From positions 1 through 64,000 of the forward strand of contig NZ_PRLC01000015.1 of the NCBI RefSeq assembly GCF_003287455.1: 64,000 nucleotides of DNA, read 5' to 3'. Under the pieces are notes generated by a model. It saw only the letters and a list, made by a program, of their open reading frames with translations. It did no database searches and was not told the origin of the DNA. Below are positions 1 through 64,000 of the stretch, one piece after another. This DNA is from Faecalibacterium hattorii. Its GTDB lineage: Bacteria; Bacillota; Clostridia; Oscillospirales; Ruminococcaceae. Position 1 is the first letter of the stretch, and each line of letters starts with the position of its first letter. The position numbers and the translations under genes are program-made.

Positions 1-18
1 GTTGTCCCTTTGGCATAC

Positions 19-101
19 AAAAACACCCCATTTCCTAAACAGTATACCATACTGTCTAACAAATAGGGTGCAGTTCAAATGCAGTGCCGGGGGTGTTTTT
101 T
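19..101. other. Structured inverted-repeat region at left edge
   Basis: An 11-bp outer stem (AAAAACACCCC near 19-29, its complement near 90-100) encloses an inner palindrome ACAGTAT/ATACTGT at 39-55. The right arm runs into a T tract, so it could be a terminator for a gene left of the window or a folded RNA. No coding signal was seen in 1-200. Confidence 0.4.
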
Positions 102-132
102 ACGTTCTGAAAGTGTAAGCATTATCTAAACC

Positions 133-160
133 AACATGCTTCCGGGGCGGCAGCATGTTG
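133..160 (-). terminator. Terminator-like hairpin after the LysR gene
   Basis: AACATGCT and AGCATGTT pair around a GC-rich loop about 40 bp past the LysR stop codon. On the minus strand a short T-rich run follows. It probably ends the trmO-lysR transcript. Confidence 0.45.
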
Positions 161-200
161 ATTCAGATTGAGCTTATGATAGATAGGCGATTGCCTTTGT

Positions 201-1097
201 TTAGCAGGTGCCTTCGGCAGGGGATTGCTGCGCCAACTCCATAAACGCCTTCATCTGGGGCGTGAGCCACTTATCTTTGTGGTAGAACAGCTGGCGCCGC
301 ATGGTCACGGTGCAGTCGGGGACGTTCAGGCGGGCGACTCGCCCGGCGGCGAGGGCGTCCCGGACGATGTATTCCGGCAGGAAGGAGAGCCCCAGCCCCC
401 GCTCGACCATCTGGCACAGCAGCGCGGCGCTGCCCAGTTCCAAGTAGGGTTTGATGGACAGTTGATGCGCTTCCAGTACCTGATCGAGGGCGTCACGGTA
501 GCTCATGCCCCGCTCGGTGAGCAGAAACTCCTGCCGGGCCAGCTCCTCCAGCGTGACGGCGTCCTTTGCCGCCAGCGGGTGCCCGGCGGGGGCCACGAAG
601 CAGATGGATTCCGGTATATCCAGCGCCCGCACGATGCTGGGCTGCACCAGCGGCTCGTCCAGCGTGTAGGCGAGGTCCACTTGGTTGGTGCCCAGCCATT
701 GCATCATCTCGTCCGCCGTGGCCGAGTGGAGCACCAGCTCCACCTGCGGACAAAGCGCGTGGTATCGCTGTAAAAGGTCGGGCAGGAAGGCGCTGCACAG
801 GGAGTCCGCCAGTGCGATGCGCAGGGTGCCGCCCACCTGCCGGGCGGGCTGAAGCGCGGCCTTGGCCTGTTCGGAGGTCGCCAGCAGGGTCCGAGCGTAG
901 GATAAAAAGGTCTGCCCGGCGTCGGTCAGGCGGACGGTCTTGCCCACCCGGTCGAACAACGGAGTCTCCAACTCGGCCTCCAACTGCGCGATCTGCGCCG
1001 ACACCGCCGACTGCGAGTAGCCCAGCTCCCGCGCGGCGCGGGAGAAGCTGCGCAGTTCCGCGATATGGAGAAATGTGTTGATGATTCGCAGCTCCAT
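201..1097 (-). CDS. LysR-family transcriptional regulator
   Basis: 298 aa, the usual length for the family. Residues 1-60 form the winged HTH (SFSRAARELGYSQSAVSAQI near 17-36), and the rest is a periplasmic-binding-protein-like effector domain. An AAGGAG site lies just before the ATG, and trmO ends 15 bp upstream, so the two are probably co-transcribed. Ligand and targets cannot be read from the sequence. Family call firm, role unknown. Confidence 0.9.
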   Translation of the reverse strand: MELRIINTFLHIAELRSFSRAARELGYSQSAVSAQIAQLEAELETPLFDRVGKTVRLTDAGQTFLSYARTLLATSEQAKAALQPARQVGGTLRIALADSLCSAFLPDLLQRYHALCPQVELVLHSATADEMMQWLGTNQVDLAYTLDEPLVQPSIVRALDIPESICFVAPAGHPLAAKDAVTLEELARQEFLLTERGMSYRDALDQVLEAHQLSIKPYLELGSAALLCQMVERGLGLSFLPEYIVRDALAAGRVARLNVPDCTVTMRRQLFYHKDKWLTPQMKAFMELAQQSPAEGTC

Positions 1098-1112
1098 GGT
1101 GTCTCCTTTGGC

Positions 1113-1814
1113 TCAACGGCGGGAAATGTCGGTCACGGTCAGGGTGTCGCCATCCACCTTGAAGTGGACTTCCAGCCCTGCAAACTCCATGCCGTACACC
1201 CGCTCCGGGTCGTGCTGGTAGGAGGGCCGGGGGTCGTTTTCCAGCACTCCCCGCAGCCCGTCCCGCTCGGCGGCGGGCACCTGCGCCCAGACCTCCTCCG
1301 GGCAGACGACCTCGACGTGGTGGAACTGGGTCTGGGCCGTAAAGCCTGCCGCGGCATCCGGGTGGCAGTCGGCGTAGGGGATGTAGGGTTTGATGTCGTA
1401 GATGGGGGTGTCGTCCATCAGGTCAGCCCCGCGCACCAGCAGCACCGGCCCCACCTCCGGCCGCATCTCGATGCCCTCCAGCTTCACGCTGGAAAGGCCC
1501 AAGGGGTTGGGCCGGAAGGGCGAGCGGGTGGCAAACACGCCCATCCGGGTGTTGCCGCCCAAGCGGGGCGGGCGCACCGTCGGCGACCACGTATCCCGCA
1601 CCGCGCCCGAAAACTGCCACACCAGCCAGATGTGGCTGAAATCTTCCAGCCCGCGCACCGCGTCGGCGCTGCGGTACTCCGGTGTGAAGATGATCTCGCC
1701 CCGGAGGCTGTCCACCAGCCCGCTCTGCCGCGGGATGCCGAATTTGGTGGGAAAGGCGGTGCGGATGTGGGCAATGACCTTCAGCGTCATGGCTTCGTTG
1801 GATTTCTGGTTCAT
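1113..1814 (-). CDS. trmO: tRNA (N6-threonylcarbamoyladenosine(37)-N6)-methyltransferase TrmO
   Basis: 233 aa, close to E. coli TrmO. Family motifs seen: FGIPRQSGLV near residue 25, the FSHIWLVWQF block near 57, and RSPFRPNPLGLS near 95. The family uses SAM to methylate t6A37 in tRNAs reading ACN codons. An in-frame ATG exists 174 bp upstream, but the start at 1814 has a good AAGGAG site and lies outside the strong promoter at 1846-1874. First gene of a probable operon with the downstream LysR gene. Confidence 0.87.
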   Translation of the reverse strand: MNQKSNEAMTLKVIAHIRTAFPTKFGIPRQSGLVDSLRGEIIFTPEYRSADAVRGLEDFSHIWLVWQFSGAVRDTWSPTVRPPRLGGNTRMGVFATRSPFRPNPLGLSSVKLEGIEMRPEVGPVLLVRGADLMDDTPIYDIKPYIPYADCHPDAAAGFTAQTQFHHVEVVCPEEVWAQVPAAERDGLRGVLENDPRPSYQHDPERVYGMEFAGLEVHFKVDGDTLTVTDISRR

Positions 1815-1845
1815 GGCAGACAGTCTCCTTGTTGGAAAAAAGTTC

Positions 1846-1874
1846 TTGACAATGGGGAAAAGCAGCAGTATAAT
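1846..1874 (+). promoter_or_regulatory. Consensus sigma-A promoter
   Basis: TTGACA at 1846-1851 and TATAAT at 1869-1874 with a 17-bp spacer, both perfect. It drives the two small regulators to the right and sits in the divergent gap with trmO. Confidence 0.85.
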
Positions 1875-1891
1875 ACAACTAAAGATTGTGA

Positions 1892-2443
<552 letters not shown>

Positions 2444-2455
2444 GCAGACGGAAAA

Positions 2456-2485
2456 GGACTCCCGGCGCTTCGGCTCCGGGAGTCC
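2456..2485. terminator. Bidirectional terminator
   Basis: GGACTCCCGG/CCGGGAGTCC stem between two convergent genes. On the minus strand it is followed by TTTT; on the plus strand a looser T-rich run follows. Confidence 0.7.
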
Positions 2486-2490
2486 TGCTT

Positions 2491-2655
2491 TCACTGTTCT
2501 TTTTTCTGCGGGTGGTTGCAGCGCTCGTGGCACGTGGAGCAGTTGCCGCCGCAGCCCTTGCCCTCCCAGCCGTCATGCCGGGAGATCCAGATGACCGCGT
2601 AGGTGAACAGCGCTGCTAAGACCAGAACCGTGATGATTCCGCGAATGGACAGCAT
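2491..2655 (-). CDS. Cys-rich single-pass membrane peptide (FeoB-associated type)
   Basis: 54 aa. One N-terminal membrane helix (residues about 5-25, IIVTVLVLAALF-like) is followed by a cytosolic tail with a CGGNCSTCHERC cluster (four Cys, two His). This is the layout of FeoB-associated Cys-rich membrane proteins, whose role is poorly known and probably metal related. No feoAB lies in the window. Supported by an AGAGAGG ribosome site, a good promoter at 2694-2722 and a shared terminator downstream. Confidence 0.65.
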   Translation of the reverse strand: MLSIRGIITVLVLAALFTYAVIWISRHDGWEGKGCGGNCSTCHERCNHPQKKEQ

Positions 2656-2693
2656 CGATAAGACCTCTCTTTTGCGCCAGTAGGCACATTTTT

Positions 2694-2722
2694 AGTATAC
2701 ACCATTTTCCGCAAAAGAGCAA
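2694..2722 (-). promoter_or_regulatory. Promoter of the Cys-rich peptide gene
   Basis: On the minus strand TTGCTC, 17 bp, TATACT. The start codon lies about 40 bp downstream. Confidence 0.6.
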
Positions 2723-2767
2723 CTGCCCCGCCCGGCAAAAAAATTTGCCGGAATCGAAAATTGAGGC

Positions 2768-2796
2768 TTGCAAAACCCTTTGCGTTGTGGTATAAT
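2768..2796 (+). promoter_or_regulatory. tRNA-Val promoter
   Basis: TTGCAA, 17 bp, TATAAT, ending 16 bp before the mature tRNA. Confidence 0.75.
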
Positions 2797-2812
2797 CTCC
2801 TTGTTCCGATTC

Positions 2813-2889
2813 GGAGGATTAGCTCAGCTGGTTAGAGCACCTGCATCACACGCAGGGGGTCTGGGGTTCGAGTCCCTAATTCTCCACCA
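2813..2889 (+). tRNA. tRNA-Val (anticodon CAC)
   Basis: 77 nt cloverleaf with encoded CCA. Acceptor GGAGGAT/ATTCTCC pairs with one G-U. Anticodon stem CCTGC/GCAGG holds the loop ATCACAC, so the anticodon is CAC. The T-arm contains GGTTCGAGTCC. The genomic island starts directly at its 3' end, so it is the integration target. Confidence 0.95.
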
Positions 2890-2896
2890 TACAGTT

Positions 2897-2945
2897 CGTA
2901 CTCGAACCCGATTCTTTACGAAAAAGGGTTCGGGTACGTTTTTTG
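2897..2945 (+). terminator. Hairpin and T tract after tRNA-Val
   Basis: CGTACTCGAACCC (2897-2909) pairs with GGGTTCGGGTACG (2926-2938), followed by seven T. Both arms resemble a tRNA T-arm (GGTTCGAGT). It replaces the native tRNA terminator, which now lies at 18.85 kb. Confidence 0.7.
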
Positions 2946-2989
2946 TTTATCGGAGGTTCTGCGGAAGGACTACTCGGAACGGTAAACGA

Positions 2990-3033
2990 GCAAAGGCAGG
3001 GTATCACTATGATAGTGGTATCCTGCCTTTTGC
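2990..3033. repeat. Conserved hairpin, copy 1 (GGCAGGGTATCAC type)
   Basis: GGCAGGGTATCAC and GTGGTATCCTGCC pair with flanking A and T runs. A near-identical hairpin in the same orientation lies at 18966-19007, just outside the island's right end. The two copies suggest duplication of tRNA-Val flanking sequence during integration. Confidence 0.65.
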
Positions 3034-3099
3034 TTTGCGGAATCAAGTTCGCTTTGTGCGAACTTGATCGCCACCTATATGGCGCATTGAGGGCAATTG

Positions 3100-3229
3100 C
3101 TGCGTACGTGCGTACCGGGAGCCTGTACACCTCTGGCAAGGTGTAACACACTAGACTTTGTTCCAAAGTCCGTGTGCTAAGGGGGCAGGCTCCTTAGAAT
3201 TCCTGTGGAGTGTGTACGCACGTACGCAG
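3100..3229. other. Nested inverted repeats with a MOB_V-like oriT
   Basis: Seen: a perfect 16-bp inverted repeat (CTGCGTACGTGCGTAC at 3100-3115, complement at 3214-3229), a nested GGAGCCTG/CAGGCTCC pair, and two inner hairpins (TACACCT/AGGTGTA and GACTTTG/CAAAGTC). On the minus strand the inner part reads TAGTGTG then TTACAC, close to the TAGTGTG/TTATAC nick region of pMV158-type (MOB_V) origins of transfer. The expected nick lies between 3147 and 3146. No relaxase gene is present in the window, so it would need one in trans. Confidence 0.55.
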
Positions 3230-3349
3230 GAAAACGGCAAAATTTCACTATATCGGGGTGTTCTTTCATTGGAGAGTATGGTATACTCGGCTTAGTTCAA
3301 CAAATCGGAATTGAGGGAGTAGGAGAAATCGAGATTGGAGGATAAGTTG

Positions 3350-3784
3350 GTGAACAAGATTTTCAAAGGTCTTATTCGATTTTTGATAGAAGTGATAGTT
3401 ATGACTGTTTTGATTGTTGGGATCAACATATTTACGAATGGTATGTATCTTTGGGGATTGCCCCGCATAAATGATATTCAGTCTGTAAATATCACGTATC
3501 CGAGTGTCACGGATGATGTTAAAGAAATTTCGAGCAGTGAGGACATTGAGTTAGCCTTAAAGCTAACGGGATTTCTGAAATATGATTTATTTGGGGAAGT
3601 GAATAGCGAAGAAGAACCCGCTATTACAATTACTTATTTTCTCAAGGATGGAACAAGCAAAACAATCTCCGCTAATAACACTACTGTCTGGTGGAACAAT
3701 AAAATTCATGTAATCAAGGACAAGGAAATGTTTGTCAACCTAACAGAGGGAATTTTCTTTCTGGAAGATTTACAAACAAAGTAA
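3350..3784 (+). CDS. DUF5301-like membrane-anchored protein
   Basis: About 144 aa. An N-terminal hydrophobic helix (FLIEVIVMTVLIVGINIF) is followed by an extracellular region with INDIQSVNITYPSVTD and ANNTTVWWNNKIHVI, the pattern of DUF5301 proteins. The chosen start is GTG 3350 with GGAGG eight bases upstream; TTG 3335 with AGGAG is a possible alternative. AT-rich compared with the host genes. Cargo of the first island segment. Function unknown. Confidence 0.7.
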   Translation: MNKIFKGLIRFLIEVIVMTVLIVGINIFTNGMYLWGLPRINDIQSVNITYPSVTDDVKEISSSEDIELALKLTGFLKYDLFGEVNSEEEPAITITYFLKDGTSKTISANNTTVWWNNKIHVIKDKEMFVNLTEGIFFLEDLQTK

Positions 3785-4031
3785 ATCAATTCCAGTTTGC
3801 TGTACTCGTTCCTAGCAGGGTTTGGGGCAGGCACGCCCCAACAAGAAGCTGTCCCAAAGGGGCAAGAATTTTCGAGAATTGAAAATTTGTGGCCACGGGA
3901 CGATTCTTGCTCTCACCTTTTTCGCTGCGTTTCGCAATTTTCACATTTCAATCTGCTCGCAGATTGTTGACAAGCTGCGCTTGACCCGATACTATAAAGG
4001 CAAGTCGAATACACGCCAAGGAGGTGCAACC

Positions 4032-5651
4032 ATGACCGCCGTGATCTACGCCCGCTATTCATCCGACAGCCAGCGTGAAGCGTCCATTGAGGGACAGCTG
4101 CGCGACTGCAAGGACTACGCCGAGAAGAACGGCATCACTGTGGTCGGCACCTACATTGACCGTGCCTACTCTGCCAAAACGGATGACCGCCCGGACTTCC
4201 AGCGGATGATAAAGGACAGCGCAAAGAAAATTTTCGATGTGGTTCTGGTCTGGAAACTTGACCGCTTTGCCCGGAATCGGTTCGATGCCGTGAACTACAA
4301 GTACCAGCTGGAAAAGAACAGTGTCCATCTGGTGTCTGCCATGGAACCCATTTCGCAGGGGCCTGAAGGCATTATGGTGGAGAGTATGCTTATTGGCATG
4401 GCGGAATACTATTCCGCCGAACTCGCCCTGAAGGTAGCGCGCGGTGAGCGCGAAAACGCCCTCCAGTGCAAGTACAACGGCGGTGTGGTGCCGCTGGGCT
4501 TCACCATTGGCAAGGAGGACAGGCTGTACCATATCGACCCGGAAACGGCTCCTATTGTGCAGGAGATCTTCAGCCGGTACGCCGACGGCGAACCGGCTGA
4601 GAAGATTGCCGCATCCCTGAATGAGCGAGGGCTGCGCACCCGCACCGGGAAGCCGTTCGTGAAGAACAGCTTCTTCCAGATTTTCCGGAACCGCCGTTAC
4701 ATAGGTGAATACCGATATAAGGACATCGTGACACCGGGCGGCATTCCCGCCATCGTGGATGAGGACTTGTTCAACCGGGTGCAGCAACGTTTCGAGCAGA
4801 ACAAGATCGCCCACGGTCGCCCTGCGAAAGAGGATGTGAGCTATCTGCTGACCACTAAACTGTTCTGTGGCAAGTGCGGCACCCTGATGGGTGGCGAAAG
4901 CGGCACCAGCCACATGGGAAACACCTACTATTACTACAAGTGCGGCAACGCCAAACGCCATGGCAAGGCGCACTGTGACCTGAAAGCCATTCGCAAGGAG
5001 CCGCTGGAGCGGTTCGTGGTGGACACCGCCATTAAGGTGATTTTTAGCGATGAAATCATCGAACAGCTGATAGATTTGGTCATGGATGCCCAGCAGCAGG
5101 AGAACACCCGGCTGCCTGTCCTGAAAGACCAGCTCCGGGACACGGAGAAGCGGCTGGCAAACCTTCTGGAAGCCATTGAACAGGGCATCCTGACCCCGAC
5201 CACCAAGCAGCGGCTGGACGAACTGGAAGCCCGGAAGGAAGCCCTGAACACCAGCATTCTGGAAGAAGAGCTGAAAAAGCCAGTCCTGACCCGCGAATGG
5301 ATGCGGTTCTGGTTTGAAAAATTCCGCAAGGGTGACATGAGGGACATGGAACACCAGCGGCAGATCATTGATACCTTTGTCAACTCGGTCTACGTTTTTG
5401 ACGACCGGGTCGTGCTCAATTTCAACTTCACGGACGATTCCAAAACCATCTCCCGTGAAGAGGTGTTGGGTTCGAGTGCTGTGGACAATGCTCCACCAAA
5501 CATGAGTCACCAACTTTGGTTGGTGGCTCTTTTTTGTTGCATTCTCGTTCGTAAGTCTGTGTGTGGAGAATTAGGAACTCGAACAGGGCGGCGGTGCGAA
5601 GCGCCGCAAGCAATCAGCCCAGTGGGCTGTTGCTTAGCCCGCGGGTCCTAG
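4032..5651 (+). CDS. Large serine recombinase (integrase)
   Basis: 539 aa from ATG 4032, behind AAGGAGGTG. Resolvase domain at about 1-150 with catalytic Ser10 in IYARYSSDSQ; recombinase domain at about 165-270; zinc ribbon with CGKCG and later Cys at about 285-320; then a coiled coil. It integrates or excises DNA by double-strand cleavage with a 5'-phosphoserine link. The last roughly 55 codons, after GSSAVDNAPP, run through the att-like repeat at 5488-5584, so the C terminus is set by the site it joined; the core protein ends near 5490. It reads toward the junction between the two island segments and is the only intact integrase in the island. Confidence 0.9.
   Translation: MTAVIYARYSSDSQREASIEGQLRDCKDYAEKNGITVVGTYIDRAYSAKTDDRPDFQRMIKDSAKKIFDVVLVWKLDRFARNRFDAVNYKYQLEKNSVHLVSAMEPISQGPEGIMVESMLIGMAEYYSAELALKVARGERENALQCKYNGGVVPLGFTIGKEDRLYHIDPETAPIVQEIFSRYADGEPAEKIAASLNERGLRTRTGKPFVKNSFFQIFRNRRYIGEYRYKDIVTPGGIPAIVDEDLFNRVQQRFEQNKIAHGRPAKEDVSYLLTTKLFCGKCGTLMGGESGTSHMGNTYYYYKCGNAKRHGKAHCDLKAIRKEPLERFVVDTAIKVIFSDEIIEQLIDLVMDAQQQENTRLPVLKDQLRDTEKRLANLLEAIEQGILTPTTKQRLDELEARKEALNTSILEEELKKPVLTREWMRFWFEKFRKGDMRDMEHQRQIIDTFVNSVYVFDDRVVLNFNFTDDSKTISREEVLGSSAVDNAPPNMSHQLWLVALFCCILVRKSVCGELGTRTGRRCEAPQAISPVGCCLARGS
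5488..5584. repeat. 97-bp direct repeat, copy 1 (tRNA-Val 3' flank)
   Basis: About 93% identical to 18833-18929. Contents in order: CTCCACCA (tRNA acceptor plus CCA); a terminator hairpin GAGTCACCAAC/GGTTGGTGGCTC with six T; then at 5564-5584 a 21-nt reverse-complement copy of tRNA-Val positions 2866-2886 with one mismatch. Acts as the internal att-like junction of the island. Confidence 0.85.
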
Positions 5652-6034
5652 ACCTGTAGGAAAGTCTACCGGGGACACGGTGCTTGCCGGAGTGCCCTTT
5701 CACCAAACGTAAGGCCGTTTACCTGAAAAGGTAAGCGGCTTTTTCTTGTATCTACGTGCTTTTTGATACGAAAAAGTGAAACGAATTCACTTTTGCATAT
5801 TGATAATGAAACGTGTAGGAGGCCCCTTTTTCAGTCGTTTGTAGCAAGTTTGTAGCAGATCTGTAGCAAAATTCGGAGAGGAACGGCAAAATGGCTCTGA
5901 AAACCCGATTTTTGCAGATTTTTGGGTGTAAAATTTTATCCTTGAATTTTGTGCAGAATGACGACGGTGCTTTTCATTCGGATTCTGATGCCGTACAATA
6001 AAGGAAAAGATCATGGATGAAAGGAGAAATCGCT
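5585..6034. other. Non-coding junction between island segments
   Basis: Holds the tail of the recombinase reading frame, a palindromic hairpin CAGCCCAGTGGGCTG at 5617-5631 (also found near tRNA-Tyr at about 40.89 kb), a terminator at 5714-5745 (GCCGTTTACCT/AGGTAAGCGGC then TTTTCTT), and three phased TGTAGCA repeats at 5840, 5851 and 5862. A 36-codon ORF from 5891 with a weak ribosome site precedes the kinase gene; its reality is doubtful. Confidence 0.6.
5714..5745 (+). terminator. Rho-independent terminator after serine recombinase
   Basis: An 11-bp stem GCCGTTTACCT/AGGTAAGCGGC with a four-base loop and TTTTTCTT. Confidence 0.75.
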
Positions 6035-7174
6035 GTGCGCTACACCATCCGGCATTTTGATTTGCCGCTGCTTACCTTTGAAGCAAACATGGACAGTGCA
6101 GATACTGGCCTCCATATTATAAAAGTCTACGAAGAAAACCGTTCTTTTCTACCTTTGAATCTGACTGTATCAGAAGATGGTGTAGAACGCTGGCTGCGGC
6201 ATCGCGCAATTCCGAAGAACCGAGCGTATGTAGACGCTCTGCTCTCTAAGGTGGGGCTTTCTTTGAATCGACCGCTTGGAATTATTGCAGCCAATAAAGG
6301 TCTTTCACTCAATGATTGCTTTTGGGTAGATGCAGAGGGCTCCGGTGACACCTTTAAAAAAGTAAATCTTTACGATAACCGATTCAGTCAGGTGCTGGCC
6401 GCAATTGCCTTTACAGGATATGGCAGTAGCATACGAACTTCGCTTGCGTCCTGCCCGGAGTTCTCGACCAACGGGATGCTGCCAAAATGCTGGCGCAGAC
6501 AAAACGGAAAAATCTATCTTTATAAAGGTGGCACGTCAGGGTTCAGCTATTTTGGATTTGAACCGTACTCGGAACTGTATGCTTATCAAGTTGCACAGGT
6601 GATGGGCGTGAATGCGATTCGCTACACCCTGACAAAAGATCTGAAAAAGACGCTTTGTTCCAAGTGTGAGCTGTTCACCAGCAAAGAGTATTCTTATATT
6701 CCCATCGGACAGCTTGTGTCCAAAGGCGGGATGAAAGCGATTTTTGCGTATTATCAGACGTTAGGTCAGAACTTTGTGGATGCGCTGGAAGATATGCTGG
6801 TCTTTGATGCGATCATCTGCAATACAGACCGCCACTATGGAAACTTTGGTGTGCTGGTAGATAATAAGACCAACACGATTGCGGCACCTGCACCGCTGTT
6901 TGACCACGGAAACTCGCTGTTCAGTTTGGGCGGAACGGATCTTTGGGACAACCAGAAAGCGTTTGATGAATATGCCCGCACACTGCTTCCGCTTGCATAC
7001 GATGATTTTTTTGCAGCTGCAAAGAGTGCAATGAAACCTCGTCACCGTGCAATGCTCCATAAGCTGCTGGATTTCCATTTTGACCGCAGAGCGACACGTT
7101 ATAATCTGCCGCCAAATCGCTTGAAGATGATCGAAAAAGAGGTACAGCGCAGAGCAAGAGTGCTTTTAGGGTGA
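6035..7174 (+). CDS. HipA/CtkA-like protein kinase
   Basis: 379 aa. The start is set at GTG 6035 by AAGGAG eight bases upstream; the ATG 18 bases earlier lies inside that site. The kinase core shows NTDRHYGNFG near residues 263-272 (catalytic Asp and Mg-binding Asn) and LFDHGNS near 288-294 (metal-binding Asp), as in the HipA C-terminal domain. HipA kinases phosphorylate Glu-tRNA synthetase or other targets and are normally held by HipB. No HTH partner gene lies beside it, only the doubtful 36-codon ORF. It could be a solo toxin kinase or phage-defence kinase. First cargo gene of island segment 2. Confidence 0.75.
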   Translation: MRYTIRHFDLPLLTFEANMDSADTGLHIIKVYEENRSFLPLNLTVSEDGVERWLRHRAIPKNRAYVDALLSKVGLSLNRPLGIIAANKGLSLNDCFWVDAEGSGDTFKKVNLYDNRFSQVLAAIAFTGYGSSIRTSLASCPEFSTNGMLPKCWRRQNGKIYLYKGGTSGFSYFGFEPYSELYAYQVAQVMGVNAIRYTLTKDLKKTLCSKCELFTSKEYSYIPIGQLVSKGGMKAIFAYYQTLGQNFVDALEDMLVFDAIICNTDRHYGNFGVLVDNKTNTIAAPAPLFDHGNSLFSLGGTDLWDNQKAFDEYARTLLPLAYDDFFAAAKSAMKPRHRAMLHKLLDFHFDRRATRYNLPPNRLKMIEKEVQRRARVLLG

Positions 7175-7179
7175 AAAAG

Positions 7180-7226
7180 AAACCGTCAAACGTAAGAGAT
7201 TGCTATCTCATGCGTTGACGGTTTTA
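7180..7226. terminator. Bidirectional terminator
   Basis: Long inverted repeat AAACCGTCAA ... TTGACGGTTT between the kinase gene and the integrase fragment, with A and T runs on both sides. The same gene-terminator-integrase layout recurs at 13.48 kb. Confidence 0.7.
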
Positions 7227-7241
7227 TGGTTTGTGGGGATA

Positions 7242-7402
7242 TTATTCTTCTGGCAGAGCCAAAACTTCATCCTTGACCAGTTGATTGGCCTTATCAAAGG
7301 CTTCGGGCTTCGATTATCTGGTTGGCTTTCGGATGGAGATAGACTTCATCCGGCGTTTTGAATTTGGGCGTGTGCCCGACAGCACGTTTCAGGATATCTT
7401 TG
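7242..7402 (-). pseudogene. Fragment of tyrosine integrase 3' end
   Basis: About 150 bp closely match the C-terminal coding end of the integrase at 13540-14300, including codons for DKANQLV and its stop codon position. A 7-bp duplication (GCTTCGG) breaks the frame, and similarity ends abruptly at about 7402. A dead remnant of a second, related integrase, left when new cargo joined here. Confidence 0.8.
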
Positions 7403-7469
7403 CACGAAAAGAAAACAGAAAAACAATAGTCAGCAGACGTAAAGCTATCATAATTTGAAACAAAAGCTC

Positions 7470-7498
7470 TTGACAGAAAGCTATTTGCAAAATATCCT
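7470..7498 (+). promoter_or_regulatory. Promoter of the nuclease-STAND gene
   Basis: TTGACA at 7470-7475, 17 bp, TATCCT at 7493-7498. The start codon is 46 bp further on. The 369-bp gap 7175-7543 otherwise holds the terminator and the integrase fragment. Confidence 0.65.
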
Positions 7499-7543
7499 TA
7501 AAAATAAGCAGAAACATTGACCTCTAAAAATAAGGAGCGGACG

Positions 7544-10500
7544 ATGGCATTTGAATTAGGCGGACGCGCTGATAAGTTTGGCAATCGATACGAACGAAGA
7601 TATTTCGTGTCTCTCATGGCAAAGGTTTTGCAGGGCGGCCTGCTGAGTGTACAGAGTGAGCCCACAGGTGACGATGAAAGCGGCACGGACATTATCGTAG
7701 AATACCAAGGCGGAAGGAAGGATTTTCACCAGTGTAAGGCACGCAACGGCAGCAATGAGCACTGGACGATGTCTGCGTTAGCACGGCATAAGGTGTTTCA
7801 GCATATCAAGGAACATGTAAAGACGGAGCAGAATCACTTTGTGTTTGTGACTGCACTTCCCTTTGTGGCGCTGAATGATTTGTGTCTGACGGCCAGAAAT
7901 TCGGACTCCTGTCAGCGCTTTGTAACGGATCAGCTGACGACGCATGACCGAAAAAATCTATTCGATCAGTGGCGAAAAAATCTTGGACTGGGAGAGACAG
8001 CAGCGGATCAGGAACAGGCTGCATTCTATCTGCGGCAGTTTGAAATATGTACGCTCAGTGATGATTCGGTAGAGGGAGATCAGTGGAAATACGTGCTCGG
8101 CAGTATGTTCACCGGGAACCCGGATGATGTCTATGATGTCCTTTTGAACCTGACGGAGAACGATAATTATGGCAAAACGCTCACGGCGGGGATATTGCAG
8201 CAATATCTGGAACAGCGGGGATACCAGCGCCGGCTTCTGGCCTCCGATACCAATATCCCACTGCAGATCGAGCGTCTGAATCATCGGTTCAAGTCCCACT
8301 TCCACCCCATCGGCGATCATCCTTTCCCCATACAGGAAGCTCACACGGTGTTGCAGACCATTCTGGCAGGCAAAAATGTTTTGCTCCTTGGCGGTGCAGG
8401 CATCGGCAAAAGTGGTTGTGTGCAAGCATTGTTGGATGAGCTGGATAATGAGCATATTCCGTACTTGGCGCTTTCAGTTGACCAAAAGGTTCCCCAAGGC
8501 ACACCGGAATACTACGGCGAAGCTTTGGGATTCAGGGCTTCGCCAGTGCTTTGCCTAGAAAGCCAGTTGGCCAGTGGTCAGATGGGCGTTCTCATCTTAG
8601 ACCAGTTGGACTCCCTTCGCTGGGCGACCCGTTCCTGCGAAGAAGCACTGGATGTCTGCGGAGAGATGCTGCGGCAGGTGCAGGCTTTGAGCTGCAGTGG
8701 AGACCGGGTTGTCCGGGTCGTTTTAGTCAGCCGCAAGTTTGACTACGAGAACGATCTGGCACTGCGCAGGCTTTGCACTCTGGCAATCCCTGAGCAGTCC
8801 GATCCCTGGGAACAGATCAAACTGCATGCATGGGACGAGGAACGAGTGGAATTTTTTGTAGGCAAAGAACGTTATGCCCGTATGCTGCCAGCCATGAAGC
8901 GCATTTTGCGAACCCCCTGTTACTTATACATCTGGCAGTTCCTGGAGGATGCACGAAAAGATAATGCGTTTACTACTCCGGTTGACCTGATGCAAGAATG
9001 GAAAACGCAGATCATTCAGCATGGAGAGCAAAAAAACATCCACGCAGATGCCATCGAGTCATTTCTAAACGCTTTACTGAGCTTGATGCAGGAAACTCCT
9101 TGTGTCCCGGAAATGGCTCTCCCGGGCAACCAGCAGGTGCAGGAATTCCTGATTTCAGAAAACGTATTATACAAAAATGAAGGCTGTTTGGCATTTGTTC
9201 ATCAAAGCATGGCCGATTACCTGAATGTAGAGTGCTGGCTGCAAGATATTCTGCACAGGAAAAAGGTGGAAGAACTTCTGCCTTCTTACAATGCCCAGGG
9301 GCCGGAATATCGGGTGCGGCTGCAGATGCTCTGGCAAGTGCTGCTGCGCGCTGGCACAACATTGTTTTTAGACAGAGCCGAAAGTTTTCTGACCAGCAAA
9401 AACATCCGCTATTATTACAAGTGTACCGTTTGGGAAGCGCTCGGGCAGATAGAGGCTCCCGGAGAAAAAATCATAGCGTTCATTCAGGCGCACTGGAATG
9501 AAGATGTCTGGAGAGAAACAATTCTGCACCGTGTTTTCTGGGGGCACAGTGCATTTATTCGGCAGTATGTAACGGCCGGGTTTGCCGCATCTTGGGCCGA
9601 CCCCACGGCGTTGTGGTTGCTGCGCCCGCTTGTAACGAGCGACCAGGCTTTTGTAAGAGAAGCGGTGCTGCCCTATATTGGAAAAACGCCGGAAAATGAC
9701 CGGAATATTTTAAGTCTGTTCTGGATGCACAAAAATCTGGAACGTCAAACGGTTGAACTATGCCTGCAGATCCTGAAAACACAGCCAGCCCTGGGGCTGA
9801 ATACCAGTGAGTACGAAGCCTGGGTGGAGACATGCCCTGATAAGGCGGTGGAATATCTGGCCCTTGCCTTTAGACAGGTATCGTCACATCAGGAATATAT
9901 CGCACCAAAATTCATGGAACTTTCCCAGAAATGCCCCAAGGGTGTATTGGAAACGCTGTGTCCGTTGGTAATTGAGGTATCCAAAGGGGAGGATGCTCGG
10001 ATGCGATGGCGAGCGTATGACAGATATTACAATGGTGTACGCTGCTATGTAAAGCTGATACAGGATTCGCTGCAGCAGCTGGTGCAGCAGGATCTTCCGT
10101 ATGTAGAAAAATTTATAGCAAATCATCTGCATACAGAATCTTGGTTGGAACATGAATGGATTTTAAAAACGCTCCTACTTTTACCGGAGCAAGACGCCAT
10201 GCTGGCCTATCAATGGCTGATGGAGAAGTTCCCGGAACACTTTCTAGACATAACGAGCCCGGAAGAGCGGATGACGACCTATGCGGCAGAGGTTCTGAAA
10301 AAGTTCTCTCCCTTCTGGTCCGATGATCAATTTGACCAAATGGAGCAGCGCATTGTTTCCAATCGCTCTCCCAATATGCTGGAAATCGCGCGAGAGCGGT
10401 TTAAACAAAAAGGATATTGGCCCTACTGGGGCGGCCTGCAGGAGACGCTTTTGCCCGCGATGGATCCAGCCAGAAGCAAAAGCAAAGCACTGCAAGCTGT

Positions 10501-12013
10501 GCTGCAGCGCCGGAAAGAGCAGGGCTTTGGAGATGTATGGTATAAAAAAGGAGGGCTCATAGAGAGCTATACCGTTCGTTCGTCCATTGCAGATCATGCA
10601 GAAAAGCTGAGCGATGCGGCATGGATCCGATTGCTCACTTCGGACATGTTGCATCTATCACCTCGTGATACCATTCAGCAGCACTTCCATCGGCCGGGAC
10701 TGGAATCCTCTCCCAGAGAGTTTGCCCGGACACTGGAAAATTTTTTCGTCACAGAGCCTTTGCGGCTGGCTGGTATTGCAGAAAAACTACCCGAGCAGAT
10801 TGATGCGCATTATTCGGCGGTAATCCTGAATGTATTCACAAAAAAAGAAGTATTTGATGCGGTCGGGTTTGAAACTGTTGAAGCCGTCGCTGAAAAATTC
10901 ACACGCTGCATGACAGCGGAGATGGATTATGAGCTGGCTTCAGGATTTTGCGGTTTACTGATCAACCACCCGGAAGCCCCTTGGTCTGCTGAAAGCTATC
11001 AGCGTCTGCGCTTTCTGGCAGTTGAGCATAAAAATCCGCAGGAAAACACATACAATATAACATCGTGTAACGACCCACAGAACAAATCCTGCCAGTGTCT
11101 CCGGGACAACGTACTGAACAGCATCCGGGGGTATGCGTTCCGAACGATCGCAGAAACTTTATGGAAGTGCCCGGAAAAAGTAGAGGATTGGAAGACCGTC
11201 CTCGAGCATGGTCTTCAGGATCCGCATCCTTCGGTTCGCTATGCCGTGATAGATGCACTTGCAGCAGTCAGTAGAGTAGACAAGCCTTTTGCCTGCGAAG
11301 GCTATTGGAAAGTTTTGCAGCAAGATCCGCGCTGCATTTTACACTATACATCCGGATGGTTTATCATGCAGCTTTACCCAGTCCATCCGGAAGAGTGCCG
11401 TGCCTGTCTGATCTGGGCATTTGAGCAGAGCGAAACGGAGCAGGATCTTGTTCGTAATGCTGCCCGTATTCTGGCTGAGCTGTGCATCAAAGGAGATCCC
11501 GATGTCCATGCCTACCTTTTCCAAAGGCAGCATATGCCAGAACAGGCCTATGGAATTTTGGATCAGTGTTTCGACGACCTAAACCAGGAGCCTAAGAACA
11601 CCGCTGCCAAGCAGCTGCTGCTTTATATACTGCAAAATTGCCAGGAGATCCCGCAGCATATCGTATGGCAGTATTGCCGGGAGCCTGGGCCTCACGATCC
11701 GGACATTTTACAGGTTTTTGTGGAACGGTGTGCAAACCGGGCTGAGTACGCTTTGATCCGCTTTTTTCTGGAGTCCAGAAAAGAAAACAGCTCTGCTTGG
11801 TGGGAAAATCTGTACATTTTTTGCGCCCGGGCCTGTGAGGATGCAACTAAGGGATATGGCCTTGCCGTCGATGATTTCTGCAAGCTTCCGTTTTTGCTGC
11901 TGGAAACAGCGGCTACTGTGCAGCAAAGAGAAAAAGCTCTGGACGTTTTTGATGAAACTTTCCGTAGCAATGTCATCCAGATGGAAGATTTTTTGCGGGA
12001 AACCAATCGATAA
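7544..12013 (+). CDS. Avs-like antiviral STAND NTPase with N-terminal PD-(D/E)xK nuclease
   Basis: 1,489 aa from ATG 7544 with AAGGAG six bases upstream. Residues 1-200: restriction-like nuclease fold of Cap4/DUF4297 type, with E17, D49 in SGTDIIVEY and Q63-x-K65 in HQCKAR. Central P-loop NTPase: Walker A GGAGIGKS at 283-290, Walker B LILDQLD ending at 356. Residues about 550-1489: a long alpha-helical repeat region without a recognised domain, the expected sensor. In known Avs proteins the C-terminal repeats bind a phage protein, the STAND module oligomerises and the nuclease degrades DNA. It sits alone behind its own promoter in a mobile island next to toxin-antitoxin genes. Architecture clear; phage target and activity are inference. 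Confidence 0.8.
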   Translation: MAFELGGRADKFGNRYERRYFVSLMAKVLQGGLLSVQSEPTGDDESGTDIIVEYQGGRKDFHQCKARNGSNEHWTMSALARHKVFQHIKEHVKTEQNHFVFVTALPFVALNDLCLTARNSDSCQRFVTDQLTTHDRKNLFDQWRKNLGLGETAADQEQAAFYLRQFEICTLSDDSVEGDQWKYVLGSMFTGNPDDVYDVLLNLTENDNYGKTLTAGILQQYLEQRGYQRRLLASDTNIPLQIERLNHRFKSHFHPIGDHPFPIQEAHTVLQTILAGKNVLLLGGAGIGKSGCVQALLDELDNEHIPYLALSVDQKVPQGTPEYYGEALGFRASPVLCLESQLASGQMGVLILDQLDSLRWATRSCEEALDVCGEMLRQVQALSCSGDRVVRVVLVSRKFDYENDLALRRLCTLAIPEQSDPWEQIKLHAWDEERVEFFVGKERYARMLPAMKRILRTPCYLYIWQFLEDARKDNAFTTPVDLMQEWKTQIIQHGEQKNIHADAIESFLNALLSLMQETPCVPEMALPGNQQVQEFLISENVLYKNEGCLAFVHQSMADYLNVECWLQDILHRKKVEELLPSYNAQGPEYRVRLQMLWQVLLRAGTTLFLDRAESFLTSKNIRYYYKCTVWEALGQIEAPGEKIIAFIQAHWNEDVWRETILHRVFWGHSAFIRQYVTAGFAASWADPTALWLLRPLVTSDQAFVREAVLPYIGKTPENDRNILSLFWMHKNLERQTVELCLQILKTQPALGLNTSEYEAWVETCPDKAVEYLALAFRQVSSHQEYIAPKFMELSQKCPKGVLETLCPLVIEVSKGEDARMRWRAYDRYYNGVRCYVKLIQDSLQQLVQQDLPYVEKFIANHLHTESWLEHEWILKTLLLLPEQDAMLAYQWLMEKFPEHFLDITSPEERMTTYAAEVLKKFSPFWSDDQFDQMEQRIVSNRSPNMLEIARERFKQKGYWPYWGGLQETLLPAMDPARSKSKALQAVLQRRKEQGFGDVWYKKGGLIESYTVRSSIADHAEKLSDAAWIRLLTSDMLHLSPRDTIQQHFHRPGLESSPREFARTLENFFVTEPLRLAGIAEKLPEQIDAHYSAVILNVFTKKEVFDAVGFETVEAVAEKFTRCMTAEMDYELASGFCGLLINHPEAPWSAESYQRLRFLAVEHKNPQENTYNITSCNDPQNKSCQCLRDNVLNSIRGYAFRTIAETLWKCPEKVEDWKTVLEHGLQDPHPSVRYAVIDALAAVSRVDKPFACEGYWKVLQQDPRCILHYTSGWFIMQLYPVHPEECRACLIWAFEQSETEQDLVRNAARILAELCIKGDPDVHAYLFQRQHMPEQAYGILDQCFDDLNQEPKNTAAKQLLLYILQNCQEIPQHIVWQYCREPGPHDPDILQVFVERCANRAEYALIRFFLESRKENSSAWWENLYIFCARACEDATKGYGLAVDDFCKLPFLLLETAATVQQREKALDVFDETFRSNVIQMEDFLRETNR

Positions 12014-12068
12014 TATAAAAACAGAAAACATCTTGTGTTGTGCATAGCGTAATTCTCATATAAAGCTC

Positions 12069-12097
12069 TTGCACGCATACTCCTGCGGGAGTATAAT
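12069..12097 (+). promoter_or_regulatory. Toxin-antitoxin promoter with overlapping palindromic operator
   Basis: TTGCAC, 17 bp, TATAAT. A perfect inverted repeat ATACTCC-TGCG-GGAGTAT at 12078-12095 fills the spacer and overlaps the -10 box. A repressor bound there would block RNA polymerase, which fits autoregulation by the HTH protein of this operon. Confidence 0.65.
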
Positions 12098-12117
12098 TAG
12101 AGCGAGGAGGTGGTTCT

Positions 12118-12795
12118 GTGGAAAAAACAATTCATCACGGTTCGGATCATATTATTGAAAAGCCAAAGTTCGGCTATGGTAAGACCTATAATGATTACGG
12201 TGTTGTTTTTTACTGCACCGAGAATCCTAACATGGCAAAAGAGTGGGGCGTTGGCATCGACCACAATGGCTACGCTAACCGGTATGAAATCGAATGCGAT
12301 GGTTTGACCATTCTGGATTTGAACGCTCCCGGTTACACGATGCTGCATTGGCTGACGATTCTTTTGGAGAACCGCGAATTCGATACTTCTGCCCCGCTGG
12401 CCGCAGAAGCCAAAGAATACCTGATGAACACTTTTCACCTCGACTATAAATCTGCTGATATCATCATTGGCTACAGGGCAGATGACAGCTATTTTTCCTT
12501 TGCATCCGATTTTATCAACGGTGCAATCTCTTACCGCCAGTTGTGCAATGCCATGCGCTTGGGCAAGCTGGGGCAGCAGTTCGTGCTGAAAAGCAAAGCG
12601 GCCTTTGAACAACTGGAATTTCTCGGCTATGAGACCGTAGACTCTAAAGAATGGTATAAGAAAAAGGCCTTCCGTGACCAGACAGCCCGCCGCCAATATT
12701 TTGACGTGGAGCGCAACCGCCGTCAGAGGGGAGACCTTTATATTACCACGATTCTCGACGAGGAGATGAAGCCCAATGATCCACGCTTACGATAA
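12118..12795 (+). CDS. DUF3990 family protein, probable ADP-ribosyltransferase-like toxin
   Basis: 225 aa from GTG 12118, behind GAGGAGG. The N terminus (HHGSDHIIEKPKF, then YGVVFYCTENPNMAKEW) matches DUF3990, a fold related to ADP-ribosyltransferases; in such folds the H-G-S/T and Y-F motifs bind NAD. The next gene overlaps it by 20 bp and encodes an HTH protein, the usual toxin-antitoxin order in Firmicutes. The toxic role and target are inferred from family and context. Confidence 0.7.
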   Translation: MEKTIHHGSDHIIEKPKFGYGKTYNDYGVVFYCTENPNMAKEWGVGIDHNGYANRYEIECDGLTILDLNAPGYTMLHWLTILLENREFDTSAPLAAEAKEYLMNTFHLDYKSADIIIGYRADDSYFSFASDFINGAISYRQLCNAMRLGKLGQQFVLKSKAAFEQLEFLGYETVDSKEWYKKKAFRDQTARRQYFDVERNRRQRGDLYITTILDEEMKPNDPRLR

Positions 12796-13435
12796 AAGCT
12801 ATCTTTCTGCTGCACAGAAAAATCTTGCCCGGATGTTGGATTATCTTGTCAACGATCTGCACTATCCGTTGGAGACGGCATGGCAGTGGTTTGTGACCAG
12901 TGAACTGTCTGCCCGGTTCGAGCAGGGGGATTGTTCTGCGTTGGTGGGCTTGTCCGGTGTAGAACTTGCCCGCGCTGTATTGGAGCAGGCGGGCGAAGCC
13001 GTGCCCATGCAGAAACCCTCGTATGCCTACGACCGCAGCCCGGAATACTGGACAGGCTGGGCTCTTGCCTATTACCAGTGGCTGACCAGTTTGCGCTTTG
13101 CGGAGATTGAACAGGCAGTGTCTATCACGAAAGTGCGGCTGCTGTATACGCCCTACCACGAGATGGATGTACGGCAGTTTGCAGACAAGATGAACGAGTT
13201 GTACCGTGCGGCAAAGCCGGAAACAAACCTGAAAGCCATGCGCACATTGGCCGGATTGAGCCAATCGGAACTGGCAGGGCAGGCTGATGTGCCTGTGCGT
13301 ACCATCCAGCAGTACGAACAGCGACAGAAGGACATCAACAAAGCACAAGCAGAAACGCTGCTTCGCCTTGCGCGTGCGCTGAATTGCAACGTGGAGGATC
13401 TGATAGAGAAAGTTCCACCGCTGAATTTTAAATAA
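12776..13435 (+). CDS. HTH regulator, probable antitoxin of the DUF3990 pair
   Basis: 219 aa. Residues 1-140 form a helical domain (MLDYLVNDLHYPLETAWQWF), probably for toxin binding. The C-terminal XRE HTH at about 150-215 contains LAGLSQSELAGQADVPVRTI and EQRQKDINKAQAETLLRLA. It starts 20 bp inside the toxin gene behind GAGGAG, so translation is coupled. The palindrome in the upstream promoter is its likely operator. A terminator follows. Confidence 0.7.
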   Translation: MIHAYDKSYLSAAQKNLARMLDYLVNDLHYPLETAWQWFVTSELSARFEQGDCSALVGLSGVELARAVLEQAGEAVPMQKPSYAYDRSPEYWTGWALAYYQWLTSLRFAEIEQAVSITKVRLLYTPYHEMDVRQFADKMNELYRAAKPETNLKAMRTLAGLSQSELAGQADVPVRTIQQYEQRQKDINKAQAETLLRLARALNCNVEDLIEKVPPLNFK

Positions 13436-13479
13436 GAATGAAGCGATGAGACCTGACACAGATTGTGCAAACAAAAAAG

Positions 13480-13528
13480 AAAGCTGCCATCCATGAGAGA
13501 AAAATTCTCACGGATCGGCAGCTTTTCT
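13480..13528. terminator. Bidirectional terminator
   Basis: AAAGCTGCC/GGCAGCTTT stem with inner GAGA/TCTC pairing between the antitoxin gene and the convergent integrase, A-rich on one side and T-rich on the other. Confidence 0.7.
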
Positions 13529-13539
13529 CTTTGAAGTTG

Positions 13540-14300
13540 TTATGCCTTCGTTGTGGTCAGAACTTCATCATTGACCAGCTGATTGGCCTTATCAAAGGCT
13601 TCGATCATCTGGGTTGCTTTCGGATGGAGATAGACTTCATCTAACGTTTTGGATTTGGGCGTGTGCCCGACAGCGCGTTTCAGGATATCCTTGTTGACGC
13701 CTGCGCGGTCACAAAGGCTGGCGTAGGTATGGCGGGTGGTGTAGGGCGTATAGGTGGCGAGCTTCCCGGTAAACTCCGGCTTGCGCTTACCATTTTCGTT
13801 GTAAGGATTCGGCTGGATGCCGATTTCCTCCAGGAAAGGATAGAACTTGCGGTTACGCCAGTTCTTTTCGTTCCAGAAACCGCCTTTTCCATTGGGAAAG
13901 AGCGGACCGTTTTTCACAGAGGTGGCATACGCATGTTCAAAAACCGGAATGCCAAAGTCGAGAATGGGAATGATGCGGTTGCGTCCGGCCTCGGTCTTGC
14001 AGCCGCCGATCAGATAAGCACCGGATTCCGTGCGGTGAAAATCTTCGTGTTTGAAGTGCAGCAGCTCATAGATACGCACTCCGCAGGCCAGAAGAGCAAT
14101 TACCATCTGCCCGGTGGGCGTGTCCTTTTGGTTCAGGATCAGCGTCACCTGTTCGTCCGTGAAAATCTCGCGTTCCGGAGATTTGCGTCCTTCGACTTTC
14201 AGGACAGATGCAAGGTTGGCATCCACGACACGCCAGCCAATGGCTGTGCGATACAGCTTATCTTCGTGATAAAAATATGGCGATAGATGTACAGATCTCT
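13540..14300 (-). pseudogene. Tyrosine recombinase (integrase), 5'-truncated
   Basis: The C-terminal catalytic domain is intact in frame: Arg in ACGVRIYELLHF, His-x-x-Arg in TTRHTYASL, His in VGHTPKSKT and the nucleophilic Tyr in LDEVYLHP. The N-terminal arm-binding and core-binding domains are missing. Upstream of about 14300 the sequence switches to a serine resolvase in another frame, and no proper start codon or ribosome site serves the integrase frame. An inactive remnant whose 3' end is duplicated at 7242-7402. Confidence 0.75.
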
Positions 14301-14543
14301 GATATCGTACAGAGTAAAACCTTCTTCTGCATTTCTGGACATCCGGGACACTGAATCGAACACCACCGTATCTCCTGCTTTCAGAACCCGGTAGAGCTTC
14401 AGCCACTCCGGGCGAAAGATGGATGTGCCAGTGTAGGCTTCCTGCACGATGTGGGCAGTCGGGTACTCGGCCTTGATGTTGCGGATTTGGCGGTCAATGC
14501 TCTGTTTTGCCGTAGAGATGCGGCAATAGCCATAGATGTTCAT
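14301..14543 (-). pseudogene. Serine resolvase N-terminal fragment
   Basis: Starts at ATG 14543 behind AAGGAGC: MNIYGYCRISTAKQSIDRQI, then FDSVSRMSRNAEEGFTLYD, the catalytic domain of a resolvase/invertase with Ser in CRIS. After about 80 residues it joins integrase DNA out of frame and stops at 14199. No HTH domain remains. A deletion fused it to the tyrosine integrase. Confidence 0.75.
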
Positions 14544-14666
14544 TGTGCTCCTTTCTGGCTCAAAGATAACGAGCGACATTTTTAAGACTGTGTTTTGCAC
14601 CTTGAAATGGTCTGAAAACGGCTGATTTTAATACAAAACAGAATATACGGTATTTTTAATACAGTT

Positions 14667-15017
14667 TTAGTGGGCATAGGCAGTCATAAAATCAGAAATG
14701 GTAGTGCACGGTTTGTGATTGGCGGTGTCCTCGCCATCCAAAGGAGCGTAGTTCCAGTCGGTGTCCTCGTCAATATATCGCCGCCCATCATCCGGCAGTT
14801 CCAGCGGTTCCGCAAGAATAATGGTGCCCCAGTGGTTGACCATCACAAAGGGCGCGATCTCACAAGGGATGCCCCGGCACTCGTCATCATGCCGAACATC
14901 GTAGGCGTACAGACCATCCGGAATGGTATCTCTCTTGATGCGGATGCTGGTGAACAGCGCAGGCTTTCCGCAAACTGTAATCTCCTCGTAGTGTTCGGTC
15001 ATTGCATTAAAGGTCAT
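14667..15017 (-). CDS. LPD28-like domain protein
   Basis: 116 aa: MTEHYEEITVCGKPALFTSI near the N terminus, then YAYDVRHDDE and MVNHWGTIILAEPLEL, the pattern of LPD28 domains of large polyvalent proteins in conjugative elements and phages. TAAGGAGGA precedes the ATG. It follows the DUF3846 gene by 12 bp in the same operon. No enzymatic motif. Indicates an ICE or phage origin for this segment. Confidence 0.65.
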   Translation of the reverse strand: MTFNAMTEHYEEITVCGKPALFTSIRIKRDTIPDGLYAYDVRHDDECRGIPCEIAPFVMVNHWGTIILAEPLELPDDGRRYIDEDTDWNYAPLDGEDTANHKPCTTISDFMTAYAH

Positions 15018-15029
15018 AATCTGTCCTCC

Positions 15030-15368
15030 TTAGATTTCAATGATAAAAGCTCTGAATTTCTCTTTGTAGAAATCCATTGTACTCTGCGGCAGGGAAGTCA
15101 GATTCCCTTCGTTGTCACATCCGGCCAGAAATCCCGGCCCAGCAAGAACATCGGCTCCATCCCACAGCGGACGATTGAGCGGCAGGCCAAGCAGCTTGCC
15201 TTCATCATTGCAGACCAGTGTGACCGCTGAACCGGTGTCACTCAATGTGATGCATTCGATCAGCCCGCCTACAAAGTTCTGCATGGCTTCAAGGGTGTTG
15301 TCCAGTTCGATCTCCTTTGGCAGCTCCATTGGCAGGAGCGCAAGGACTTTGATTTTTTCGTCTTTCAC
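15030..15368 (-). CDS. DUF3846 domain protein
   Basis: 112 aa from GTG 15368, behind GGAGG. Core: EIELDNTLEAMQNFVGGLIE, then TLVCNDEGKLLGLPLNRPL and DVLAGPGFLAG, the DUF3846 pattern found in ICE and phage accessory operons, often near anti-restriction and LPD proteins. Function unknown. First gene of a short operon with the LPD28 gene. Confidence 0.7.
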   Translation of the reverse strand: MKDEKIKVLALLPMELPKEIELDNTLEAMQNFVGGLIECITLSDTGSAVTLVCNDEGKLLGLPLNRPLWDGADVLAGPGFLAGCDNEGNLTSLPQSTMDFYKEKFRAFIIEI

Positions 15369-15466
15369 TGTGTGCCTCCAAATAAAAACAGGACAATCCA
15401 CGCGGACTGTCCTGCAAAAGTAAAGGGAGAGCATCCGAAGACGCTCCCCCCTAAGTCATATACAGT

Positions 15467-16336
15467 TTAGTTGATGCCAAGCTCTTTCATAAGCTTGTCA
15501 CGGTATGTTTCGTCTTCAGAAGCCCGCTTGACATCTTCAATACGGCTCTGATCGAGGAGCTTCTTAACAAGAAGTGCCATTTGATTCTTGCCTTCGATTT
15601 TACCTTCAGCTTTTCCTTTGTTTTCCACTTTATCAAGCACATCACACATATTGCGTGGGCCTCCTTTCTGGCCATCGGTATTGGTATTATACGCTTTCTC
15701 AAACCGATTATCATTCGTCATAATACTCAGCAGTTGAAGCGTTTCCTGCACATGGGTCAAATCCTGTGAACTCGGAATGTAGTCGCCGTTTTCCTGCTTC
15801 TGCACAAAGTAGTCTGCCACGACCTTAAAATCGCTCTGGAAAAGCTCTACCTGCTCGTGGGTCAGATAGGCGATCTGGAACAAGTTGATCTTATAGTCGT
15901 TGACATACGGCTCAAATTCTTTTGGAATGTTCAGTCGCTCTTTCAGGGAAAGCGGCCCGTTCCACGGTTTATCATGGCCGAAGTAGAGTACCAGCGTCAC
16001 AACGGGATAGAGATTTTCGCTATCACCAAGTAACTGCGCCCGGTACTCTGCGCCATCGTAACCGATGACACGGAGCGGCATATTGGGGTCAGAAGCGGTC
16101 TGGTTTTCAAAACCGATACAGGCCACGCGAATATTTCCGTTCTTCCAGCGTTTGGCAACATCTCGCTCGATCTCACGAATCCTGCCATCTGCCTTGTAGT
16201 AGGAGCGTGGAGCCTGATCTTCCAGTTCATCCGCAGACAGAACTTGTTTGCCGTTGAACAGAAGCACATTCACAATGTCCGAAAAGACATCGTTATAGGA
16301 TTCCAGAATTTTTTCAGATGTATCCTTTTGCGCCAT
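15467..16336 (-). CDS. Rpn-family PD-(D/E)xK nuclease / putative transposase
   Basis: 289 aa. Rpn-type features: an N-terminal ILESYNDVFSDIVNVLLFNG segment, a nuclease core with RVACIGFENQT, and a Lys/Glu-rich C-terminal helix (NKGKAEGKIEGKNQMALL). Family members promote RecA-independent recombination by DNA cleavage. The start ATG 16336 has AAGAAGGTG upstream. It lies between the recombination gene and the DUF3846 operon. A second, divergent Rpn gene is at 49.1 kb. Confidence 0.75.
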   Translation of the reverse strand: MAQKDTSEKILESYNDVFSDIVNVLLFNGKQVLSADELEDQAPRSYYKADGRIREIERDVAKRWKNGNIRVACIGFENQTASDPNMPLRVIGYDGAEYRAQLLGDSENLYPVVTLVLYFGHDKPWNGPLSLKERLNIPKEFEPYVNDYKINLFQIAYLTHEQVELFQSDFKVVADYFVQKQENGDYIPSSQDLTHVQETLQLLSIMTNDNRFEKAYNTNTDGQKGGPRNMCDVLDKVENKGKAEGKIEGKNQMALLVKKLLDQSRIEDVKRASEDETYRDKLMKELGIN

Positions 16337-16401
16337 GCCATCACCTTCTTTTCTCTTGTTATTATAGTAGCATACGGCTGTGAAATTTACAAGCATTTGC
16401 C

Positions 16402-17112
16402 TTATGCTACGTTCAATCTGGTTGCCTTATAGCAGTCTGCGCACATCCCCTCATGGGTGGCTGCAAACTCTGCCGCCTGCATGATGGAGCCGTCCTTCAG
16501 CTTGACCCTCTTGATGGGCTGGTTGCAGCGAGCGCAGATGCAGGGCACAGGCGGCTGTTCCTGCTTCGGGGTAGAGGATTTCGGCTTCGGCTGCTTTTGC
16601 GGTTCTGCCTCCGGCTGCGGTGCGGCATCCTCCGGCAAATCCTCTCCGGCGTAGACATACAGACCCAAGCCGAACATAGCAAGGTTCTTTACCAAGCACC
16701 GCATGATAGCTTTATTCACATCGAACATGGAGGCTGCTTCTACGGTACGTTCTTCCATGCCGATCTTTTCACGGCGGCGGGTCTGCGGATTGTAGTCCCA
16801 TTTCGTGGTGGTGTAGGTGTAAGGCACAGCTTTCATGGCTTTGTTTGCGCCATCCAGTACAGGCAGCCACATTTTGTGCGAAACGCCCTCAATCGTGACA
16901 GTGGTATACACCATGAAGCCGGTTATGGGATCATAAACATAGGGCAGGCCGTTAAATTTCTTGACTTCGTAGCTGGCAGAAGGATACAGCTTTTTCACCT
17001 CTGCCCAAGCGTACGCCCAACTTACATATTTCAGTTCCGTGTTGCCGGACTTTTTGACTTCCAGATGATCTTTGAAGTCGATAGCAAATAATTTTACGAA
17101 TGGATTTTCCAT
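16402..17112 (-). CDS. Single-strand annealing protein, DUF1071/Sak3 type
   Basis: 236 aa from ATG 17112, behind GGAGG. Residues 1-150 match the DUF1071 pattern (YVSWAYAWAEVKKLYPSA, then VDGANKAMK-like and VNKAIMRCLVKNLAMFGLGL). A Pro/Lys-rich linker leads to a C-terminal zinc ribbon (CARC ... CADC). Such proteins anneal single strands in phage or ICE recombination with a partner exonuclease, here the truncated YqaJ at 18.5 kb. An ATPase gene now separates the pair. Confidence 0.75.
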   Translation of the reverse strand: MENPFVKLFAIDFKDHLEVKKSGNTELKYVSWAYAWAEVKKLYPSASYEVKKFNGLPYVYDPITGFMVYTTVTIEGVSHKMWLPVLDGANKAMKAVPYTYTTTKWDYNPQTRRREKIGMEERTVEAASMFDVNKAIMRCLVKNLAMFGLGLYVYAGEDLPEDAAPQPEAEPQKQPKPKSSTPKQEQPPVPCICARCNQPIKRVKLKDGSIMQAAEFAATHEGMCADCYKATRLNVA

Positions 17113-17139
17113 AAGAATGCCTCCAATTCTGATAAAGAA

Positions 17140-17171
17140 AAAAGGGCACAACAGCGTCAACTGTTGTGCCC
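17140..17171 (-). terminator. Terminator of the AAA ATPase gene
   Basis: GGGCACAACA/TGTTGTGCCC stem followed on the minus strand by six T. Confidence 0.75.
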
Positions 17172-17184
17172 CATGATGTGAAAA

Positions 17185-18384
17185 TTACGGATTGAGCAGA
17201 AAATCAATGATGTTTTGATGAATGATTCCGTTTCGGCTTAAATTCATCAAATCACCACTGATAACATACTTAGGATAGTTGTCGTGCAGCCGCTCAAGAT
17301 TACCGAACTCCCGTTCTTCATCGGCGGGAGTGATCAGGTAAGCAACCTGAATATAGAGCTTTTCATCTCCACGGTAGCAGATAAAATCAATTTCGGTGTC
17401 GTCCAGCTTGCCGACCTGAACTTCATAGCCACGGCTCCGCATTTCCAGATATACGATGTTCTCATACAGCTTGTTGCTGTCAGGTTTTTCGCTTTTCTTG
17501 ATAACGTTCCGTAGGCCAAGATCGACTGCATAGTACTTTTCTGTGCTGGACAGGAGCGCTTTTCCTTTGATATCATAGCGGCTTGCATTCAGAAGGATAA
17601 AGGCTTCCTTGAAATAATCAACGTAGTTCAGTACGGTAGCAGTGGTTGTCTTGATTCCTTCCGAAACCATGCGTCCACTGATATTACGGGCAGAAAACGG
17701 ATTGCCGATATTGTCCAGCAGGAATGCAAGGACATTACGTAATGCGGTCTGTTCGCGAATATTGTGGCGCAGCATGATGTCACGGACAATGATAGCCTCG
17801 TAAAGATCGTCCAGATAGGTGGTGATTGAATGATCGTCAGGGAGGAAGAAACGCTGCGGAAAACCGCCGTACTTCAAATAGTCTGCGAAGAGCTTTTCAT
17901 CCGAAGTATAGGTTCCGTTTTCAATGCATTGCTGTTTTGCTTCGGCCAGCGAAAAGGGGAAAACTTGAATCTGGATGTATCGTCCGGAAAGATAGGTTGC
18001 CAGTTCGCCGGAAAGCAGCTTGGAATTGGAGCCAGTCAGGTAAATATCACAATCGAAATCGACACGAAGAGAATTGATTGCAATCTGCCAGCGCTCCACC
18101 TCCTGAATCTCATCCAGAAGAATATAGATTTTGCCGGTGCAGCCTTCCGCTTTTTTTGCGATGTAGTCGTAAAGCGTTTCTGCAGTACGGGTGTTGCGGA
18201 AGCGCATGGACTCAAAATTGGCCTGAATAATGTTCTGTGCGGGAATGTTGCGCCGGAGGAGCACGTCCTTGATCTGACCGAGAAGGACTGTTTTTCCACA
18301 GCGCCGGATTCCAACCAGAACTTTGATCAGATCCTGATCGATAAAAGGAATGATCTTATCCAAATAACTTTTGCGCAGAACCAT
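17185..18384 (-). CDS. AAA-type ATPase with DUF4143 domain
   Basis: 399 aa. Walker A GIRRCGKTV at about residues 25-33, Walker B KIYILLDEIQE near 85-95, sensor LTGSNSKLLSGEL near 115, then a C-terminal DUF4143 nuclease-like region (YENIVYLEMRSRGYEVQVG ... EIDFICYR). A common, poorly understood ATPase family of gut bacteria, sometimes linked to toxin-antitoxin or recombination functions. It has its own terminator and probably its own promoter, and interrupts the sak3-yqaJ module, so it is an insertion. Confidence 0.8.
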   Translation of the reverse strand: MVLRKSYLDKIIPFIDQDLIKVLVGIRRCGKTVLLGQIKDVLLRRNIPAQNIIQANFESMRFRNTRTAETLYDYIAKKAEGCTGKIYILLDEIQEVERWQIAINSLRVDFDCDIYLTGSNSKLLSGELATYLSGRYIQIQVFPFSLAEAKQQCIENGTYTSDEKLFADYLKYGGFPQRFFLPDDHSITTYLDDLYEAIIVRDIMLRHNIREQTALRNVLAFLLDNIGNPFSARNISGRMVSEGIKTTTATVLNYVDYFKEAFILLNASRYDIKGKALLSSTEKYYAVDLGLRNVIKKSEKPDSNKLYENIVYLEMRSRGYEVQVGKLDDTEIDFICYRGDEKLYIQVAYLITPADEEREFGNLERLHDNYPKYVISGDLMNLSRNGIIHQNIIDFLLNP

Positions 18385-18505
18385 CGTGCATCACCTCATA
18401 TTCTTATCTTAGCATACAATTATTGTTGTGTAAACAGTATTGTGCTTTTATATTAAATAAAAATAGCTGAATCACGAATTTTGTGTGCCTATAGGCGCAC
18501 AAAAA

Positions 18506-18832
18506 TTATGCCGCATGAACGATGGTGAATCTGCGGCTGCTTACATTTTTGCTGTACTGGTTGAAAATGTCCGGCTGTTCTTTCTGCAGACGTTGGGAAT
18601 CCACACGCTTGCTTTCGGAGGATACCCACGACACCTTATAGCCCGGTGCTGTGCCATAGGCAGCATCCTGCATTTGTAGCTTGACCTGCTGCTCGATGGC
18701 TGTTTTCTCCTGTTCCATCTGCTCGATTTGGTCAGAAAGCTCCTGCCGCTTATCCAACAGGTCGCGGATGGGATTAAGATCGGCAGTTTTGTTTCTATCA
18801 TCTGCAGAGTACAGCTGATTGATCTGCTGTGT
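18506..18832 (-). pseudogene. YqaJ-type recombination exonuclease, C-terminal fragment
   Basis: About 105 residues remain: DLLDKRQELSDQIEQMEQEK, then GYKVSWVSSESKRVDSQRL and the terminal TSRRFTV-like tail, typical of YqaJ viral recombinases. The nuclease domain is absent because the frame runs into the 97-bp repeat at 18833. It was the partner of the Sak3 protein before truncation. Confidence 0.7.
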
Positions 18833-18929
18833 ATGCTCCACCAAACACGAGTCACCAACTTTGGTTGGTGACTCTTTTTGGGTGCATTCTCGTTCGTAAG
18901 TCCGTGTGTGGAAAATTAGAAACTCGAAC
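18833..18929. repeat. 97-bp direct repeat, copy 2 (tRNA-Val 3' flank, attR)
   Basis: Same order as 5488-5584: CTCCACCA, terminator hairpin GAGTCACCAAC/GGTTGGTGACTC with TTTTT, and an antisense copy of the tRNA-Val 3' arm at 18909-18929 (18 of 21 match). This is probably the original chromosomal sequence after tRNA-Val, displaced 16 kb by the island. Confidence 0.85.
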
Positions 18930-18965
18930 TCCGGCGGCGACGAAATTTTGAGCAGAAAATAACAC

Positions 18966-19007
18966 AAAAGGCAGGGTATCACCGTGGCGGTGGTATCCTG
19001 CCTTTTT
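18966..19007. terminator. Terminator of the fab operon; hairpin copy 2
   Basis: GGCAGGGTATCACCG pairs with CGGTGGTATCCTGCC; A and T runs flank it, so it can terminate both strands. It lies 31 bp past the fabZ stop codon. Near-identical to the hairpin at 2990-3033. Confidence 0.75.
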
Positions 19008-19037
19008 GCATGATAGAACGTGTTTTGAGGGAGAATT

Positions 19038-19502
19038 TTACGCTTCCCCCACCACAAAGGTCAATTCCGCCGTAGCGGCACATTTGCCGTCCACATAAGC
19101 CGACGCCTTGCCGACGCCGACCGGGCCGTGCTGTTCCACCAATTCGCAGTGGAGGGTGAGCACGTCGCCGGGGATGACTTGTCTGCGGAAGCGGGCGTTC
19201 TTGATGCCGCCGAAGAGGGCCAGCTTGCCCTTGTTTTCGGGCAGGGAGAGGACCGCCACGGCGCCGGTCTGGGCCAGCGCTTCGAGGATGAGCACACCGG
19301 GCATGACCGGGTGGCCGGGGAAGTGGCCGTTGAAAAATTCCTCGTTGCGGGAAACGCACTTGCGGCCGATGGCCCAGCGGCCCGGCTCGTAGTCGAGGAT
19401 GCGGTCCACGAGGGCGAAGGGATAGCGGTGGGGCAGGAGGGCGGCGATCTGTGCGCTGTCCAGCGCGTTCGCGTTCTCCCGCACGGTGCGGGGTTCTGCC
19501 AT
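19038..19502 (-). CDS. fabZ: 3-hydroxyacyl-ACP dehydratase FabZ
   Basis: 154 aa. Hot-dog fold with the active-site block [20 protein letters not shown]: catalytic His60 and Glu74. Dehydrates 3-hydroxyacyl-ACP to trans-2-enoyl-ACP in the cytosol. ATG 19502 follows the fabF stop by two bases, with GGGAGGG as ribosome site, so translation is coupled. Last gene of the operon, next to the terminator and the island's right end. Confidence 0.93.
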
Positions 19503-19504
19503 GG

Positions 19505-20743
19505 TCAGCCCTCCCATCTGCGCAGGGCGATGCAGGCGTTGTGCCCGCCAAAGCCGAGGCTGTTGCTCAAAGCGTAGGTCATGGCCTGTGCACGGCCTAC
19601 ATTGGGCACATAATCAAGGTCGCACTCCGGGTCAGGCTGCTGGTAGTGGATGGTGGGCGGGGCGAACTGATCCCGCAGGGCCAGCGCGGTGAACACCGCC
19701 TCCACGCCGCCCGCGCCGCCCAGCAGATGCCCGGTCATGCTCTTGGTGCTGACCACGGTGAGCTGCTTTGCGTGTTCCCCGAAGACCGCGTGGATGGCGG
19801 CCGTCTCACAGGAATCGTTCATGTGGGTGCCGGTGCCGTGGGCGTTGATGTGATCCACCTGCTCCGGGGCGATGCCCGCATCGGCCAGCGTCAGCTTCAT
19901 GCAGTCGATGGCTCCTGCGCCGCCGGGGGCCGGGGCGGTGAAGTGGTAGGCATCGCAGTTGGCACCGTAGCCCACGACTTCCGCGTAGATCTTGGCACCG
20001 CGTGCCTTGGCGTGATCCAGCTCTTCCAGAACCAGCACGCCGCTGCCCTCGCCCATGACGAAGCCGCCGCGCCGCGCATCGAAGGGGAGGCTGGCTGCGT
20101 CCGGGTCAGTGGACGTGGAAAGGGCCTTCATGCTGGTAAAGCCGCCGATGCCCAAGGGGCTGATGCAGCTTTCCGCACCGCCGCAGACCATGGCGGTCTC
20201 GTAGCCGTCGCGGATGCGGTGGAAGGCGTCGCCCACGGCGTTGGTGCCGCCCGCACAGGCGGTGACCGGGCAGGTGCAGATGCCTTTCAAACCAAAGCGG
20301 ATGGCGATCTGTGCCGCTGCCATGTTGGCGATGGACATGGGCACGAAATAGGGGCTGACCTTTTCCATCCCCTTTTCCTCGCCGCGGGTGTGCTGCTCCT
20401 CGATGGTGGGCAGCCCGCCGATGCCGCTGGAAAGGATGACGCCGGTGGTCTTGGCATCTGCTTCGGTGTCGAGGCCGCTGTCGGCGAGAGCTTCGGCGGC
20501 GGCGGCCAGCGCCAGCAGGGTGAAGCGGGCCATCTTGCGGGCTTCTTTTTTGTCCACGACGGTCTCCGGGTCAAAATCCTTCACTTCGCCCGCCAGCTTG
20601 CACTTGAAATCGGTGGTGTCGAATTGGGTGATGGGGCCGATGCCGCATTTGCCTGCCTTCGCGGCGTCCCAGCTGGCAGAAACGCTGGTGCCAAGCGGGT
20701 TTACGGTGCCGAGGCCGGTGATCACGACTCTGCGTTTTTCCAT
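19505..20743 (-). CDS. fabF: 3-oxoacyl-ACP synthase II FabF
   Basis: 412 aa. Thiolase fold with the KAS II triad: Cys163 in [15 protein letters not shown], His in [11 protein letters not shown] and His in [14 protein letters not shown]. Condenses acyl-ACP with malonyl-ACP for elongation. AGGAGAAACTTCTC-like site before the ATG, 15 bp after fabG. No FabB-like second condensing enzyme is seen here. Confidence 0.95.
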
Positions 20744-20758
20744 GAGAAGTTTCTCCTT

Positions 20759-21508
20759 TTACATTGCCATGCCGCCGTCTGCACAGAGCACCTGCCCGGT
20801 GAGATAGCTGCTTTGTTCTGCGGCGAAGAACGCCACGGCGTTTGCCACGTCCTCCGGATTGCCCGGCCGGCCCAGCGGGATGCCTTTTGCCATTTCGGTG
20901 CGGACGGCTTCCGGCAGGGCGGCGGTCATGTCCGTCTCGATGAAGCCGGGAGCCACCGCGTTGACGGTCACGTTCCGGCTGGCCAGTTCCCGCGCCAGAC
21001 TCTTGGTCAGGCCGAGGAGCCCCGCCTTGCTGGCGGCGTAGTTGGCTTGTCCGGCGTTGCCCCGCAGAGCCACGACGCTGGAAAGGTTCACGATGCGGCC
21101 ATACCGCTGGCGCACCATCCGGCGGGCGGCTTCCTTGCAGCAGAGGAACGCGCCCTTCAGGTTCGCGTTCAGCACCGCGTCGAAGTCCTCCTCGCTCATC
21201 CGTAAGATCAGGTTGTCGCGGGTGATGCCCGCGTTGTTCACAAGGATATCCACCCGGCCAAAGGCGGCGGCTGCTTCGTCAAAGAGCCGCTTGCAGTCTG
21301 CGGCGCTGGCCACATCGGCCTGTACGGCTACGGCGTTTGCACCTTCCGCTTTGCAGAGGGCCGCAGTCTCGGCGGCGGCTGCTTCGCCGTGGCAGTAGTT
21401 CACGACAACGTTGCAGCCCTGCTTTGCCAGCGCAATGCAGACGGCCCGGCCGATGCCCCGGCTGCCGCCGGTGACAATGGCAGTGCGGACGATTTTTTCT
21501 TCGCTCAT
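20759..21508 (-). CDS. fabG: 3-oxoacyl-ACP reductase FabG
   Basis: 249 aa short-chain dehydrogenase. NADP-binding TGGSRGIGRA at residues 13-22, NNAG motif, catalytic Ser in VNLSSVVALRG and YxxxK in YAASKAG. Reduces 3-oxoacyl-ACP with NADPH. Its ATG overlaps the fabD stop (ATGA). Confidence 0.94.
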   Translation of the reverse strand: MSEEKIVRTAIVTGGSRGIGRAVCIALAKQGCNVVVNYCHGEAAAAETAALCKAEGANAVAVQADVASAADCKRLFDEAAAAFGRVDILVNNAGITRDNLILRMSEEDFDAVLNANLKGAFLCCKEAARRMVRQRYGRIVNLSSVVALRGNAGQANYAASKAGLLGLTKSLARELASRNVTVNAVAPGFIETDMTAALPEAVRTEMAKGIPLGRPGNPEDVANAVAFFAAEQSSYLTGQVLCADGGMAM

Positions 21509-22437
21509 TGTTCTTCCTTCCATGCGGTCAGCACCGCATCCAACTGCGCTGGGGTCTCCACCGATGCGCAGACGACGCCGGGCAGGGTCTTTTTCACAAA
21601 GCCGGAAAGGGCGTTGCCCGGCCCGACTTCCAGAATGTGATCTACCCCAAGCTGCCCCAAGCGGCGGAGGGTGTCCTCCATGTAAACGCTGCTCTGCACC
21701 TGCTTCACCAGCAGGGCGGGGATGCTGCTGCCGTCGGGCATTTCGCGGCCAAGGCAGTTGAAGAGCACCGGCACCTGCATTTCGCCGAAGGCCTCCGTCT
21801 CGAACCGCTTAGCCAGCGCGTCCCCGGCAGGGGCCATGAGGCGGGTGTGAAAGGGGCCGCTGACCTTGAGCGGGATGCAGCGGCGGGCACCGGCGGCCTT
21901 TGCCAATTCAGCGGCTTTGTCCACGGCCGCCTTCTCGCCGCCGATGACGAGCTGACCCGGACAGTTGTAGTTGCAGATCTGCACACAGCCCAGCGCCGAC
22001 GCCTCTTCGCAGCAGACGGTGAGGGCATCCCGGTCAAGGTTTAGCACGGCGGTCATCCCGCAGTCGATGCCCTTGGCCGCGTCGGCCATGGCTTTGCCAC
22101 GATAAGCGGCCAGCTCGATGGCCTGTTTCGCGGTGAACACCCCGGCGGCTTCCAGCGCGGAGTATTCGCCGAGAGAGAGCCCGGCAACATAGGAGGGCTG
22201 TACGCCTTTTTCGGCCAGCACGGCGCTGACGCCGCACGCAAAGGCCACCATGCAGGGCTGGGTGTATTCGGTCTGGTTCAGAACGCCGTCCGGGTCCTCG
22301 AAGCAGACGCGGTGCAGGTCGAACTCCAGCGCTGCGCTGTCGAAGGCCGCCCGGAAAGCGGGAAAGTCTTCGTAAAATTCTCTGCCCATGCCGGGGTGCT
22401 GGGCACCCTGACCGGCATACAAAACGGCAAGTTTCAT
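21505..22437 (-). CDS. fabD: Malonyl-CoA:ACP transacylase FabD
   Basis: 310 aa. YAGQGAQHPGMG at the N terminus, nucleophile Ser88 in GLSLGEYSALEA, and His in GPFHTRLM. Loads malonyl groups onto ACP. The start at 22437 is set by GGAGG eight bases upstream rather than by the ATG 15 bp earlier. Overlaps the end of the preceding FabK-like gene by four bases. Confidence 0.94.
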   Translation of the reverse strand: MKLAVLYAGQGAQHPGMGREFYEDFPAFRAAFDSAALEFDLHRVCFEDPDGVLNQTEYTQPCMVAFACGVSAVLAEKGVQPSYVAGLSLGEYSALEAAGVFTAKQAIELAAYRGKAMADAAKGIDCGMTAVLNLDRDALTVCCEEASALGCVQICNYNCPGQLVIGGEKAAVDKAAELAKAAGARRCIPLKVSGPFHTRLMAPAGDALAKRFETEAFGEMQVPVLFNCLGREMPDGSSIPALLVKQVQSSVYMEDTLRRLGQLGVDHILEVGPGNALSGFVKKTLPGVVCASVETPAQLDAVLTAWKEEQ

Positions 22438-23501
22438 AGGTTGTGCCTCCATTCGGTCACAAGTTCGTCCATCAGCTCCCGGACACTGCGCATCCGGTCC
22501 AACTGCCCCACATTGGCCCCGCAGAAGAAGAGTCCTTCCTCCACGTTGCCCTTCACGGCCTCAATGAGGGCGTGGGTGATGCAGTAGGGCACCTTGGCGG
22601 GGTCGCAGCTCTTCAGGCAGCGGGCGCAGCGCTTCGGCGGGAAGCGTCTGCCTTCCGCCAGTGCCTGCACCAGCGGGGTGTTCAGCGCCCGCCCCGGCAT
22701 CCCCACCGGGCTGTGGATGATCCGCACATCCTCAGCGCTGGCGTTCAGCAGAACGTCCTTGTAGCCTTGGGAGGCGTCGCACTCGTAGGTGGGGATGAAG
22801 CGGGTGGCAAGCTGGACTCCAGCCGCACCCAGCTTGGTGAAGTGGGCCATGTCGGCCCCGGTGTAAACGCCGCCCGCCACGAAAACGGGGATGGGGTGGC
22901 CGAACTGGGCCGCAAAGGGCTTCACCTCGGCCAGAACTTCCGGCAGGATGGTGTCGAGGGGCTGGCAGGTCCCGGCCAGCAGTTCTTCCTCGGCAAAGCC
23001 GAGGTGTCCGCCCGCCTTGCAGCCCTCGATGACCACAAAGTCTGCGGTGCGGCCAAAGGCCTTGGCCCAGCGGCGCAGGATGAGCTTTGCCGCTCTTCCG
23101 CTGGAAACGATGGGCGCAATGGCAACGTCCGGCGTGTTCACAAGGCCGGGCAGTTCCAGCGGGAGCCCCGCGCCGGAGACCACCGCGTCCACCCCCGCTT
23201 CCACAGCGGTGCGGATGGCGGCGGCGTAGTCCTGCGTAGCTACCATGGCGTTGATGGCCACCATGCCCGCGCCATGGGCGATTTCCTTCGCTTTTCGGAT
23301 CTCTGCCGCCAGTGCGCGGTGGTTGGCGGCTGCCGGGTCGCGGGCAAAGTCCGGCTCCCGGTAGCCCGCGTCGGCGGTGGAGATACAGCCCATGCCGCCG
23401 CACGCGGCCACGGCACCGGCCAGCCCGCCGAGGGAGACCCCAACGCCCATGCCGCCCTGCAGGATGGGCACGGACAGGGTCTTTTTGCCGAGGGTCAGCA
23501 T
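22434..23501 (-). CDS. Second FabK-like flavoprotein (nitronate monooxygenase family)
   Basis: 355 aa. TIM-barrel FMN enzyme: VPILQGGMGVGVS at the N terminus, CKAGGHLG in the middle, PVFVAGGVYTG and GAAGVQLATRF in the phosphate-binding part. Compared with FabK it has extra C-terminal sequence with CARCLKSCDPAKVPYC, a four-Cys cluster that could bind a metal or Fe-S centre. Overlaps fabK by seven bases and fabD by four. It may be a second enoyl-ACP reductase, an isomerase-like partner or a nitronate oxidase; position argues for a role in fatty-acid synthesis. Confidence 0.75.
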   Translation of the reverse strand: MLTLGKKTLSVPILQGGMGVGVSLGGLAGAVAACGGMGCISTADAGYREPDFARDPAAANHRALAAEIRKAKEIAHGAGMVAINAMVATQDYAAAIRTAVEAGVDAVVSGAGLPLELPGLVNTPDVAIAPIVSSGRAAKLILRRWAKAFGRTADFVVIEGCKAGGHLGFAEEELLAGTCQPLDTILPEVLAEVKPFAAQFGHPIPVFVAGGVYTGADMAHFTKLGAAGVQLATRFIPTYECDASQGYKDVLLNASAEDVRIIHSPVGMPGRALNTPLVQALAEGRRFPPKRCARCLKSCDPAKVPYCITHALIEAVKGNVEEGLFFCGANVGQLDRMRSVRELMDELVTEWRHNL

Positions 23502-24430
23502 TCGTCGCTCAGCGCGGCGATGCGCTGCCTCCCGCCGTCCCACAGGTCGGCCAGAATGTCGGCCACGGGGCGCACCTCGTGGAGCATCCCGGCCACCTGC
23601 CCGGCCATCAGGCTGCCGGTGGCGGTGTCGCCCTCAAAGACGGCCCGGCGCAGACTGCCCAGCGTGTACTTTTCCAGTTCCATTTTATCGACCCCGGCCT
23701 TTTCCTGCCGGACGTATTCCCGGCTCATCCGGTTCTTCAGCACCCGGACGGGGGAGCCGCCGATGCGGCCGGTCACGATGGTGTCGCTGTCCTTAGCCTT
23801 GAGCAGGGCGGCTTTGTAGTTCTCGTGGATGGGGCACTCCTCGCTCACGAGGAGGCAGGTGCCTACCTGCACGCCGCAAGCCCCCAGCGCCAGCGCGGCG
23901 GCAAGCTGCCGTCCGTCGGCGATGCCGCCCGCCGCAATGACGGGCACCTTCACAGCGTCCACCACCTGCGGCACCAGCGCCATGGTAGTCATTTCGCCCA
24001 CGTGGCCGCCGCTCTCGGTGCCCTCGGCAATGACGGCGTCGATGCCCAGCGGCTCCAAGTGCTTGGCCAGCACGGCTGCGGCCACCACGGGGATCACCTT
24101 GATGCCCGCGGCTTTCCACATGGGCACATATTTGCCGGGGTTGCCCGCACCGGTGGTGACGACTTGGACGCCTTCCTCCACCACGATCTTGGCAAATTCA
24201 TCGGCCTGTGGGTGCATCAGCATGATGTTCACGCCGAAGGGCTTGTCGGTCAGCTCCTTGCAGCGGCGGATATTTTGGCGCAGGGTGTCGGCGTTCATGC
24301 CGCCCGCGCCGATGAGGCCCAGTGCTCCTGCATTGGAACAGGCGGCGGCAAACTCGCCGGTGGCGATGTTGGCCATGCCGCCCTGAATGATGGGGTACTT
24401 CGTCCCCAGAATTTCGTTCAACAATTTCAT
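23495..24430 (-). CDS. fabK: Enoyl-ACP reductase II FabK
   Basis: 311 aa FMN protein. YPIIQGGMANIATG at the N terminus, EGTESGGHVGEMTT, PVIAAGGIADGRQ and GACGVQVGT follow the FabK/NMO pattern. Catalyses the last reduction of each cycle. ATG 24430 with AGAGAG five bases upstream is preferred over GTG 24436. No FabI is present, so this organism would depend on FabK. Confidence 0.9.
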   Translation of the reverse strand: MKLLNEILGTKYPIIQGGMANIATGEFAAACSNAGALGLIGAGGMNADTLRQNIRRCKELTDKPFGVNIMLMHPQADEFAKIVVEEGVQVVTTGAGNPGKYVPMWKAAGIKVIPVVAAAVLAKHLEPLGIDAVIAEGTESGGHVGEMTTMALVPQVVDAVKVPVIAAGGIADGRQLAAALALGACGVQVGTCLLVSEECPIHENYKAALLKAKDSDTIVTGRIGGSPVRVLKNRMSREYVRQEKAGVDKMELEKYTLGSLRRAVFEGDTATGSLMAGQVAGMLHEVRPVADILADLWDGGRQRIAALSDEC

Positions 24431-24432
24431 AT

Positions 24433-25377
24433 TCACTCTCTATACTGAAAAATCGCGCCGCCCCATGTCAGGCCGCCGCCGAAACCGATACAGGCCAGCG
24501 GCTGCCCGGCGGGCAGAAGTCCGCGCTCGGCCAGCTCGTTGAGGGCCACCGGGATGCTGGCGGCGCTGGTGTTGCCGTGGCGATCCATGTTCTTGTAGAA
24601 CTTGGCCGGGTCGGCGTTCAGCGCTTTCACGCAGTGGTCGATGATCCGGCTGTTGGCCTGATGGCAGACCACCCACGACAGATCGCCGAGGGTGAGCTGC
24701 GTTTCGTCCAGCACCGCGTGGAGGCACTTGGGCAGGGTCTCCACTGCAAAGCGGAAGACCGCCCGGCCATCCATCGTGATGGGGGCGGAGCCGTTCCGGT
24801 CCGGCCCTCCGGCGTGGAGGACATCGCTGCCCCGTGCGCCCAGCGTCAGGGCGAAGGGGGTGTCAGCCAGCCGGAAAATGGCGGCTCCGGCCCCGTCGCC
24901 GAAGAGGACGCAGGTGGAGCGGTCGGCGGGGTCCATCAGGCGGGAGAGAGCCTCGCACCCGATGACAAGGGCGTACTGCCCGCCCAGCGTTTCCAGCAGC
25001 CCCCGCGCCACGGCCATGCCGTACAAAAAGCCGGAGCAGGCCGCGTTGATATCCAGCGCGGGCCGGTCCTCCGGCAGACCCAGCGCCGCCTGCACCTGAC
25101 AGGCCACGCTGGGGGTGGCGTCCGGGGCGGAGAGGGTGGCGCAGACGCAGCAGGAGATATCAGAAGGGGAGAGGCCGCTGCGTTCCAGCGCCTGACGGGC
25201 GGCGGCAATGGCCAGCGTGGCGGCCGATTCTTCCGCCGTGCACCAGTGCCGGGTGCGGATGCCGGTGCGGCTTTCGATCCACGCATCGCTGGTGTCAACC
25301 ATCTGGCTCAGCTCGTCGTTGGTGACCGTGCGGCCGGGCAGGGCCCCGCCGGTGGCGGTCAGTAGTAAACCGTTCAT
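24433..25377 (-). CDS. fabH: 3-oxoacyl-ACP synthase III FabH
   Basis: 314 aa. Catalytic Cys114 in DINAACSGFLYG, His in VCHQANSRI, Asn in GNTSAASIP, and the C-terminal GFGGGLTWG. Starts fatty-acid synthesis by condensing acetyl-CoA or a branched acyl-CoA with malonyl-ACP. Start overlaps the accA stop (ATGA). Confidence 0.95.
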   Translation of the reverse strand: MNGLLLTATGGALPGRTVTNDELSQMVDTSDAWIESRTGIRTRHWCTAEESAATLAIAAARQALERSGLSPSDISCCVCATLSAPDATPSVACQVQAALGLPEDRPALDINAACSGFLYGMAVARGLLETLGGQYALVIGCEALSRLMDPADRSTCVLFGDGAGAAIFRLADTPFALTLGARGSDVLHAGGPDRNGSAPITMDGRAVFRFAVETLPKCLHAVLDETQLTLGDLSWVVCHQANSRIIDHCVKALNADPAKFYKNMDRHGNTSAASIPVALNELAERGLLPAGQPLACIGFGGGLTWGGAIFQYRE

Positions 25378-26327
25378 GCGTTCCTCGTTTCTCCGATCTG
25401 GCGATATTTTTTGTAGCGCTGGTCGGCAAGCTGTTTTTCGCTCATCCGGCAGAGCTCTTTCAGGTGCATCCGCAAAGCGGCGTCCAGCCGCTCGAACAGA
25501 GCTGCATGGCTGCGCTGGGCCCCGCCCACCGGCTCCGGGATGACCTCTTCCACGATGCCGCCCCGGTACAGATCCTGCGCCGTCAGCTTCATCATCTCAC
25601 AGGCTTCGCCGCTGCGGGAAGCGTCCTTCCACAGGATGCTGGCAAAGCCTTCGGGGCTGAGGACAGAGTAGACCGCATTTTCCAGCATCAGGATGTGGTT
25701 GGCCACGCCCAGCGCCAGTGCGCCGCCGGAAGAGCCTTCGCCGGTGACGACGGCAAGGACCGGCACGGTCAGGCCGCTCATTTCCATCAGATTCCGGGCA
25801 ATGGCCTCGCCCTGACCCCGCTCCTCGGCGTCCTTGCCGGGGTATGCGCCCGGCGTGTCGATGAAGGTGAGGATGGGGCGGCCGAACTTTTCAGCCTGTT
25901 TCATCAGCCGCAGGGCCTTGCGGTAGCCCTCCGGCCCCGGCATCCCGAAGTTACAGGCCAGATTCTCGTCCAGCGTGGAGCCCTTCCGGTGGCCGATGAC
26001 GGTCACGGGCATCCCGTGGAACCGGGCCACGCCGCCCAGAATGGCGGGGTCTTCCTTGCACTGGCGGTCGCCCCGCTGCTCGAAGAAATCGGTGAACAGG
26101 GCGGAAATGATCTCGTCGATGTGGGGGCGCTCCGGGTGCCGGGCCAAAAAGACCCGGTCTTCCGCCGTCAGCGGGCCACAGGTGCGAAGGATCTCGTCCT
26201 CCTCCACGGCCAGCTCGGCCAGTTCCGAAGCGTGGGCCGTCAGGGCGTCCATGTCATTGCCGTTGCCTTTCAGCGCGGCGATCTGGGCGTCCAGCGGGGC
26301 CAGCTGCTCTAAAATTTCCTTGATCAT
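25374..26327 (-). CDS. accA: Acetyl-CoA carboxylase carboxyltransferase, alpha subunit
   Basis: 317 aa. Typical segments: FFEQRGDRQCKEDPAILGGV, GMPVTVIGHRKGS, FIDTPGAYPGKDAEERGQGE and GEGSSGGALALGVAN. With AccD it forms the A2B2 carboxyltransferase that moves CO2 from biotin to acetyl-CoA. Overlaps accD (ATGA). Biotin carrier and biotin carboxylase genes (accB, accC) are not in this operon and must lie elsewhere. Confidence 0.94.
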   Translation of the reverse strand: MIKEILEQLAPLDAQIAALKGNGNDMDALTAHASELAELAVEEDEILRTCGPLTAEDRVFLARHPERPHIDEIISALFTDFFEQRGDRQCKEDPAILGGVARFHGMPVTVIGHRKGSTLDENLACNFGMPGPEGYRKALRLMKQAEKFGRPILTFIDTPGAYPGKDAEERGQGEAIARNLMEMSGLTVPVLAVVTGEGSSGGALALGVANHILMLENAVYSVLSPEGFASILWKDASRSGEACEMMKLTAQDLYRGGIVEEVIPEPVGGAQRSHAALFERLDAALRMHLKELCRMSEKQLADQRYKKYRQIGETRNA

Positions 26328-27196
26328 TCGTGTTTTCCTCCTGCATGGAGCTGCAAGACTTGGATCAGCGTATCCCGCAGCTGGCTGCGGGGCACGACCT
26401 GATCCACGAAGCCGTGCTCCATCTGGAACTCGCTGCGCTGGAACCCGGCGGGCAGCTTTTCGCCGATGGTCTGTTCAATGACACGGGGCCCGGCAAAGCC
26501 GATGAGGGCTCCCGGCTCGGCCAGCATGATGTCGCCGAGGCTGGCGAAGCTGGCGGTGACGCCGCCGGTGGTGGGGTGGGTGAGCACGCTGACGTACAGC
26601 CCGCCCTTGGCCGAAAAGCGCTGGATGGCGGCGGACGTCTTGGCCATCTGCATCAGGCTGAAAATGCCCTCCTGCATCCGGGCTCCGCCGCTGGCCGAAA
26701 AGATGACCAGAGGGAGCCGCTTGGCCGCGGCGTACTCCACGGCGCGGGTGATCTTTTCGCCCACCGCCGTGCTCATGCTGCCCATGAAGAACCGGCTGTC
26801 CAGCACGGCGGCCACACAGGCCACCCCGCCGATGCGCCCTGCCGCCGTGACGGCGGCCTCACGCAGCCCGGTCTTGTTCTGGGCGGCGGAAAGTTTCTCG
26901 CCGTAGCCGGGGAAATCCAGCACATCCTGCGGGGCAAGGTCAGCATCCAGTTCCCGGAAGCTGCCGTGGTCCAGCACCAAGCTGAGCCGGTAGTACCCGC
27001 CGATGGGCATGTGATAGCCGCAGTTGGGGCAGACGTACAAGCTTTTCGCCCACAGGGTGCGGGCAGCGCGGCGGCCGCACTGCTTGCACTCTACGAACTG
27101 CGGCTCGTGCCAGACGGCCCCGGCGTCCCGCTTGGCCTTGAGCTGGAAGGTGCGCTCCCGCATCCGGCCGGGGAAGAGATCTCGGATATCGTTCAT
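26324..27196 (-). CDS. accD: Acetyl-CoA carboxylase carboxyltransferase, beta subunit
   Basis: 290 aa. N-terminal zinc ribbon Cys37, Cys40, Cys56, Cys59 (CKQC ... CPNC), then the crotonase-like core with SASGGARMQEG and SVLTHPTTGGVTASFA. Partner of AccA. Starts 11 bp after acpP. Confidence 0.94.
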   Translation of the reverse strand: MNDIRDLFPGRMRERTFQLKAKRDAGAVWHEPQFVECKQCGRRAARTLWAKSLYVCPNCGYHMPIGGYYRLSLVLDHGSFRELDADLAPQDVLDFPGYGEKLSAAQNKTGLREAAVTAAGRIGGVACVAAVLDSRFFMGSMSTAVGEKITRAVEYAAAKRLPLVIFSASGGARMQEGIFSLMQMAKTSAAIQRFSAKGGLYVSVLTHPTTGGVTASFASLGDIMLAEPGALIGFAGPRVIEQTIGEKLPAGFQRSEFQMEHGFVDQVVPRSQLRDTLIQVLQLHAGGKHE

Positions 27197-27207
27197 GGTT
27201 CTCTGCC

Positions 27208-27435
27208 TCAGATATGTGCGGTGATGTAGTTGTAGATGTCGCCCACGGTCTTGAGGTTTGCCAGCTCCTCGTCGGGGATGGACACTCCACAGGCGTCTTC
27301 CAGAGCCATGTTCAGCTCCACCGCGTCCAAGCTGTCGGCTTCGAGGTCCTCGGTCAGGCTGGCCTCCATGGTCACCTTGTCCTCCTCGCAGTTCAGGGTA
27401 TCGACAACGATCTTCTTCATTTCTTCAAACGTCAT
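27208..27435 (-). CDS. acpP: Acyl carrier protein
   Basis: 75 aa, acidic. The 4'-phosphopantetheine site is Ser35 in EADSLDAVEL. First gene of the ten-gene operon, behind AAGGAG. Carries the growing acyl chain for all later enzymes of the operon. Confidence 0.95.
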   Translation of the reverse strand: MTFEEMKKIVVDTLNCEEDKVTMEASLTEDLEADSLDAVELNMALEDACGVSIPDEELANLKTVGDIYNYITAHI

Positions 27436-27455
27436 GGTAGTGTTCTCCTTTTTGA

Positions 27456-27533
27456 TTGATAAATATTGTTATCTAAAAAGATTGATGTTTCTTGCGAACA
27501 CGACCATTATAACGAAATCGTTGGATAAGTCAA
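27456..27533 (-). promoter_or_regulatory. fab operon promoter and possible operator
   Basis: On the minus strand TTGACT (27528-27533), 16 bp, TATAAT (27506-27511). In the leader the near-palindrome TTGATAA (27456-27462) and TTATCTAA (27469-27476) could be an operator. No FabT- or FapR-type regulator gene lies nearby, so control is unknown. Confidence 0.6.
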
Positions 27534-27596
27534 GACAAATAGTTAAAAAGTTTTAGATTTTACAATTCTGACACAGGTTGCTTCCTTTTAAAATAG

Positions 27597-27654
27597 GGGC
27601 CGTACAGCAAACGACCCCCGTCGGCTCTGTTTTCACACAGCAGACGGGGGTTTG
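27597..27654. other. Strong hairpin between divergent transcripts
   Basis: ACCCCCGTC and GACGGGGGT pair across an inner TGTT/ACAG stem. It lies just beyond the candidate small RNA and may be its terminator or a second terminator on the plus strand. Confidence 0.5.
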
Positions 27655-27657
27655 TTA

Positions 27658-27867
27658 AAGCCAAGGGCTGCGGCACAGATGGCACCGCAGCCCTTGGCTT
27701 TGCGAAAACGGAACGCTGCAAAAAAGATCGGATGCGTCGGAAAAGCTGCCATAAAAATTTGGCTTACGCAGCGCCGCCGTGGGATCGCGCAGGGAGGCGG
27801 TGCTGTGCAGAGCCAGCGGCATCAGGCCCTGCAGTCCCGCCTCCGATTGCTGAACCTCAACGATTGT
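27658..27867 (-). ncRNA. Candidate small RNA
   Basis: A perfect minus-strand promoter TTGACA (27897-27902), 17 bp, TATACT (27874-27879) fires into about 210 bp without a convincing gene. The region can fold: GGAGGCGG/CCGCCTCC enclosing GCAGGGCC/GGCTCTGC, and a 16-bp end stem GCCAAGGGCTGCGG/CCGCAGCCCTTGGC. A 55-codon ORF with no good ribosome site is the only coding alternative. Class unknown; no match to 6S, SRP or tmRNA motifs was recognised. Confidence 0.45.
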
Positions 27868-27940
27868 GATGCCAGTATACTGCAACAACGCACGGTTGTC
27901 AAGCAAAAATTTGAGATTTCGCCATTTTATAGAAAAAACA

Positions 27941-27969
27941 TTGCATTCCCTCAACGAGTGCGCTATAAT
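27941..27969 (+). promoter_or_regulatory. Promoter of the LexA-like gene
   Basis: TTGCAT, 17 bp, TATAAT; the start codon is 35 bp further on. Confidence 0.7.
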
Positions 27970-28003
27970 AAACGCAGAAGCAACAGAAAGGATGGGAACC
28001 ATT

Positions 28004-28657
28004 ATGGCAGAAAAGGTCGAAAGCTTTTCCAAGCGGCTGCGGATCGGGCTGGACCGGAAGAGCATGACGCAGACGGAACTCTCGATCCGGTCGGGCGTCT
28101 CCAAATCGAGCATTTCGCGGTATCTCAAAGGCGACTGGGAAGGCAAGCAGGAGGCCGTGTACGCCCTTGCCGGGGCGCTGGGCGTCTCGGTATCGTGGCT
28201 GATGGGGTACGATGTGCCCATCACCGGCGTCGAAGCGCCCGGCACCATTCCGGCGGGGTTCGAGCCGCTGCCCCAGATGACCAATGTGCCGCTGGTGGGT
28301 TCCATCGCTTGCGGCACCCCCATTCTGGCGGAGGAGAACATCAAGGAGTACATCGGCGTCCCGGCGGCGTGGCGGGCAGATTTTGCCCTTGAGTGCCACG
28401 GCGACAGCATGGCCCCCCGCATCTGCGACGGCGACATCGTCTGCATCCGTCGCCAGCCGGAGGTGGAGTCCGGCCAGATCGCGGCCGTCCGCATCGGGGA
28501 CGAAGCCACCCTCAAGCACTTCTACCGCAGCGGCGACGTCGTTCAGCTCATCGCGGAAAATCCCGCTGTCTGCCCGCCCATGGTCTACGCGGGCACCCAG
28601 TTGGACGAGATGGCCGTGGAAGGGCTGGCGGTGGGCATCTGCCGCAGTCTGGTGTAA
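28004..28657 (+). CDS. LexA-like / phage-type repressor with S24 peptidase domain
   Basis: 217 aa from ATG 28004. N-terminal XRE HTH (TQTELSIRSGVSKSSISRYL, residues 22-41). The S24 domain has Ser135 in HGDSMAPR and Lys171 in ATLKHFYR as the catalytic dyad, and a Cys103-Gly104 cleavage site in SIACGTP. Such repressors cut themselves when RecA is activated by DNA damage. Not the classical LexA, whose winged HTH differs. It has its own promoter; glpK follows 15 bp later and may be co-transcribed. Confidence 0.8.
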   Translation: MAEKVESFSKRLRIGLDRKSMTQTELSIRSGVSKSSISRYLKGDWEGKQEAVYALAGALGVSVSWLMGYDVPITGVEAPGTIPAGFEPLPQMTNVPLVGSIACGTPILAEENIKEYIGVPAAWRADFALECHGDSMAPRICDGDIVCIRRQPEVESGQIAAVRIGDEATLKHFYRSGDVVQLIAENPAVCPPMVYAGTQLDEMAVEGLAVGICRSLV

Positions 28658-30172
<1,515 letters not shown>

Positions 30173-30193
30173 TAAAAACTTTGGAGGAACATT

Positions 30194-30679
30194 ATGGAGA
30201 TTCGAACCGCAGGAACAGAGGATATCGCGGCGCTGACCGCCGTTGAGGCAGAGTGCTTCCCACCGGCGGAAGCTGCCACTGCGCAGGAGTTCGTCGAGCG
30301 GGTCCGGTACTACGGGAACCATTTCTGGCTCCTGTACGAGGGGGACAAGCTGATCTCCTTCGTGGATGGTTTCGTGACGGACGAAGCCGACCTGACCGAT
30401 GAGATGTACGAGAATGCCGCCATGCACAGCGAGGACGGCGCGTGGCAGATGATCTTTGGGGTCAACACCCTGCCGGAATACCGCAAGCACGGCTATGCCG
30501 GCCAGCTGCTCCGCCGCGCCATCGACGACGCCAGACAGCAGCACCGCAAAGGGCTGGTGCTGACCTGCAAGGAGCGCCTCCTTCCGTACTACGCCCAATT
30601 CGGCTTCCGCGACGAGGGCGTGTCCGATAAATCTACCCACGGCAACGTCGTGTGGCACCAGATGCGGCTGGAGTTCTGA
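30194..30679 (+). CDS. GNAT-family N-acetyltransferase
   Basis: 161 aa. GNAT fold with the acetyl-CoA loop in FGVNTLPEYRKHGYAGQLL (R/Q-x-x-G-x-G/A type) and a C-terminal LPYYAQFGFRDEG strand, similar to arylalkylamine-type acetyltransferases. Substrate unknown. Starts 21 bp after glpK behind GGAGG. Confidence 0.8.
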   Translation: MEIRTAGTEDIAALTAVEAECFPPAEAATAQEFVERVRYYGNHFWLLYEGDKLISFVDGFVTDEADLTDEMYENAAMHSEDGAWQMIFGVNTLPEYRKHGYAGQLLRRAIDDARQQHRKGLVLTCKERLLPYYAQFGFRDEGVSDKSTHGNVVWHQMRLEF

Positions 30680-30767
30680 GAATTTGTGTCACCGCTGGTG
30701 ACACAAGTCGGGAGAAGAATACCGGGTACAAGTCGGTGGTCAGGATTTTTACAAGGAGCTTATTTGA

Positions 30768-31316
30768 ATGAACTACGAAAAAAGCTGTGGTGCGGTGATC
30801 TATACTGTAGTAAATGGAAAACGGCTTTACCTTGTTGAAATCATGCAGAAAGGCCATACTTCCTTTTGCAAGGGCCATGTTGAGGAAAACGAGTCCGAAC
30901 ATCAAACCGCCGCGCGAGAGATTCGGGAGGAAACCGGCCTTGAGGTGAAGTTTGTAGAAGGATTCCGACAAACGATAGAGTATAGCCCCTATAGGGATTG
31001 TTCAAAAACGGTAGTTTTCTTTTTGGCGTGTGCGGACAGTACAAGGGTAATGGTTCAAGAGGACGAGGTGAGGGAAATAGAGTGGCTTCCCTTTGAAGAA
31101 GCGCTGGAAAAACTGACGTTCGATTCAATCCGTGACGTACTGAAACAAGCAGAGCATTTTTTGAACGAGGACTATGCCAAGTACGAGGAGTTCCTGCACC
31201 AGCGGTATGTTGCCGAAGAGCTGGCCAAAGCAAAACAGCAGGCGGCAGATCCCAACACGCAGTGGGCAGACCACGAAAGCGTATGGGAGACGCTTTACAA
31301 ACAGTATGACATATAA
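30768..31316 (+). CDS. Nudix hydrolase
   Basis: 182 aa. Complete Nudix box GHVEENESEHQTAAREIREE with TGL following (G-x5-E-x7-R-E-x-x-E-E-x-G). A C-terminal extension of about 50 residues is rich in charged residues. Probably hydrolyses a nucleoside diphosphate linked substrate; the substrate cannot be predicted. Followed by a strong terminator. Confidence 0.85.
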   Translation: MNYEKSCGAVIYTVVNGKRLYLVEIMQKGHTSFCKGHVEENESEHQTAAREIREETGLEVKFVEGFRQTIEYSPYRDCSKTVVFFLACADSTRVMVQEDEVREIEWLPFEEALEKLTFDSIRDVLKQAEHFLNEDYAKYEEFLHQRYVAEELAKAKQQAADPNTQWADHESVWETLYKQYDI

Positions 31317-31318
31317 AA

Positions 31319-31356
31319 AACGACCAGAACCATTTTGCGGTTCTGGTCGTTTTTTG
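31319..31356. terminator. Strong terminator
   Basis: AACGACCAGAACC/GGTTCTGGTCGTT stem with a T6 run, between the convergent Nudix and cellobiose phosphorylase genes. Confidence 0.85.
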
Positions 31357-31400
31357 CATCTCGTCGGGGATTCAATCCTTTCAGGTTCCGGTGGGTGCGC

Positions 31401-33836
31401 TTACCCCATCACGACGGTGACCTCCACGGTCTCTCCGGCAGGGGCGAGGGGCAGGACATTGCCCTCAATGGTCTTGCCGTTGACGGTGACGCGCTTCACG
31501 CCCTTCTGCACGGCAGCGGGGTTCTCGACCCGGATGTGGTACACGGCACCGCGATACCGGCGGGTGACCGTGAAGCCGGGCAGAGTGTGGGGAATGCAGG
31601 GGTCGATCTTCAGGCCGTCCAGCGTAGGCTGCACGCCGAGGATGTACTGGCTCACGTTGAAGAAGGTCCACGCAGCGGTGCCGGTCAGCCAACTGTTCTT
31701 CGCCTCGCCGAAGGTGGGGGCGTCCTTGCCCGCGACCATCTGGCTGTAGACGTAGGGTTCGGTGCGGTGGATGTCGGAGATGTCCTCGATGTAGGCGGGG
31801 CAGGTCTTCTTGTAGACCTCAAAGGCCCGGTCGCCGTGGCCGAGGACGGTCTCGGCGCAGCTGATCCACGGGTTGTTGTGGCAGAAGATGCCCGCGTTCT
31901 CCTTGTATCCCGGAGGATAGCTGGAGATCTCACCAAGGTTGAGGCGGTAGGTGGTGTAGGCAGGCTGCAGCAGCACCACGCCGTACTTGGTATCCAGCCG
32001 CTCTTCCACGCTCTTGAGGGCCTGTTCCGCCTGACCGGTCTCCTTGCCGATGCCCGCCATGACGCACATGCCCTGCGGCTCGATGAAGATCTGACCCTCG
32101 TCGCATTCCTTGCTGCCGACGGGCTTGCCGAAGGCGTCGTAGGCGCGGCGGAACCATGCACCGTCCCAGCCGGCGGTCAGCGCGGCCTGTTCCACCTGCG
32201 CAATGGCGGCGCGGGCGTCGGCGGCTTCGTCCGGGAGGCCCCGGTGGCCGCACAGGTCGGCGTATTCCTCGCCGTACTTGACGAACATACCGGCGATGAA
32301 AACGCTCTCTGCCACAGGGCCTTCGCTGGGGCCGGTGATCTGGAAGCTCTCGCCCGGATGCTCGGAGAAGCAGTTCAGGTTCAGGCAGTCATTCCAGTCG
32401 GCGCGGCCGATGAGGGGCAGACCGTGGGGGCCGAGGTGGGTGCGGGTGAAGTTGAAGCTGCGGCGCAGATGTTCCATCAGCGGCTGAGCCTTGCTCTCGT
32501 CGTTGTCAAAGGCCACGGACTCGTCGAGGATGCTGTAGTCGCCGGTCTCGCGCAGATAAGCGGCGGTGCCCGCGATCAGCCACAGCGGGTCATCGTTGAA
32601 GCCGGTGCCCACGTCCCGGTTGCCCTTTTTGGTCAGGGGCTGGTACTGGTGGTAGGCGCTGCCGTCCTCAAACTGGGTGGCAGCGATATCGAGGATGCGG
32701 CTGCGGGCGCGTTCGGGGATCATGTGCACGAAGCCCAGCAGGTCTTGGCAGGAATCGCGGAAGCCCATGCCGCGGCCGATGCCGCTCTCGTAGTAGCTGG
32801 CCGAGCGGCTCATGTTGAAGGTGACCATGCACTGATACTGGTGCCACAGGTTCACCATCCGGTCCAGCTTTTCGTCGCCGGAGTCCAGCTGCAGAGCGGA
32901 CAGCAGGTCGTCCCAGTGGGCTGCCAGCGCCTTGCGGGCCTCGTCCACCTGCGCGTCGGTGGCGTAGCGGGCTATCATGGCCTCGGCGCGGGCCTTGTTG
33001 ATGACGCCGGGGGCGGTGAACTTTTCGGCCACCGGGTTCTCGATGTAGCCCAGCCCGAAGAGGATGGTCTTCGTCTCCCCAGCTTCCAGCGTGAGGTGGA
33101 AGTGGTGGGCGCCGACGGGGGCCCAGCCGTGGGCCACGCTGTTGGAGCAGTGCCCTGCCTTGACAGCTTCGGGTTCTGCCGGGCCGCCGTACACGCCGCA
33201 GAAAGCGTCGCGGCTGGTGTCGAAGCTGGTGACCGGAGTGTTGGCCCAGAACACAGCGTAGTGGTCGCGGCGCTCGCGGTACTCGGTCTTGTGGTAGATA
33301 GCGCTGCCCACCACCTCCACCTCGCCGGTGGAGAAGTTGCGCTGGAAGTTGGAGCTGTCGTCCATGGCGTCCCACAGGCAGAACTCCACATAGCTGAACA
33401 CATCCAGCGTGCGGGGGGCGTCCGTCTTGTTCTCCAGCGTCAGGCGGTCGATCTCGCACGCATCGCCGCGGGGCACGAACAGCTCCTGCTGGGCGCGGAT
33501 GCCGTTCTTCTCACCGGTCAGGATGGTGTAGCCGAGGCCGTGGCGGCAGCTGTAGGAATCCAGCTCCGTCTTGGTGGGCTGCCAGCCGGGGTTCCAGATC
33601 GTGCCGCCGTCGTTGATGTAGATGCGGTGGCCGTCCATGTCCAGCGGGGAGTTGTTGTAGCGGTAGCGGGTGATGCGGCGCAGCCGAGCATCCCGATAAA
33701 AGCTGTAGCCGCCGCCGGTGTTGGACACGAGGCTGAAGAAGTCCTCGCTGCCCAGATAGTTGATCCACGGCAGGGGCGTGCGCGGGGTGTCGATCACGTA
33801 TTCCCGGTGTGCATCATCAAAATGTCCGAATTTCAT
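31401..33836 (-). CDS. Cellobiose phosphorylase (GH94)
   Basis: 811 aa, the length of clostridial cellobiose phosphorylases. N-terminal beta-sandwich, then an (alpha/alpha)6 barrel with the general acid Asp in [12 protein letters not shown] and the sugar/phosphate-binding segment around [15 protein letters not shown]. Converts cellobiose and phosphate to glucose-1-phosphate and glucose, saving ATP. Start ATG 33836 behind AAAGGAGGA. Divergent from a LacI regulator with a shared operator motif and next to a sugar ABC importer. Cytosolic; no signal peptide. Confidence 0.88.
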
Positions 33837-33890
33837 AAGATCTGTTCCTCCTTTGCTGAAAACAGGAAACGCGCTGCAACCATCAGAAAA

Positions 33891-33974
33891 GCGAAAACGA
33901 TTGAGAACGCGCCGCAAAGAGAAAGAGAACGATTGCGCTGCTTTAAGCATAGTCGATTCCGCGCCGAAATGCAA
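33891..33974 (-). promoter_or_regulatory. Phosphorylase promoter with LacI-type operators
   Basis: Minus strand TTGCAT (33969-33974), 17 bp, TATGCT (33946-33951). Downstream, near the transcript start, lie AACGATTGCGC at 33928-33938 and GCGAAAACGATT at 33891-33902. The latter 12-mer recurs exactly at the LacI promoter (34381-34392). The 300 bp between the two promoters are AT-rich and show no convincing gene. Confidence 0.65.
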
Positions 33975-34345
33975 GGGGGTTTATGAAATATACAACACAC
34001 CCGACGAAACACGCTCTTTGGTCGGCTTGTAAGAATTTTGTAATTATTTTGAAGGAAGCAACGCGCTTTTTTCTCATAAAGCAGGAGGGGCAGCAAAAAT
34101 TCGGTGGAGAGGGAGACGAAGCCAAAACCGCCCAAAGCAGCAAATCAGGAAAGAAATTTCCCATATATAAAGTAATTATAAAAATCCAGCCTTTGCTTCG
34201 CCCATTGACGAAACATCGGAACGAAATTTCATTCGAAAAACAGCGAAACTGACCGAAAATGGAGCAAACTGCATAATTTGAACCCGGCACAATCGAGCAA
34301 ACCGCCAAAATGACTCTGTTTAGCACAAAACTTTTGATTTTGAAC

Positions 34346-34392
34346 TTGATTTTTGGTACGGAATGCGCTATATTGAAGTTGCGAAAACGATT
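34346..34392 (+). promoter_or_regulatory. LacI gene promoter and operator
   Basis: TTGATT, 17 bp, TATATT (34369-34374), with GCGAAAACGATT at 34381-34392 over the expected transcript start. Suggests autoregulation and joint control with the phosphorylase. Confidence 0.65.
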
Positions 34393-34438
34393 TAGGATTC
34401 GTTCAGAGCCAACCGGTTCCTGAGAGGAGGACGACGAA

Positions 34439-35455
34439 ATGTCATCCCTGAAAGATCTGGCGCAGGAATGCGGGGTCTCGGTGGCAACGGTGAGCAAGGC
34501 GCTCAACGGCCAGCCCGATATCTCCGAAGCCACCCGCGCCCGTGTTCGGGAGGCGGCCCGCCGGATGGGCTATGTACCAAACATGGCGGCCCGCTCCATG
34601 AAGACCAACCGTACTTACAACATCGGCGTCCTGTTCGTGGACGAACAGCAGAGCGGCTTGGCACACGAGTATTTCTCCGCTGTGCTGGACAGCTTCAAAG
34701 TCCGGGTCGAACAATTGGGCTACGATATCACTTTTATCAACCGCAACCTCGGCGGCAGGACGATGACCTACCTAGAGCATTGCCACTACCGCGGGGTGGA
34801 TGGAGCCGTGATCGCCTGTGTGGACTTCAACGATCCGCAGGTCATCGAGCTGGTGAACAGCGATGTGCCGGTCGTCACCATCGACCATGTGTTCAACAAC
34901 CGGATGGCGGTCCTGTCCGATAACGTTATGGGCCTGTCGGCTCTGGTTCGGACGGCATACGCCCAAGGCCACCGCCGCATCGCTTTTATCCACGGCGAGC
35001 GCACCGCCGTCACCGAGAACCGCCTCGCGGGCTTCTACAAGAGCTGCGATGAGCTGGGGCTGGAAGTTCCCGATGCGTATGTGCGGGAGGGCATCTACCA
35101 TGACGCCGCCCGCTGCGCACAGGAGACCAAAGCCCTGCTGGCTCTGCCGCAGCGGCCCACCTGCATCATCTTCCCGGATGACTTCTCCGCCATGGGCGGC
35201 TACAACGCCATCCAGCAGGCAGGGCTGCATATCCCGCAGGACATCTCCGTGATGGGCTACGACGGCATCTACCTCTCCCGCGTCATGAGCCCCAAGCTGG
35301 TGACCTACCAGCAGAACACCATGATGCTGGGACGCACCGCAGCGGATAAGCTGGTGCAGATGGTCGAGCACCCGCGTGTGACGCTGGCCGAACAGCTCCT
35401 CGTGACCGGCAAGCTGCTGGATGGCAGCTCGGTAGGCCGGCCGCCTCAAATTTAG
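34439..35455 (+). CDS. LacI-family regulator of beta-glucoside use
   Basis: 338 aa. N-terminal LacI HTH with hinge (SLKDLAQECGVSVATVSKAL, then YVPNMAARSMKTN), then a periplasmic-binding-protein-like sugar domain. GAGGAGG before the ATG. The divergent phosphorylase and the following ABC genes are its likely regulon. Ligand probably cellobiose or a related glucoside, by context. Confidence 0.87.
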   Translation: MSSLKDLAQECGVSVATVSKALNGQPDISEATRARVREAARRMGYVPNMAARSMKTNRTYNIGVLFVDEQQSGLAHEYFSAVLDSFKVRVEQLGYDITFINRNLGGRTMTYLEHCHYRGVDGAVIACVDFNDPQVIELVNSDVPVVTIDHVFNNRMAVLSDNVMGLSALVRTAYAQGHRRIAFIHGERTAVTENRLAGFYKSCDELGLEVPDAYVREGIYHDAARCAQETKALLALPQRPTCIIFPDDFSAMGGYNAIQQAGLHIPQDISVMGYDGIYLSRVMSPKLVTYQQNTMMLGRTAADKLVQMVEHPRVTLAEQLLVTGKLLDGSSVGRPPQI

Positions 35456-35536
35456 TTCCCAAGCTCCGGGCGGACCGGAGTTTAGAAAAAATGGATTTAG
35501 GATGAACGAGAAAACCATTGAAGGAGGTTTTTCATT

Positions 35537-36985
35537 ATGAGAAAGATTTCGCGTCGTAATTTCCTGTTGGCTTCTGGTGCAGTCGCAGTGACCGCAGCGC
35601 TCTCCGCATGCGGCGGCAGCTCTTCTTCTACCGCAGGCTCCACCGCATCCTCCACTGCCGCTTCTTCTGCTGCAGCTTCTGAGTCCGCAGCCGCTGAGGG
35701 CAAGGTCCTGAACATCTGGTGCTGGAACGATGAGTTCCAAGGCCGCTTCAACGACTATTATCCCGAAGTCTCCGAGGTCGCCGCGGATAAGTCCACCACC
35801 ACCCTGAAGGATGGCACCGTCGTCAAGTGGACCATCAACGCCAACGAGAACAACAACTATCAGAACAAGCTGGACGAGGCCCTGCTGAATCAGGACTCCG
35901 CAGCCGATGATGATAAGATCGATATCTTCCTGATCGAGGCCGACTACGCCCTGAAGTACGTCGATTCCGATTACGTTCTGGATGTCAAGAAGGACATCGG
36001 CCTGACCGATTCCGATCTGGCTGGCCAGTATCAGTACACCAAGGACATCGTTACCGTCGATGGCAGCCAGCGCGGCACCACTTGGCAGGCAACGCCGGGC
36101 CTGTTCGCATACCGCCGCAGCATCGCCAAGGATGTTCTGGGCACCGATGATCCCACCGAAGTGCAGACCTACCTGTCCGACTGGGATAAGTTCAACGATG
36201 TCGCCGCACAGGCAGCCGCAAAGGGCTACAAGATGCTGTCCGGCTTCGATGACGCATACCGCACCTTCTCCAACAACGTCGCAGCACCTTGGGTCAGCGG
36301 CACCACCGTCACCGTCGATGAGAACATCATGAAGTGGGTCGATCAGACCAAGGAGTACACCGACAAGGGCTACAACAACCAGTCGAGCCTGTGGGACTCT
36401 CAGTGGGCATCCGATCAGGGCCCCACCGGTAAGGTCTTCGGCTTCTTCTACTCCACTTGGGGCATCAACTTCACCCTGCTGGGCAACTCTCTGGCAACGC
36501 CTACCGCCGAGGGCGGCAAGGAAGAAGTCGGCAACGGCATCTACGGCGACTACGCAGTCTGCGAAGGCCCTCAGCCCTATTACTGGGGCGGCACTTGGAT
36601 CTGCGGCGCAGCAGGTTCCGATAACATCGAGACCATCAAGGACGTCATGCAGAAGCTGACCTGCGATGAAGCCATCATGAAGCAGATCACCCTCGACACG
36701 CAGGACTACACCAACAACGAGAAGGCCATGAACGAGATCGCCAACAGCGATTATAAGTCCGACTTCCTCGGCGGCCAGAACCACATCGCTCTGTTTGCAG
36801 AAGCTGCAACCAAGATCGATATGTCCAACGCCGGTCCTTACGATCAGGGCCTGAACGAGAGCTTCCAGAACGCCTTCAAGGATTACTTCACCGGCAACGT
36901 CGATGAGGACACCGCAAAGGCGAACTTCGAGACTGCCATCAAGGAGAAGTATCCTGAGCTGACCGATGTTGTCTGGCCCGCATAA
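35537..36985 (+). CDS. Sugar ABC transporter substrate-binding lipoprotein
   Basis: 482 aa. Signal MRKISRRNFLLASG with a twin-arginine-like SRRNF motif and lipobox LSAC (Cys at about 25), then a Ser/Thr/Ala-rich linker and a family 1 extracellular solute-binding domain. Anchored to the outer membrane face and delivers sugar to the two permeases downstream. GGAGG site. Very strong codon bias (few codons, many GAT/GCA/ATC) suggests high expression. No ATPase gene follows; a shared MsiK-type ATPase elsewhere is likely. Confidence 0.9.
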   Translation: MRKISRRNFLLASGAVAVTAALSACGGSSSSTAGSTASSTAASSAAASESAAAEGKVLNIWCWNDEFQGRFNDYYPEVSEVAADKSTTTLKDGTVVKWTINANENNNYQNKLDEALLNQDSAADDDKIDIFLIEADYALKYVDSDYVLDVKKDIGLTDSDLAGQYQYTKDIVTVDGSQRGTTWQATPGLFAYRRSIAKDVLGTDDPTEVQTYLSDWDKFNDVAAQAAAKGYKMLSGFDDAYRTFSNNVAAPWVSGTTVTVDENIMKWVDQTKEYTDKGYNNQSSLWDSQWASDQGPTGKVFGFFYSTWGINFTLLGNSLATPTAEGGKEEVGNGIYGDYAVCEGPQPYYWGGTWICGAAGSDNIETIKDVMQKLTCDEAIMKQITLDTQDYTNNEKAMNEIANSDYKSDFLGGQNHIALFAEAATKIDMSNAGPYDQGLNESFQNAFKDYFTGNVDEDTAKANFETAIKEKYPELTDVVWPA

Positions 36986-37018
36986 GAGTTGGGACGACCT
37001 CATAAACAACTGAAATAA

Positions 37019-37060
37019 AGGGGGCGGGCCGGACGCTGTGTCTCGCCCGCCCCTTTTTTT
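37019..37060 (+). terminator. Intra-operon attenuating terminator
   Basis: GGGGCGGGC/GCCCGCCCC stem with T7, placed between the binding-protein gene and the permeases. Partial read-through would give more binding protein than permease, a common arrangement. Confidence 0.8.
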
Positions 37061-37087
37061 CCTGAAAAACCGTCAGGAGGCAGTCAC

Positions 37088-38044
37088 ATGGGAGAAAAAA
37101 CGAATAAGAAAGGGTCGATCAGCTACGCGAAATGGGGCTACATCTTCATTGCGCCGTTCTTCATCATCTTCGCGGTATTTCAGCTGATCCCTCTGGCATC
37201 CACCATTTATTACAGCTTCTTTGAGTATTACCGCAGCGGCCTGAAGGTCATCGGACCCAGTTTCGTGGGCTTGAAGAATTACATGACCCTCTTTGCAACA
37301 GACCTGCCGAAGTATTTCGGCAACACCCTGCTGCTCTGGATCATCGGGTTCATCCCGCAGATCGCAGTCTCCCTGCTGCTGGCGGCGTGGTTCACCGACC
37401 TTCGCCTGAAGCTGAAGGGCCAGACCTTCTTCAAGACGGTCATCTACATGCCCAACCTGATCATGGCCTCGGCCTTCGCCATGCTGTTTTTTGCCCTCTT
37501 CTCTGACAACGGCCCCGTCAATGCGGTGCTGGTCGGCATGGGCATCCTGAAGCAGCCGTTCAGCTTCCTGAACACCGTCTGGGGCAACCGCGGGCTGATC
37601 GGCCTGATGAACTTCCTGATGTGGTTCGGCAACACCACCATCATGCTGATGGCCGCCATCATGGGCGTGGATCCCACCCTGTATGAGGCCGCCGAGCTGG
37701 ACGGCTGCACCCCGAACCAGATGTTCTGGAAGATCACCATCCCCCTCATCCGCCCCATCCTCGTCTACGTCATGATCACCTCGATGATCGGCGGCTTGCA
37801 GATGTTCGATGTGCCGCAGATCCTGACCAACGGCAAGGGCGGCCCGGACCGTACCTCCACCACCATGATCATGTACCTGAACAACCATCTGTTCAGTAAG
37901 AACTACGGCATGGCCGGTGCCGTTTCCGTGGTGCTGTTCCTCGTCTGCGCGGTGCTGTGCGTCATCGTTTACATGAGCCTGACCAAGGAAGACGACGGCC
38001 GCAGTAAAGCGGAGCGCAAGGCTTTGAAGGGAGGAAAGAAGTAA
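37088..38044 (+). CDS. Sugar ABC transporter permease (MalF type)
   Basis: 318 aa with six membrane helices. EAA loop EAAELDGCTPNQMFWKITIP contacts the ATPase. Starts after AGGAGGCAGTCAC. Its stop codon overlaps the start of the next permease. Confidence 0.9.
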   Translation: MGEKTNKKGSISYAKWGYIFIAPFFIIFAVFQLIPLASTIYYSFFEYYRSGLKVIGPSFVGLKNYMTLFATDLPKYFGNTLLLWIIGFIPQIAVSLLLAAWFTDLRLKLKGQTFFKTVIYMPNLIMASAFAMLFFALFSDNGPVNAVLVGMGILKQPFSFLNTVWGNRGLIGLMNFLMWFGNTTIMLMAAIMGVDPTLYEAAELDGCTPNQMFWKITIPLIRPILVYVMITSMIGGLQMFDVPQILTNGKGGPDRTSTTMIMYLNNHLFSKNYGMAGAVSVVLFLVCAVLCVIVYMSLTKEDDGRSKAERKALKGGKK

Positions 38045-38910
38045 TGGCAAACACTGCTAAGACAAAGTCGGAAAAAGCCACACTGGCTGCCCGCCGTACT
38101 GGCTGCTATATCGCACTGGTCCTCATCAGCTTTCTGTGCCTGTTCTTCTTCTACGTGCTGATCGTCAATTCCACCCGCACCCACTTCGAGATCCAGAAAG
38201 GCTTCTCGCTGCTTCCGGGCAAATCTCTGATGACCAACCTGAAAAACGTGCTGAACGACGCGAACATCCCGGTGCTGACCGGTGTGCGCAACAGCCTCAT
38301 CGTCTCGGCCTGCTCGGCGGCCCTCAGCGTGTATTTCTCGGCCCTGACGGCTTACGGCATCTACGCCTATAACTTCCGGTTCAAGAAAGCCGCTTTCGCC
38401 ATCATCCTGCTCATCATGACGATGCCCACGCAGGTCTCCGCACTGGGTTTCCTGCAGCTCATCACCAAGATGGGCCTGAAGAACTCCTTCCTGCCCCTCA
38501 TCATCCCCAGCATCGCAGCACCGGCGGTCTTCTTCTTCATGAAGCAGTACCTCGACGCAAGCCTGCCGATGGAGATCGTGGAAGCGGCCCGCATCGACGG
38601 TGCCGGTGAGTTCTACACCTTCAACAAGATCGTGCTCCCCATCATGAAGCCGGCGCTGGCCGTTCAAGCCATCTTCGCCTTCGTGTCCAGCTGGAACAAC
38701 TACTTCATCCCCGCTCTGGTTCTGGACTCCGCCGACAAAAAGACCCTGCCCATCCTGATCGCACAGCTGCGCAGCGCGGACTTCCTGAAGTTCGATATGG
38801 GCAAAGTTTACATGATGGTCGCCATCGCGATCCTGCCCGTCATCATCGTCTACCTGCTGCTCTCGAAGTTCATCGTCCGCGGCGTGGCGCTGGGTGGTGT
38901 GAAAGGCTAA
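38044..38910 (+). CDS. Sugar ABC transporter permease (MalG type)
   Basis: 288 aa with six membrane helices and the EAA loop EAARIDGAGEFYTFNKIVLP. Second half of the channel formed with the upstream permease; start overlaps its stop codon with GGAGG just upstream. Together with the lipoprotein it forms a CUT1-type oligosaccharide importer. Confidence 0.9.
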   Translation: MANTAKTKSEKATLAARRTGCYIALVLISFLCLFFFYVLIVNSTRTHFEIQKGFSLLPGKSLMTNLKNVLNDANIPVLTGVRNSLIVSACSAALSVYFSALTAYGIYAYNFRFKKAAFAIILLIMTMPTQVSALGFLQLITKMGLKNSFLPLIIPSIAAPAVFFFMKQYLDASLPMEIVEAARIDGAGEFYTFNKIVLPIMKPALAVQAIFAFVSSWNNYFIPALVLDSADKKTLPILIAQLRSADFLKFDMGKVYMMVAIAILPVIIVYLLLSKFIVRGVALGGVKG

Positions 38911-39095
38911 AATTTCGACCGCGGCCAGTGGCCGAAACAGGGAGAAATTTTTGGCGCAGCGGTCTGCAAGACGCGAGGCCCGCTCAAGGGCCGAAGCGGA
39001 TGCAGGGCACCGCAAGAGGGCGCTGCTTCCGTTTCCCGACTGGGAAACCAAACGAGCTTTTTCTACGCAATCACCCATTCTCCTTCCATATATCA

Positions 39096-39136
39096 AGCAA
39101 ACAGCCCGGCGGCAAGCCGGGCTGTTTGCTTTTTCT
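39096..39136 (+). terminator. Terminator of the ABC operon
   Basis: A 15-bp GC-rich stem, AGCAAACAGCCCGGC/GCCGGGCTGTTTGCT, then TTTTCT. The roughly 185 bp before it hold no gene; a weaker AAATTTC/GAAATTT pair lies at 38912-38952. Confidence 0.85.
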
Positions 39137-39138
39137 GA

Positions 39139-39167
39139 TTTACAAACCTGAACCGCTGTATTATAAT
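39139..39167 (+). promoter_or_regulatory. Promoter of the alanine symporter gene
   Basis: TTTACA, 17 bp, TATAAT directly after the terminator. Confidence 0.75.
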
Positions 39168-39197
39168 GAAGTAAAAAATCATAGGAGGAATCCGAAT

Positions 39198-40583
39198 TTG
39201 GTTCATCTGATCGAAGTGGTCTACCGTTTTCTCTGGGGCGATTGGTTCGTGCTGCCCATCGCGGGCGGCGTGGGGATCTCGCTGATGGTGGTGCTGCTGC
39301 TCACGGCGGGGGTGTTCTTCACCCTGCGCACCCGGCTGCTGCCGGTCCGCCTGTTCCGGGATATGATCTCCGCCGTCTGCGAGAAAAACCAGAATAGGGA
39401 AAGCCTCTCGTCCTTCCAGACCCTCGTGGTCTCCACGGCCACCCGCGTGGGTATGGGCAATCTGGTGGGCGTCGTGGCGGCGGTTTCGGCGGGCGGTGCC
39501 GGAGCAGTCTTCTGGATGTGGGTCACGGCCCTGCTGGGGGCCTCCACCTCCTTTGTAGAGTCCACCTTGGCCCAGAAGTATCGGCAGCCTGACCCGCTGT
39601 ATGGCGGCCAGCGCGGTGGTCCGGCCTATTATATCCACGTCCTCGCCGAGCGCAAGCGGGGGAAAAAGCTGCGCCACTCGGTGGTGGCCGTGCTGTTCGC
39701 GCTGGCGGGCCTCATCTGCTGGTGCGGCATCAGTCAGGTCATCTCGAATTCGGTCAGCTCCGCCTTCCAAAATGCGTTCCAGATCCCGTCCATCGTTACC
39801 ACCGTCGCGCTGGTGGCGCTGGCGGCGGTCATCGTCCTGCGCAAGAATGCTACCGTCAAAAGTCTGGACGTCATCGTGCCGATCATGGCGGTCTGCTATT
39901 TTGTTATGACCCTCTTCGTCATCGCGGCCAACATCACCCATGTCCCGGCGGTGCTGGGCCGGATCTTCTCCGAAGCCTTCGGTCTGCGGCAAGCGGCTGC
40001 GGGCGGCTTCGGTGCCGTGCTGATGAACGGCATCAAGCGCGGCCTCTTCTCCAACGAAGCGGGCAGCGGTTCGGCCCCCTGCGCGGCGGCAGCCGCCTCC
40101 TGCGATGACCCGGTCAAGATGGGGCTGGTGCAGGCGCTGGGCGTCCTCATCGACACCATCGTGATCTGCAGCTGTACGGCCTTCGTCATGCTTCTCGCCC
40201 CGGCATCCGTCACGGCGGGCCTGACCGGCATGGATCTGCTCCAAGCGGCGGTGCAGTACCACTTGGGCAGTTTCGGCGTCATCTTCATCGCGGTCACGCT
40301 GGCGCTGTTCAGCTTTTCCACCTTCCTCGGCATCCTGTTCTATGCCCGTTCCAATGTGGCCTACCTCTTCGGCGACCGCTGGCTCTGGCAGACGCTGTAC
40401 AAGCTGCTGGCGCTGGTCATGCTGCTGATCGGCGGCATGGAAGCCTACACGGTGGTATGGGACCTCGGCGATGTCGGGATCGGCCTGATGACCATCTTCA
40501 ACCTCATCGCGCTCTACCCGCTTTCCGGCGAGGCCATCGCCGCCCTGCACGACTATGAGCGCCGCAAGCACCTTGAACGCTGA
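39198..40583 (+). CDS. Sodium:alanine symporter (AGCS family)
   Basis: 461 aa, about 10-11 membrane helices. AGCS signature segments: TATRVGMGNLVGVVAA, GAVFWMWVTALLGAS and FSNEAGSGSAPCAAA. Imports alanine or glycine with Na+ in the cell membrane. A TTG start at 39198 is chosen because AGGAGG lies nine bases upstream and the promoter at 39139 excludes longer forms. Slightly shorter than many homologues but complete. Confidence 0.88.
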   Translation: MVHLIEVVYRFLWGDWFVLPIAGGVGISLMVVLLLTAGVFFTLRTRLLPVRLFRDMISAVCEKNQNRESLSSFQTLVVSTATRVGMGNLVGVVAAVSAGGAGAVFWMWVTALLGASTSFVESTLAQKYRQPDPLYGGQRGGPAYYIHVLAERKRGKKLRHSVVAVLFALAGLICWCGISQVISNSVSSAFQNAFQIPSIVTTVALVALAAVIVLRKNATVKSLDVIVPIMAVCYFVMTLFVIAANITHVPAVLGRIFSEAFGLRQAAAGGFGAVLMNGIKRGLFSNEAGSGSAPCAAAAASCDDPVKMGLVQALGVLIDTIVICSCTAFVMLLAPASVTAGLTGMDLLQAAVQYHLGSFGVIFIAVTLALFSFSTFLGILFYARSNVAYLFGDRWLWQTLYKLLALVMLLIGGMEAYTVVWDLGDVGIGLMTIFNLIALYPLSGEAIAALHDYERRKHLER

Positions 40584-40620
40584 GTCTTGAAAAACAAGCT
40601 GAAAAAATACGAAAAAACAG

Positions 40621-40649
40621 TTGACAAATCCGCCTCACTCTGCTAAAAT
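40621..40649 (+). promoter_or_regulatory. tRNA-Tyr promoter
   Basis: TTGACA, 17 bp, TAAAAT. Confidence 0.8.
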
Positions 40650-40685
40650 AAACAAGTCGTCCGGCAGCGGACGTGAACAGAATCT

Positions 40686-40771
40686 GGGCGTGTTCCCGAG
40701 TGGCCAATGGGGACAGACTGTAAATCTGCTGCTTTTCAGCTTCGGTGGTTCGAATCCACCCGCGCCCACCA
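40686..40771 (+). tRNA. tRNA-Tyr (anticodon GTA)
   Basis: 86 nt with long variable arm and encoded CCA. Acceptor GGGCGTG/CGCGCCC, anticodon loop CTGTAAA (GTA), T-arm GGTTCGAATCC. Its 3' end and terminator are duplicated 169 bp downstream. Confidence 0.95.
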
Positions 40772-40983
40772 AAAAAGCTCAACGCATGAATGTGCGCTGA
40801 GCTTTTTCTTTTATGCTCTTTTTGAACGTGCCTTGCGGGTGGATTCGAACAGCTGCGGCGCTGTCGCAGAAGACAGCGTAAAAACAGCCCAGTGGGCTGT
40901 TTTTAGCAGCGCGGCTTGCGTAATCCACCCGCGCCCACCAAAAAAGCTCAACGCATGAACGTGCGCTGAGCTTTTTGTTTTAT
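40753..40983. repeat. Duplicated tRNA-Tyr 3' end with antisense T-arm copy
   Basis: A 62-bp unit (3' part of the tRNA T-arm, acceptor, CCA and terminator) at 40753-40814 recurs at 40922-40983 with two mismatches. Between them: at 40835-40850 a perfect 16-nt reverse complement of tRNA positions 40748-40763, then hairpins including CAGCCCAGTGGGCTG at about 40.89 kb. GCGGGTGGATT (40835) and AATCCACCCGC (40922) form terminal inverted repeats of a 98-bp MITE-like unit. No gene in 40984-41104. Confidence 0.85.
40772..40810 (+). terminator. tRNA-Tyr terminator
   Basis: AAAAAGCTCA(A)CGCA pairs with TGCGCTGAGCTTTTT, then CTTTT. Confidence 0.8.
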
Positions 40984-41104
40984 AGTACGTTTGCCACGGG
41001 TTTGCATTATGCGGTAGTGCCTTGACTTTTTCGCGCCGACTTTTTGACCCCCTTAAAATACATAGTCATCAACCAGATAATGACAAGCAACAAGAGTCCC
41101 CTTG

Positions 41105-41782
41105 TTACCCTCTCAGTGCCCGCGCGCGGACTTCCGGCGACGCTGCGACAAGTAGATCGTAGAGATTGACCATATCGGTGACGGCCTGTCGGTCGTCGGC
41201 AGTCCATGTGTAATCGTACTGCGCACCGGATGCACCGGAATATCTTGTGATGATGGTTTTGGCACTGAGCATCTCACGCAGCCAATCGATTTCGCTGGGC
41301 TCCATCTCAAAATTGGAGAGGGCCCACCAAAGTTTTTTGTCTGTATCATAGGCGTAATCTGTATAATCCGGGTCGCACTCGTAAGTGTACAGATTATCTC
41401 CAGCGCGGACATAGACTGTGTTCAGGTCGATGCAGGAAGAGCCGTTGTAGGAAAAGTCCTCGTCGAAATACACGTCCTTGCATCCGTCGAAGATGTAGAT
41501 CCACGGAGAAAGGCAGCAGGTCTTGTTTTTCTCGGCCTTGTCATAGATCGGGCTGTCAAACTCCCAGCTCCGCTGTACCTCGTCATACTTGACGTTCACC
41601 TTCGCAATGGCGGCTTTCAATGCCTGAACTTGGGCTTCTTCGTCGTCATTCATTTCTTCGATCTGCGCAAGCGAGGTGCACCCGGCGGGGCTGATCGCCA
41701 GCGCGGGCATAGCCGCACCGGCCAGAGTTGCCATCATGCACAAACTTGCAACCACAATTTTGCCACATTTTACAAGTTTCAT
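41105..41782 (-). CDS. Secreted protein of unknown function
   Basis: 225 aa. Clear signal peptide: MKLVKCGKIVV, hydrophobic core, cleavage after PALA at about residue 29. The mature part has several Cys (GCTS, TCCLS, DGCKD, SSCID, YECDP), possible disulfides, and many aromatic and acidic residues. No known domain recognised. AGAGGAAATC-like ribosome site and a good promoter at 41920-41948. Just after its stop another frame encodes a hydrophobic helix and basic tail (LLLLVIIWLMTMYF, then GVKKSARK), a possible lost membrane anchor. Confidence 0.75.
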   Translation of the reverse strand: MKLVKCGKIVVASLCMMATLAGAAMPALAISPAGCTSLAQIEEMNDDEEAQVQALKAAIAKVNVKYDEVQRSWEFDSPIYDKAEKNKTCCLSPWIYIFDGCKDVYFDEDFSYNGSSCIDLNTVYVRAGDNLYTYECDPDYTDYAYDTDKKLWWALSNFEMEPSEIDWLREMLSAKTIITRYSGASGAQYDYTWTADDRQAVTDMVNLYDLLVAASPEVRARALRG

Positions 41783-41919
41783 TTTGATTTCCTCTTTTCT
41801 CTTGCTTTTTCTTGAATGCGGTTGTGATACAGAACCATTAAATACAAACTTAAAGGGGTATTACAGATGACGGTTGAAGAAGCCATGGCTTTTTTCCCGC
41901 ATTAGATTTCCACAAGTCT

Positions 41920-41948
41920 ATTATAGTCCGTTTCCGCTCGCATGACAA
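41920..41948 (-). promoter_or_regulatory. Promoter of the secreted-protein gene
   Basis: Minus strand TTGTCA, 17 bp, TATAAT, giving a leader of about 130 nt. The rest of 41783-42246 shows no gene. Confidence 0.7.
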
Positions 41949-42152
41949 TGTTTTATTAGCCGTTTTGGGAAACATTTTACACAAGCGAGGTGGAAAACGT
42001 TGCAGACAAGTTTCAGCGTCCAGTCAGGCGCTGGGCCAAGCGAAGGAAAGACACTGTTTAGCCAAAAGGCTTTACAGCTTTTTTTACTTTAACGTTAACC
42101 GCGCAAAATGAAACAGATGACGGCATCGCGGAGGTGCTGGAAAGGGTTCGGT

Positions 42153-42181
42153 TTGACCGGGAGACGAATCTATGCTAGGAT
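42153..42181 (+). promoter_or_regulatory. Promoter of the glycerate kinase gene
   Basis: TTGACC, 17 bp, TAGGAT. Confidence 0.6.
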
Positions 42182-42246
42182 AGGGCCAGACGAGAAAAGG
42201 CCGTGCCGCACGAAGAAGGTACGAACTTGAAAAGGAGGTTCCTTTC

Positions 42247-43491
42247 ATGAACTCGACTCTGCGAGAGGATGCGGATGCCATCATCCGCGCCAGCCTGAAC
42301 GCTGTTCTGCCGGACGAAGCGGTGCGGCGGGCGCTGGAAGCCTTCCGGCCCGGCAAAGGCCGGGTGCTGCTGGTGGCGGCGGGCAAGGCCGCGTGGCAGA
42401 TGGCACACACAGCGGTGGAGGTGCTGGGCCGGGTGGACGGCGGCGTGGTCGTGACGAAATACCACCACGGAAAAGGCGAGATCCCCGGCGTGGCGTGCTA
42501 TGAAGCGGGCCACCCGGTGCCGGACGAAAACGGCTTTGCGGCCACGGAACAGGCACTGGAATTGGTGCGGGGCCTGACGGCGGAGGACACCGTGCTGTTC
42601 CTGCTGTCGGGCGGTGGCAGCGCGCTGTTCGAAAAGCCGCTGATTCCGGGGGATGAGTTACAGGATGTTACATCCCAGCTTCTCGCCAGCGGGGCAGACA
42701 TCGTGGAGATGAACACCCTCCGCAAGCGGCTGTCCGGCGTCAAGGGCGGGCGGTTCGCGCAGCGCTGTGCCCCTGCGCAGGTGTTCGAAATCGTGCTCAG
42801 TGATGTTCTGGGTGACCCGCTGGACATGATCGCCAGCGGCCCGGCGGCGCCGGACTCTTCCACCTGCGCACAGGCCCTTGCCATTGCGGAAAAGTACCGG
42901 CTGAACCTGTCGGAACAGGCAAAGGCTTTACTGGCGCAGGAGACGCCCAAGGCGCTGGACAACGTGACTACAAAGATCACCGGCAGCGTGCGCCAACTCT
43001 GCGCGGCGGCGGCCGAAGCTTGCCGGGCGCGGGGCTATGAACCCGTTCTCCTGACCGACCAGCTCTGCTGCGAAGCGCGGGAAGCGGGCAGCTTCCTCGG
43101 CTCCATTGCCCGCGCCCACGCAGGGCAGGGCCGGAAGCTTGCGTTCATCGCGGGCGGGGAAACGGTCGTGCACCTGACCGGCAAAGGCCTCGGCGGACGC
43201 AATCAGGAGCTGGCGCTGGCCGCAGCCCCGGCTCTGGCGGGCCGGAACGCGGCGGTCTTCTCGGTGGGCAGCGACGGCACCGACGGCCCCACCGATGCCG
43301 CTGGCGGCTATGTGGACGGTGAAACCCTTGCCGCGCTGGTCGCAGCGGGCTGGAACGTCTACGATACCCTGCAAAATAACGACGCCTACCACGCCCTGCA
43401 AGCCATGGACGGCCTGATCCTCACCGGGCCCACCGGAACAAACGTCAACGATGTGGCTGTGGCGCTGGTGGAGGGAAAAGGCGCATGGTGA
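42247..43491 (+). CDS. Glycerate 2-kinase (MOFRL family)
   Basis: 414 aa. [12 protein letters not shown] and VVTKYHHG near the N terminus, [12 protein letters not shown] (nucleotide site), [14 protein letters not shown], and the C-terminal MOFRL part [12 protein letters not shown] and [13 protein letters not shown]. Makes 2-phosphoglycerate from glycerate and ATP, linking sugar-acid or serine breakdown to glycolysis. AAAGGAGG site. Confidence 0.87.
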
Positions 43492-43511
43492 GAGATCACC
43501 ATGCGCCTTTA
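43477..43511 (+). terminator. Hairpin overlapping the glycerate kinase stop
   Basis: A 15-bp stem AAAGGCGCATGGTGA/TCACCATGCGCCTTT that includes the last codons and stop. The T run is short, so termination may be weak. Confidence 0.55.
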
Positions 43512-43546
43512 GCGGTGCACCCATTCCCCTTCTCTCCCGAAAAATC

Positions 43547-43575
43547 TTGCCTTTTCCCTGCAAAAGGCTTACAAT
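43547..43575 (+). promoter_or_regulatory. Promoter of the dipeptidase gene
   Basis: TTGCCT, 17 bp, TACAAT. Confidence 0.6.
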
Positions 43576-43625
43576 GGTCTCGGCAAACCGAACGGAACAT
43601 GACAAGATCTCGGAGGGACAAAGCA

Positions 43626-45116
43626 ATGGCTTGTACTACAATCTTAGTTGGCAAAAACGCATCCTACGATGGCTCCACGATGATCGCCCGGAACGACGAT
43701 TCGGGGTCGGGCCATTTCACCGCAAAAAAGTTCGTGGTCGTAAAACCGGAAGAACTCCCGGCGGTCTATCAGTCGGTGATCTCCCATGTGCAGATCCCGC
43801 TGCCCGGCGCAGGTCAGGCCATGCGGATGACTGCCATGCCCAACGCCGTGGCGGGCAAGGGCATCTGGGCGGCATCGGGCGTGAACGCGGTCAATGTCGG
43901 CATGACGGCCACCGAGACCATCACCTCCAACCCGCGCGTTCTGGGCGCGGACCCGCTCGTGGTGTACCAGCCCGCGCAGGGGGATCAGCCGGAGGTGCCC
44001 GGCGGCATCGGTGAGGAGGACATCGTCTACCTCGTGCTGCCCTATATCTGCTCGGCGCGCCAGGGCGTCGAGCGGCTGGGCAGGCTGCTGGAGACTTACG
44101 GCACCTATGAGATGAACGGCATCGCGTTTCAGGATGTCCATGAGATCTGGTGGCTGGAGACCATCGGCGGCCATCACTGGATGGCCCGCCGCGTGCCCGA
44201 CGACAGCTATGTAGTCATGCCCAACCAGCTCGGCATCGACAGTTTCGACTTCGCCGATGCAGCCGGTGCACAGGAAAACTACATGTGCTCGGCTGATTTG
44301 AAGGAGTTTGTGGATAAGTACCACCTTGACCTCTCGCTGGATGGCGAGTTCAACCCGCGGGACGCCTTTGGCAGCCACGACGACTCCGACCATGTCTACA
44401 ACACCCCCCGCGCATGGTTCATGCTGCGGTATCTGAACCCGAATACGTGGGCGTGGGACGGCCCGGATGCCGACTACACCCCGCGGTCGGACGATCTGCC
44501 GTGGTGCATGGTGCCGGAGCGGAAGGTCACGCCGGAAGATGTGAAGTACCTGCTCTCCTCCCACTATCAGGGCACGCCCTATGACCCCTATGCGGCTTAC
44601 GGCGACCAGAAGAGCAAGGGCGCATACCGTTCCATCGGCATCAATCGCAACGACTTCATGGCCCTGATCCAGATGCGCCCGGATGTGCCGGAGGACTTCC
44701 GCGCCGTGGAGTGGATCGCCTATGCGTCCAACGCCTTCAACACCATGGTGCCCTTCTACGCCAACGTGGACACCACCCCGGCCTACCTCGCCTGTACCAC
44801 CGGCGAAGTCTCCACCGACAGCTTCTATTGGGTCAGCCGGATGATCGCGGCTATGGCGGATGCCGCCTACGGCAAGTCCATCTTCCACATCGAGCGCTAT
44901 GAGGAGGCCGTCCTCTCGGCCACCCGCGCCCTGCTGCATGAGTATGACGAGAAGCAGCGGTCCGCCTTTGATCCCGCTGCCCGCGCCGCCCTGCGCACGG
45001 AGGCCAACGAGGCCATCGCCAAGGCGCTGAAAGCCCGCGCCGCCGATACGCTGGATAAGGTCCTCTTCGAGCTGAGCTGCAATATGAAGAACGCCTACTC
45101 CCGCTCCGACGCATGA
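43626..45116 (+). CDS. C69-family dipeptidase (PepD-like)
   Basis: 496 aa. N-terminal nucleophile hydrolase: MACTTILVGKNASYDGSTM, with Cys3 as the likely nucleophile after removal of residues 1-2. NDDSGSGHF and GKGIWAASGVNAVNVGMTA follow the family. No signal peptide, so it probably cleaves imported dipeptides. Start ATG 43626 behind GGAGGG, not the longer frame. Confidence 0.88.
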   Translation: MACTTILVGKNASYDGSTMIARNDDSGSGHFTAKKFVVVKPEELPAVYQSVISHVQIPLPGAGQAMRMTAMPNAVAGKGIWAASGVNAVNVGMTATETITSNPRVLGADPLVVYQPAQGDQPEVPGGIGEEDIVYLVLPYICSARQGVERLGRLLETYGTYEMNGIAFQDVHEIWWLETIGGHHWMARRVPDDSYVVMPNQLGIDSFDFADAAGAQENYMCSADLKEFVDKYHLDLSLDGEFNPRDAFGSHDDSDHVYNTPRAWFMLRYLNPNTWAWDGPDADYTPRSDDLPWCMVPERKVTPEDVKYLLSSHYQGTPYDPYAAYGDQKSKGAYRSIGINRNDFMALIQMRPDVPEDFRAVEWIAYASNAFNTMVPFYANVDTTPAYLACTTGEVSTDSFYWVSRMIAAMADAAYGKSIFHIERYEEAVLSATRALLHEYDEKQRSAFDPAARAALRTEANEAIAKALKARAADTLDKVLFELSCNMKNAYSRSDA

Positions 45117-45134
45117 CCCTTTTTTGAAACAGAG

Positions 45135-45174
45135 AACGCCCCTTCGCGGTTTTGTTCCGTGAAGGGGCGTTTTT
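45135..45174. terminator. Bidirectional terminator
   Basis: AACGCCCCTTC/GAAGGGGCGTT with T5, between convergent genes. Confidence 0.8.
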
Positions 45175-45177
45175 GCG

Positions 45178-46062
45178 TCATTTTACCAGCATCTGCTGGA
45201 ACTTCCGCGCCGCCGTGTTCAGCGGGCGGTGGTGGTCGTAGACGAGGCAGATGGAGCGGGTGGGGATGATCTCCTGCAAGTGGAGCTGGACGAGCTCGCC
45301 CCGCGCCAGCAGGTCTTTTGCCATGGGTTCCGGCACAAAGGCGAGGCCCAGCTCACTTTTCACCAGCGTCAGCATCTGGTCGGTGGTGGCGGCCTCGGTG
45401 TCGGGCCGCAGCACCGCGTCGTGGTCGAGGAAGAACTGCCGGTAAAAGCTGCGGGTCATGCTCTCATCGCTCAGGGAGATGAGAGGGTAATTGCCCAGCT
45501 CCTTTAGGGTCAGGCTTTGGCTGGCCAGTGCGGTGAAGGTCCGGCCGCCCACCAGCACCTCGTAAAAGGATTTCAGCTCCACCAGCTTCAGCCCCGGTTC
45601 CACCTCGGCCGGGGTGGAGATGATGGCGAAATCGACCTCGCCGTTCTTCACGGCCTGCAATGCTTGGGGAGTGGAGTGGTTCGAGATGCGCAGCCGGATG
45701 CCGGGGTACTCGGTGTGGAAAGCCCGCAGCTTTTCGGAAAGGTAGATGTTCAGGGCCGTCTCGGTGGCGCTGATGCTGATGGCTCCGTGTTCCAGCGTGG
45801 CGCTGGCACTCAGCTCTTCCTCGGCGTCTTGGATCTGCACCGCCGCCGACGCGATGCGGGAGTAGAGCATCTCGCCCTCCGGCGTCAGGGTCACGCCCCG
45901 GTTGGAGCGGATGAACAGCACGCAGTTCAGCTGGCTTTCCAGCCGGTTCATCGAGTGGGTGATGTTGGGCTGGTTGTTGCCCAGCACCCGCGCGGCCTTG
46001 GTAAAGTTTTGGTATTTCGCTACATAATAGAAGATTTTGTAGTATTCCCAGTCCACATACAT
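45178..46062 (-). CDS. LysR-family transcriptional regulator
   Basis: 294 aa. Winged HTH at residues 1-60 (NFTKAARVLGNNQPNITHSM), then the effector domain. GGAGGAGGCAGACGC-like site before the ATG. Divergent from the argG remnant-purA-pyrB operon 55 bp away and could regulate it, but no LysR box was confirmed. Confidence 0.9.
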   Translation of the reverse strand: MYVDWEYYKIFYYVAKYQNFTKAARVLGNNQPNITHSMNRLESQLNCVLFIRSNRGVTLTPEGEMLYSRIASAAVQIQDAEEELSASATLEHGAISISATETALNIYLSEKLRAFHTEYPGIRLRISNHSTPQALQAVKNGEVDFAIISTPAEVEPGLKLVELKSFYEVLVGGRTFTALASQSLTLKELGNYPLISLSDESMTRSFYRQFFLDHDAVLRPDTEAATTDQMLTLVKSELGLAFVPEPMAKDLLARGELVQLHLQEIIPTRSICLVYDHHRPLNTAARKFQQMLVK

Positions 46063-46117
46063 GATGCGTCTGCCTCCTCCATGTAAAAATCACATTGCAG
46101 CTATGTGCAGGATACTT

Positions 46118-46146
46118 TTTACACATTCTTTCTCCGCTTGTATAAT
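46118..46146 (+). promoter_or_regulatory. Promoter of the argG remnant-purA-pyrB operon
   Basis: TTTACA, 17 bp, TATAAT; 72 bp before the remnant's GTG. Confidence 0.8.
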
Positions 46147-46218
46147 AGCAACTGCAATCGGAAATTGCAAGAGGGAATTTGAAAGTATTAAAGTTGGTTT
46201 TGAACGGAGGCAGTTACC

Positions 46219-46485
46219 GTGTCTGAAATCAAAAAGGTCGTGCTGGCATATTCCGGCGGTCTGGATACGTCCATCATCATTCCGTGACTGAAAGAGCATT
46301 ACGACAACTGCGAGGTCATCGCCGTCTGCGGCAATGTGGGCCAGAAAGGTGAGCTGGAAGGCTTGGAGGAGCGTGCCAAGGCAAGCGGCGACTACAAGCA
46401 GAGCGATGCCACCGGTTTCATCAGCATCTACGGTCTGCCCACCAAGGTGCAGGCCATTGTAAACAACGAAAAAGAAGGGAAATAA
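46219..46485 (+). pseudogene. argG: Argininosuccinate synthase remnant with in-frame TGA
   Basis: An 89-codon frame from GTG 46219 behind CGGAGG. Codons 1-59 match the ArgG N terminus: VVLAYSGGLDTSIIIP (ATP pyrophosphatase loop), then TGA at 46285-46287 where ArgG has Trp, then LKEHYDNCEVIAVCGNVGQ. It then jumps in frame to the ArgG C terminus (SDATGFISIYGLPTKVQ). About 330 internal codons are gone. It keeps promoter, ribosome site and stop seven bases before purA, so it now acts as leader for purA-pyrB. Confidence 0.88.
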
Positions 46486-46491
46486 AGAGTT

Positions 46492-47793
46492 ATGCTTACC
46501 GCTGTTACTGGAATCAACTGGGGCGATGAGGGCAAGGGCCGCGTCATCGACCTGCTGGCCGAACATGCTGACATCGTTGCCCGCTATCAGGGCGGCAACA
46601 ATGCTGGACACACCGTCGTCACCGAGAAGGGCAAGTTCATCCTGAATCTGCTGCCCTCCGGCATCCTGCACCCGGACGTGACCTGTGTGCTGGGCACCGG
46701 CATGGTGATTGACCTCGATCACCTCGCAAACGAGATGCAGGCCATCGAAGCCCGTGGTGTGGAAGTCAGCCCCAAGAATCTGAAGCTCTCCGATAAGGCC
46801 ACCATTTCGATGCCGTGGCACAAGGTGCAGGATGGGCTGGAAGAAGACCGCCTTGCCCAAAAGGGCAGTGCCTTCGGCTCCACCCGCCGCGGCATCGCCT
46901 ACGCCTACAGCGACAAGTACCGCAAAAAGACGCTGCGTTTGGGCGACTTGCTCCACTTGGACGAGAAGCGCACCCAGAACCGTCTGCATATGATTTTGGA
47001 CTCCAAGAACATGGAGCTGGCGGGCTGCTACCATCAGGAAAAGATGTCCTACGATGCCCTGCTGAACTGGTGCAAGTTGCAGGCCGAGCACTTTACGCCG
47101 TACATCTGCGACGTCGGTGCTTTTTTGCAGCAGGCTCACGACAGCGGTAAACGGATCGTGCTGGAAGCCCAGCTGGGTGCTATGCGCGACATCGATTACG
47201 GCATCTTTCCCTTCACGTCCAGCTCCAACACGCTGGCCGCTTACGCGCCGCTGGGGGCCGGTATCCCCAACTGCAAGCTCGACCATGTGGTCGGCGTGCT
47301 GAAATCTTACTCCACCTGCGTGGGTGCAGGTCCCTTCGCCGCCGAGAACGCCATGGGCGAAGAGTGGAACGAGAAGCTGCGCAAGGCAGGCGGCGAATAC
47401 GGCGCGGCCACCGGCCGTCCCCGCCGCGTCGGCCCCTTCGACTGCGTAGCCAGCCGCTATGGTTTGGCCTGTCAGGGCGCGGATAAGATTGCCCTCACCA
47501 AGCTGGATGTGCTCAGCAGCATGAAGGAGATCCCGGTCATCACCGGTTACAAGTTGGATGGAGTGAAAGTCCCCCGCTTCGACACCCTGTCCGACCTCGA
47601 CCGGATGGAGCCGGTGGTCACCATGCTGCCCGGCTGGAACACCGATATCTCCGGATGCAAGAGCTGGGATGACCTCCCCAAAGAAGCAAAGGCTTATGTG
47701 GAATTCCTTGAAAAAGAACTGAACCACGAGATTCAGTTCGTCTCCACTGGTGCCGAGCGCGAGAAGTTTGTGCTGAAGGGAGAATGGCTGTGA
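46492..47793 (+). CDS. purA: Adenylosuccinate synthase
   Basis: 433 aa. GTP-binding WGDEGKGRVIDLLAEH at residues 10-25, catalytic NNAGHTVV, GSTRRGIAYAYSDK, and VEAQLGAMRDIDYG-like IMP region. Converts IMP, aspartate and GTP to adenylosuccinate. Ribosome site AAGAAGGG lies in the last codons of the argG remnant. Overlaps pyrB by 10 bp. Confidence 0.93.
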   Translation: MLTAVTGINWGDEGKGRVIDLLAEHADIVARYQGGNNAGHTVVTEKGKFILNLLPSGILHPDVTCVLGTGMVIDLDHLANEMQAIEARGVEVSPKNLKLSDKATISMPWHKVQDGLEEDRLAQKGSAFGSTRRGIAYAYSDKYRKKTLRLGDLLHLDEKRTQNRLHMILDSKNMELAGCYHQEKMSYDALLNWCKLQAEHFTPYICDVGAFLQQAHDSGKRIVLEAQLGAMRDIDYGIFPFTSSSNTLAAYAPLGAGIPNCKLDHVVGVLKSYSTCVGAGPFAAENAMGEEWNEKLRKAGGEYGAATGRPRRVGPFDCVASRYGLACQGADKIALTKLDVLSSMKEIPVITGYKLDGVKVPRFDTLSDLDRMEPVVTMLPGWNTDISGCKSWDDLPKEAKAYVEFLEKELNHEIQFVSTGAEREKFVLKGEWL

Positions 47794-48734
47794 GACACTT
47801 CATCGAGCCGAACAGCTTTTCTCTGGACGAGCAGTTGGCCCTTCTCGACCTTGCCGACCGGATGGAAGCGAATCCCGCTCCCTATGCGCACCTGTGCGAC
47901 GGGCGCATCCTTGCGACGCTGTTCTATGAACCCAGCACCCGCACCCGCCTCTCCTTCGAGTCGGCCATGCTCCGCCTCGGCGGCAAGACGCTGGGCTTTG
48001 CAGGGGCCCAGCTTTCTAGCGCCAGCAAGGGCGAGACGGTGGCCGACACGGCCCGCGTCGTCAGCAACTATGCCGACGTCATCGCCATGCGCCACCCCAA
48101 AGAAGGCGCCCCGCTCCGGGCCTCTATGTATGCCCGCGTCCCCATCATCAACGCGGGCGACGGCGGCCATGCCCACCCCTCCCAGACCATGATCGATCTC
48201 ATGACCATCCGCCAGCGCAAAGGGCGGCTGGATCATTTGACGATCGGCTTCTGCGGCGACCTCAAATTTGGCCGGACGGTCCACTCCCTGACCGCAGCCC
48301 TCAGCCAGTTTGAGGGGAACAAGTTCGTGTTCATCTCGCCGGAGGAGCTGCGCATTCCCCAGTACGTCAAGGACGAGACATTGACGCCTCTCCATCAAAC
48401 GTACAAGGAGACCACAGACCTCGAAGCCGAGCTGCCTGCCCTTGATGTCCTCTACATGACCCGCATCCAGCAGGAGCGCTTCTTCAACGAAGAGGATTAT
48501 CTGCGGCTCAAAGGCTGCTACTCCCTGAACGCAAAGCTCTTGGAGCTGGCCCCGCCGGACATGCCGGTGCTCCACCCGCTGCCCCGCATCGACGAGATCA
48601 AGCTGGACGTGGATAACGACCTCCGCGCCGCCTACTTCGATCAGGTGCACAACGGTGTCTACATCCGCATGGCCATCATTCTGGCCCTCCTCGGCATCCC
48701 CGACCCCCTGACGGGCAAAACCGTCCTGAACTGA
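47784..48734 (+). CDS. pyrB: Aspartate carbamoyltransferase, catalytic chain
   Basis: 316 aa. Carbamoyl-phosphate site FYEPSTRTRLSFE, GGHAHPSQTMID, and the C-terminal HPLPRIDEI aspartate site. First committed step of pyrimidine synthesis. Start overlaps purA; AAGGGAG just upstream. No pyrI regulatory chain follows. Confidence 0.94.
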   Translation: MAVRHFIEPNSFSLDEQLALLDLADRMEANPAPYAHLCDGRILATLFYEPSTRTRLSFESAMLRLGGKTLGFAGAQLSSASKGETVADTARVVSNYADVIAMRHPKEGAPLRASMYARVPIINAGDGGHAHPSQTMIDLMTIRQRKGRLDHLTIGFCGDLKFGRTVHSLTAALSQFEGNKFVFISPEELRIPQYVKDETLTPLHQTYKETTDLEAELPALDVLYMTRIQQERFFNEEDYLRLKGCYSLNAKLLELAPPDMPVLHPLPRIDEIKLDVDNDLRAAYFDQVHNGVYIRMAIILALLGIPDPLTGKTVLN

Positions 48735-48748
48735 ACGATGAATGCACA

Positions 48749-48786
48749 AAAGCAGCAGACCCCGCGCGGGGTCTGCTGCTTTTTTA
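48749..48786 (+). terminator. Terminator of the purA-pyrB operon
   Basis: AAAGCAGCAGACCCCGC/GCGGGGTCTGCTGCTTT perfect stem with T run. Confidence 0.9.
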
Positions 48787-48833
48787 ATGTCCCCATGCAG
48801 ATTCGAACCTTTTTTATTCTGTGTAAACAGATG

Positions 48834-48910
48834 TTTATTAGCTGGAAATTAGCTGAGCTAATGAAAAGTGGCCGCTCTATTGTACAACGCTCACCTTTCA
48901 TTAGCTGGAA
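48834..48910. repeat. ATTAGCTGGAA repeats and palindromes beside the Rpn gene
   Basis: TTTATTAGCTGGAA at 48834-48847 recurs exactly at 49963-49976, on the other side of the Rpn gene. A third partial copy is at 48898-48910. Between them: palindrome ATTAGCTGAGCTAAT (48848-48862) and inverted repeat CTAATGAAAAGTG/CACCTTTCATTAG (48858-48904). Looks like the ends of a small mobile unit. The rest of 48787-49136 has only the promoter below. Confidence 0.55.
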
Positions 48911-49073
48911 GGCGCGTGGCTGTTCATAGGCACCAGAAGAACACCAGTTGCAAAAAGCAGCTGAAGCCTGTTTCTGGATTTATGATACCATGCCAGAAAT
49001 ACTGTTGCGATAGGAACATGGCCGGAATACGCGATAGAAGGATTCTGACCTATGTAGTGGGAAGTACTTCATC

Positions 49074-49102
49074 TTGTAAAAAGAACGGTTTTATGGTATT
49101 CT
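49074..49102 (+). promoter_or_regulatory. Promoter of the Rpn gene
   Basis: TTGTAA, 17 bp, TATTCT. Confidence 0.5.
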
Positions 49103-49136
49103 TACCTTAGACAAGGAACAGAAAGCAGGTGAACCG

Positions 49137-49961
49137 ATGGCAGAAGTCAAAACACAAAACGACCTTGATTTTGAGCGCAAGCATGAGGAGGATCTGCGGC
49201 GTATCCGTGATTTTCGGCTCATGGATGATAACTTTATGAGCAAGGTCTTTGAAGATAAGCCGTGTGCGGAATTCCTGCTCCGGATCATCCTGAATCGGGA
49301 TGATTTGAAGGTCAAAGAGGTCCATGGGCAGCATGACCTGAACAATATACAGGGCCGTTCCGTGCGGCTTGACATTCTGGCAGTGGATCATGAAAATCGT
49401 GCCTACAATGTCGAGGTGCAGCGCAGTGACAGTGGAGCAGTCGCAAAGAGGGCAAGATATAACAGCAGCCTGCTGGATGCCAATCTCACCCGAAAGGGCG
49501 ATGCGTATGACGCACTGAACGAAACCTATGTAATCTTTATCACAGAGAACGATGTGCTTCGGGGCGGACTTCCTATTTACCATATCAACCGCATTATTGA
49601 GGAAATGGGGAAATCCTTCGGAGATGAAGCACATATTATCTATGTGAACTCTCAGATCAAAGATGACACCGCATTGGGAAAACTAATGCACGATTTTACC
49701 TGTACGAACCCGGATGACATGAACTATCCTGTTCTGGCACAGCGGGTGCGTTATTTCAAAGAAGATACGAAGGGAGTGGCAACGATGTGCAGAGCATTTG
49801 AAGAAGTGAGAGAAGAAAGTGCAAGGGAAGCAAAGCACGAACAGGCAATCGAAAGTGCCAAAACTATGTTGGCTGATGGATTGCCGTATGAAACGATTGC
49901 ACGATATGCAAAACTTCCGATTGAAGAGGTAAAGGCACTGGATACAAAGAAACCCGCCTGA
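49137..49961 (+). CDS. Rpn-family PD-(D/E)xK nuclease / putative transposase
   Basis: 274 aa. FRLMDDNFMSKVFEDKPCAE at the N terminus, nuclease core RLDILAVDHENRAYNVEVQR with Asp and Glu-x-Gln as active-site residues, ARYNSSLLDANLTRKGDAY, and a short C-terminal HTH-like tail (ETIARYAKLPIEEVKAL). Relatives cut DNA and promote recombination. Flanked by 14-bp direct repeats. More AT-rich than its neighbours, so probably acquired. Confidence 0.82.
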   Translation: MAEVKTQNDLDFERKHEEDLRRIRDFRLMDDNFMSKVFEDKPCAEFLLRIILNRDDLKVKEVHGQHDLNNIQGRSVRLDILAVDHENRAYNVEVQRSDSGAVAKRARYNSSLLDANLTRKGDAYDALNETYVIFITENDVLRGGLPIYHINRIIEEMGKSFGDEAHIIYVNSQIKDDTALGKLMHDFTCTNPDDMNYPVLAQRVRYFKEDTKGVATMCRAFEEVREESAREAKHEQAIESAKTMLADGLPYETIARYAKLPIEEVKALDTKKPA

Positions 49962-50029
49962 TTTTATTAGCTGGAACCGAAAATCCTGCTAATGGCATTC
50001 GCTGGCTGATTTTGGTGATCGATTCAAAA

Positions 50030-50080
50030 TGAAAAATGCGAAGATCGTCTTTCCCATGGAAAAATGACCTTCGCATTTTC
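50030..50080 (-). terminator. tRNA-Arg terminator
   Basis: AAAATGCGAAGGTCAT pairs with GACGATCTTCGCATTTTT on the minus strand, T-rich at the end. Confidence 0.75.
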
Positions 50081-50086
50081 TTTAAA

Positions 50087-50163
50087 TGGCGTCCCCGCCC
50101 GGATTCGAACCGGGGGCCTCAGGCTTAGGAGGCTTGCGCTCTATCCATCTGAGCTACGGAGAC
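50087..50163 (-). tRNA. tRNA-Arg (anticodon CCT)
   Basis: 77 nt with encoded CCA. Acceptor GTCTCCG/CGGGGAC, D-stem GCTC/GAGC, anticodon loop CTCCTAA (CCT, reads AGG), T-arm GGTTCGAATCC. One A-C mismatch in the anticodon stem. Confidence 0.93.
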
Positions 50164-50319
50164 AAACTGCTATTATAATACCGCAAGTCGGGGATAAAAT
50201 CAAGTTGAAGGAAAGAGAAAAAAGGTGTATCCTATAAAGAGAACGCCCGCCGCACAGCGGGCAAGAACGATACCGCCCCGGAAGCGCCAAGGCTGCCGGG
50301 GCGGGAGAAGGAGCTCTTC

Positions 50320-51696
50320 ATGGGAAAAACTGGAAGAAAGAAAACACATCGCAAAAATCTGCTGGTGGGCAGCAACGCGACCCAGATCATCTGCGTGAGC
50401 TTTGTGTTGCTGATCGCGCTGGGCACGCTGCTGCTGACGCTACCCGCGGCGAGCCGCAGCGGCCGGCTGAGCGTGGTGGATGCGATGTTCACCGCGACGA
50501 GCGCGACCTGCGTGACGGGCCTGATCGTGCGGGATACATGGACGCAGTTCACGATGTTCGGGCAGGTGGTCATCCTGCTGCTCATTCAAGTGGGCGGTCT
50601 CGGCCTTGTGACGCTGACCAGCTTTTTTGCGCTGGCGGCCAAGCGTCGGATGGGCTTTCGGGACCTGCGGCTGCTGGGCGAGAGCGTCTCGGCCAGCGGC
50701 TATTCACAGGCGACCGAGGTGCTGAAGATCGTCATCCGGCTGGCGTTCCTGTTCGAGGCCATCGGCATAGTGCTGCTGGCGTTCGCCTTTGTGCCGCAGT
50801 TCGGGCTGGAGGGCATCTGGATCAGCATCTTCACGGCGATCTCGGCGTTCTGCAATGCGGGCTTTGACCTGTTCGGCCGGTTCGGGCAGTATTCGTCGCT
50901 GGTGCCTTTCGTCCACAATTACTATGTGCAGGCCGTCGTTATGTTCCTCATCATGGCGGGCGGCTTGGGCTTCATGGTCTGGGTCGAGCTGGGCGAGTGG
51001 CGCAAAAAGCGCCGCCTGTCCCTCCACGCCAAGGTCGTGCTGGCTTTCTCGGCGATTTTGTGGGTCGGCGGTGCGGTACTCATTGCCCTGATGGAGTGGT
51101 CGAACCCCAAAACGATGGGCGGCCTCTCCCCGGACGGCAAGATCATGGCGGCGCTGTTCCAGTCGGTGTCTACCCGCACGGCGGGTATGAACACCATCGA
51201 CCTTGCGGCGTGCGGGCCCATTACCAAGCTGCTCATGAGCGTGCTCCAGTTCATCGGCGCGGCCCCCGGCTCCACGGGCGGCGGTGTCAAGGTGACGACC
51301 TTCGCCGTGCTTATCCTGACCATCCGCAGCGTGGCGCAGGGCCGCGATGACTGCGTGATCGCCGAACACCACATCGAGTCAAAGACCGTCTACCGCGCCC
51401 TGACCATCATCATGCTGGGCATGGTGGCAGCGCTGGGCTCGGCGGTGGTGGTCTACTATAACACCTCGGACGCCGTGTCCGTCATCGACGCGATCTTCGA
51501 GTCCTGCTCGGCGTTTGGCACGGTGGGCCTGTCGGTGGGCGTGACCGCCCAGCTGAACACCGGGGCAAAGCTGCTGTATATGCTGGTCATGTTCATGGGC
51601 CGCGTCGGCCCTGTCTCGCTGGCCATCAGCCTGACGAGCAAACCCAGCGACAACAAACGAAAGATCCTGCCGGTGGGGCAGATCAATGTAGGTTGA
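50320..51696 (+). CDS. TrkH/KtrB-type potassium uptake protein
   Basis: 458 aa with about eight membrane helices and four P-loops: TSATCVTGL, SAFCNAGFD, STRTAGMNT and SAFGTVGLS, each with the filter Gly. Moves K+ with Na+ or H+ across the cell membrane. Its cytosolic NAD/c-di-AMP-binding partner (KtrA/TrkA) is not adjacent. The 150-bp leader has two GC hairpins (GCCCGC/GCGGGC and CCGCCCCGG/CCGGGGCGG), possibly regulatory; no known riboswitch recognised. AAGGAG start site. Confidence 0.88.
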   Translation: MGKTGRKKTHRKNLLVGSNATQIICVSFVLLIALGTLLLTLPAASRSGRLSVVDAMFTATSATCVTGLIVRDTWTQFTMFGQVVILLLIQVGGLGLVTLTSFFALAAKRRMGFRDLRLLGESVSASGYSQATEVLKIVIRLAFLFEAIGIVLLAFAFVPQFGLEGIWISIFTAISAFCNAGFDLFGRFGQYSSLVPFVHNYYVQAVVMFLIMAGGLGFMVWVELGEWRKKRRLSLHAKVVLAFSAILWVGGAVLIALMEWSNPKTMGGLSPDGKIMAALFQSVSTRTAGMNTIDLAACGPITKLLMSVLQFIGAAPGSTGGGVKVTTFAVLILTIRSVAQGRDDCVIAEHHIESKTVYRALTIIMLGMVAALGSAVVVYYNTSDAVSVIDAIFESCSAFGTVGLSVGVTAQLNTGAKLLYMLVMFMGRVGPVSLAISLTSKPSDNKRKILPVGQINVG

Positions 51697-51736
51697 CCAA
51701 AAAAGAAGCGCTGCATCGCAGCGCTTCTTTTTTGGT
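51696..51736. terminator. Bidirectional terminator
   Basis: A 19-bp perfect stem, ACCAAAAAAGAAGCGCTGC and its complement around ATC, between convergent genes. Confidence 0.9.
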
Positions 51737-52953
51737 CAGTGAGCGTAGATCTCAATAATGTTCAGCAGCACTTCGGTTGCCTTATCCATCCGCTCCACGG
51801 TGGTGCACTCGCAGACGCCGTGGAAGTTGAAGCCGCCGGTGCCGAGGTTGGGGCAGGGCAGACCTTTCCAACTCAGAACAGCGCCGTCGGTGCCGCCGCG
51901 CACGGGGACTTCCTCCGGGGTCAGGCCGGCCTTCTCAATGGCCTTGCGGGCGTTCTCGACGAGGTGGAAGTGGGGCTTGATCTTCTCGATCATGTTGCGG
52001 TAGCTGTCCTTGATCTCGACTTCCACCGTGCCCTCGCCGTACTTGCCGTTCAGGTAGCACGCGATGTGGAGCAGGTTGTCCTTCTTGAACTGCAGCTTGC
52101 CCGCGTCATGGTCGCGCAGGATGTAGCCGAGCTTGGCCTCGGTCACGTCGCCGTACATCTGGCACAGGTGGTAGAAGCCCTGACGGCCCTCGGTGGTCTC
52201 CGGGCGGGCCATGACGGGCAGGGCCTGATGGAACTCCATAGCCACATTGGAGGCATTGATCATCGCATCCTTGGCGGAGCCGGGATGGACCGAGAAGCCG
52301 TGGACGGTGACGGTGGCGCTGGCCGCATTGAAGTTCTCGTATTCGATGCCGCCCACGTCGCCGCCATCGACGGTGTAGGCGAAGTCGGCCCCGAAGCCGG
52401 GAATGTCGAAGAGGGAAGCGCCCTCGCCGATCTCCTCATCGGGGGTGAAGGCAATGCAGATCTTGCCGTGGGGGCGGCCCTCGGCCATGAGGGCCTCAGC
52501 GGCGGTCAGGATCTCGGAGACGCCCGCCTTGTCGTCAGCGCCCAGCAGGGTGGTGCCGTCGGTGGTGATGAGGGTCTCGCCCTTGAGCTCCTTCAGGAAG
52601 GGGAAGGTGGAGACCTTCATGACCATGCCGGTGGCGGGCAGGGTGACGTCGTGGCCGTCGTAGTTCTCATGCAGGATGGGGTTGACGTTCTCGCCGGAAG
52701 CGTCGGGCGCGGTGTCCATGTGGGCGATGAGGCCCAGCGCGGGCTTGCTCTCGCAGCCGGGGGTGGCGGGGATGGTGCCGTAGACGTAGCAGTGCTCATC
52801 CACAAAGGCGTCCTCAATGCCGATGGCCTTCATATCCTCCACAAGGATGCGGGCAAGGTCAAATTCCCGCTCGGCGGAAGGGTGGGTGCCGGAGTTGGGA
52901 TCAGAAGTGGTATAAACGCGGACATATTTCAACAGTCGCTCGTAAGCACGCAT
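51736..52953 (-). CDS. pepT: Peptidase T (tripeptide aminopeptidase)
   Basis: 405 aa, M20 family. Zinc ligands and catalytic residues in ALGLIAHMDTAPD (His, Asp), LLGADDKAG (bridging Asp), FTPDEEIGEG (Glu-Glu) and the C-terminal NFHGVCE (His). Removes the N-terminal residue of tripeptides in the cytosol. Start ATG 52953 behind AAGGAGC. Confidence 0.93.
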   Translation of the reverse strand: MRAYERLLKYVRVYTTSDPNSGTHPSAEREFDLARILVEDMKAIGIEDAFVDEHCYVYGTIPATPGCESKPALGLIAHMDTAPDASGENVNPILHENYDGHDVTLPATGMVMKVSTFPFLKELKGETLITTDGTTLLGADDKAGVSEILTAAEALMAEGRPHGKICIAFTPDEEIGEGASLFDIPGFGADFAYTVDGGDVGGIEYENFNAASATVTVHGFSVHPGSAKDAMINASNVAMEFHQALPVMARPETTEGRQGFYHLCQMYGDVTEAKLGYILRDHDAGKLQFKKDNLLHIACYLNGKYGEGTVEVEIKDSYRNMIEKIKPHFHLVENARKAIEKAGLTPEEVPVRGGTDGAVLSWKGLPCPNLGTGGFNFHGVCECTTVERMDKATEVLLNIIEIYAH

Positions 52954-53245
52954 AAGCTTGATGCTCCTTTGTTTTGATATGATCCTATCATACCTGTTTT
53001 GTGACCGTTTTACAAGAGGGAAGAGAAAGAAAGGCCGCATTTCTGGGGCGGGGAAAAGCTCCCGGAGATGCGGCCCTCACAATGCAGCAATACCACAAGA
53101 AATTGAGCTGTCAAGAGGGAAGATGCTCCGAAGATCCGCGCTTCTTTTTGTGGAATCGGCGAATAGCGACCGGCGGCGGGAAGTGCTACAATAGAACGCG
53201 GTGTGTGTGCGCACACAAAAACAAAAAAGAGGAGACTGCGGCGCT

Positions 53246-53440
53246 ATGGAACAACTTTATCTGATGCCCGGACAGGAACGCTGTGAAAAATTCAGAGATG
53301 GCAACGGGGTGCCCAAGGTCCGCTACTCCTACTGCTCGCTCCACGGTGCGCTGTTCCACTGCGTCAGCCGCAGCGTGGAGGAAGCCCAGCGCCTGTGCGA
53401 GGATTGGCTCGTCGGGCAGGATCGCTGCTACCGCAACTAA
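53246..53440 (+). CDS. DUF3873-like small protein
   Basis: 64 aa: LYLMPGQERCEKFRDGNGVP, then VRYSYCSLHGALFHCVS and a helix EEAQRLCEDWL, matching the DUF3873 pattern of small proteins from gut Bacteroidetes and Firmicutes. GAGGAG lies upstream with a long spacer. Function unknown. Confidence 0.7.
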   Translation: MEQLYLMPGQERCEKFRDGNGVPKVRYSYCSLHGALFHCVSRSVEEAQRLCEDWLVGQDRCYRN

Positions 53441-53484
53441 AAACGACCGCCCGGAACGTGATGCAAGCGTTCCGGGCGGTTTTC
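53439..53484. terminator. Bidirectional terminator
   Basis: CCGCCCGGAACG/CGTTCCGGGCGG with A and T runs, between two small convergent genes. Confidence 0.85.
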
Positions 53485-53489
53485 TGTGT

Positions 53490-53663
53490 TCAGCCGATGA
53501 TCTCGTACTGGAAGTATTCACACTTGATCTTGCTGCCGACCTCGATCTCCGGCGGCAGCAGTGCCAGCGCCACCGGATTCAGCTCGTCGCTGGCAATATC
53601 CGTGCGGCGCAGGTTGACGTAATCGCCGTCAAAGCTGACGACCTCATAGTACCATGGACCCAT
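53490..53663 (-). CDS. Small acidic protein of unknown function
   Basis: 57 aa from ATG 53663 behind AGAGGG: begins MGPWYYEVVSFDGDYVNLRR, continues with DELNPVALALLPPEIE and ends EYFQYEIIG. Beta-rich, no signal peptide. Convergent with the DUF3873 gene over a shared terminator, host-like GC in third positions. No family recognised. Confidence 0.65.
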   Translation of the reverse strand: MGPWYYEVVSFDGDYVNLRRTDIASDELNPVALALLPPEIEVGSKIKCEYFQYEIIG

Positions 53664-53769
53664 AGAACATCCCTCTTTCGTTTTCTTTTATCATAAGTTG
53701 CGGAGGAGGGTTTGTCAACGGGAGGCGTGGGCTTTTAATATCCAAGTTGAAAGAACACGGTCTTTCTAC

Positions 53770-53798
53770 TTGACATAGCAGGAAAGTTCGGGTAAAAT
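53770..53798 (+). promoter_or_regulatory. tRNA-Gln promoter
   Basis: TTGACA, 17 bp, TAAAAT. Confidence 0.8.
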
Positions 53799-53810
53799 AA
53801 TATGCGACAA

Positions 53811-53881
53811 TGCGCCATCGCCAAGCGGTAAGGCAGGGGACTTTGACTCCCCCACCGCGTGTTCGACTCACGCTGGCGCAA
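53811..53881 (+). tRNA. tRNA-Gln (anticodon TTG)
   Basis: 71 nt; CCA not encoded. Acceptor TGCGCCA/TGGCGCA, anticodon stem GGGGA/TCCCC with loop CTTTGAC (TTG), T-arm GTGTTCGACTCAC. Confidence 0.93.
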
Positions 53882-53885
53882 CTGA

Positions 53886-53926
53886 AAACCGCCTACTGAG
53901 TTCTTCGCTCGGTAGGCGGTTTTTGT
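53886..53926 (+). terminator. tRNA-Gln terminator
   Basis: AACCGCCTACTGAG/CTCGGTAGGCGGTT stem followed by TTTT. The next 280 bp up to the promoter at 54211 hold no gene that could be supported. Confidence 0.85.
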
Positions 53927-54210
53927 GATTTGGAGGCATGTTTTACCCCAGCACCGGCAGCAGGCTCTTTTTGAACGTTTCGTTCGCGATGACGCTGTGA
54001 AGACCATTGTTCTTGAAGCGGAAGCTCTGGCTGGGGCGGGGCGGACGCTGCTGCGCGAAAAAAATCTGCTTCCGTAAATACAGCCTCCTTCTATGTGGCG
54101 TTCCACTTTTAGGATATCCACAGCAGCGCCGAAAATCGGTGATTATGGCAGCGGAATATTGGAAAATTTATAGAATATTTTATCTGGAACCTTTATTTTG
54201 CGCGGAACGC

Positions 54211-54238
54211 TTGACAAGAAAATATTTTTTGCAATAAT
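54211..54238 (+). promoter_or_regulatory. Promoter of the helicase-associated-repeat gene
   Basis: TTGACA, 16 bp, AATAAT. Confidence 0.55.
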
Positions 54239-54292
54239 AAACTTATAGGAAAAATCTTTTATCCATCGGACCCACACCCGGAGGTAAATGCG

Positions 54293-57058
54293 ATGTCGCT
54301 CAGTCTGAATCAAATCAATGCGTCCGCCTACGCCAAAGCGGCGGCGGCGCTGGAACAAAACGGTAAAGCCACGGTGGCCCATCCCACGGGGTCGGGCAAA
54401 AGCTGTATCGCGTGGCAGCTGGTCGCCGACCATCCGCAGGCCTCCTTTGTCTGGCTGGTGTACGGCCAAGCGCGGCTCACCCTGCGCAAGGCGGATGTCA
54501 GCCGCTACAACGACGGCGTTCTTCCCCCAAACGTCGTCTTCTGCGATTGCACTGCTCTGGCCGAGGCGACGGCCGAGCAGTGGATCCGGCTGGCAGCCAA
54601 AAAGCCGGATTATATCATCTTTGACTGCTATCATGAGGTCACAGCGGCATGCTGGGCAAAGTCGGCCCAGCGGCTGCTCCTGCTCTGCCCGGAAGCGAAG
54701 CTGCTGGGCCTGACCGTGCCCAACAGCACCGAGAACTGCCGCGCTGCGGGCGATCTGCTGGAAGGCGCGGTGGTCTCCCGGATGACGGTAGGGGAGGCCA
54801 TGGCACTGGGCACGCTGCCGGTTCCCTCCAACTATGCGGCGATGCTCTGGCCGCAGGAAGGCCAACTGGCCATGCTCCGCGCCCGGATCAAGAATCTGCA
54901 TCTGCCCACGACGAACAACACGCTGACGGCCCTCTACGACGAGATCGGCTGGGCGGTGCGTCAGGCCGAGAACCCCACCGACCTGCTGCCCCGTGTCCTG
55001 ACCGATACACAGGGGCGGTATCTGGCCGTGTTCGAGTCCGAGGATTACCTCAATGAGATCCGGGAGCCGCTGGAAGCGTTCCTGCGCAGCACGGACGCGG
55101 CGGTGCATTTCTACCGTGCCGAGTGCGACTGCCTCGCCGAGTCCGAGGAGGTCCGGAAATTCTGCACCGCCGCCGAGCCGGGCCCCAAGGTGCTGTTCTG
55201 TGTCAACACGCCGGGCGTCCAGCAGCCCATCGAGGGGCTGGCCGGTGCCATCCTCGTGCGGGAGAGCGGGGAGCCGGGGACGTTCCGCCAGATGCTCTGC
55301 CGTGCGCTGGTAGCGTGCGGCCGCAAGCCGGTGCCGGTGTTCGACCTGACCGCGAAGTTTGATGGCCTCGGCAATGGCCGCGTGCTGCAGAAGGAGTGCA
55401 CCACCGCCATGCTCCGCGCGGGCAGCGAGCACCCCGGCTTCCAGCAGCAGAAGCCCATGCGCCAGAGCTACCATCTGTACTGCTGCCTGAAAAAAGAACT
55501 GGAAGCCCGGTGGGATGCCTACTACGAAGCGGCCGTGGCTGCCGCCGCGAAGGAAGGAACCCTGCGGCTGCCCTATCATTACGTCACCGAGGACGGTCTG
55601 CCGCTGGGCCGCTGGCTGGAAACGCAGCGCTTGGTCCGCGCCGGGCAGAAACCCGGCCGTTTGGACGCCGACCGCATCGCCAAGCTGGACAAGCTGGGCA
55701 TCGAGTGGAAACAGCGCTCGGAGCTGGCTTGGGAGCGGGCCTTTGCCGCCGCCAAGAAGTACCGCGATGACCACGGCGACCTGCTGGTTCCGGTGCGCTA
55801 CCACGACCGCAGCGGCTTTGCGCTGGGCGAGTGGATCGTCTACAACCGCCAGCGCTATATCAGCGGCAACCTGACCCGCGCCCGCATTGAGCGCTTGGAA
55901 GCCATCGGCATGGTGTGGAACGCCTCCACCGACCTGTGGGAGCAGAGCTACGCCGCCGCAGCCCGGTATTATCTGGAACACAAGGACCTTGAAGCGCCCA
56001 TCAAATACGTCACGCCGGACGGTTTTGCGCTGGGCGTCTGGCTCAGCAGCCAGCGCAGCGCCTACAAGAACGGGGATCTGACGGAAGAACAGATCGAGCG
56101 GCTGGAGGCCATCGGGATCAACTGGGTCAACCGGAATGTCCGCAAATGGCAGGAAAACTTCGAGGCTGCCAAGAAATACAAGGAGACCTATGGCAACTTG
56201 GAGGTCCCTTCCAACTATGTCACGCCGGACGGCGTCCTGCTGGGCAAATGGATCGCCCGCCAGCGGTACACATGGCAGAACCCGGAGCATTCCAGCGCCC
56301 GCGTCACGCCGGAGCGCAAAGCGCAGTTGGATGAGCTGGGCATGGTCTGGGAGAAGTACGACCCGTGGCAGGAGCGCTACGAGCTGGCGAAGAAGTATCA
56401 GGAAGAGCACGGCGATCTGAACGTGCCGCTGAATTATAAATCCGAGGATGGCATCTGGCTGGGCAGTTGGCTTTACCGCCAGCGTCAGTATCTGCGCACC
56501 GGGGACCCGCGGCTGGCCGACGATCACCGCAAAGAGCTGGAAGCGCTGCTCAAGAGCGAAAAGCCCTCCAAGCAGCATCCGGCCCACCGCCGGAGCGAGA
56601 ACCTGCGGGAGCAGAACTGGGAGAACAACTTCGACGCAGCCAAGCAGTATTTTGAGGAACACGGCAACCTGCTGGTGCCCTCCAATTACGTCAGCGCCGA
56701 CGGTTTCCGGCTGGGCGTCTGGATGTCGAACCTCCGCGCCGCCCGCAAGACCCGGCCGGATTCCTTCCAAGTGACGCAGGAGCACATCGAGCGGCTGGAC
56801 GCCATCGGGATGGAGTGGGACGCCCGCATTGCCAAGTGGGACCTTGCCTATGAGCACGCAGAGGCCTACGCTCAGCAGCACGGCGATCTGCTCCCGCCCG
56901 CGACCTTCCGCTGCGAGGACGGCTTCGGCCTCGGCGACTGGGTGCGCCGGATGCGCACCGCCTACGTGGAGCACGACCCCAAGCTGACGCCGGAGCGGAT
57001 CCACCGCCTGAACCAAATCGGGATGCAGTGGGTGCTGCACCGGAAAGAAGAGCAATAA
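54293..57058 (+). CDS. Helicase-like protein with seven helicase-associated (HA) repeats
   Basis: 921 aa from ATG 54293 behind CGGAGGT. Residues 1-400: SF2-like ATPase with Walker A AHPTGSGKS at about 29-37. Later motifs are eroded: the DExH box reads DCYH in YIIFDCYHEV, the usual GLTATP reads GLTVPN, and the QxxGRxxR motif reads RQMLCRAL. Residues about 405-915: seven HA repeats of 65-75 aa, each with W-x-x-x-(F/Y), a HGDL-VP-like centre, LG-W-x-x-x-QR and I-x-x-L-x-x-(I/L)G-x-x-W. HA repeats are thought to bind nucleic acid. It may be a binding protein rather than a working helicase. Confidence 0.82.
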   Translation: MSLSLNQINASAYAKAAAALEQNGKATVAHPTGSGKSCIAWQLVADHPQASFVWLVYGQARLTLRKADVSRYNDGVLPPNVVFCDCTALAEATAEQWIRLAAKKPDYIIFDCYHEVTAACWAKSAQRLLLLCPEAKLLGLTVPNSTENCRAAGDLLEGAVVSRMTVGEAMALGTLPVPSNYAAMLWPQEGQLAMLRARIKNLHLPTTNNTLTALYDEIGWAVRQAENPTDLLPRVLTDTQGRYLAVFESEDYLNEIREPLEAFLRSTDAAVHFYRAECDCLAESEEVRKFCTAAEPGPKVLFCVNTPGVQQPIEGLAGAILVRESGEPGTFRQMLCRALVACGRKPVPVFDLTAKFDGLGNGRVLQKECTTAMLRAGSEHPGFQQQKPMRQSYHLYCCLKKELEARWDAYYEAAVAAAAKEGTLRLPYHYVTEDGLPLGRWLETQRLVRAGQKPGRLDADRIAKLDKLGIEWKQRSELAWERAFAAAKKYRDDHGDLLVPVRYHDRSGFALGEWIVYNRQRYISGNLTRARIERLEAIGMVWNASTDLWEQSYAAAARYYLEHKDLEAPIKYVTPDGFALGVWLSSQRSAYKNGDLTEEQIERLEAIGINWVNRNVRKWQENFEAAKKYKETYGNLEVPSNYVTPDGVLLGKWIARQRYTWQNPEHSSARVTPERKAQLDELGMVWEKYDPWQERYELAKKYQEEHGDLNVPLNYKSEDGIWLGSWLYRQRQYLRTGDPRLADDHRKELEALLKSEKPSKQHPAHRRSENLREQNWENNFDAAKQYFEEHGNLLVPSNYVSADGFRLGVWMSNLRAARKTRPDSFQVTQEHIERLDAIGMEWDARIAKWDLAYEHAEAYAQQHGDLLPPATFRCEDGFGLGDWVRRMRTAYVEHDPKLTPERIHRLNQIGMQWVLHRKEEQ

Positions 57059-57059
57059 A

Positions 57060-57101
57060 AAGAAGCGAGACTGCTGGAAAAGCCCAACAGCCTCGCTTTT
57101 C
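57060..57101. terminator. Bidirectional terminator
   Basis: GAAGCGAG and CTCGCTTT arms with an inner CTG-TGG stem between convergent genes; A and T runs on both sides. Confidence 0.75.
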
Positions 57102-57104
57102 ATT

Positions 57105-58241
57105 TTATAGGTCGTCCAGTTCGGTCTGCAGCTGCGCCAGCGCGGTGCGGATGGGCAGGTGCTGGGGGCAGACAGCCTCGCACCTGCCGCAGCGGACGCA
57201 GTGGCTGGCCTTTTCGGCGTCCGGGAAGTGGGCAGCCCACTGCTGTTTCACGGCATCCGGCTGGCCGAACATCCCCAGCTTGTTCCAGATGCTGAAGTTG
57301 TCCGGGATGTCCACCCCCATGGGGCAGGGCATACAGTACCGGCAGCCCGTGCAGCCGATCTTGATCCGGCTGTGCAGGATGCGGGCCGTCTCGGCCACGG
57401 CGTCCATTTCAGCGTCGTTCAGGGGCCGGAACTGGGCGAAGGTGGCAAGGTTGTCGGCGAGCTGCTCCTCGGCGCTCATGCCGGAGAGGATGAGGTGGAC
57501 GTTCTTATGGCTGCCCACCCAGCGCAGCGCCCACGAAGCGGCGCTGGCGTCCGGGTCAAGGGCGGTCAGCGGGGCGGCGGCGTCTGCCGGGAGATTGGCC
57601 AGCGTGCCGCCCTTGATGGGTTCCATGACGATGAGGGGGATGCCCAGTTCTTCCGTCAGCGCGTAGCCCCGGTCGCCCGCAATCTCCTCGGCGCGGTCGT
57701 CGGTGTCGAGGTAGTTGTATTGCAGCTGGCAGAAGTCCCACGGCTGGTCCCGCAGGATATGCTCCAGCCCGGCGGCGTTGTCGTGGCAGGAAAAGCCGAA
57801 GTTTCGGATGCGCCCGGCTTTTTTCTCCTCCCACAGCCAGTCCACGATGCCCAGCGCCTTGGCTTGGTCGTACCGGGCCGTATGGAGGGAGTGGAGCAGG
57901 TAGAAGTCGATGTACTCGACGCCCAGCCGCTCGAACTGCTCGCGGTAGATCTTCTGAGCCTTTTCCAGCGAGTCACACTGCCACACCGGCAGCTTGGTGG
58001 CCAGATAAAAGCTCTCGCGGGGCCACTTGGCGATGACCCGCCCCACGAAGGGCTCGCTTTTGCCCCCATGGTAGGGGTAGGCGGTGTCAAAGTAGTTGAC
58101 CCCCGCCTTGCGTGCGGTGTTCAGCAGCGCCTCGGCCCGCGCTTCGTCGATGCCGCCGTCCGGCAGCGTCGGGAACCGCATACAGCCGTAGCCCAGCAGC
58201 GAAGTGGTGAGGTTTGCTTTTTCCCAATGACGGTGTTCCAT
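57105..58241 (-). CDS. Aldo/keto reductase with two [4Fe-4S] motifs
   Basis: 378 aa. Aldo-keto barrel at residues 1-280: LGYGCMRFP, NYFDTAYPYHGGKSE with catalytic Asp and Tyr, ATKLPVW, GFSCHD. C-terminal ferredoxin-like part: CTGCRYCMPCP and CVRCGRCEAVCP, two Cys4 clusters. Such fused enzymes are common in anaerobes and may couple carbonyl reduction to ferredoxin. Starts 15 bp after yfhO behind AAAAAGGAGAG, last gene of the dusB-yfhO group. Confidence 0.88.
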   Translation of the reverse strand: MEHRHWEKANLTTSLLGYGCMRFPTLPDGGIDEARAEALLNTARKAGVNYFDTAYPYHGGKSEPFVGRVIAKWPRESFYLATKLPVWQCDSLEKAQKIYREQFERLGVEYIDFYLLHSLHTARYDQAKALGIVDWLWEEKKAGRIRNFGFSCHDNAAGLEHILRDQPWDFCQLQYNYLDTDDRAEEIAGDRGYALTEELGIPLIVMEPIKGGTLANLPADAAAPLTALDPDASAASWALRWVGSHKNVHLILSGMSAEEQLADNLATFAQFRPLNDAEMDAVAETARILHSRIKIGCTGCRYCMPCPMGVDIPDNFSIWNKLGMFGQPDAVKQQWAAHFPDAEKASHCVRCGRCEAVCPQHLPIRTALAQLQTELDDL

Positions 58242-58256
58242 AGAGACTCTCCTTTT

Positions 58257-60632
58257 TCAGTGCTTCCTCTTTTTTCGGTCATCCCAGACAAAATAAACGG
58301 TATAGGCAGCGAAGACGACCAGCGCTGTCCGGGTGACAGCCTTGCTCAGGCGGATGCCGGCGGGCTGGTAGACGAAGTCGATGGTGCTTTCCCCGGCGGG
58401 GCAGAGGACGGCCATCAGACCCTCATCCACCCGCAGGATGTCGGCCTCGCGGCCGTTGACCGTGGCGGTGAAGCCGTCGTCGTAGGGGACGGAGAAGAAC
58501 ACGAGGTTCGCGGTGTCCAGCGTGATCTCGGCGTGGAAGCCGGAGTTCGTCATCTGGAAGACGCTGCACGCCGAGGCGCGGCGGTCGGCGCAGTCCTGCA
58601 CGTAGCGGTCATAAGTCAGGTCGTTCAGCTCGGCGGCGGGCAGCTGGGTCAGGTACTGGCCGTAGGCGGCTGCGTCCTCCTCCGAGAGGACCAGCGCCCG
58701 CATCAGCAGGTTCGAGCGGGTGACGGTGATCGTGGATGCATAGGCGTCCTCGGTGAGGTAGTAGTCGTAGGTGAAGCCCATGGGCACATAGTTGTCGTTT
58801 TCGTAGAGGGTGAAGCCGTCCAGCGTGTCGTAGTAGCTCCAGCCGTCGTCTGCCACGGCGAGGAAATCGCTCTGGTGGGCGGGTGTGGTGATGAGGTATT
58901 TCACGCTCAGCAGCCCCCGCAGCGCGTAATTTTCCAACTCCGGCTGGCTGCGGACATCCCGCTTGACGCCCAGCGCCGGATAGAAGCTGAGGATGCTGGG
59001 AGCCGCCGTGCTGCCGAAGTATTGCAGACAGCTCTTGTCCAGCCAGAGGCCGAGGTTGTCGTGGGTCTTGAAGGTGTCGATGCGCCAGTCGCCTTCGGGG
59101 AGGTCTTCCTTGAGGGCGAGGGCGTTGGTGTATTCCTCCACCAGATCGCTGTCGGTATTCCACTGGCCGAACTTGCCGATGCCGATGTGGGTGACGCCGA
59201 ACAGGCAGCTGAAAGCCAGCACCGCCGCCAGCATCCGCTGGGGCAGGCGCTTATCCTGCCGCCAGCGCCGGGCGATGAAGCGGTAGACCAGCAGCCCCGC
59301 CAGACCGAAGCCGAGAACGGCGGCATACTGGCCGGGGTTCTGCAGAACGCCCAGCGTCCATTCCTTCGTGGAGGTGTCCTGCGCCGGCACCAGCGCGAAG
59401 GCCAGCGTCGCGATCATCAGCCAGCCGATCCGCTTGGCCGGGCGGTCCAGCTCCACGGCGGGGTCTTCCAGCGCGTTGACGGTCATGGCCGCGAGGATCA
59501 GCACCGGCATATAGAACCATCGGGCGTAGTAGCTGGAATTGAGGGCGTAGAACGCACTGTTCAGCACCGGCACCAGCGCAAAGACGGCGCAGGTGCCGAC
59601 GATCCGCTTTTTGCTGTCGCCCTGCCGGGTCTGCCAGTAGGCCACGGCACCGGCCAGACTGCACAGGGGCAGGTAGGCCGTCATGCTCGTCCACTTGATG
59701 ATGCCCTCCGACCAGATGGAGGTCATATAGGGCGAATCCGGCGGCAGGATCCAGCTCAACAGGATGGCAAGATACTGCTGGGGTTTCGAGTAGGTGAGAA
59801 AGCCCCAGCCGGAGGAAAGGTCGATGGTGCGCGGGTTCTGTAAGAGCGAGAGGACGGCGGGCCAGAGGATGACGAAGCCCAGTGCCGCGCCCAGCACGCT
59901 TTCAAAGGCCAGATGGCCGAACAGCCGGGGCGTGAGCTTGAGATCCCCGGCGCTGACCTTGCACAGGAAGTAGATGAGGAGGAAGAGCACCTGCCCTATG
60001 AAGAAGAAATAGTTGTTCAGCAGGTTGATGCCCACCCAGAAGGCGAACAGCCCGTGGCGGCCGTTGTAAATGGTCTCGTCCAGCGCCCAGAGCATCCACG
60101 GGAAGAGGGCCAACACATCGATGAAGTGGTTGAAGAAGATGTTGTACAGCCCCCACCCGGAAAAGGCGTAGAGCACCGCGCCCAGCACGGCGTAGTTCTG
60201 GTTCTGGACATAGCGGCGGAGGTAGAGGTACGCGCCGCCGCCCGCTGCGGCGAACTTGAGCACCAGCAGCGGGACCATCAGGTAGGGGAGCCACTGCTGC
60301 GGGAAGAGCAGCGAGAACCAGAAAAACGGCGAGCCGTACAGGTAGAACGAGTAGGCGTTCATGGCGCCGCTGCCAAGGTCGGTGGCCCACGAGAAGGTGT
60401 TGCGGACGCTGCCCGCTCCGTCCGGGTAGCTCAGCCCCTTGAGGAAGCCGTTCATATAGCGGTAAAAGCTGATCTGCTGGCTGTTGAAGTCCCCGGCGTA
60501 GTGGAAAAAGCCGCCGTCGAGGAGGTAGAAGGGCAGGAAGATCAGCGCCGCCGTCAGCGCACACAGGCAGACCGTGAGCAGGAACTTGTTCTGTTTCTGC
60601 CCCAGCAGCCGGAGAGTACGAGTTGATGTCAT
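58257..60632 (-). CDS. YfhO-family membrane protein
   Basis: 791 aa. About 12-13 membrane helices; first outside loop has FFHYAGDFNSQQISFYRYMNG; a large extracellular domain (about 480-750) is followed by a last helix and a KKRKH tail. YfhO proteins are GT-C-like and linked to glycosylation of lipoteichoic acid or other cell-surface polymers; substrate here unknown. Ribosome site GAGG; 36 bp after dusB. Confidence 0.82.
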   Translation of the reverse strand: MTSTRTLRLLGQKQNKFLLTVCLCALTAALIFLPFYLLDGGFFHYAGDFNSQQISFYRYMNGFLKGLSYPDGAGSVRNTFSWATDLGSGAMNAYSFYLYGSPFFWFSLLFPQQWLPYLMVPLLVLKFAAAGGGAYLYLRRYVQNQNYAVLGAVLYAFSGWGLYNIFFNHFIDVLALFPWMLWALDETIYNGRHGLFAFWVGINLLNNYFFFIGQVLFLLIYFLCKVSAGDLKLTPRLFGHLAFESVLGAALGFVILWPAVLSLLQNPRTIDLSSGWGFLTYSKPQQYLAILLSWILPPDSPYMTSIWSEGIIKWTSMTAYLPLCSLAGAVAYWQTRQGDSKKRIVGTCAVFALVPVLNSAFYALNSSYYARWFYMPVLILAAMTVNALEDPAVELDRPAKRIGWLMIATLAFALVPAQDTSTKEWTLGVLQNPGQYAAVLGFGLAGLLVYRFIARRWRQDKRLPQRMLAAVLAFSCLFGVTHIGIGKFGQWNTDSDLVEEYTNALALKEDLPEGDWRIDTFKTHDNLGLWLDKSCLQYFGSTAAPSILSFYPALGVKRDVRSQPELENYALRGLLSVKYLITTPAHQSDFLAVADDGWSYYDTLDGFTLYENDNYVPMGFTYDYYLTEDAYASTITVTRSNLLMRALVLSEEDAAAYGQYLTQLPAAELNDLTYDRYVQDCADRRASACSVFQMTNSGFHAEITLDTANLVFFSVPYDDGFTATVNGREADILRVDEGLMAVLCPAGESTIDFVYQPAGIRLSKAVTRTALVVFAAYTVYFVWDDRKKRKH

Positions 60633-60668
60633 GTCAGAGAACCTCTTTTTTCAAAACGTTCGGGAGTT

Positions 60669-61688
60669 TCAGGGAAAGGGGATCTGGCGGGTGTCGTCCG
60701 GGTCCAGCCCGGCCTTCCGCTGCTGGTCGAACACGGCCTCGATGAGGCGGTCAATGTCCTCCAGATGGGTCAGCTCGCAGCAATACCGCCGCAGGGAGGC
60801 CGCCCCTTTCAGCCCCTTCATATAGTGCATGGTCTGGGCGCGGGCTTGGGGCATGGCCACGAACTCACCCTTCTGCTCCACCATCTCTTCCACTTGGCGG
60901 CGCAGCGCGTTCATCCGGGCTTGGAGGTTCGGCTCCTTGGGGGCAGGGGCACCCTCCAGCGCGGCGTTCACCCGCTCGAAGAGCCACGGGTCGCCAAGAG
61001 CCCCGCGGGCGATCATCACACCGTCGCAGCCGGTCTCGCGTACCATGGTCACGGCGTCCTCCGCCGTGTGGATGTCGCCGTTGCCCAGCACGGGGACATG
61101 GACGGCGTCCTTCACCTTGGCGATGATGTCCAGATCGATGCCGGGGGTGTACATCTGCTCCCGCGTCCGGGCGTGGACGGCGATGAGCGAAGCACCCGCC
61201 TGTTCGCACGCCTTGGCGCACTCCACGGCGGTGATGTGGTCGGCGTCCCAGCCTTTGCGCATCTTGACCGTGACGGGGCGGGAGGTGTGGGCGAGGACCT
61301 GCTCCACGATCTTCCCACACAGGTCCGGGTCCAGCATCAGTTTGCTGCCCGCACCGCCGGAGACGATCTTCGGAGCAGGGCAGCCCATGTTGATGTCGAG
61401 AAAATCGAAGTCGTATTCTTCAATGGCGGCGGCGGCTTCGCCCATGATCTCCGGCACTTCTCCGAAGATCTGGACGCCGTAGGGCGCGCCGTTGGGCTGG
61501 GCCTTGAGCAAGCTGACCGTCTTGTGGTCGTGGTAGACCAGCGCCCGGCTGGATACCATCTCGCTGACGGTGAAGCCCGCGCCGTGCTGGGCCATCAGGC
61601 GGCGGCAGGGCGCGTCGGTAAAGCCCGCCATGGGGCCGAACACTGCCCGGTGGGGCAGGGGGATATTCTGAAGTTTCAAAGGTTCCAT
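60669..61688 (-). CDS. dusB: tRNA-dihydrouridine synthase
   Basis: 339 aa. FMN TIM barrel: PMAGFTDAPCRRL, catalytic Cys103 in DINMGCPAPKI, KMRKGWD, VHARTREQMY, GNGDIHTAEDA, MIARGALGDPWLF. Reduces uridines in the tRNA D-loop with NADPH. AGAGGAA site. First gene of the leftward group with yfhO and the reductase. DusB assignment within the Dus family is likely but not certain. Confidence 0.88.
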   Translation of the reverse strand: MEPLKLQNIPLPHRAVFGPMAGFTDAPCRRLMAQHGAGFTVSEMVSSRALVYHDHKTVSLLKAQPNGAPYGVQIFGEVPEIMGEAAAAIEEYDFDFLDINMGCPAPKIVSGGAGSKLMLDPDLCGKIVEQVLAHTSRPVTVKMRKGWDADHITAVECAKACEQAGASLIAVHARTREQMYTPGIDLDIIAKVKDAVHVPVLGNGDIHTAEDAVTMVRETGCDGVMIARGALGDPWLFERVNAALEGAPAPKEPNLQARMNALRRQVEEMVEQKGEFVAMPQARAQTMHYMKGLKGAASLRRYCCELTHLEDIDRLIEAVFDQQRKAGLDPDDTRQIPFP

Positions 61689-61704
61689 TGTGTTCCTCTT
61701 CTGC

Positions 61705-61838
61705 TTGACAAAACGATGAAAAATTACTATACTGCTAATAGAGAAAGCGCTGACTGCAAAATGGTCAGCTCCTCCTCGGCTTAGGTGTCAAAAAGAATGA
61801 CCGCTTGCTTTGGTAGGGCAGAGGCGGTCATTTCTTTT
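61705..61838 (+). ncRNA. Candidate regulatory RNA with CU-rich seed (antitoxin-like)
   Basis: Perfect promoter TTGACA (61705-61710), 17 bp, TATACT (61728-61733), then about 100 nt with no ORF, ending in the terminator stem GAATGACCGC/GCGGTCATTT and TTTTT. The 5' part folds as GCTGAC/GTCAGC followed by unpaired CTCCTCC, complementary to Shine-Dalgarno sites. It shares this block with the RNA converging from the other strand. Confidence 0.55.
61793..61838. terminator. Bidirectional terminator
   Basis: AAAGAATGACCGC/GCGGTCATTTCTTT stem with A and T runs on each side. Confidence 0.75.
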
Positions 61839-61959
61839 TAAAGAAGCCGTTCCCCACGACGCGCAGTCGGGGAGGAGCGTGACCACCTGCATTTGCAGAC
61901 AGCGCCTTACAGCCAGATGGCTGCGGATACAGTATATCATAAATGAAAGCACAGCACAA
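61793..61959 (-). ncRNA. Candidate convergent RNA (type I toxin-antitoxin-like partner)
   Basis: Minus promoter TTGTGC (61954-61959), 17 bp, TATACT (61931-61936). The transcript of about 130 nt shares the block GCGCTG-TGCAAA-GTCA-GCTCCTCC (61866-61905) with the plus RNA and ends in the same bidirectional terminator. This layout matches BsrG/TxpA and par-type loci. No hydrophobic toxin ORF survives; a 34-codon frame from 61892 is not hydrophobic. Probably a degenerate locus. Confidence 0.45.
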
Positions 61960-61979
61960 GCGCCGTGCTTTTTTCGTTT

Positions 61980-63302
61980 TCAAGTCTGTTTTGCCCCGAT
62001 CTTCGCCAGCAGCGCAGCCAGCACAAGGCCGGCGGGGGCGCTGATCCAAGTGGAGAGCCAGAAGCCGGAAAAGCCGATGCGGGGCACCAGCAGCACACAG
62101 GCGCAGAGGTTCAGGCCGATCTGCCCAAGGTTCGAGGCCAGATACAGCCCCATCTTCTGCGCCCCGCGCAGCCGGGCTTCGCACAGGTGTTTCTGGGCGG
62201 TAAAGATGTAGGTCAGGCCCTCATAGGCCAGCATGGTGGAGCCGTAGGCGGCGGCAGAAGCGTCGGTGGTGAAGAGCCGCAGCAAGGGGCCGTTGAGCCC
62301 GATGCAGAGGGCCGCCACCAGCAGCGAATAGAAAAACAGGATGCGCCGCCCCTCGCGCAGACCCTCCTGCACCCGCTGAGGCTGGGCGGCGGTGGTGTTC
62401 TGGGCGATGAAAAAGACGATGGACTGCACAAAGCCGTACACCGGCATCATCATCAGGCTGGAAAGCTTGCCCGCGCAGGAAAAGCCTGCGATGGCGGCCA
62501 CGCCAAGGCCGCCCAGCAGCCCCTGCTTGACCGTGGTGATGATGGTGCCGCTGGCTTGTTGGAGGGAGTTCGGGGCGGAAAGCCGGAAGATCTCCTTGGC
62601 GTATCTTGCCTTGAGCATTTCCCGGCGGAAGGGTGTATCCAGCTCGGTTTTGCGCAGGTGGGCCAGCATGTACACCGCCCCGGCGATCTGCGCGGCGGCC
62701 GTGGCCCCGGCGGCACCGGCCACCCCGAAGGGTCCCACGAGGGCGAGGTCCAGCAGGATGTTCATCACGCTGGTGGCCATCACAGCCCGCAGCGGCGTTT
62801 TGGAGTCGCCGCAGCCCATGACGCATTGCTTCGTCAGGTCGTAGAGCATCAGGAAGGGCAGCCCGGCGAGGTACACCCGCCCATAGAGGACGGCTTCGGC
62901 CAGAATCTCTTCCGGCGTGCGGATGAACCGCAGCAGAGCGGGCAGGGTGAAAAAGCCCAGCGCCGTCAGCCCCAGTGCCAGCACAAGGTCCACAAAGAGC
63001 AGGTTATAGAGCAGCTCGGCCATTTTCTGCCGGGTGGCCGTGGGCTTGCCCGCTGCCACCAGCAGACCGCCGCCCAGCTCCATGCCGCCGGAGATGAAGA
63101 GGAAGATCATCAGCACCGTGGAGGCGTTGGACACAGCCGCCAGCGCGTCGGCGTCCAGCCGCAGCCCGATGATCATGGTATCGGCCACCGAGTAGAACTG
63201 CGTGGCCACCATGCTCAGGATGATAGGAAAAGCATACCGCAGCAGCGCCGGGCGCACCGGCCCATGCAGCAGGGTGTTTTGTGTTTCGCTCGTGCAGAAC
63301 AC
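61980..63302 (-). CDS. MATE-family efflux transporter
   Basis: 440 aa, 12 membrane helices in two halves. RYAFPIILSMVATQFYSVAD at the N terminus and MGCGDSKTPLRAVMATSVMN in the middle are typical of the DinF/VmrA-like MATE group. Exports drugs or metabolites in exchange for Na+ or H+. GTG 63302 is the furthest start with upstream AAAGAAG; the exact start is uncertain. Confidence 0.87.
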   Translation of the reverse strand: MFCTSETQNTLLHGPVRPALLRYAFPIILSMVATQFYSVADTMIIGLRLDADALAAVSNASTVLMIFLFISGGMELGGGLLVAAGKPTATRQKMAELLYNLLFVDLVLALGLTALGFFTLPALLRFIRTPEEILAEAVLYGRVYLAGLPFLMLYDLTKQCVMGCGDSKTPLRAVMATSVMNILLDLALVGPFGVAGAAGATAAAQIAGAVYMLAHLRKTELDTPFRREMLKARYAKEIFRLSAPNSLQQASGTIITTVKQGLLGGLGVAAIAGFSCAGKLSSLMMMPVYGFVQSIVFFIAQNTTAAQPQRVQEGLREGRRILFFYSLLVAALCIGLNGPLLRLFTTDASAAAYGSTMLAYEGLTYIFTAQKHLCEARLRGAQKMGLYLASNLGQIGLNLCACVLLVPRIGFSGFWLSTWISAPAGLVLAALLAKIGAKQT

Positions 63303-63340
63303 CTTCTTTCGGGGAATGATAATGTATACAGAATGTGCTA

Positions 63341-63369
63341 AGAATACGTTGTTTTACAGAAGATGTCAA
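63341..63369 (-). promoter_or_regulatory. MATE gene promoter
   Basis: Minus strand TTGACA, 17 bp, TATTCT. Confidence 0.7.
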
Positions 63370-63465
63370 GTTCGGGAGCACAGCCCACACGGAAAGGAAG
63401 AAGCAGGACTTGGCCGGTGAAAAAAATCATTCACCTGAATCTTCCCCAAAATGAAAATTTCCCTC

Positions 63466-63493
63466 TTGACTTTACGAAAATAAAGTGTATAAT
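63466..63493 (+). promoter_or_regulatory. Promoter of the T-box transcript
   Basis: TTGACT, 16 bp, TATAAT. Confidence 0.7.
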
Positions 63494-63504
63494 GCAATCA
63501 AACC

Positions 63505-63836
63505 GATGAGGCGGAAGAGAATCTGCACAGCGCATCTGCTAGAGAGCCCGGAGGATGGAAACGGGCGACAGCGGGGCAGAACTTCGTGGGCCGCCGAGGG
63601 CCGGGCAAACGGGAGCAGGATGCTCTTCAGTAGCTTGGGACGGAAGCCTCCGTTACAGGGCAGGGGAGTGTTGGCTCTCCGTGAGGGGCTCTGCGGCCAA
63701 GGTTTTGGCGGACAGCAGAGCAAGCAAGGTGGCACCGCAGAATCGTAATTTCGATCCTGTCCTTGTGGATGAACACACAGGGACGGGATCTTTTCGTATT
63801 TACAGACCCGTTCCGCAAGTGGAGCGGGTCTTATTG
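63505..63836 (+). promoter_or_regulatory. T-box riboswitch leader with tandem terminators
   Basis: Long structured leader with the T-box core AAGGTGGCACCGCAG at 63724-63738, followed by terminator GATCCTGTCC/GGGACGGGATC with TTTT (63748-63796) and a second hairpin AGACCCGTTCC/GGAGCGGGTCT (about 63804-63832). Stem I lies at about 63505-63600. T-boxes sense uncharged tRNA. The specifier was not fixed: UUC (Phe) in GAACTTCG or UGG (Trp) in CGTGGGCC are candidates. Upstream of an ABC-type lipoprotein, so it probably controls amino-acid uptake. Confidence 0.85.
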
Positions 63837-63871
63837 TTACTGCCGCCCGCTCCAAGGAAGGAGCAACCGCT

Positions 63872-64000
63872 ATGAAAACCATGAACAAGATCACCCGCCG
63901 CAGCTTTCTGAAGGCCGCTCTTGGCGCCGCCGCTGTTTCCGCATTCAGCCTGACCGGCTGCGGCGGCTCGGCATCGTCCGCTGCCGCCGGCACCGCTTCC
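63872..64000 (+). CDS. Substrate-binding lipoprotein, partial
   Basis: First 43 residues only; the gene runs off the window. MNKITRRSFLKAALGAAAVS has a twin-arginine-like RRSFLK motif, then lipobox SLTGC and a Gly/Ser/Ala linker, as in ABC transporter binding proteins. AAGGAAGGAG start site. With the T-box it is probably an amino-acid importer component. Confidence 0.75.
   Translation, partial: MKTMNKITRRSFLKAALGAAAVSAFSLTGCGGSASSAAAGTAS

Follow-up and report, generated by a model that had tools for sequence, protein, structure and literature searches.

A 64,000-nucleotide stretch of Faecalibacterium hattorii DNA (the window) contains a 1489-codon open reading frame whose ATG lies at 7544 and whose stop ends at 12013. 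The initial annotation described its product as an Avs-like nuclease-STAND defence protein, which raises the question of whether the protein belongs to one of the Avs families and what it is likely to do. The gene and its probable translation signal are as follows:

7544..12013, + strand: nuclease-STAND protein gene, 1489 aa (open reading frame; alleles in the genus; full-length homologues aligned)
7532..7537, + strand: probable ribosome-binding site AAGGAG, 6 nt 5' of the ATG (sequence; homologue starts)

Domain organization and conservation

Eight full-length homologues were aligned (alignment A1, from Bacillota and one Planctomycetota plasmid). Three are near-identical Faecalibacterium alleles and the remaining ones are 22-26% identical to the window protein; their start positions coincide with that of the window protein or differ by a few residues. 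Invariant across the eight are Q63, C64, K65, the P-loop, D353-Q354-L355-D356, R397, D400, E402-N403-D404, F551 and H553-Q554-S555, and residue 49 is D or E. The nuclease and NTPase motifs that had been read from the sequence at the outset (D49, Q63-C-K65, GGAGIGKS at 283-290 and LILDQLD at 350-356) stand at the residues claimed. Within the genus the alleles are under purifying selection (dN/dS 0.19-0.27); the allele met at L001, L003 and L022 lies on one contig (G005) and was counted once. The protein divides into a nuclease head, a switch driven by ATP and an extended tail of mainly helical character. The head comprises:

7544..7948, + strand: N-terminal Cap4-like PD-(D/E)xK nuclease domain, residues 1-135, boundary approximate (hhalign to Cap4; LmuA profile)
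7688..7690, + strand: D49, presumed metal ligand, D or E in the family (alignment; pairs with the invariant D56 of Cap4)
7730..7738, + strand: Q63-C64-K65, presumed catalytic QxK (invariant in 12 of 12; pairs with the QxK of Cap4)

When the family was compared by hhalign with eight Cap4 proteins, the probability was 79% (E 1.6e-5 for one pairwise comparison) with the D and QxK aligned, and an Mrr control gave 1.4%; an Mrr-type nuclease was therefore rejected. Comparisons with single Cap4 proteins were non-significant (0.2% and 2.5%). The LmuA profile of PADLOC matches residues 45-208 of the window protein. Pfam PF14130 (DUF4297) stays below its cut-off for the window protein (13.0 bits versus 26.2, E 0.12) and 3 of 12 members match it when E values up to 5 are admitted, the best being 0.003. 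The proposal of a DUF4297-type nuclease is accordingly upheld by the profile-profile match to Cap4, and not by the Pfam model. The window protein shares the D...QxK nuclease domain with Cap4 and LmuA of the DUF4297 group, but here this domain is fused to a STAND module; elsewhere such nucleases are driven by the SAVED sensor in Cap4 and by the SMC-type LmuB in Lamassu.

The following features make up the switch:

8330..9253, + strand: STAND-type NTPase with winged-helix part, residues 263-570, boundaries approximate (weak AAA_16; motifs)
8390..8413, + strand: Walker A GGAGIGKS, residues 283-290 (alignment)
8591..8611, + strand: Walker B LILDQLD, residues 350-356 (alignment)
8732..8755, + strand: R397-D404 motif (RxxDxEND), presumed NTPase sensor region (alignment; RDFDKHYD there in PDB 9n00)
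9194..9208, + strand: FVHQS, F551-S555 (alignment; FGHQT in 9n00)

All eight homologues possess the STAND hallmarks, namely P-loop, Walker B, the downstream R motif and F.HQS, which we take to be the winged-helix motif of STAND proteins, and this bears out the initial assignment to the STAND-type P-loop NTPases. At the level of profiles the assignment is supported by weak matches to AAA_16 (seven of the eight) and nSTAND3 (one of the eight), and not by Pfam NACHT (E 0.22 for the window protein). A classical NACHT Walker B has D, a small residue, a hydrophobic residue and two acidic positions; this was absent from all eight, which have DQLD instead.

The remainder of the protein is the tail:

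9254..12010, + strand: C-terminal helical region, residues 571-1489, presumed sensor (variability; helical periodicity)
11144..11272, + strand: HEAT_2 match, residues 1201-1243 (Pfam E 1.3e-6)

A home-made hydrophobic-moment test favoured helix in all four stretches of residues 571-1489 (z 2.7-4.2 versus shuffles), a result that argues for helix and does not prove repeats. HEAT_2 is significant in the window protein at residues 1201-1243 only, and is matched by four of the eight members. Of the approximately 900 residues of helical repeats proposed originally, helix is favoured throughout by periodicity, and profile support for HEAT is confined to that one segment. The tail varies between members, with mean pairwise identities of 21-26% according to region, and the linker at 136-262 is similar in this respect (25.5%). 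Between alleles, dN/dS in the C-terminal regions is 0.09-0.54; values of 0.83-1.67 are confined to the nuclease region, where 1-2 synonymous changes make them not meaningful. Diversifying selection on the tail was rejected, since amino-acid change between alleles is not in excess there. As had been noted initially, Pfam, PADLOC and NCBIfam searches recognised no sensor domain in the window protein; we infer that the tail itself is the sensor.

Comparison with known defence systems

In the order of effector, STAND NTPase and C-terminal sensor (if the tail is indeed one) the window protein resembles Avs1-Avs4. However, no PADLOC Avs model matched any of the nine full-length members scanned, and no NCBIfam Avs model, Avs2 included, matched the window protein; presumably each collection holds all five Avs types. 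The PADLOC models did recognise other clostridial proteins used as positive controls, L063 as Avs3a (E 6.8e-117) and L064 as Avs1b (E 8.9e-39). Membership of Avs1-Avs5 was therefore rejected, and 'Avs-like' fits the probable way of working rather than the family. The hhalign probability of the family was 16% with an Avs3a homologue and 5% with an Avs1b-like protein; in the Avs3a protein L063 the head, too, matches Cap4 weakly (E 2.6e-4).

The family is not wholly unassigned. The PADLOC candidate system PDC-M54A is represented by two models, of which PDLC04702 matches all eight A1 members and PDLC04700 six of them; the window protein matches at collinear positions, but locally and weakly (E 2.8e-7). 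A PDLC04702 search of 245 class genomes, in which at most two candidates per genome were scored, short P-loop matches dominated and the window gene itself was missed, found no PDC-M54A protein with a stronger match. A solved structure, PDB 9n00 (1523 aa, 'AAA family ATPase'; also 9n01 and 9yix), gave a profile match over nuclease and STAND (E 4.7e-22) in which the D, QCK..W, P-loop, Walker B, RDFD and HQ motifs are all shared; the HEAT region gave another match, a weak one, at the same position in both. It is a distant homologue, probably collinear with the window protein, but lies beyond the reach of single-sequence comparison: a phmmer search of the PDB with the window protein did not list it at E up to 1. 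In the open literature we found no paper naming 9n00, 9n01 or 9yix, and nothing relevant on PDC-M54 or on fitting new Avs types.

A model for the tail is offered by DSR2, a Sir2 protein with HEAT repeats, whose HEAT-containing C-terminal part binds a phage tail tube protein; its effector differs, being a Sir2 NADase, and the accessible text of PMC11263360 describes no STAND NTPase.

Mobile region and distribution of the family

The gene lies in a region with the following features:

3032..18960, no strand: mobile region, flanked by tRNA-Val(cac) and by the fab genes, which start at about 19038; ends approximate (GC; recombinases; congener comparison)
3822..5651, + strand: large serine recombinase (Pfam Resolvase E 2.7e-30)
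6017..7174, + strand: neighbouring cargo, HipA-like kinase, PDC-M03A (PADLOC; neighbourhood profile search)
12118..12795, + strand: neighbouring cargo, DUF3990 protein, PDC-M42A (Pfam E 6.4e-39; PADLOC E 9.2e-37)
12776..13435, + strand: neighbouring cargo, HTH_3 protein, weakly PDC-M42B-like (Pfam; PADLOC)
13540..14406, - strand: tyrosine recombinase (Pfam Phage_integrase E 3.7e-6)

The region, about 16 kb long, has a GC content of 48.8% (3032-18966) versus 60.7% for 19030-64000 and is adjoined by tRNA-Val(cac) at 2813-2889. Its tRNA side is common to G005 and its fab side is conserved in the genus. In the congener G025 the gene-bearing block is at a different chromosomal place, and a DNA match to the HipA-like kinase gene was absent from the stretch compared; about 2.1 Mb of that genome lies between the sequences that flank the region here, so that the window brings together two loci which G025 has apart. 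The low GC, the recombinases and the different place of the block support the mobile setting originally proposed. An apparent empty site in G020 (tRNA-Val, hairpin and fabZ without insert) was rejected, as the tRNA there is tRNA-Val(gac) and not the tRNA-Val(cac) of the window. Within the stretch examined no tRNA preceded fabZ in any of 12 further congeners (L090-L101), and no clean empty site was found among the congeners compared.

The distribution is patchy. The genus has the gene in 3 of 31 genomes, the window's own included; the alleles in two of the 30 others are 93% identical. Family members (full-length, partial or broken) occur in 6 of 391 class-sample and 5 of 398 phylum-sample genomes, own genome counted in each. 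Not included were G205 (E 1.0e-4 over 79 residues), G652 (STAND part only) and G630 (a 572-aa frame resembling residues 992-1290). Three homologues contain stops or frameshifts (G275, G815 and G809), which fits costly defence genes, and simple decay too. A scan of viral contigs with A1 gave one locus, L019, and a DNA-pattern scan found solely the contig of that locus again; none of the corresponding scans with P0001, A2, A3 or the homologue from the plasmid gave a family locus.

Proposed mode of action and alternatives

We consider the protein to be a single-protein, nuclease-armed STAND defence switch, with a probability of roughly 70%. Several features read from the sequence suggest this: the order of the domains, nuclease and NTPase motifs that do not vary, kinship with Cap4, a tail that does vary, and purifying selection. 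To these come carriage in a mobile region, the patchy occurrence and, in several lineages, neighbouring defence genes. In the uninfected cell the nucleotide-bound protein would be held off. The long helical tail would then bind a trigger produced in the course of infection, for which a phage protein is the likeliest candidate. Upon binding, the NTPase, by analogy with Avs and NLR proteins, would exchange its nucleotide and oligomerise; the Cap4-like nuclease domains so brought together could cut DNA, and either the cell would die or the phage be stopped. For Avs, the accessible text of PMC12931631 describes terminase, portal or another phage protein as triggers.

The family is a conserved new branch of known nuclease-STAND defence, and the kind of system is unsurprising, since effector, switch and sensor make up a standard and ordinary design. 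Most probably it is an antiviral alarm of known general kind that matches none of the Avs models tested. More tentatively, and with the odds against it, it may be a further nuclease-type antiviral STAND receptor beside Avs1-4, present across Bacillota and on at least one plasmid of Planctomycetota, carried on mobile regions and prophages, with a HEAT-type tail that recognises a phage structure outside the range of every Avs family. If the defence reading as such is right, a separate branch of nuclease-STAND immune receptors would be added for human gut bacteria, of whose defence proteins, to our knowledge, few have a known trigger. The solved relative 9n00 and the 93%-identical Faecalibacterium alleles make the trigger question testable.

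The same internal working could have a competing plasmid, conjugative element or transposon as natural target and so serve the carrying element or prophage. The recombinase-bearing region would agree with this, as would the homologues near phage tail-sheath genes (within 6 kb at L019 and G809) and on a small plasmid. We regard it as unlikely, because chromosomal homologues adjoin defence genes and the nearest catalogued candidate, PDC-M54A, is presumably filed, as its PDC name would indicate, as a phage-defence candidate. In a survey of hand-chosen open reading frames, which has no background rate, a type IV restriction pair adjoins the G073 homologue, SoFic those of G789 and also of G292 and G115 (near-identical loci), and a type I R protein is beside the G115 homologue; DUF3990 and HTH genes are next to the window's gene. 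At G166, G275, G815, L019 and G809 the survey gave nothing, or weak or partial matches. The company of defence genes is thus borne out for some relatives.

Still less probable is an ATP-gated restriction-like enzyme in which the tail directly recognises DNA, or a complex bound to it. The Cap4-like nuclease and the restriction pair beside one homologue would suit such an enzyme, and HEAT-type solenoids can bind nucleic acid; however, Pfam finds no DNA-binding domain in the tail, the motifs conserved in the family belong to a STAND switch and not to a helicase, and a conserved partner gene was rejected, as none is consistently common to the 12 loci. Bacterial STAND proteins have mainly been studied as transcriptional regulators, according to the accessible text of PMC7159879, but a regulator with an unrelated cellular role is highly improbable in view of the invariant nuclease QxK, the patchy distribution, the mobile context and the lack of a consistently common neighbour.

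Some resemblances among neighbours of the nuclease-STAND genes were observed. The Fic proteins of G789 and G292/G115 are about 26% identical, serine recombinases near both the window gene and L019 are 23% identical, and two-component genes occur near L019 and G115. The restriction proteins of G073 and G115 resemble each other, and one neighbour protein recurs near G789, G809 and G292 with 37-41% identity.

Assignment of the protein family

The architecture of the window protein is of a known kind, and its family already touches a catalogued candidate defence system and a solved distant homologue. All eight full-length members matched the PADLOC candidate model PDC-M54A, and the profile built from them matched chain 9n00_A of the PDB with an E-value of 4.7e-22, the aspartate, QCK..W, P-loop, Walker B, RDFD and HQ motifs all being kept in the alignment; a second, weak match placed residues 1203-1321 of the chain opposite profile positions 1206-1321. 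The 9n00 fragment itself also matches PDC-M54A (E 3e-9). A literature search, mostly outside subscription journals, returned no paper naming 9n00, 9n01, 9yix or PDC-M54. The initial annotation had described the protein as Avs-like. As a statement of family membership this label does not fit on profile evidence: the Avs models of PADLOC matched none of nine full-length members scanned, whereas the same library did recognise Avs3a and Avs1b proteins in other Clostridia. Direct comparison gave 16% with the Avs3a protein and 5% with the Avs1b protein, each a weak test based on single sequences.

The two recognised proteins, both of the nuclease-STAND kind, are encoded at L063 3354-8300 (Avs3a) and L064 4151-10255 (Avs1b), the latter combining a Cap4/SAVED-effector-like head with an Avs1b-like NTPase. 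At a third locus (L065 3417-7364), a protein of 1315 residues has an LmuA/DUF4297-type head and a P-loop-like motif; the Avs models did not match it, and it possibly represents another unclassified nuclease-STAND family.

Domains of the protein

Conservation was analysed in the alignment of eight full-length proteins, three of which are near-identical Faecalibacterium alleles. In the N-terminal domain the invariant positions include E4, G6, G7, A9, K11, G13, E17, E39 and Q63-C64-K65, and position 49 is occupied by D or E. The proposed assignment of this domain to the Cap4/DUF4297 nucleases was supported by profile comparison: hhalign of a 12-sequence N-terminal alignment gave 79% against eight Cap4 proteins (E 1.6e-5, 128 columns) and 1.4% against eight Mrr proteins, so that an Mrr-type nuclease was rejected. 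Comparisons with two single Cap4 proteins fell below significance, and the score of the Pfam Cap4 model was under its cut-off. The PADLOC LmuA model covers residues 45-208 of the window protein (E 1.8e-4) and matches three of the eight members overall. In the NTPase the P-loop, D353-Q354-L355-D356, R397, D400 and E402-N403-D404 are invariant, as are F551, H553, Q554 and S555; the STAND assignment rests on these motifs and on weak profile matches.

Among distant homologues, mean pairwise identity is highest for the NTPase (41%), followed by the nuclease (35%); the linker (136-262) has 25.5% and the tail (571-1489), by region, 21-26%. About 900 residues of helical repeats had been proposed for this tail. 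A hydrophobic-moment test of our own design favoured helix in all four tail stretches (z 2.7-4.2; helix fractions 0.73-0.86 versus 0.46-0.48 in shuffles), the signal being lower in the nuclease (z 0.6) and the NTPase (z 1.3). Repeats were matched (Pfam HEAT_2) at 1201-1243 of the window protein only; given these two results, repeats throughout the 900 residues are rated as plausible.

According to PMC12931631, STAND proteins are built from an effector, an NTPase and a sensor, and the nucleases of Avs1-4 cut the genomes of phage and host once they recognise terminase, portal or some other phage protein; in PMC11263360, a C-terminal region of DSR2 with HEAT binds a phage tail tube protein. An Avs-like mode of working is the simplest reading for the window protein, although we infer its steps beyond the domain order: the tail would bind a trigger, the NTPase would then switch and oligomerise, and oligomerisation would lead the nuclease to cut DNA.

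Distribution and neighbours of the homologues

Of the 391 genomes in the class sample, 6 have family members (own, G073, G166, G292, G115 and G275); a seventh in the tally, G205, is an unrelated P-loop match. Of the 398 genomes in the phylum sample, 5 have them (own, G073, G789, G809 and G815), the tally of seven there also counting partial matches in G652 and G630. Further homologues are present on a Planctomycetota plasmid (1543 residues) and on one IMG/VR contig (L019); 50,697 phage records searched with the window protein and with the L019 homologue yielded zero matches. Stops or frameshifts interrupt the genes of G275, G815 and G809, and the gene of G115 has a shortened end. Between the three Faecalibacterium alleles, pairwise dN/dS is 0.19-0.27 and dS ranges from 0 to 0.47 from one gene region to another, which in our reading reflects constraint together with mosaic exchange among alleles rather than rapid tail evolution at this scale.

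Neighbours were tested as 17 ORFs at homologue loci and five from the window, hand-chosen and none random. In G073 the matches were to a type IV restriction pair and, weakly, to an LmuA-like protein and to PDC-S31. SoFic adjoins the homologues of G789, G292 and G115 (the last two loci being near-identical), and G115 also has a type I R protein. In G166 the only matches were to part of a reverse transcriptase-protease model and, over 30 residues, to E1-E2, two further ORFs being unmatched; single ORFs tried at G275, G815, L019 and G809 gave zero matches. Tail-sheath genes lie within 6 kb of the homologue in L019 and G809. Since the STAND gene alone was consistently common to the loci compared, the system looks single-gene. 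A second STAND-like protein (L019 2922-4964; weak matches to ATPase_2, nSTAND6 and nSTAND3) is encoded near the prophage-borne homologue, at a distance of about 3 kb.

Genomic setting

tRNA-Val(cac) and the fab genes border the region of about 16 kb that contains the gene:

2813-2889, tRNA-Val(cac), border of the region
7544-12013, + strand, nuclease-STAND gene, a single long ORF of 1489 codons
from about 19038, fab genes, other border of the region

AAGGAG stands ahead of the ORF. Further genes of the region encode a serine and a tyrosine recombinase, a HipA-like kinase and a DUF3990-HTH pair, and GC content is 48.8% in 3032-18966 versus 60.7% in 19030-64000. Alleles 93% identical occur in two congeners, G005 and G025, so that, with the window's own, 3 of 31 genomes in the genus have the gene. 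With G005 the window has in common the tRNA side and the region up to about 14260; the fab genes of G005 are on another contig. In the complete genome G025, tRNA-Val DNA (413160-415080), the gene (554543-559009) and the fab genes (2543164-2545603) are far apart, and the gene block is therefore placed differently there; block 7263-14260 of the window is 96% identical in G025, whereas no DNA match to the HipA gene was found in the G025 stretch compared. G020 was rejected as an empty site because its tRNA-Val is a different one (gac), and 12 further congeners have no tRNA in the stretch before fabZ; hence we claim no empty site, and the region ends are approximate. The odds of the mobile setting initially proposed are unchanged by this loss, since mobility is upheld by the recombinases, the different location in G025 and the patchy presence.

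Several repeats were observed in the region. Direct repeats at 7260-7402 and 13558-13693 (91-93% in ungapped parts) correspond to the 3'-terminal part of the tyrosine recombinase gene (13540-14406) and bracket the STAND, DUF3990 and HTH genes; in G025 (L021 15152-15384) the outer copy is longer, as if these three genes had been inserted as a cassette at that 3' end. Another pair of direct repeats (5488-5584 and 18833-18929, 93%) ends in a piece of the 3' end of tRNA-Val that runs opposite to the tRNA at 2813-2889, and may mark the attachment sites of a further element within the region. Hairpin copies after tRNA-Val(cac) (2992-3031) and before fabZ (18967-19006) are 88% identical, and G020 has a similar hairpin between tRNA-Val(gac) and fabZ. 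With regard to cargo, the DUF3990 gene and the overlapping HTH gene (12118-13435; PDC-M42A, weakly PDC-M42B) look like a toxin-antitoxin pair, and the HipA-like kinase (6017-7174, 385 residues) matches PDC-M03A (E 5.6e-15). An N-terminal serine-resolvase fragment (14199-14600) shares its strand with the tyrosine recombinase frame and overlaps the beginning of that frame, as would be seen if a fusion or a cut had affected two recombinase genes.
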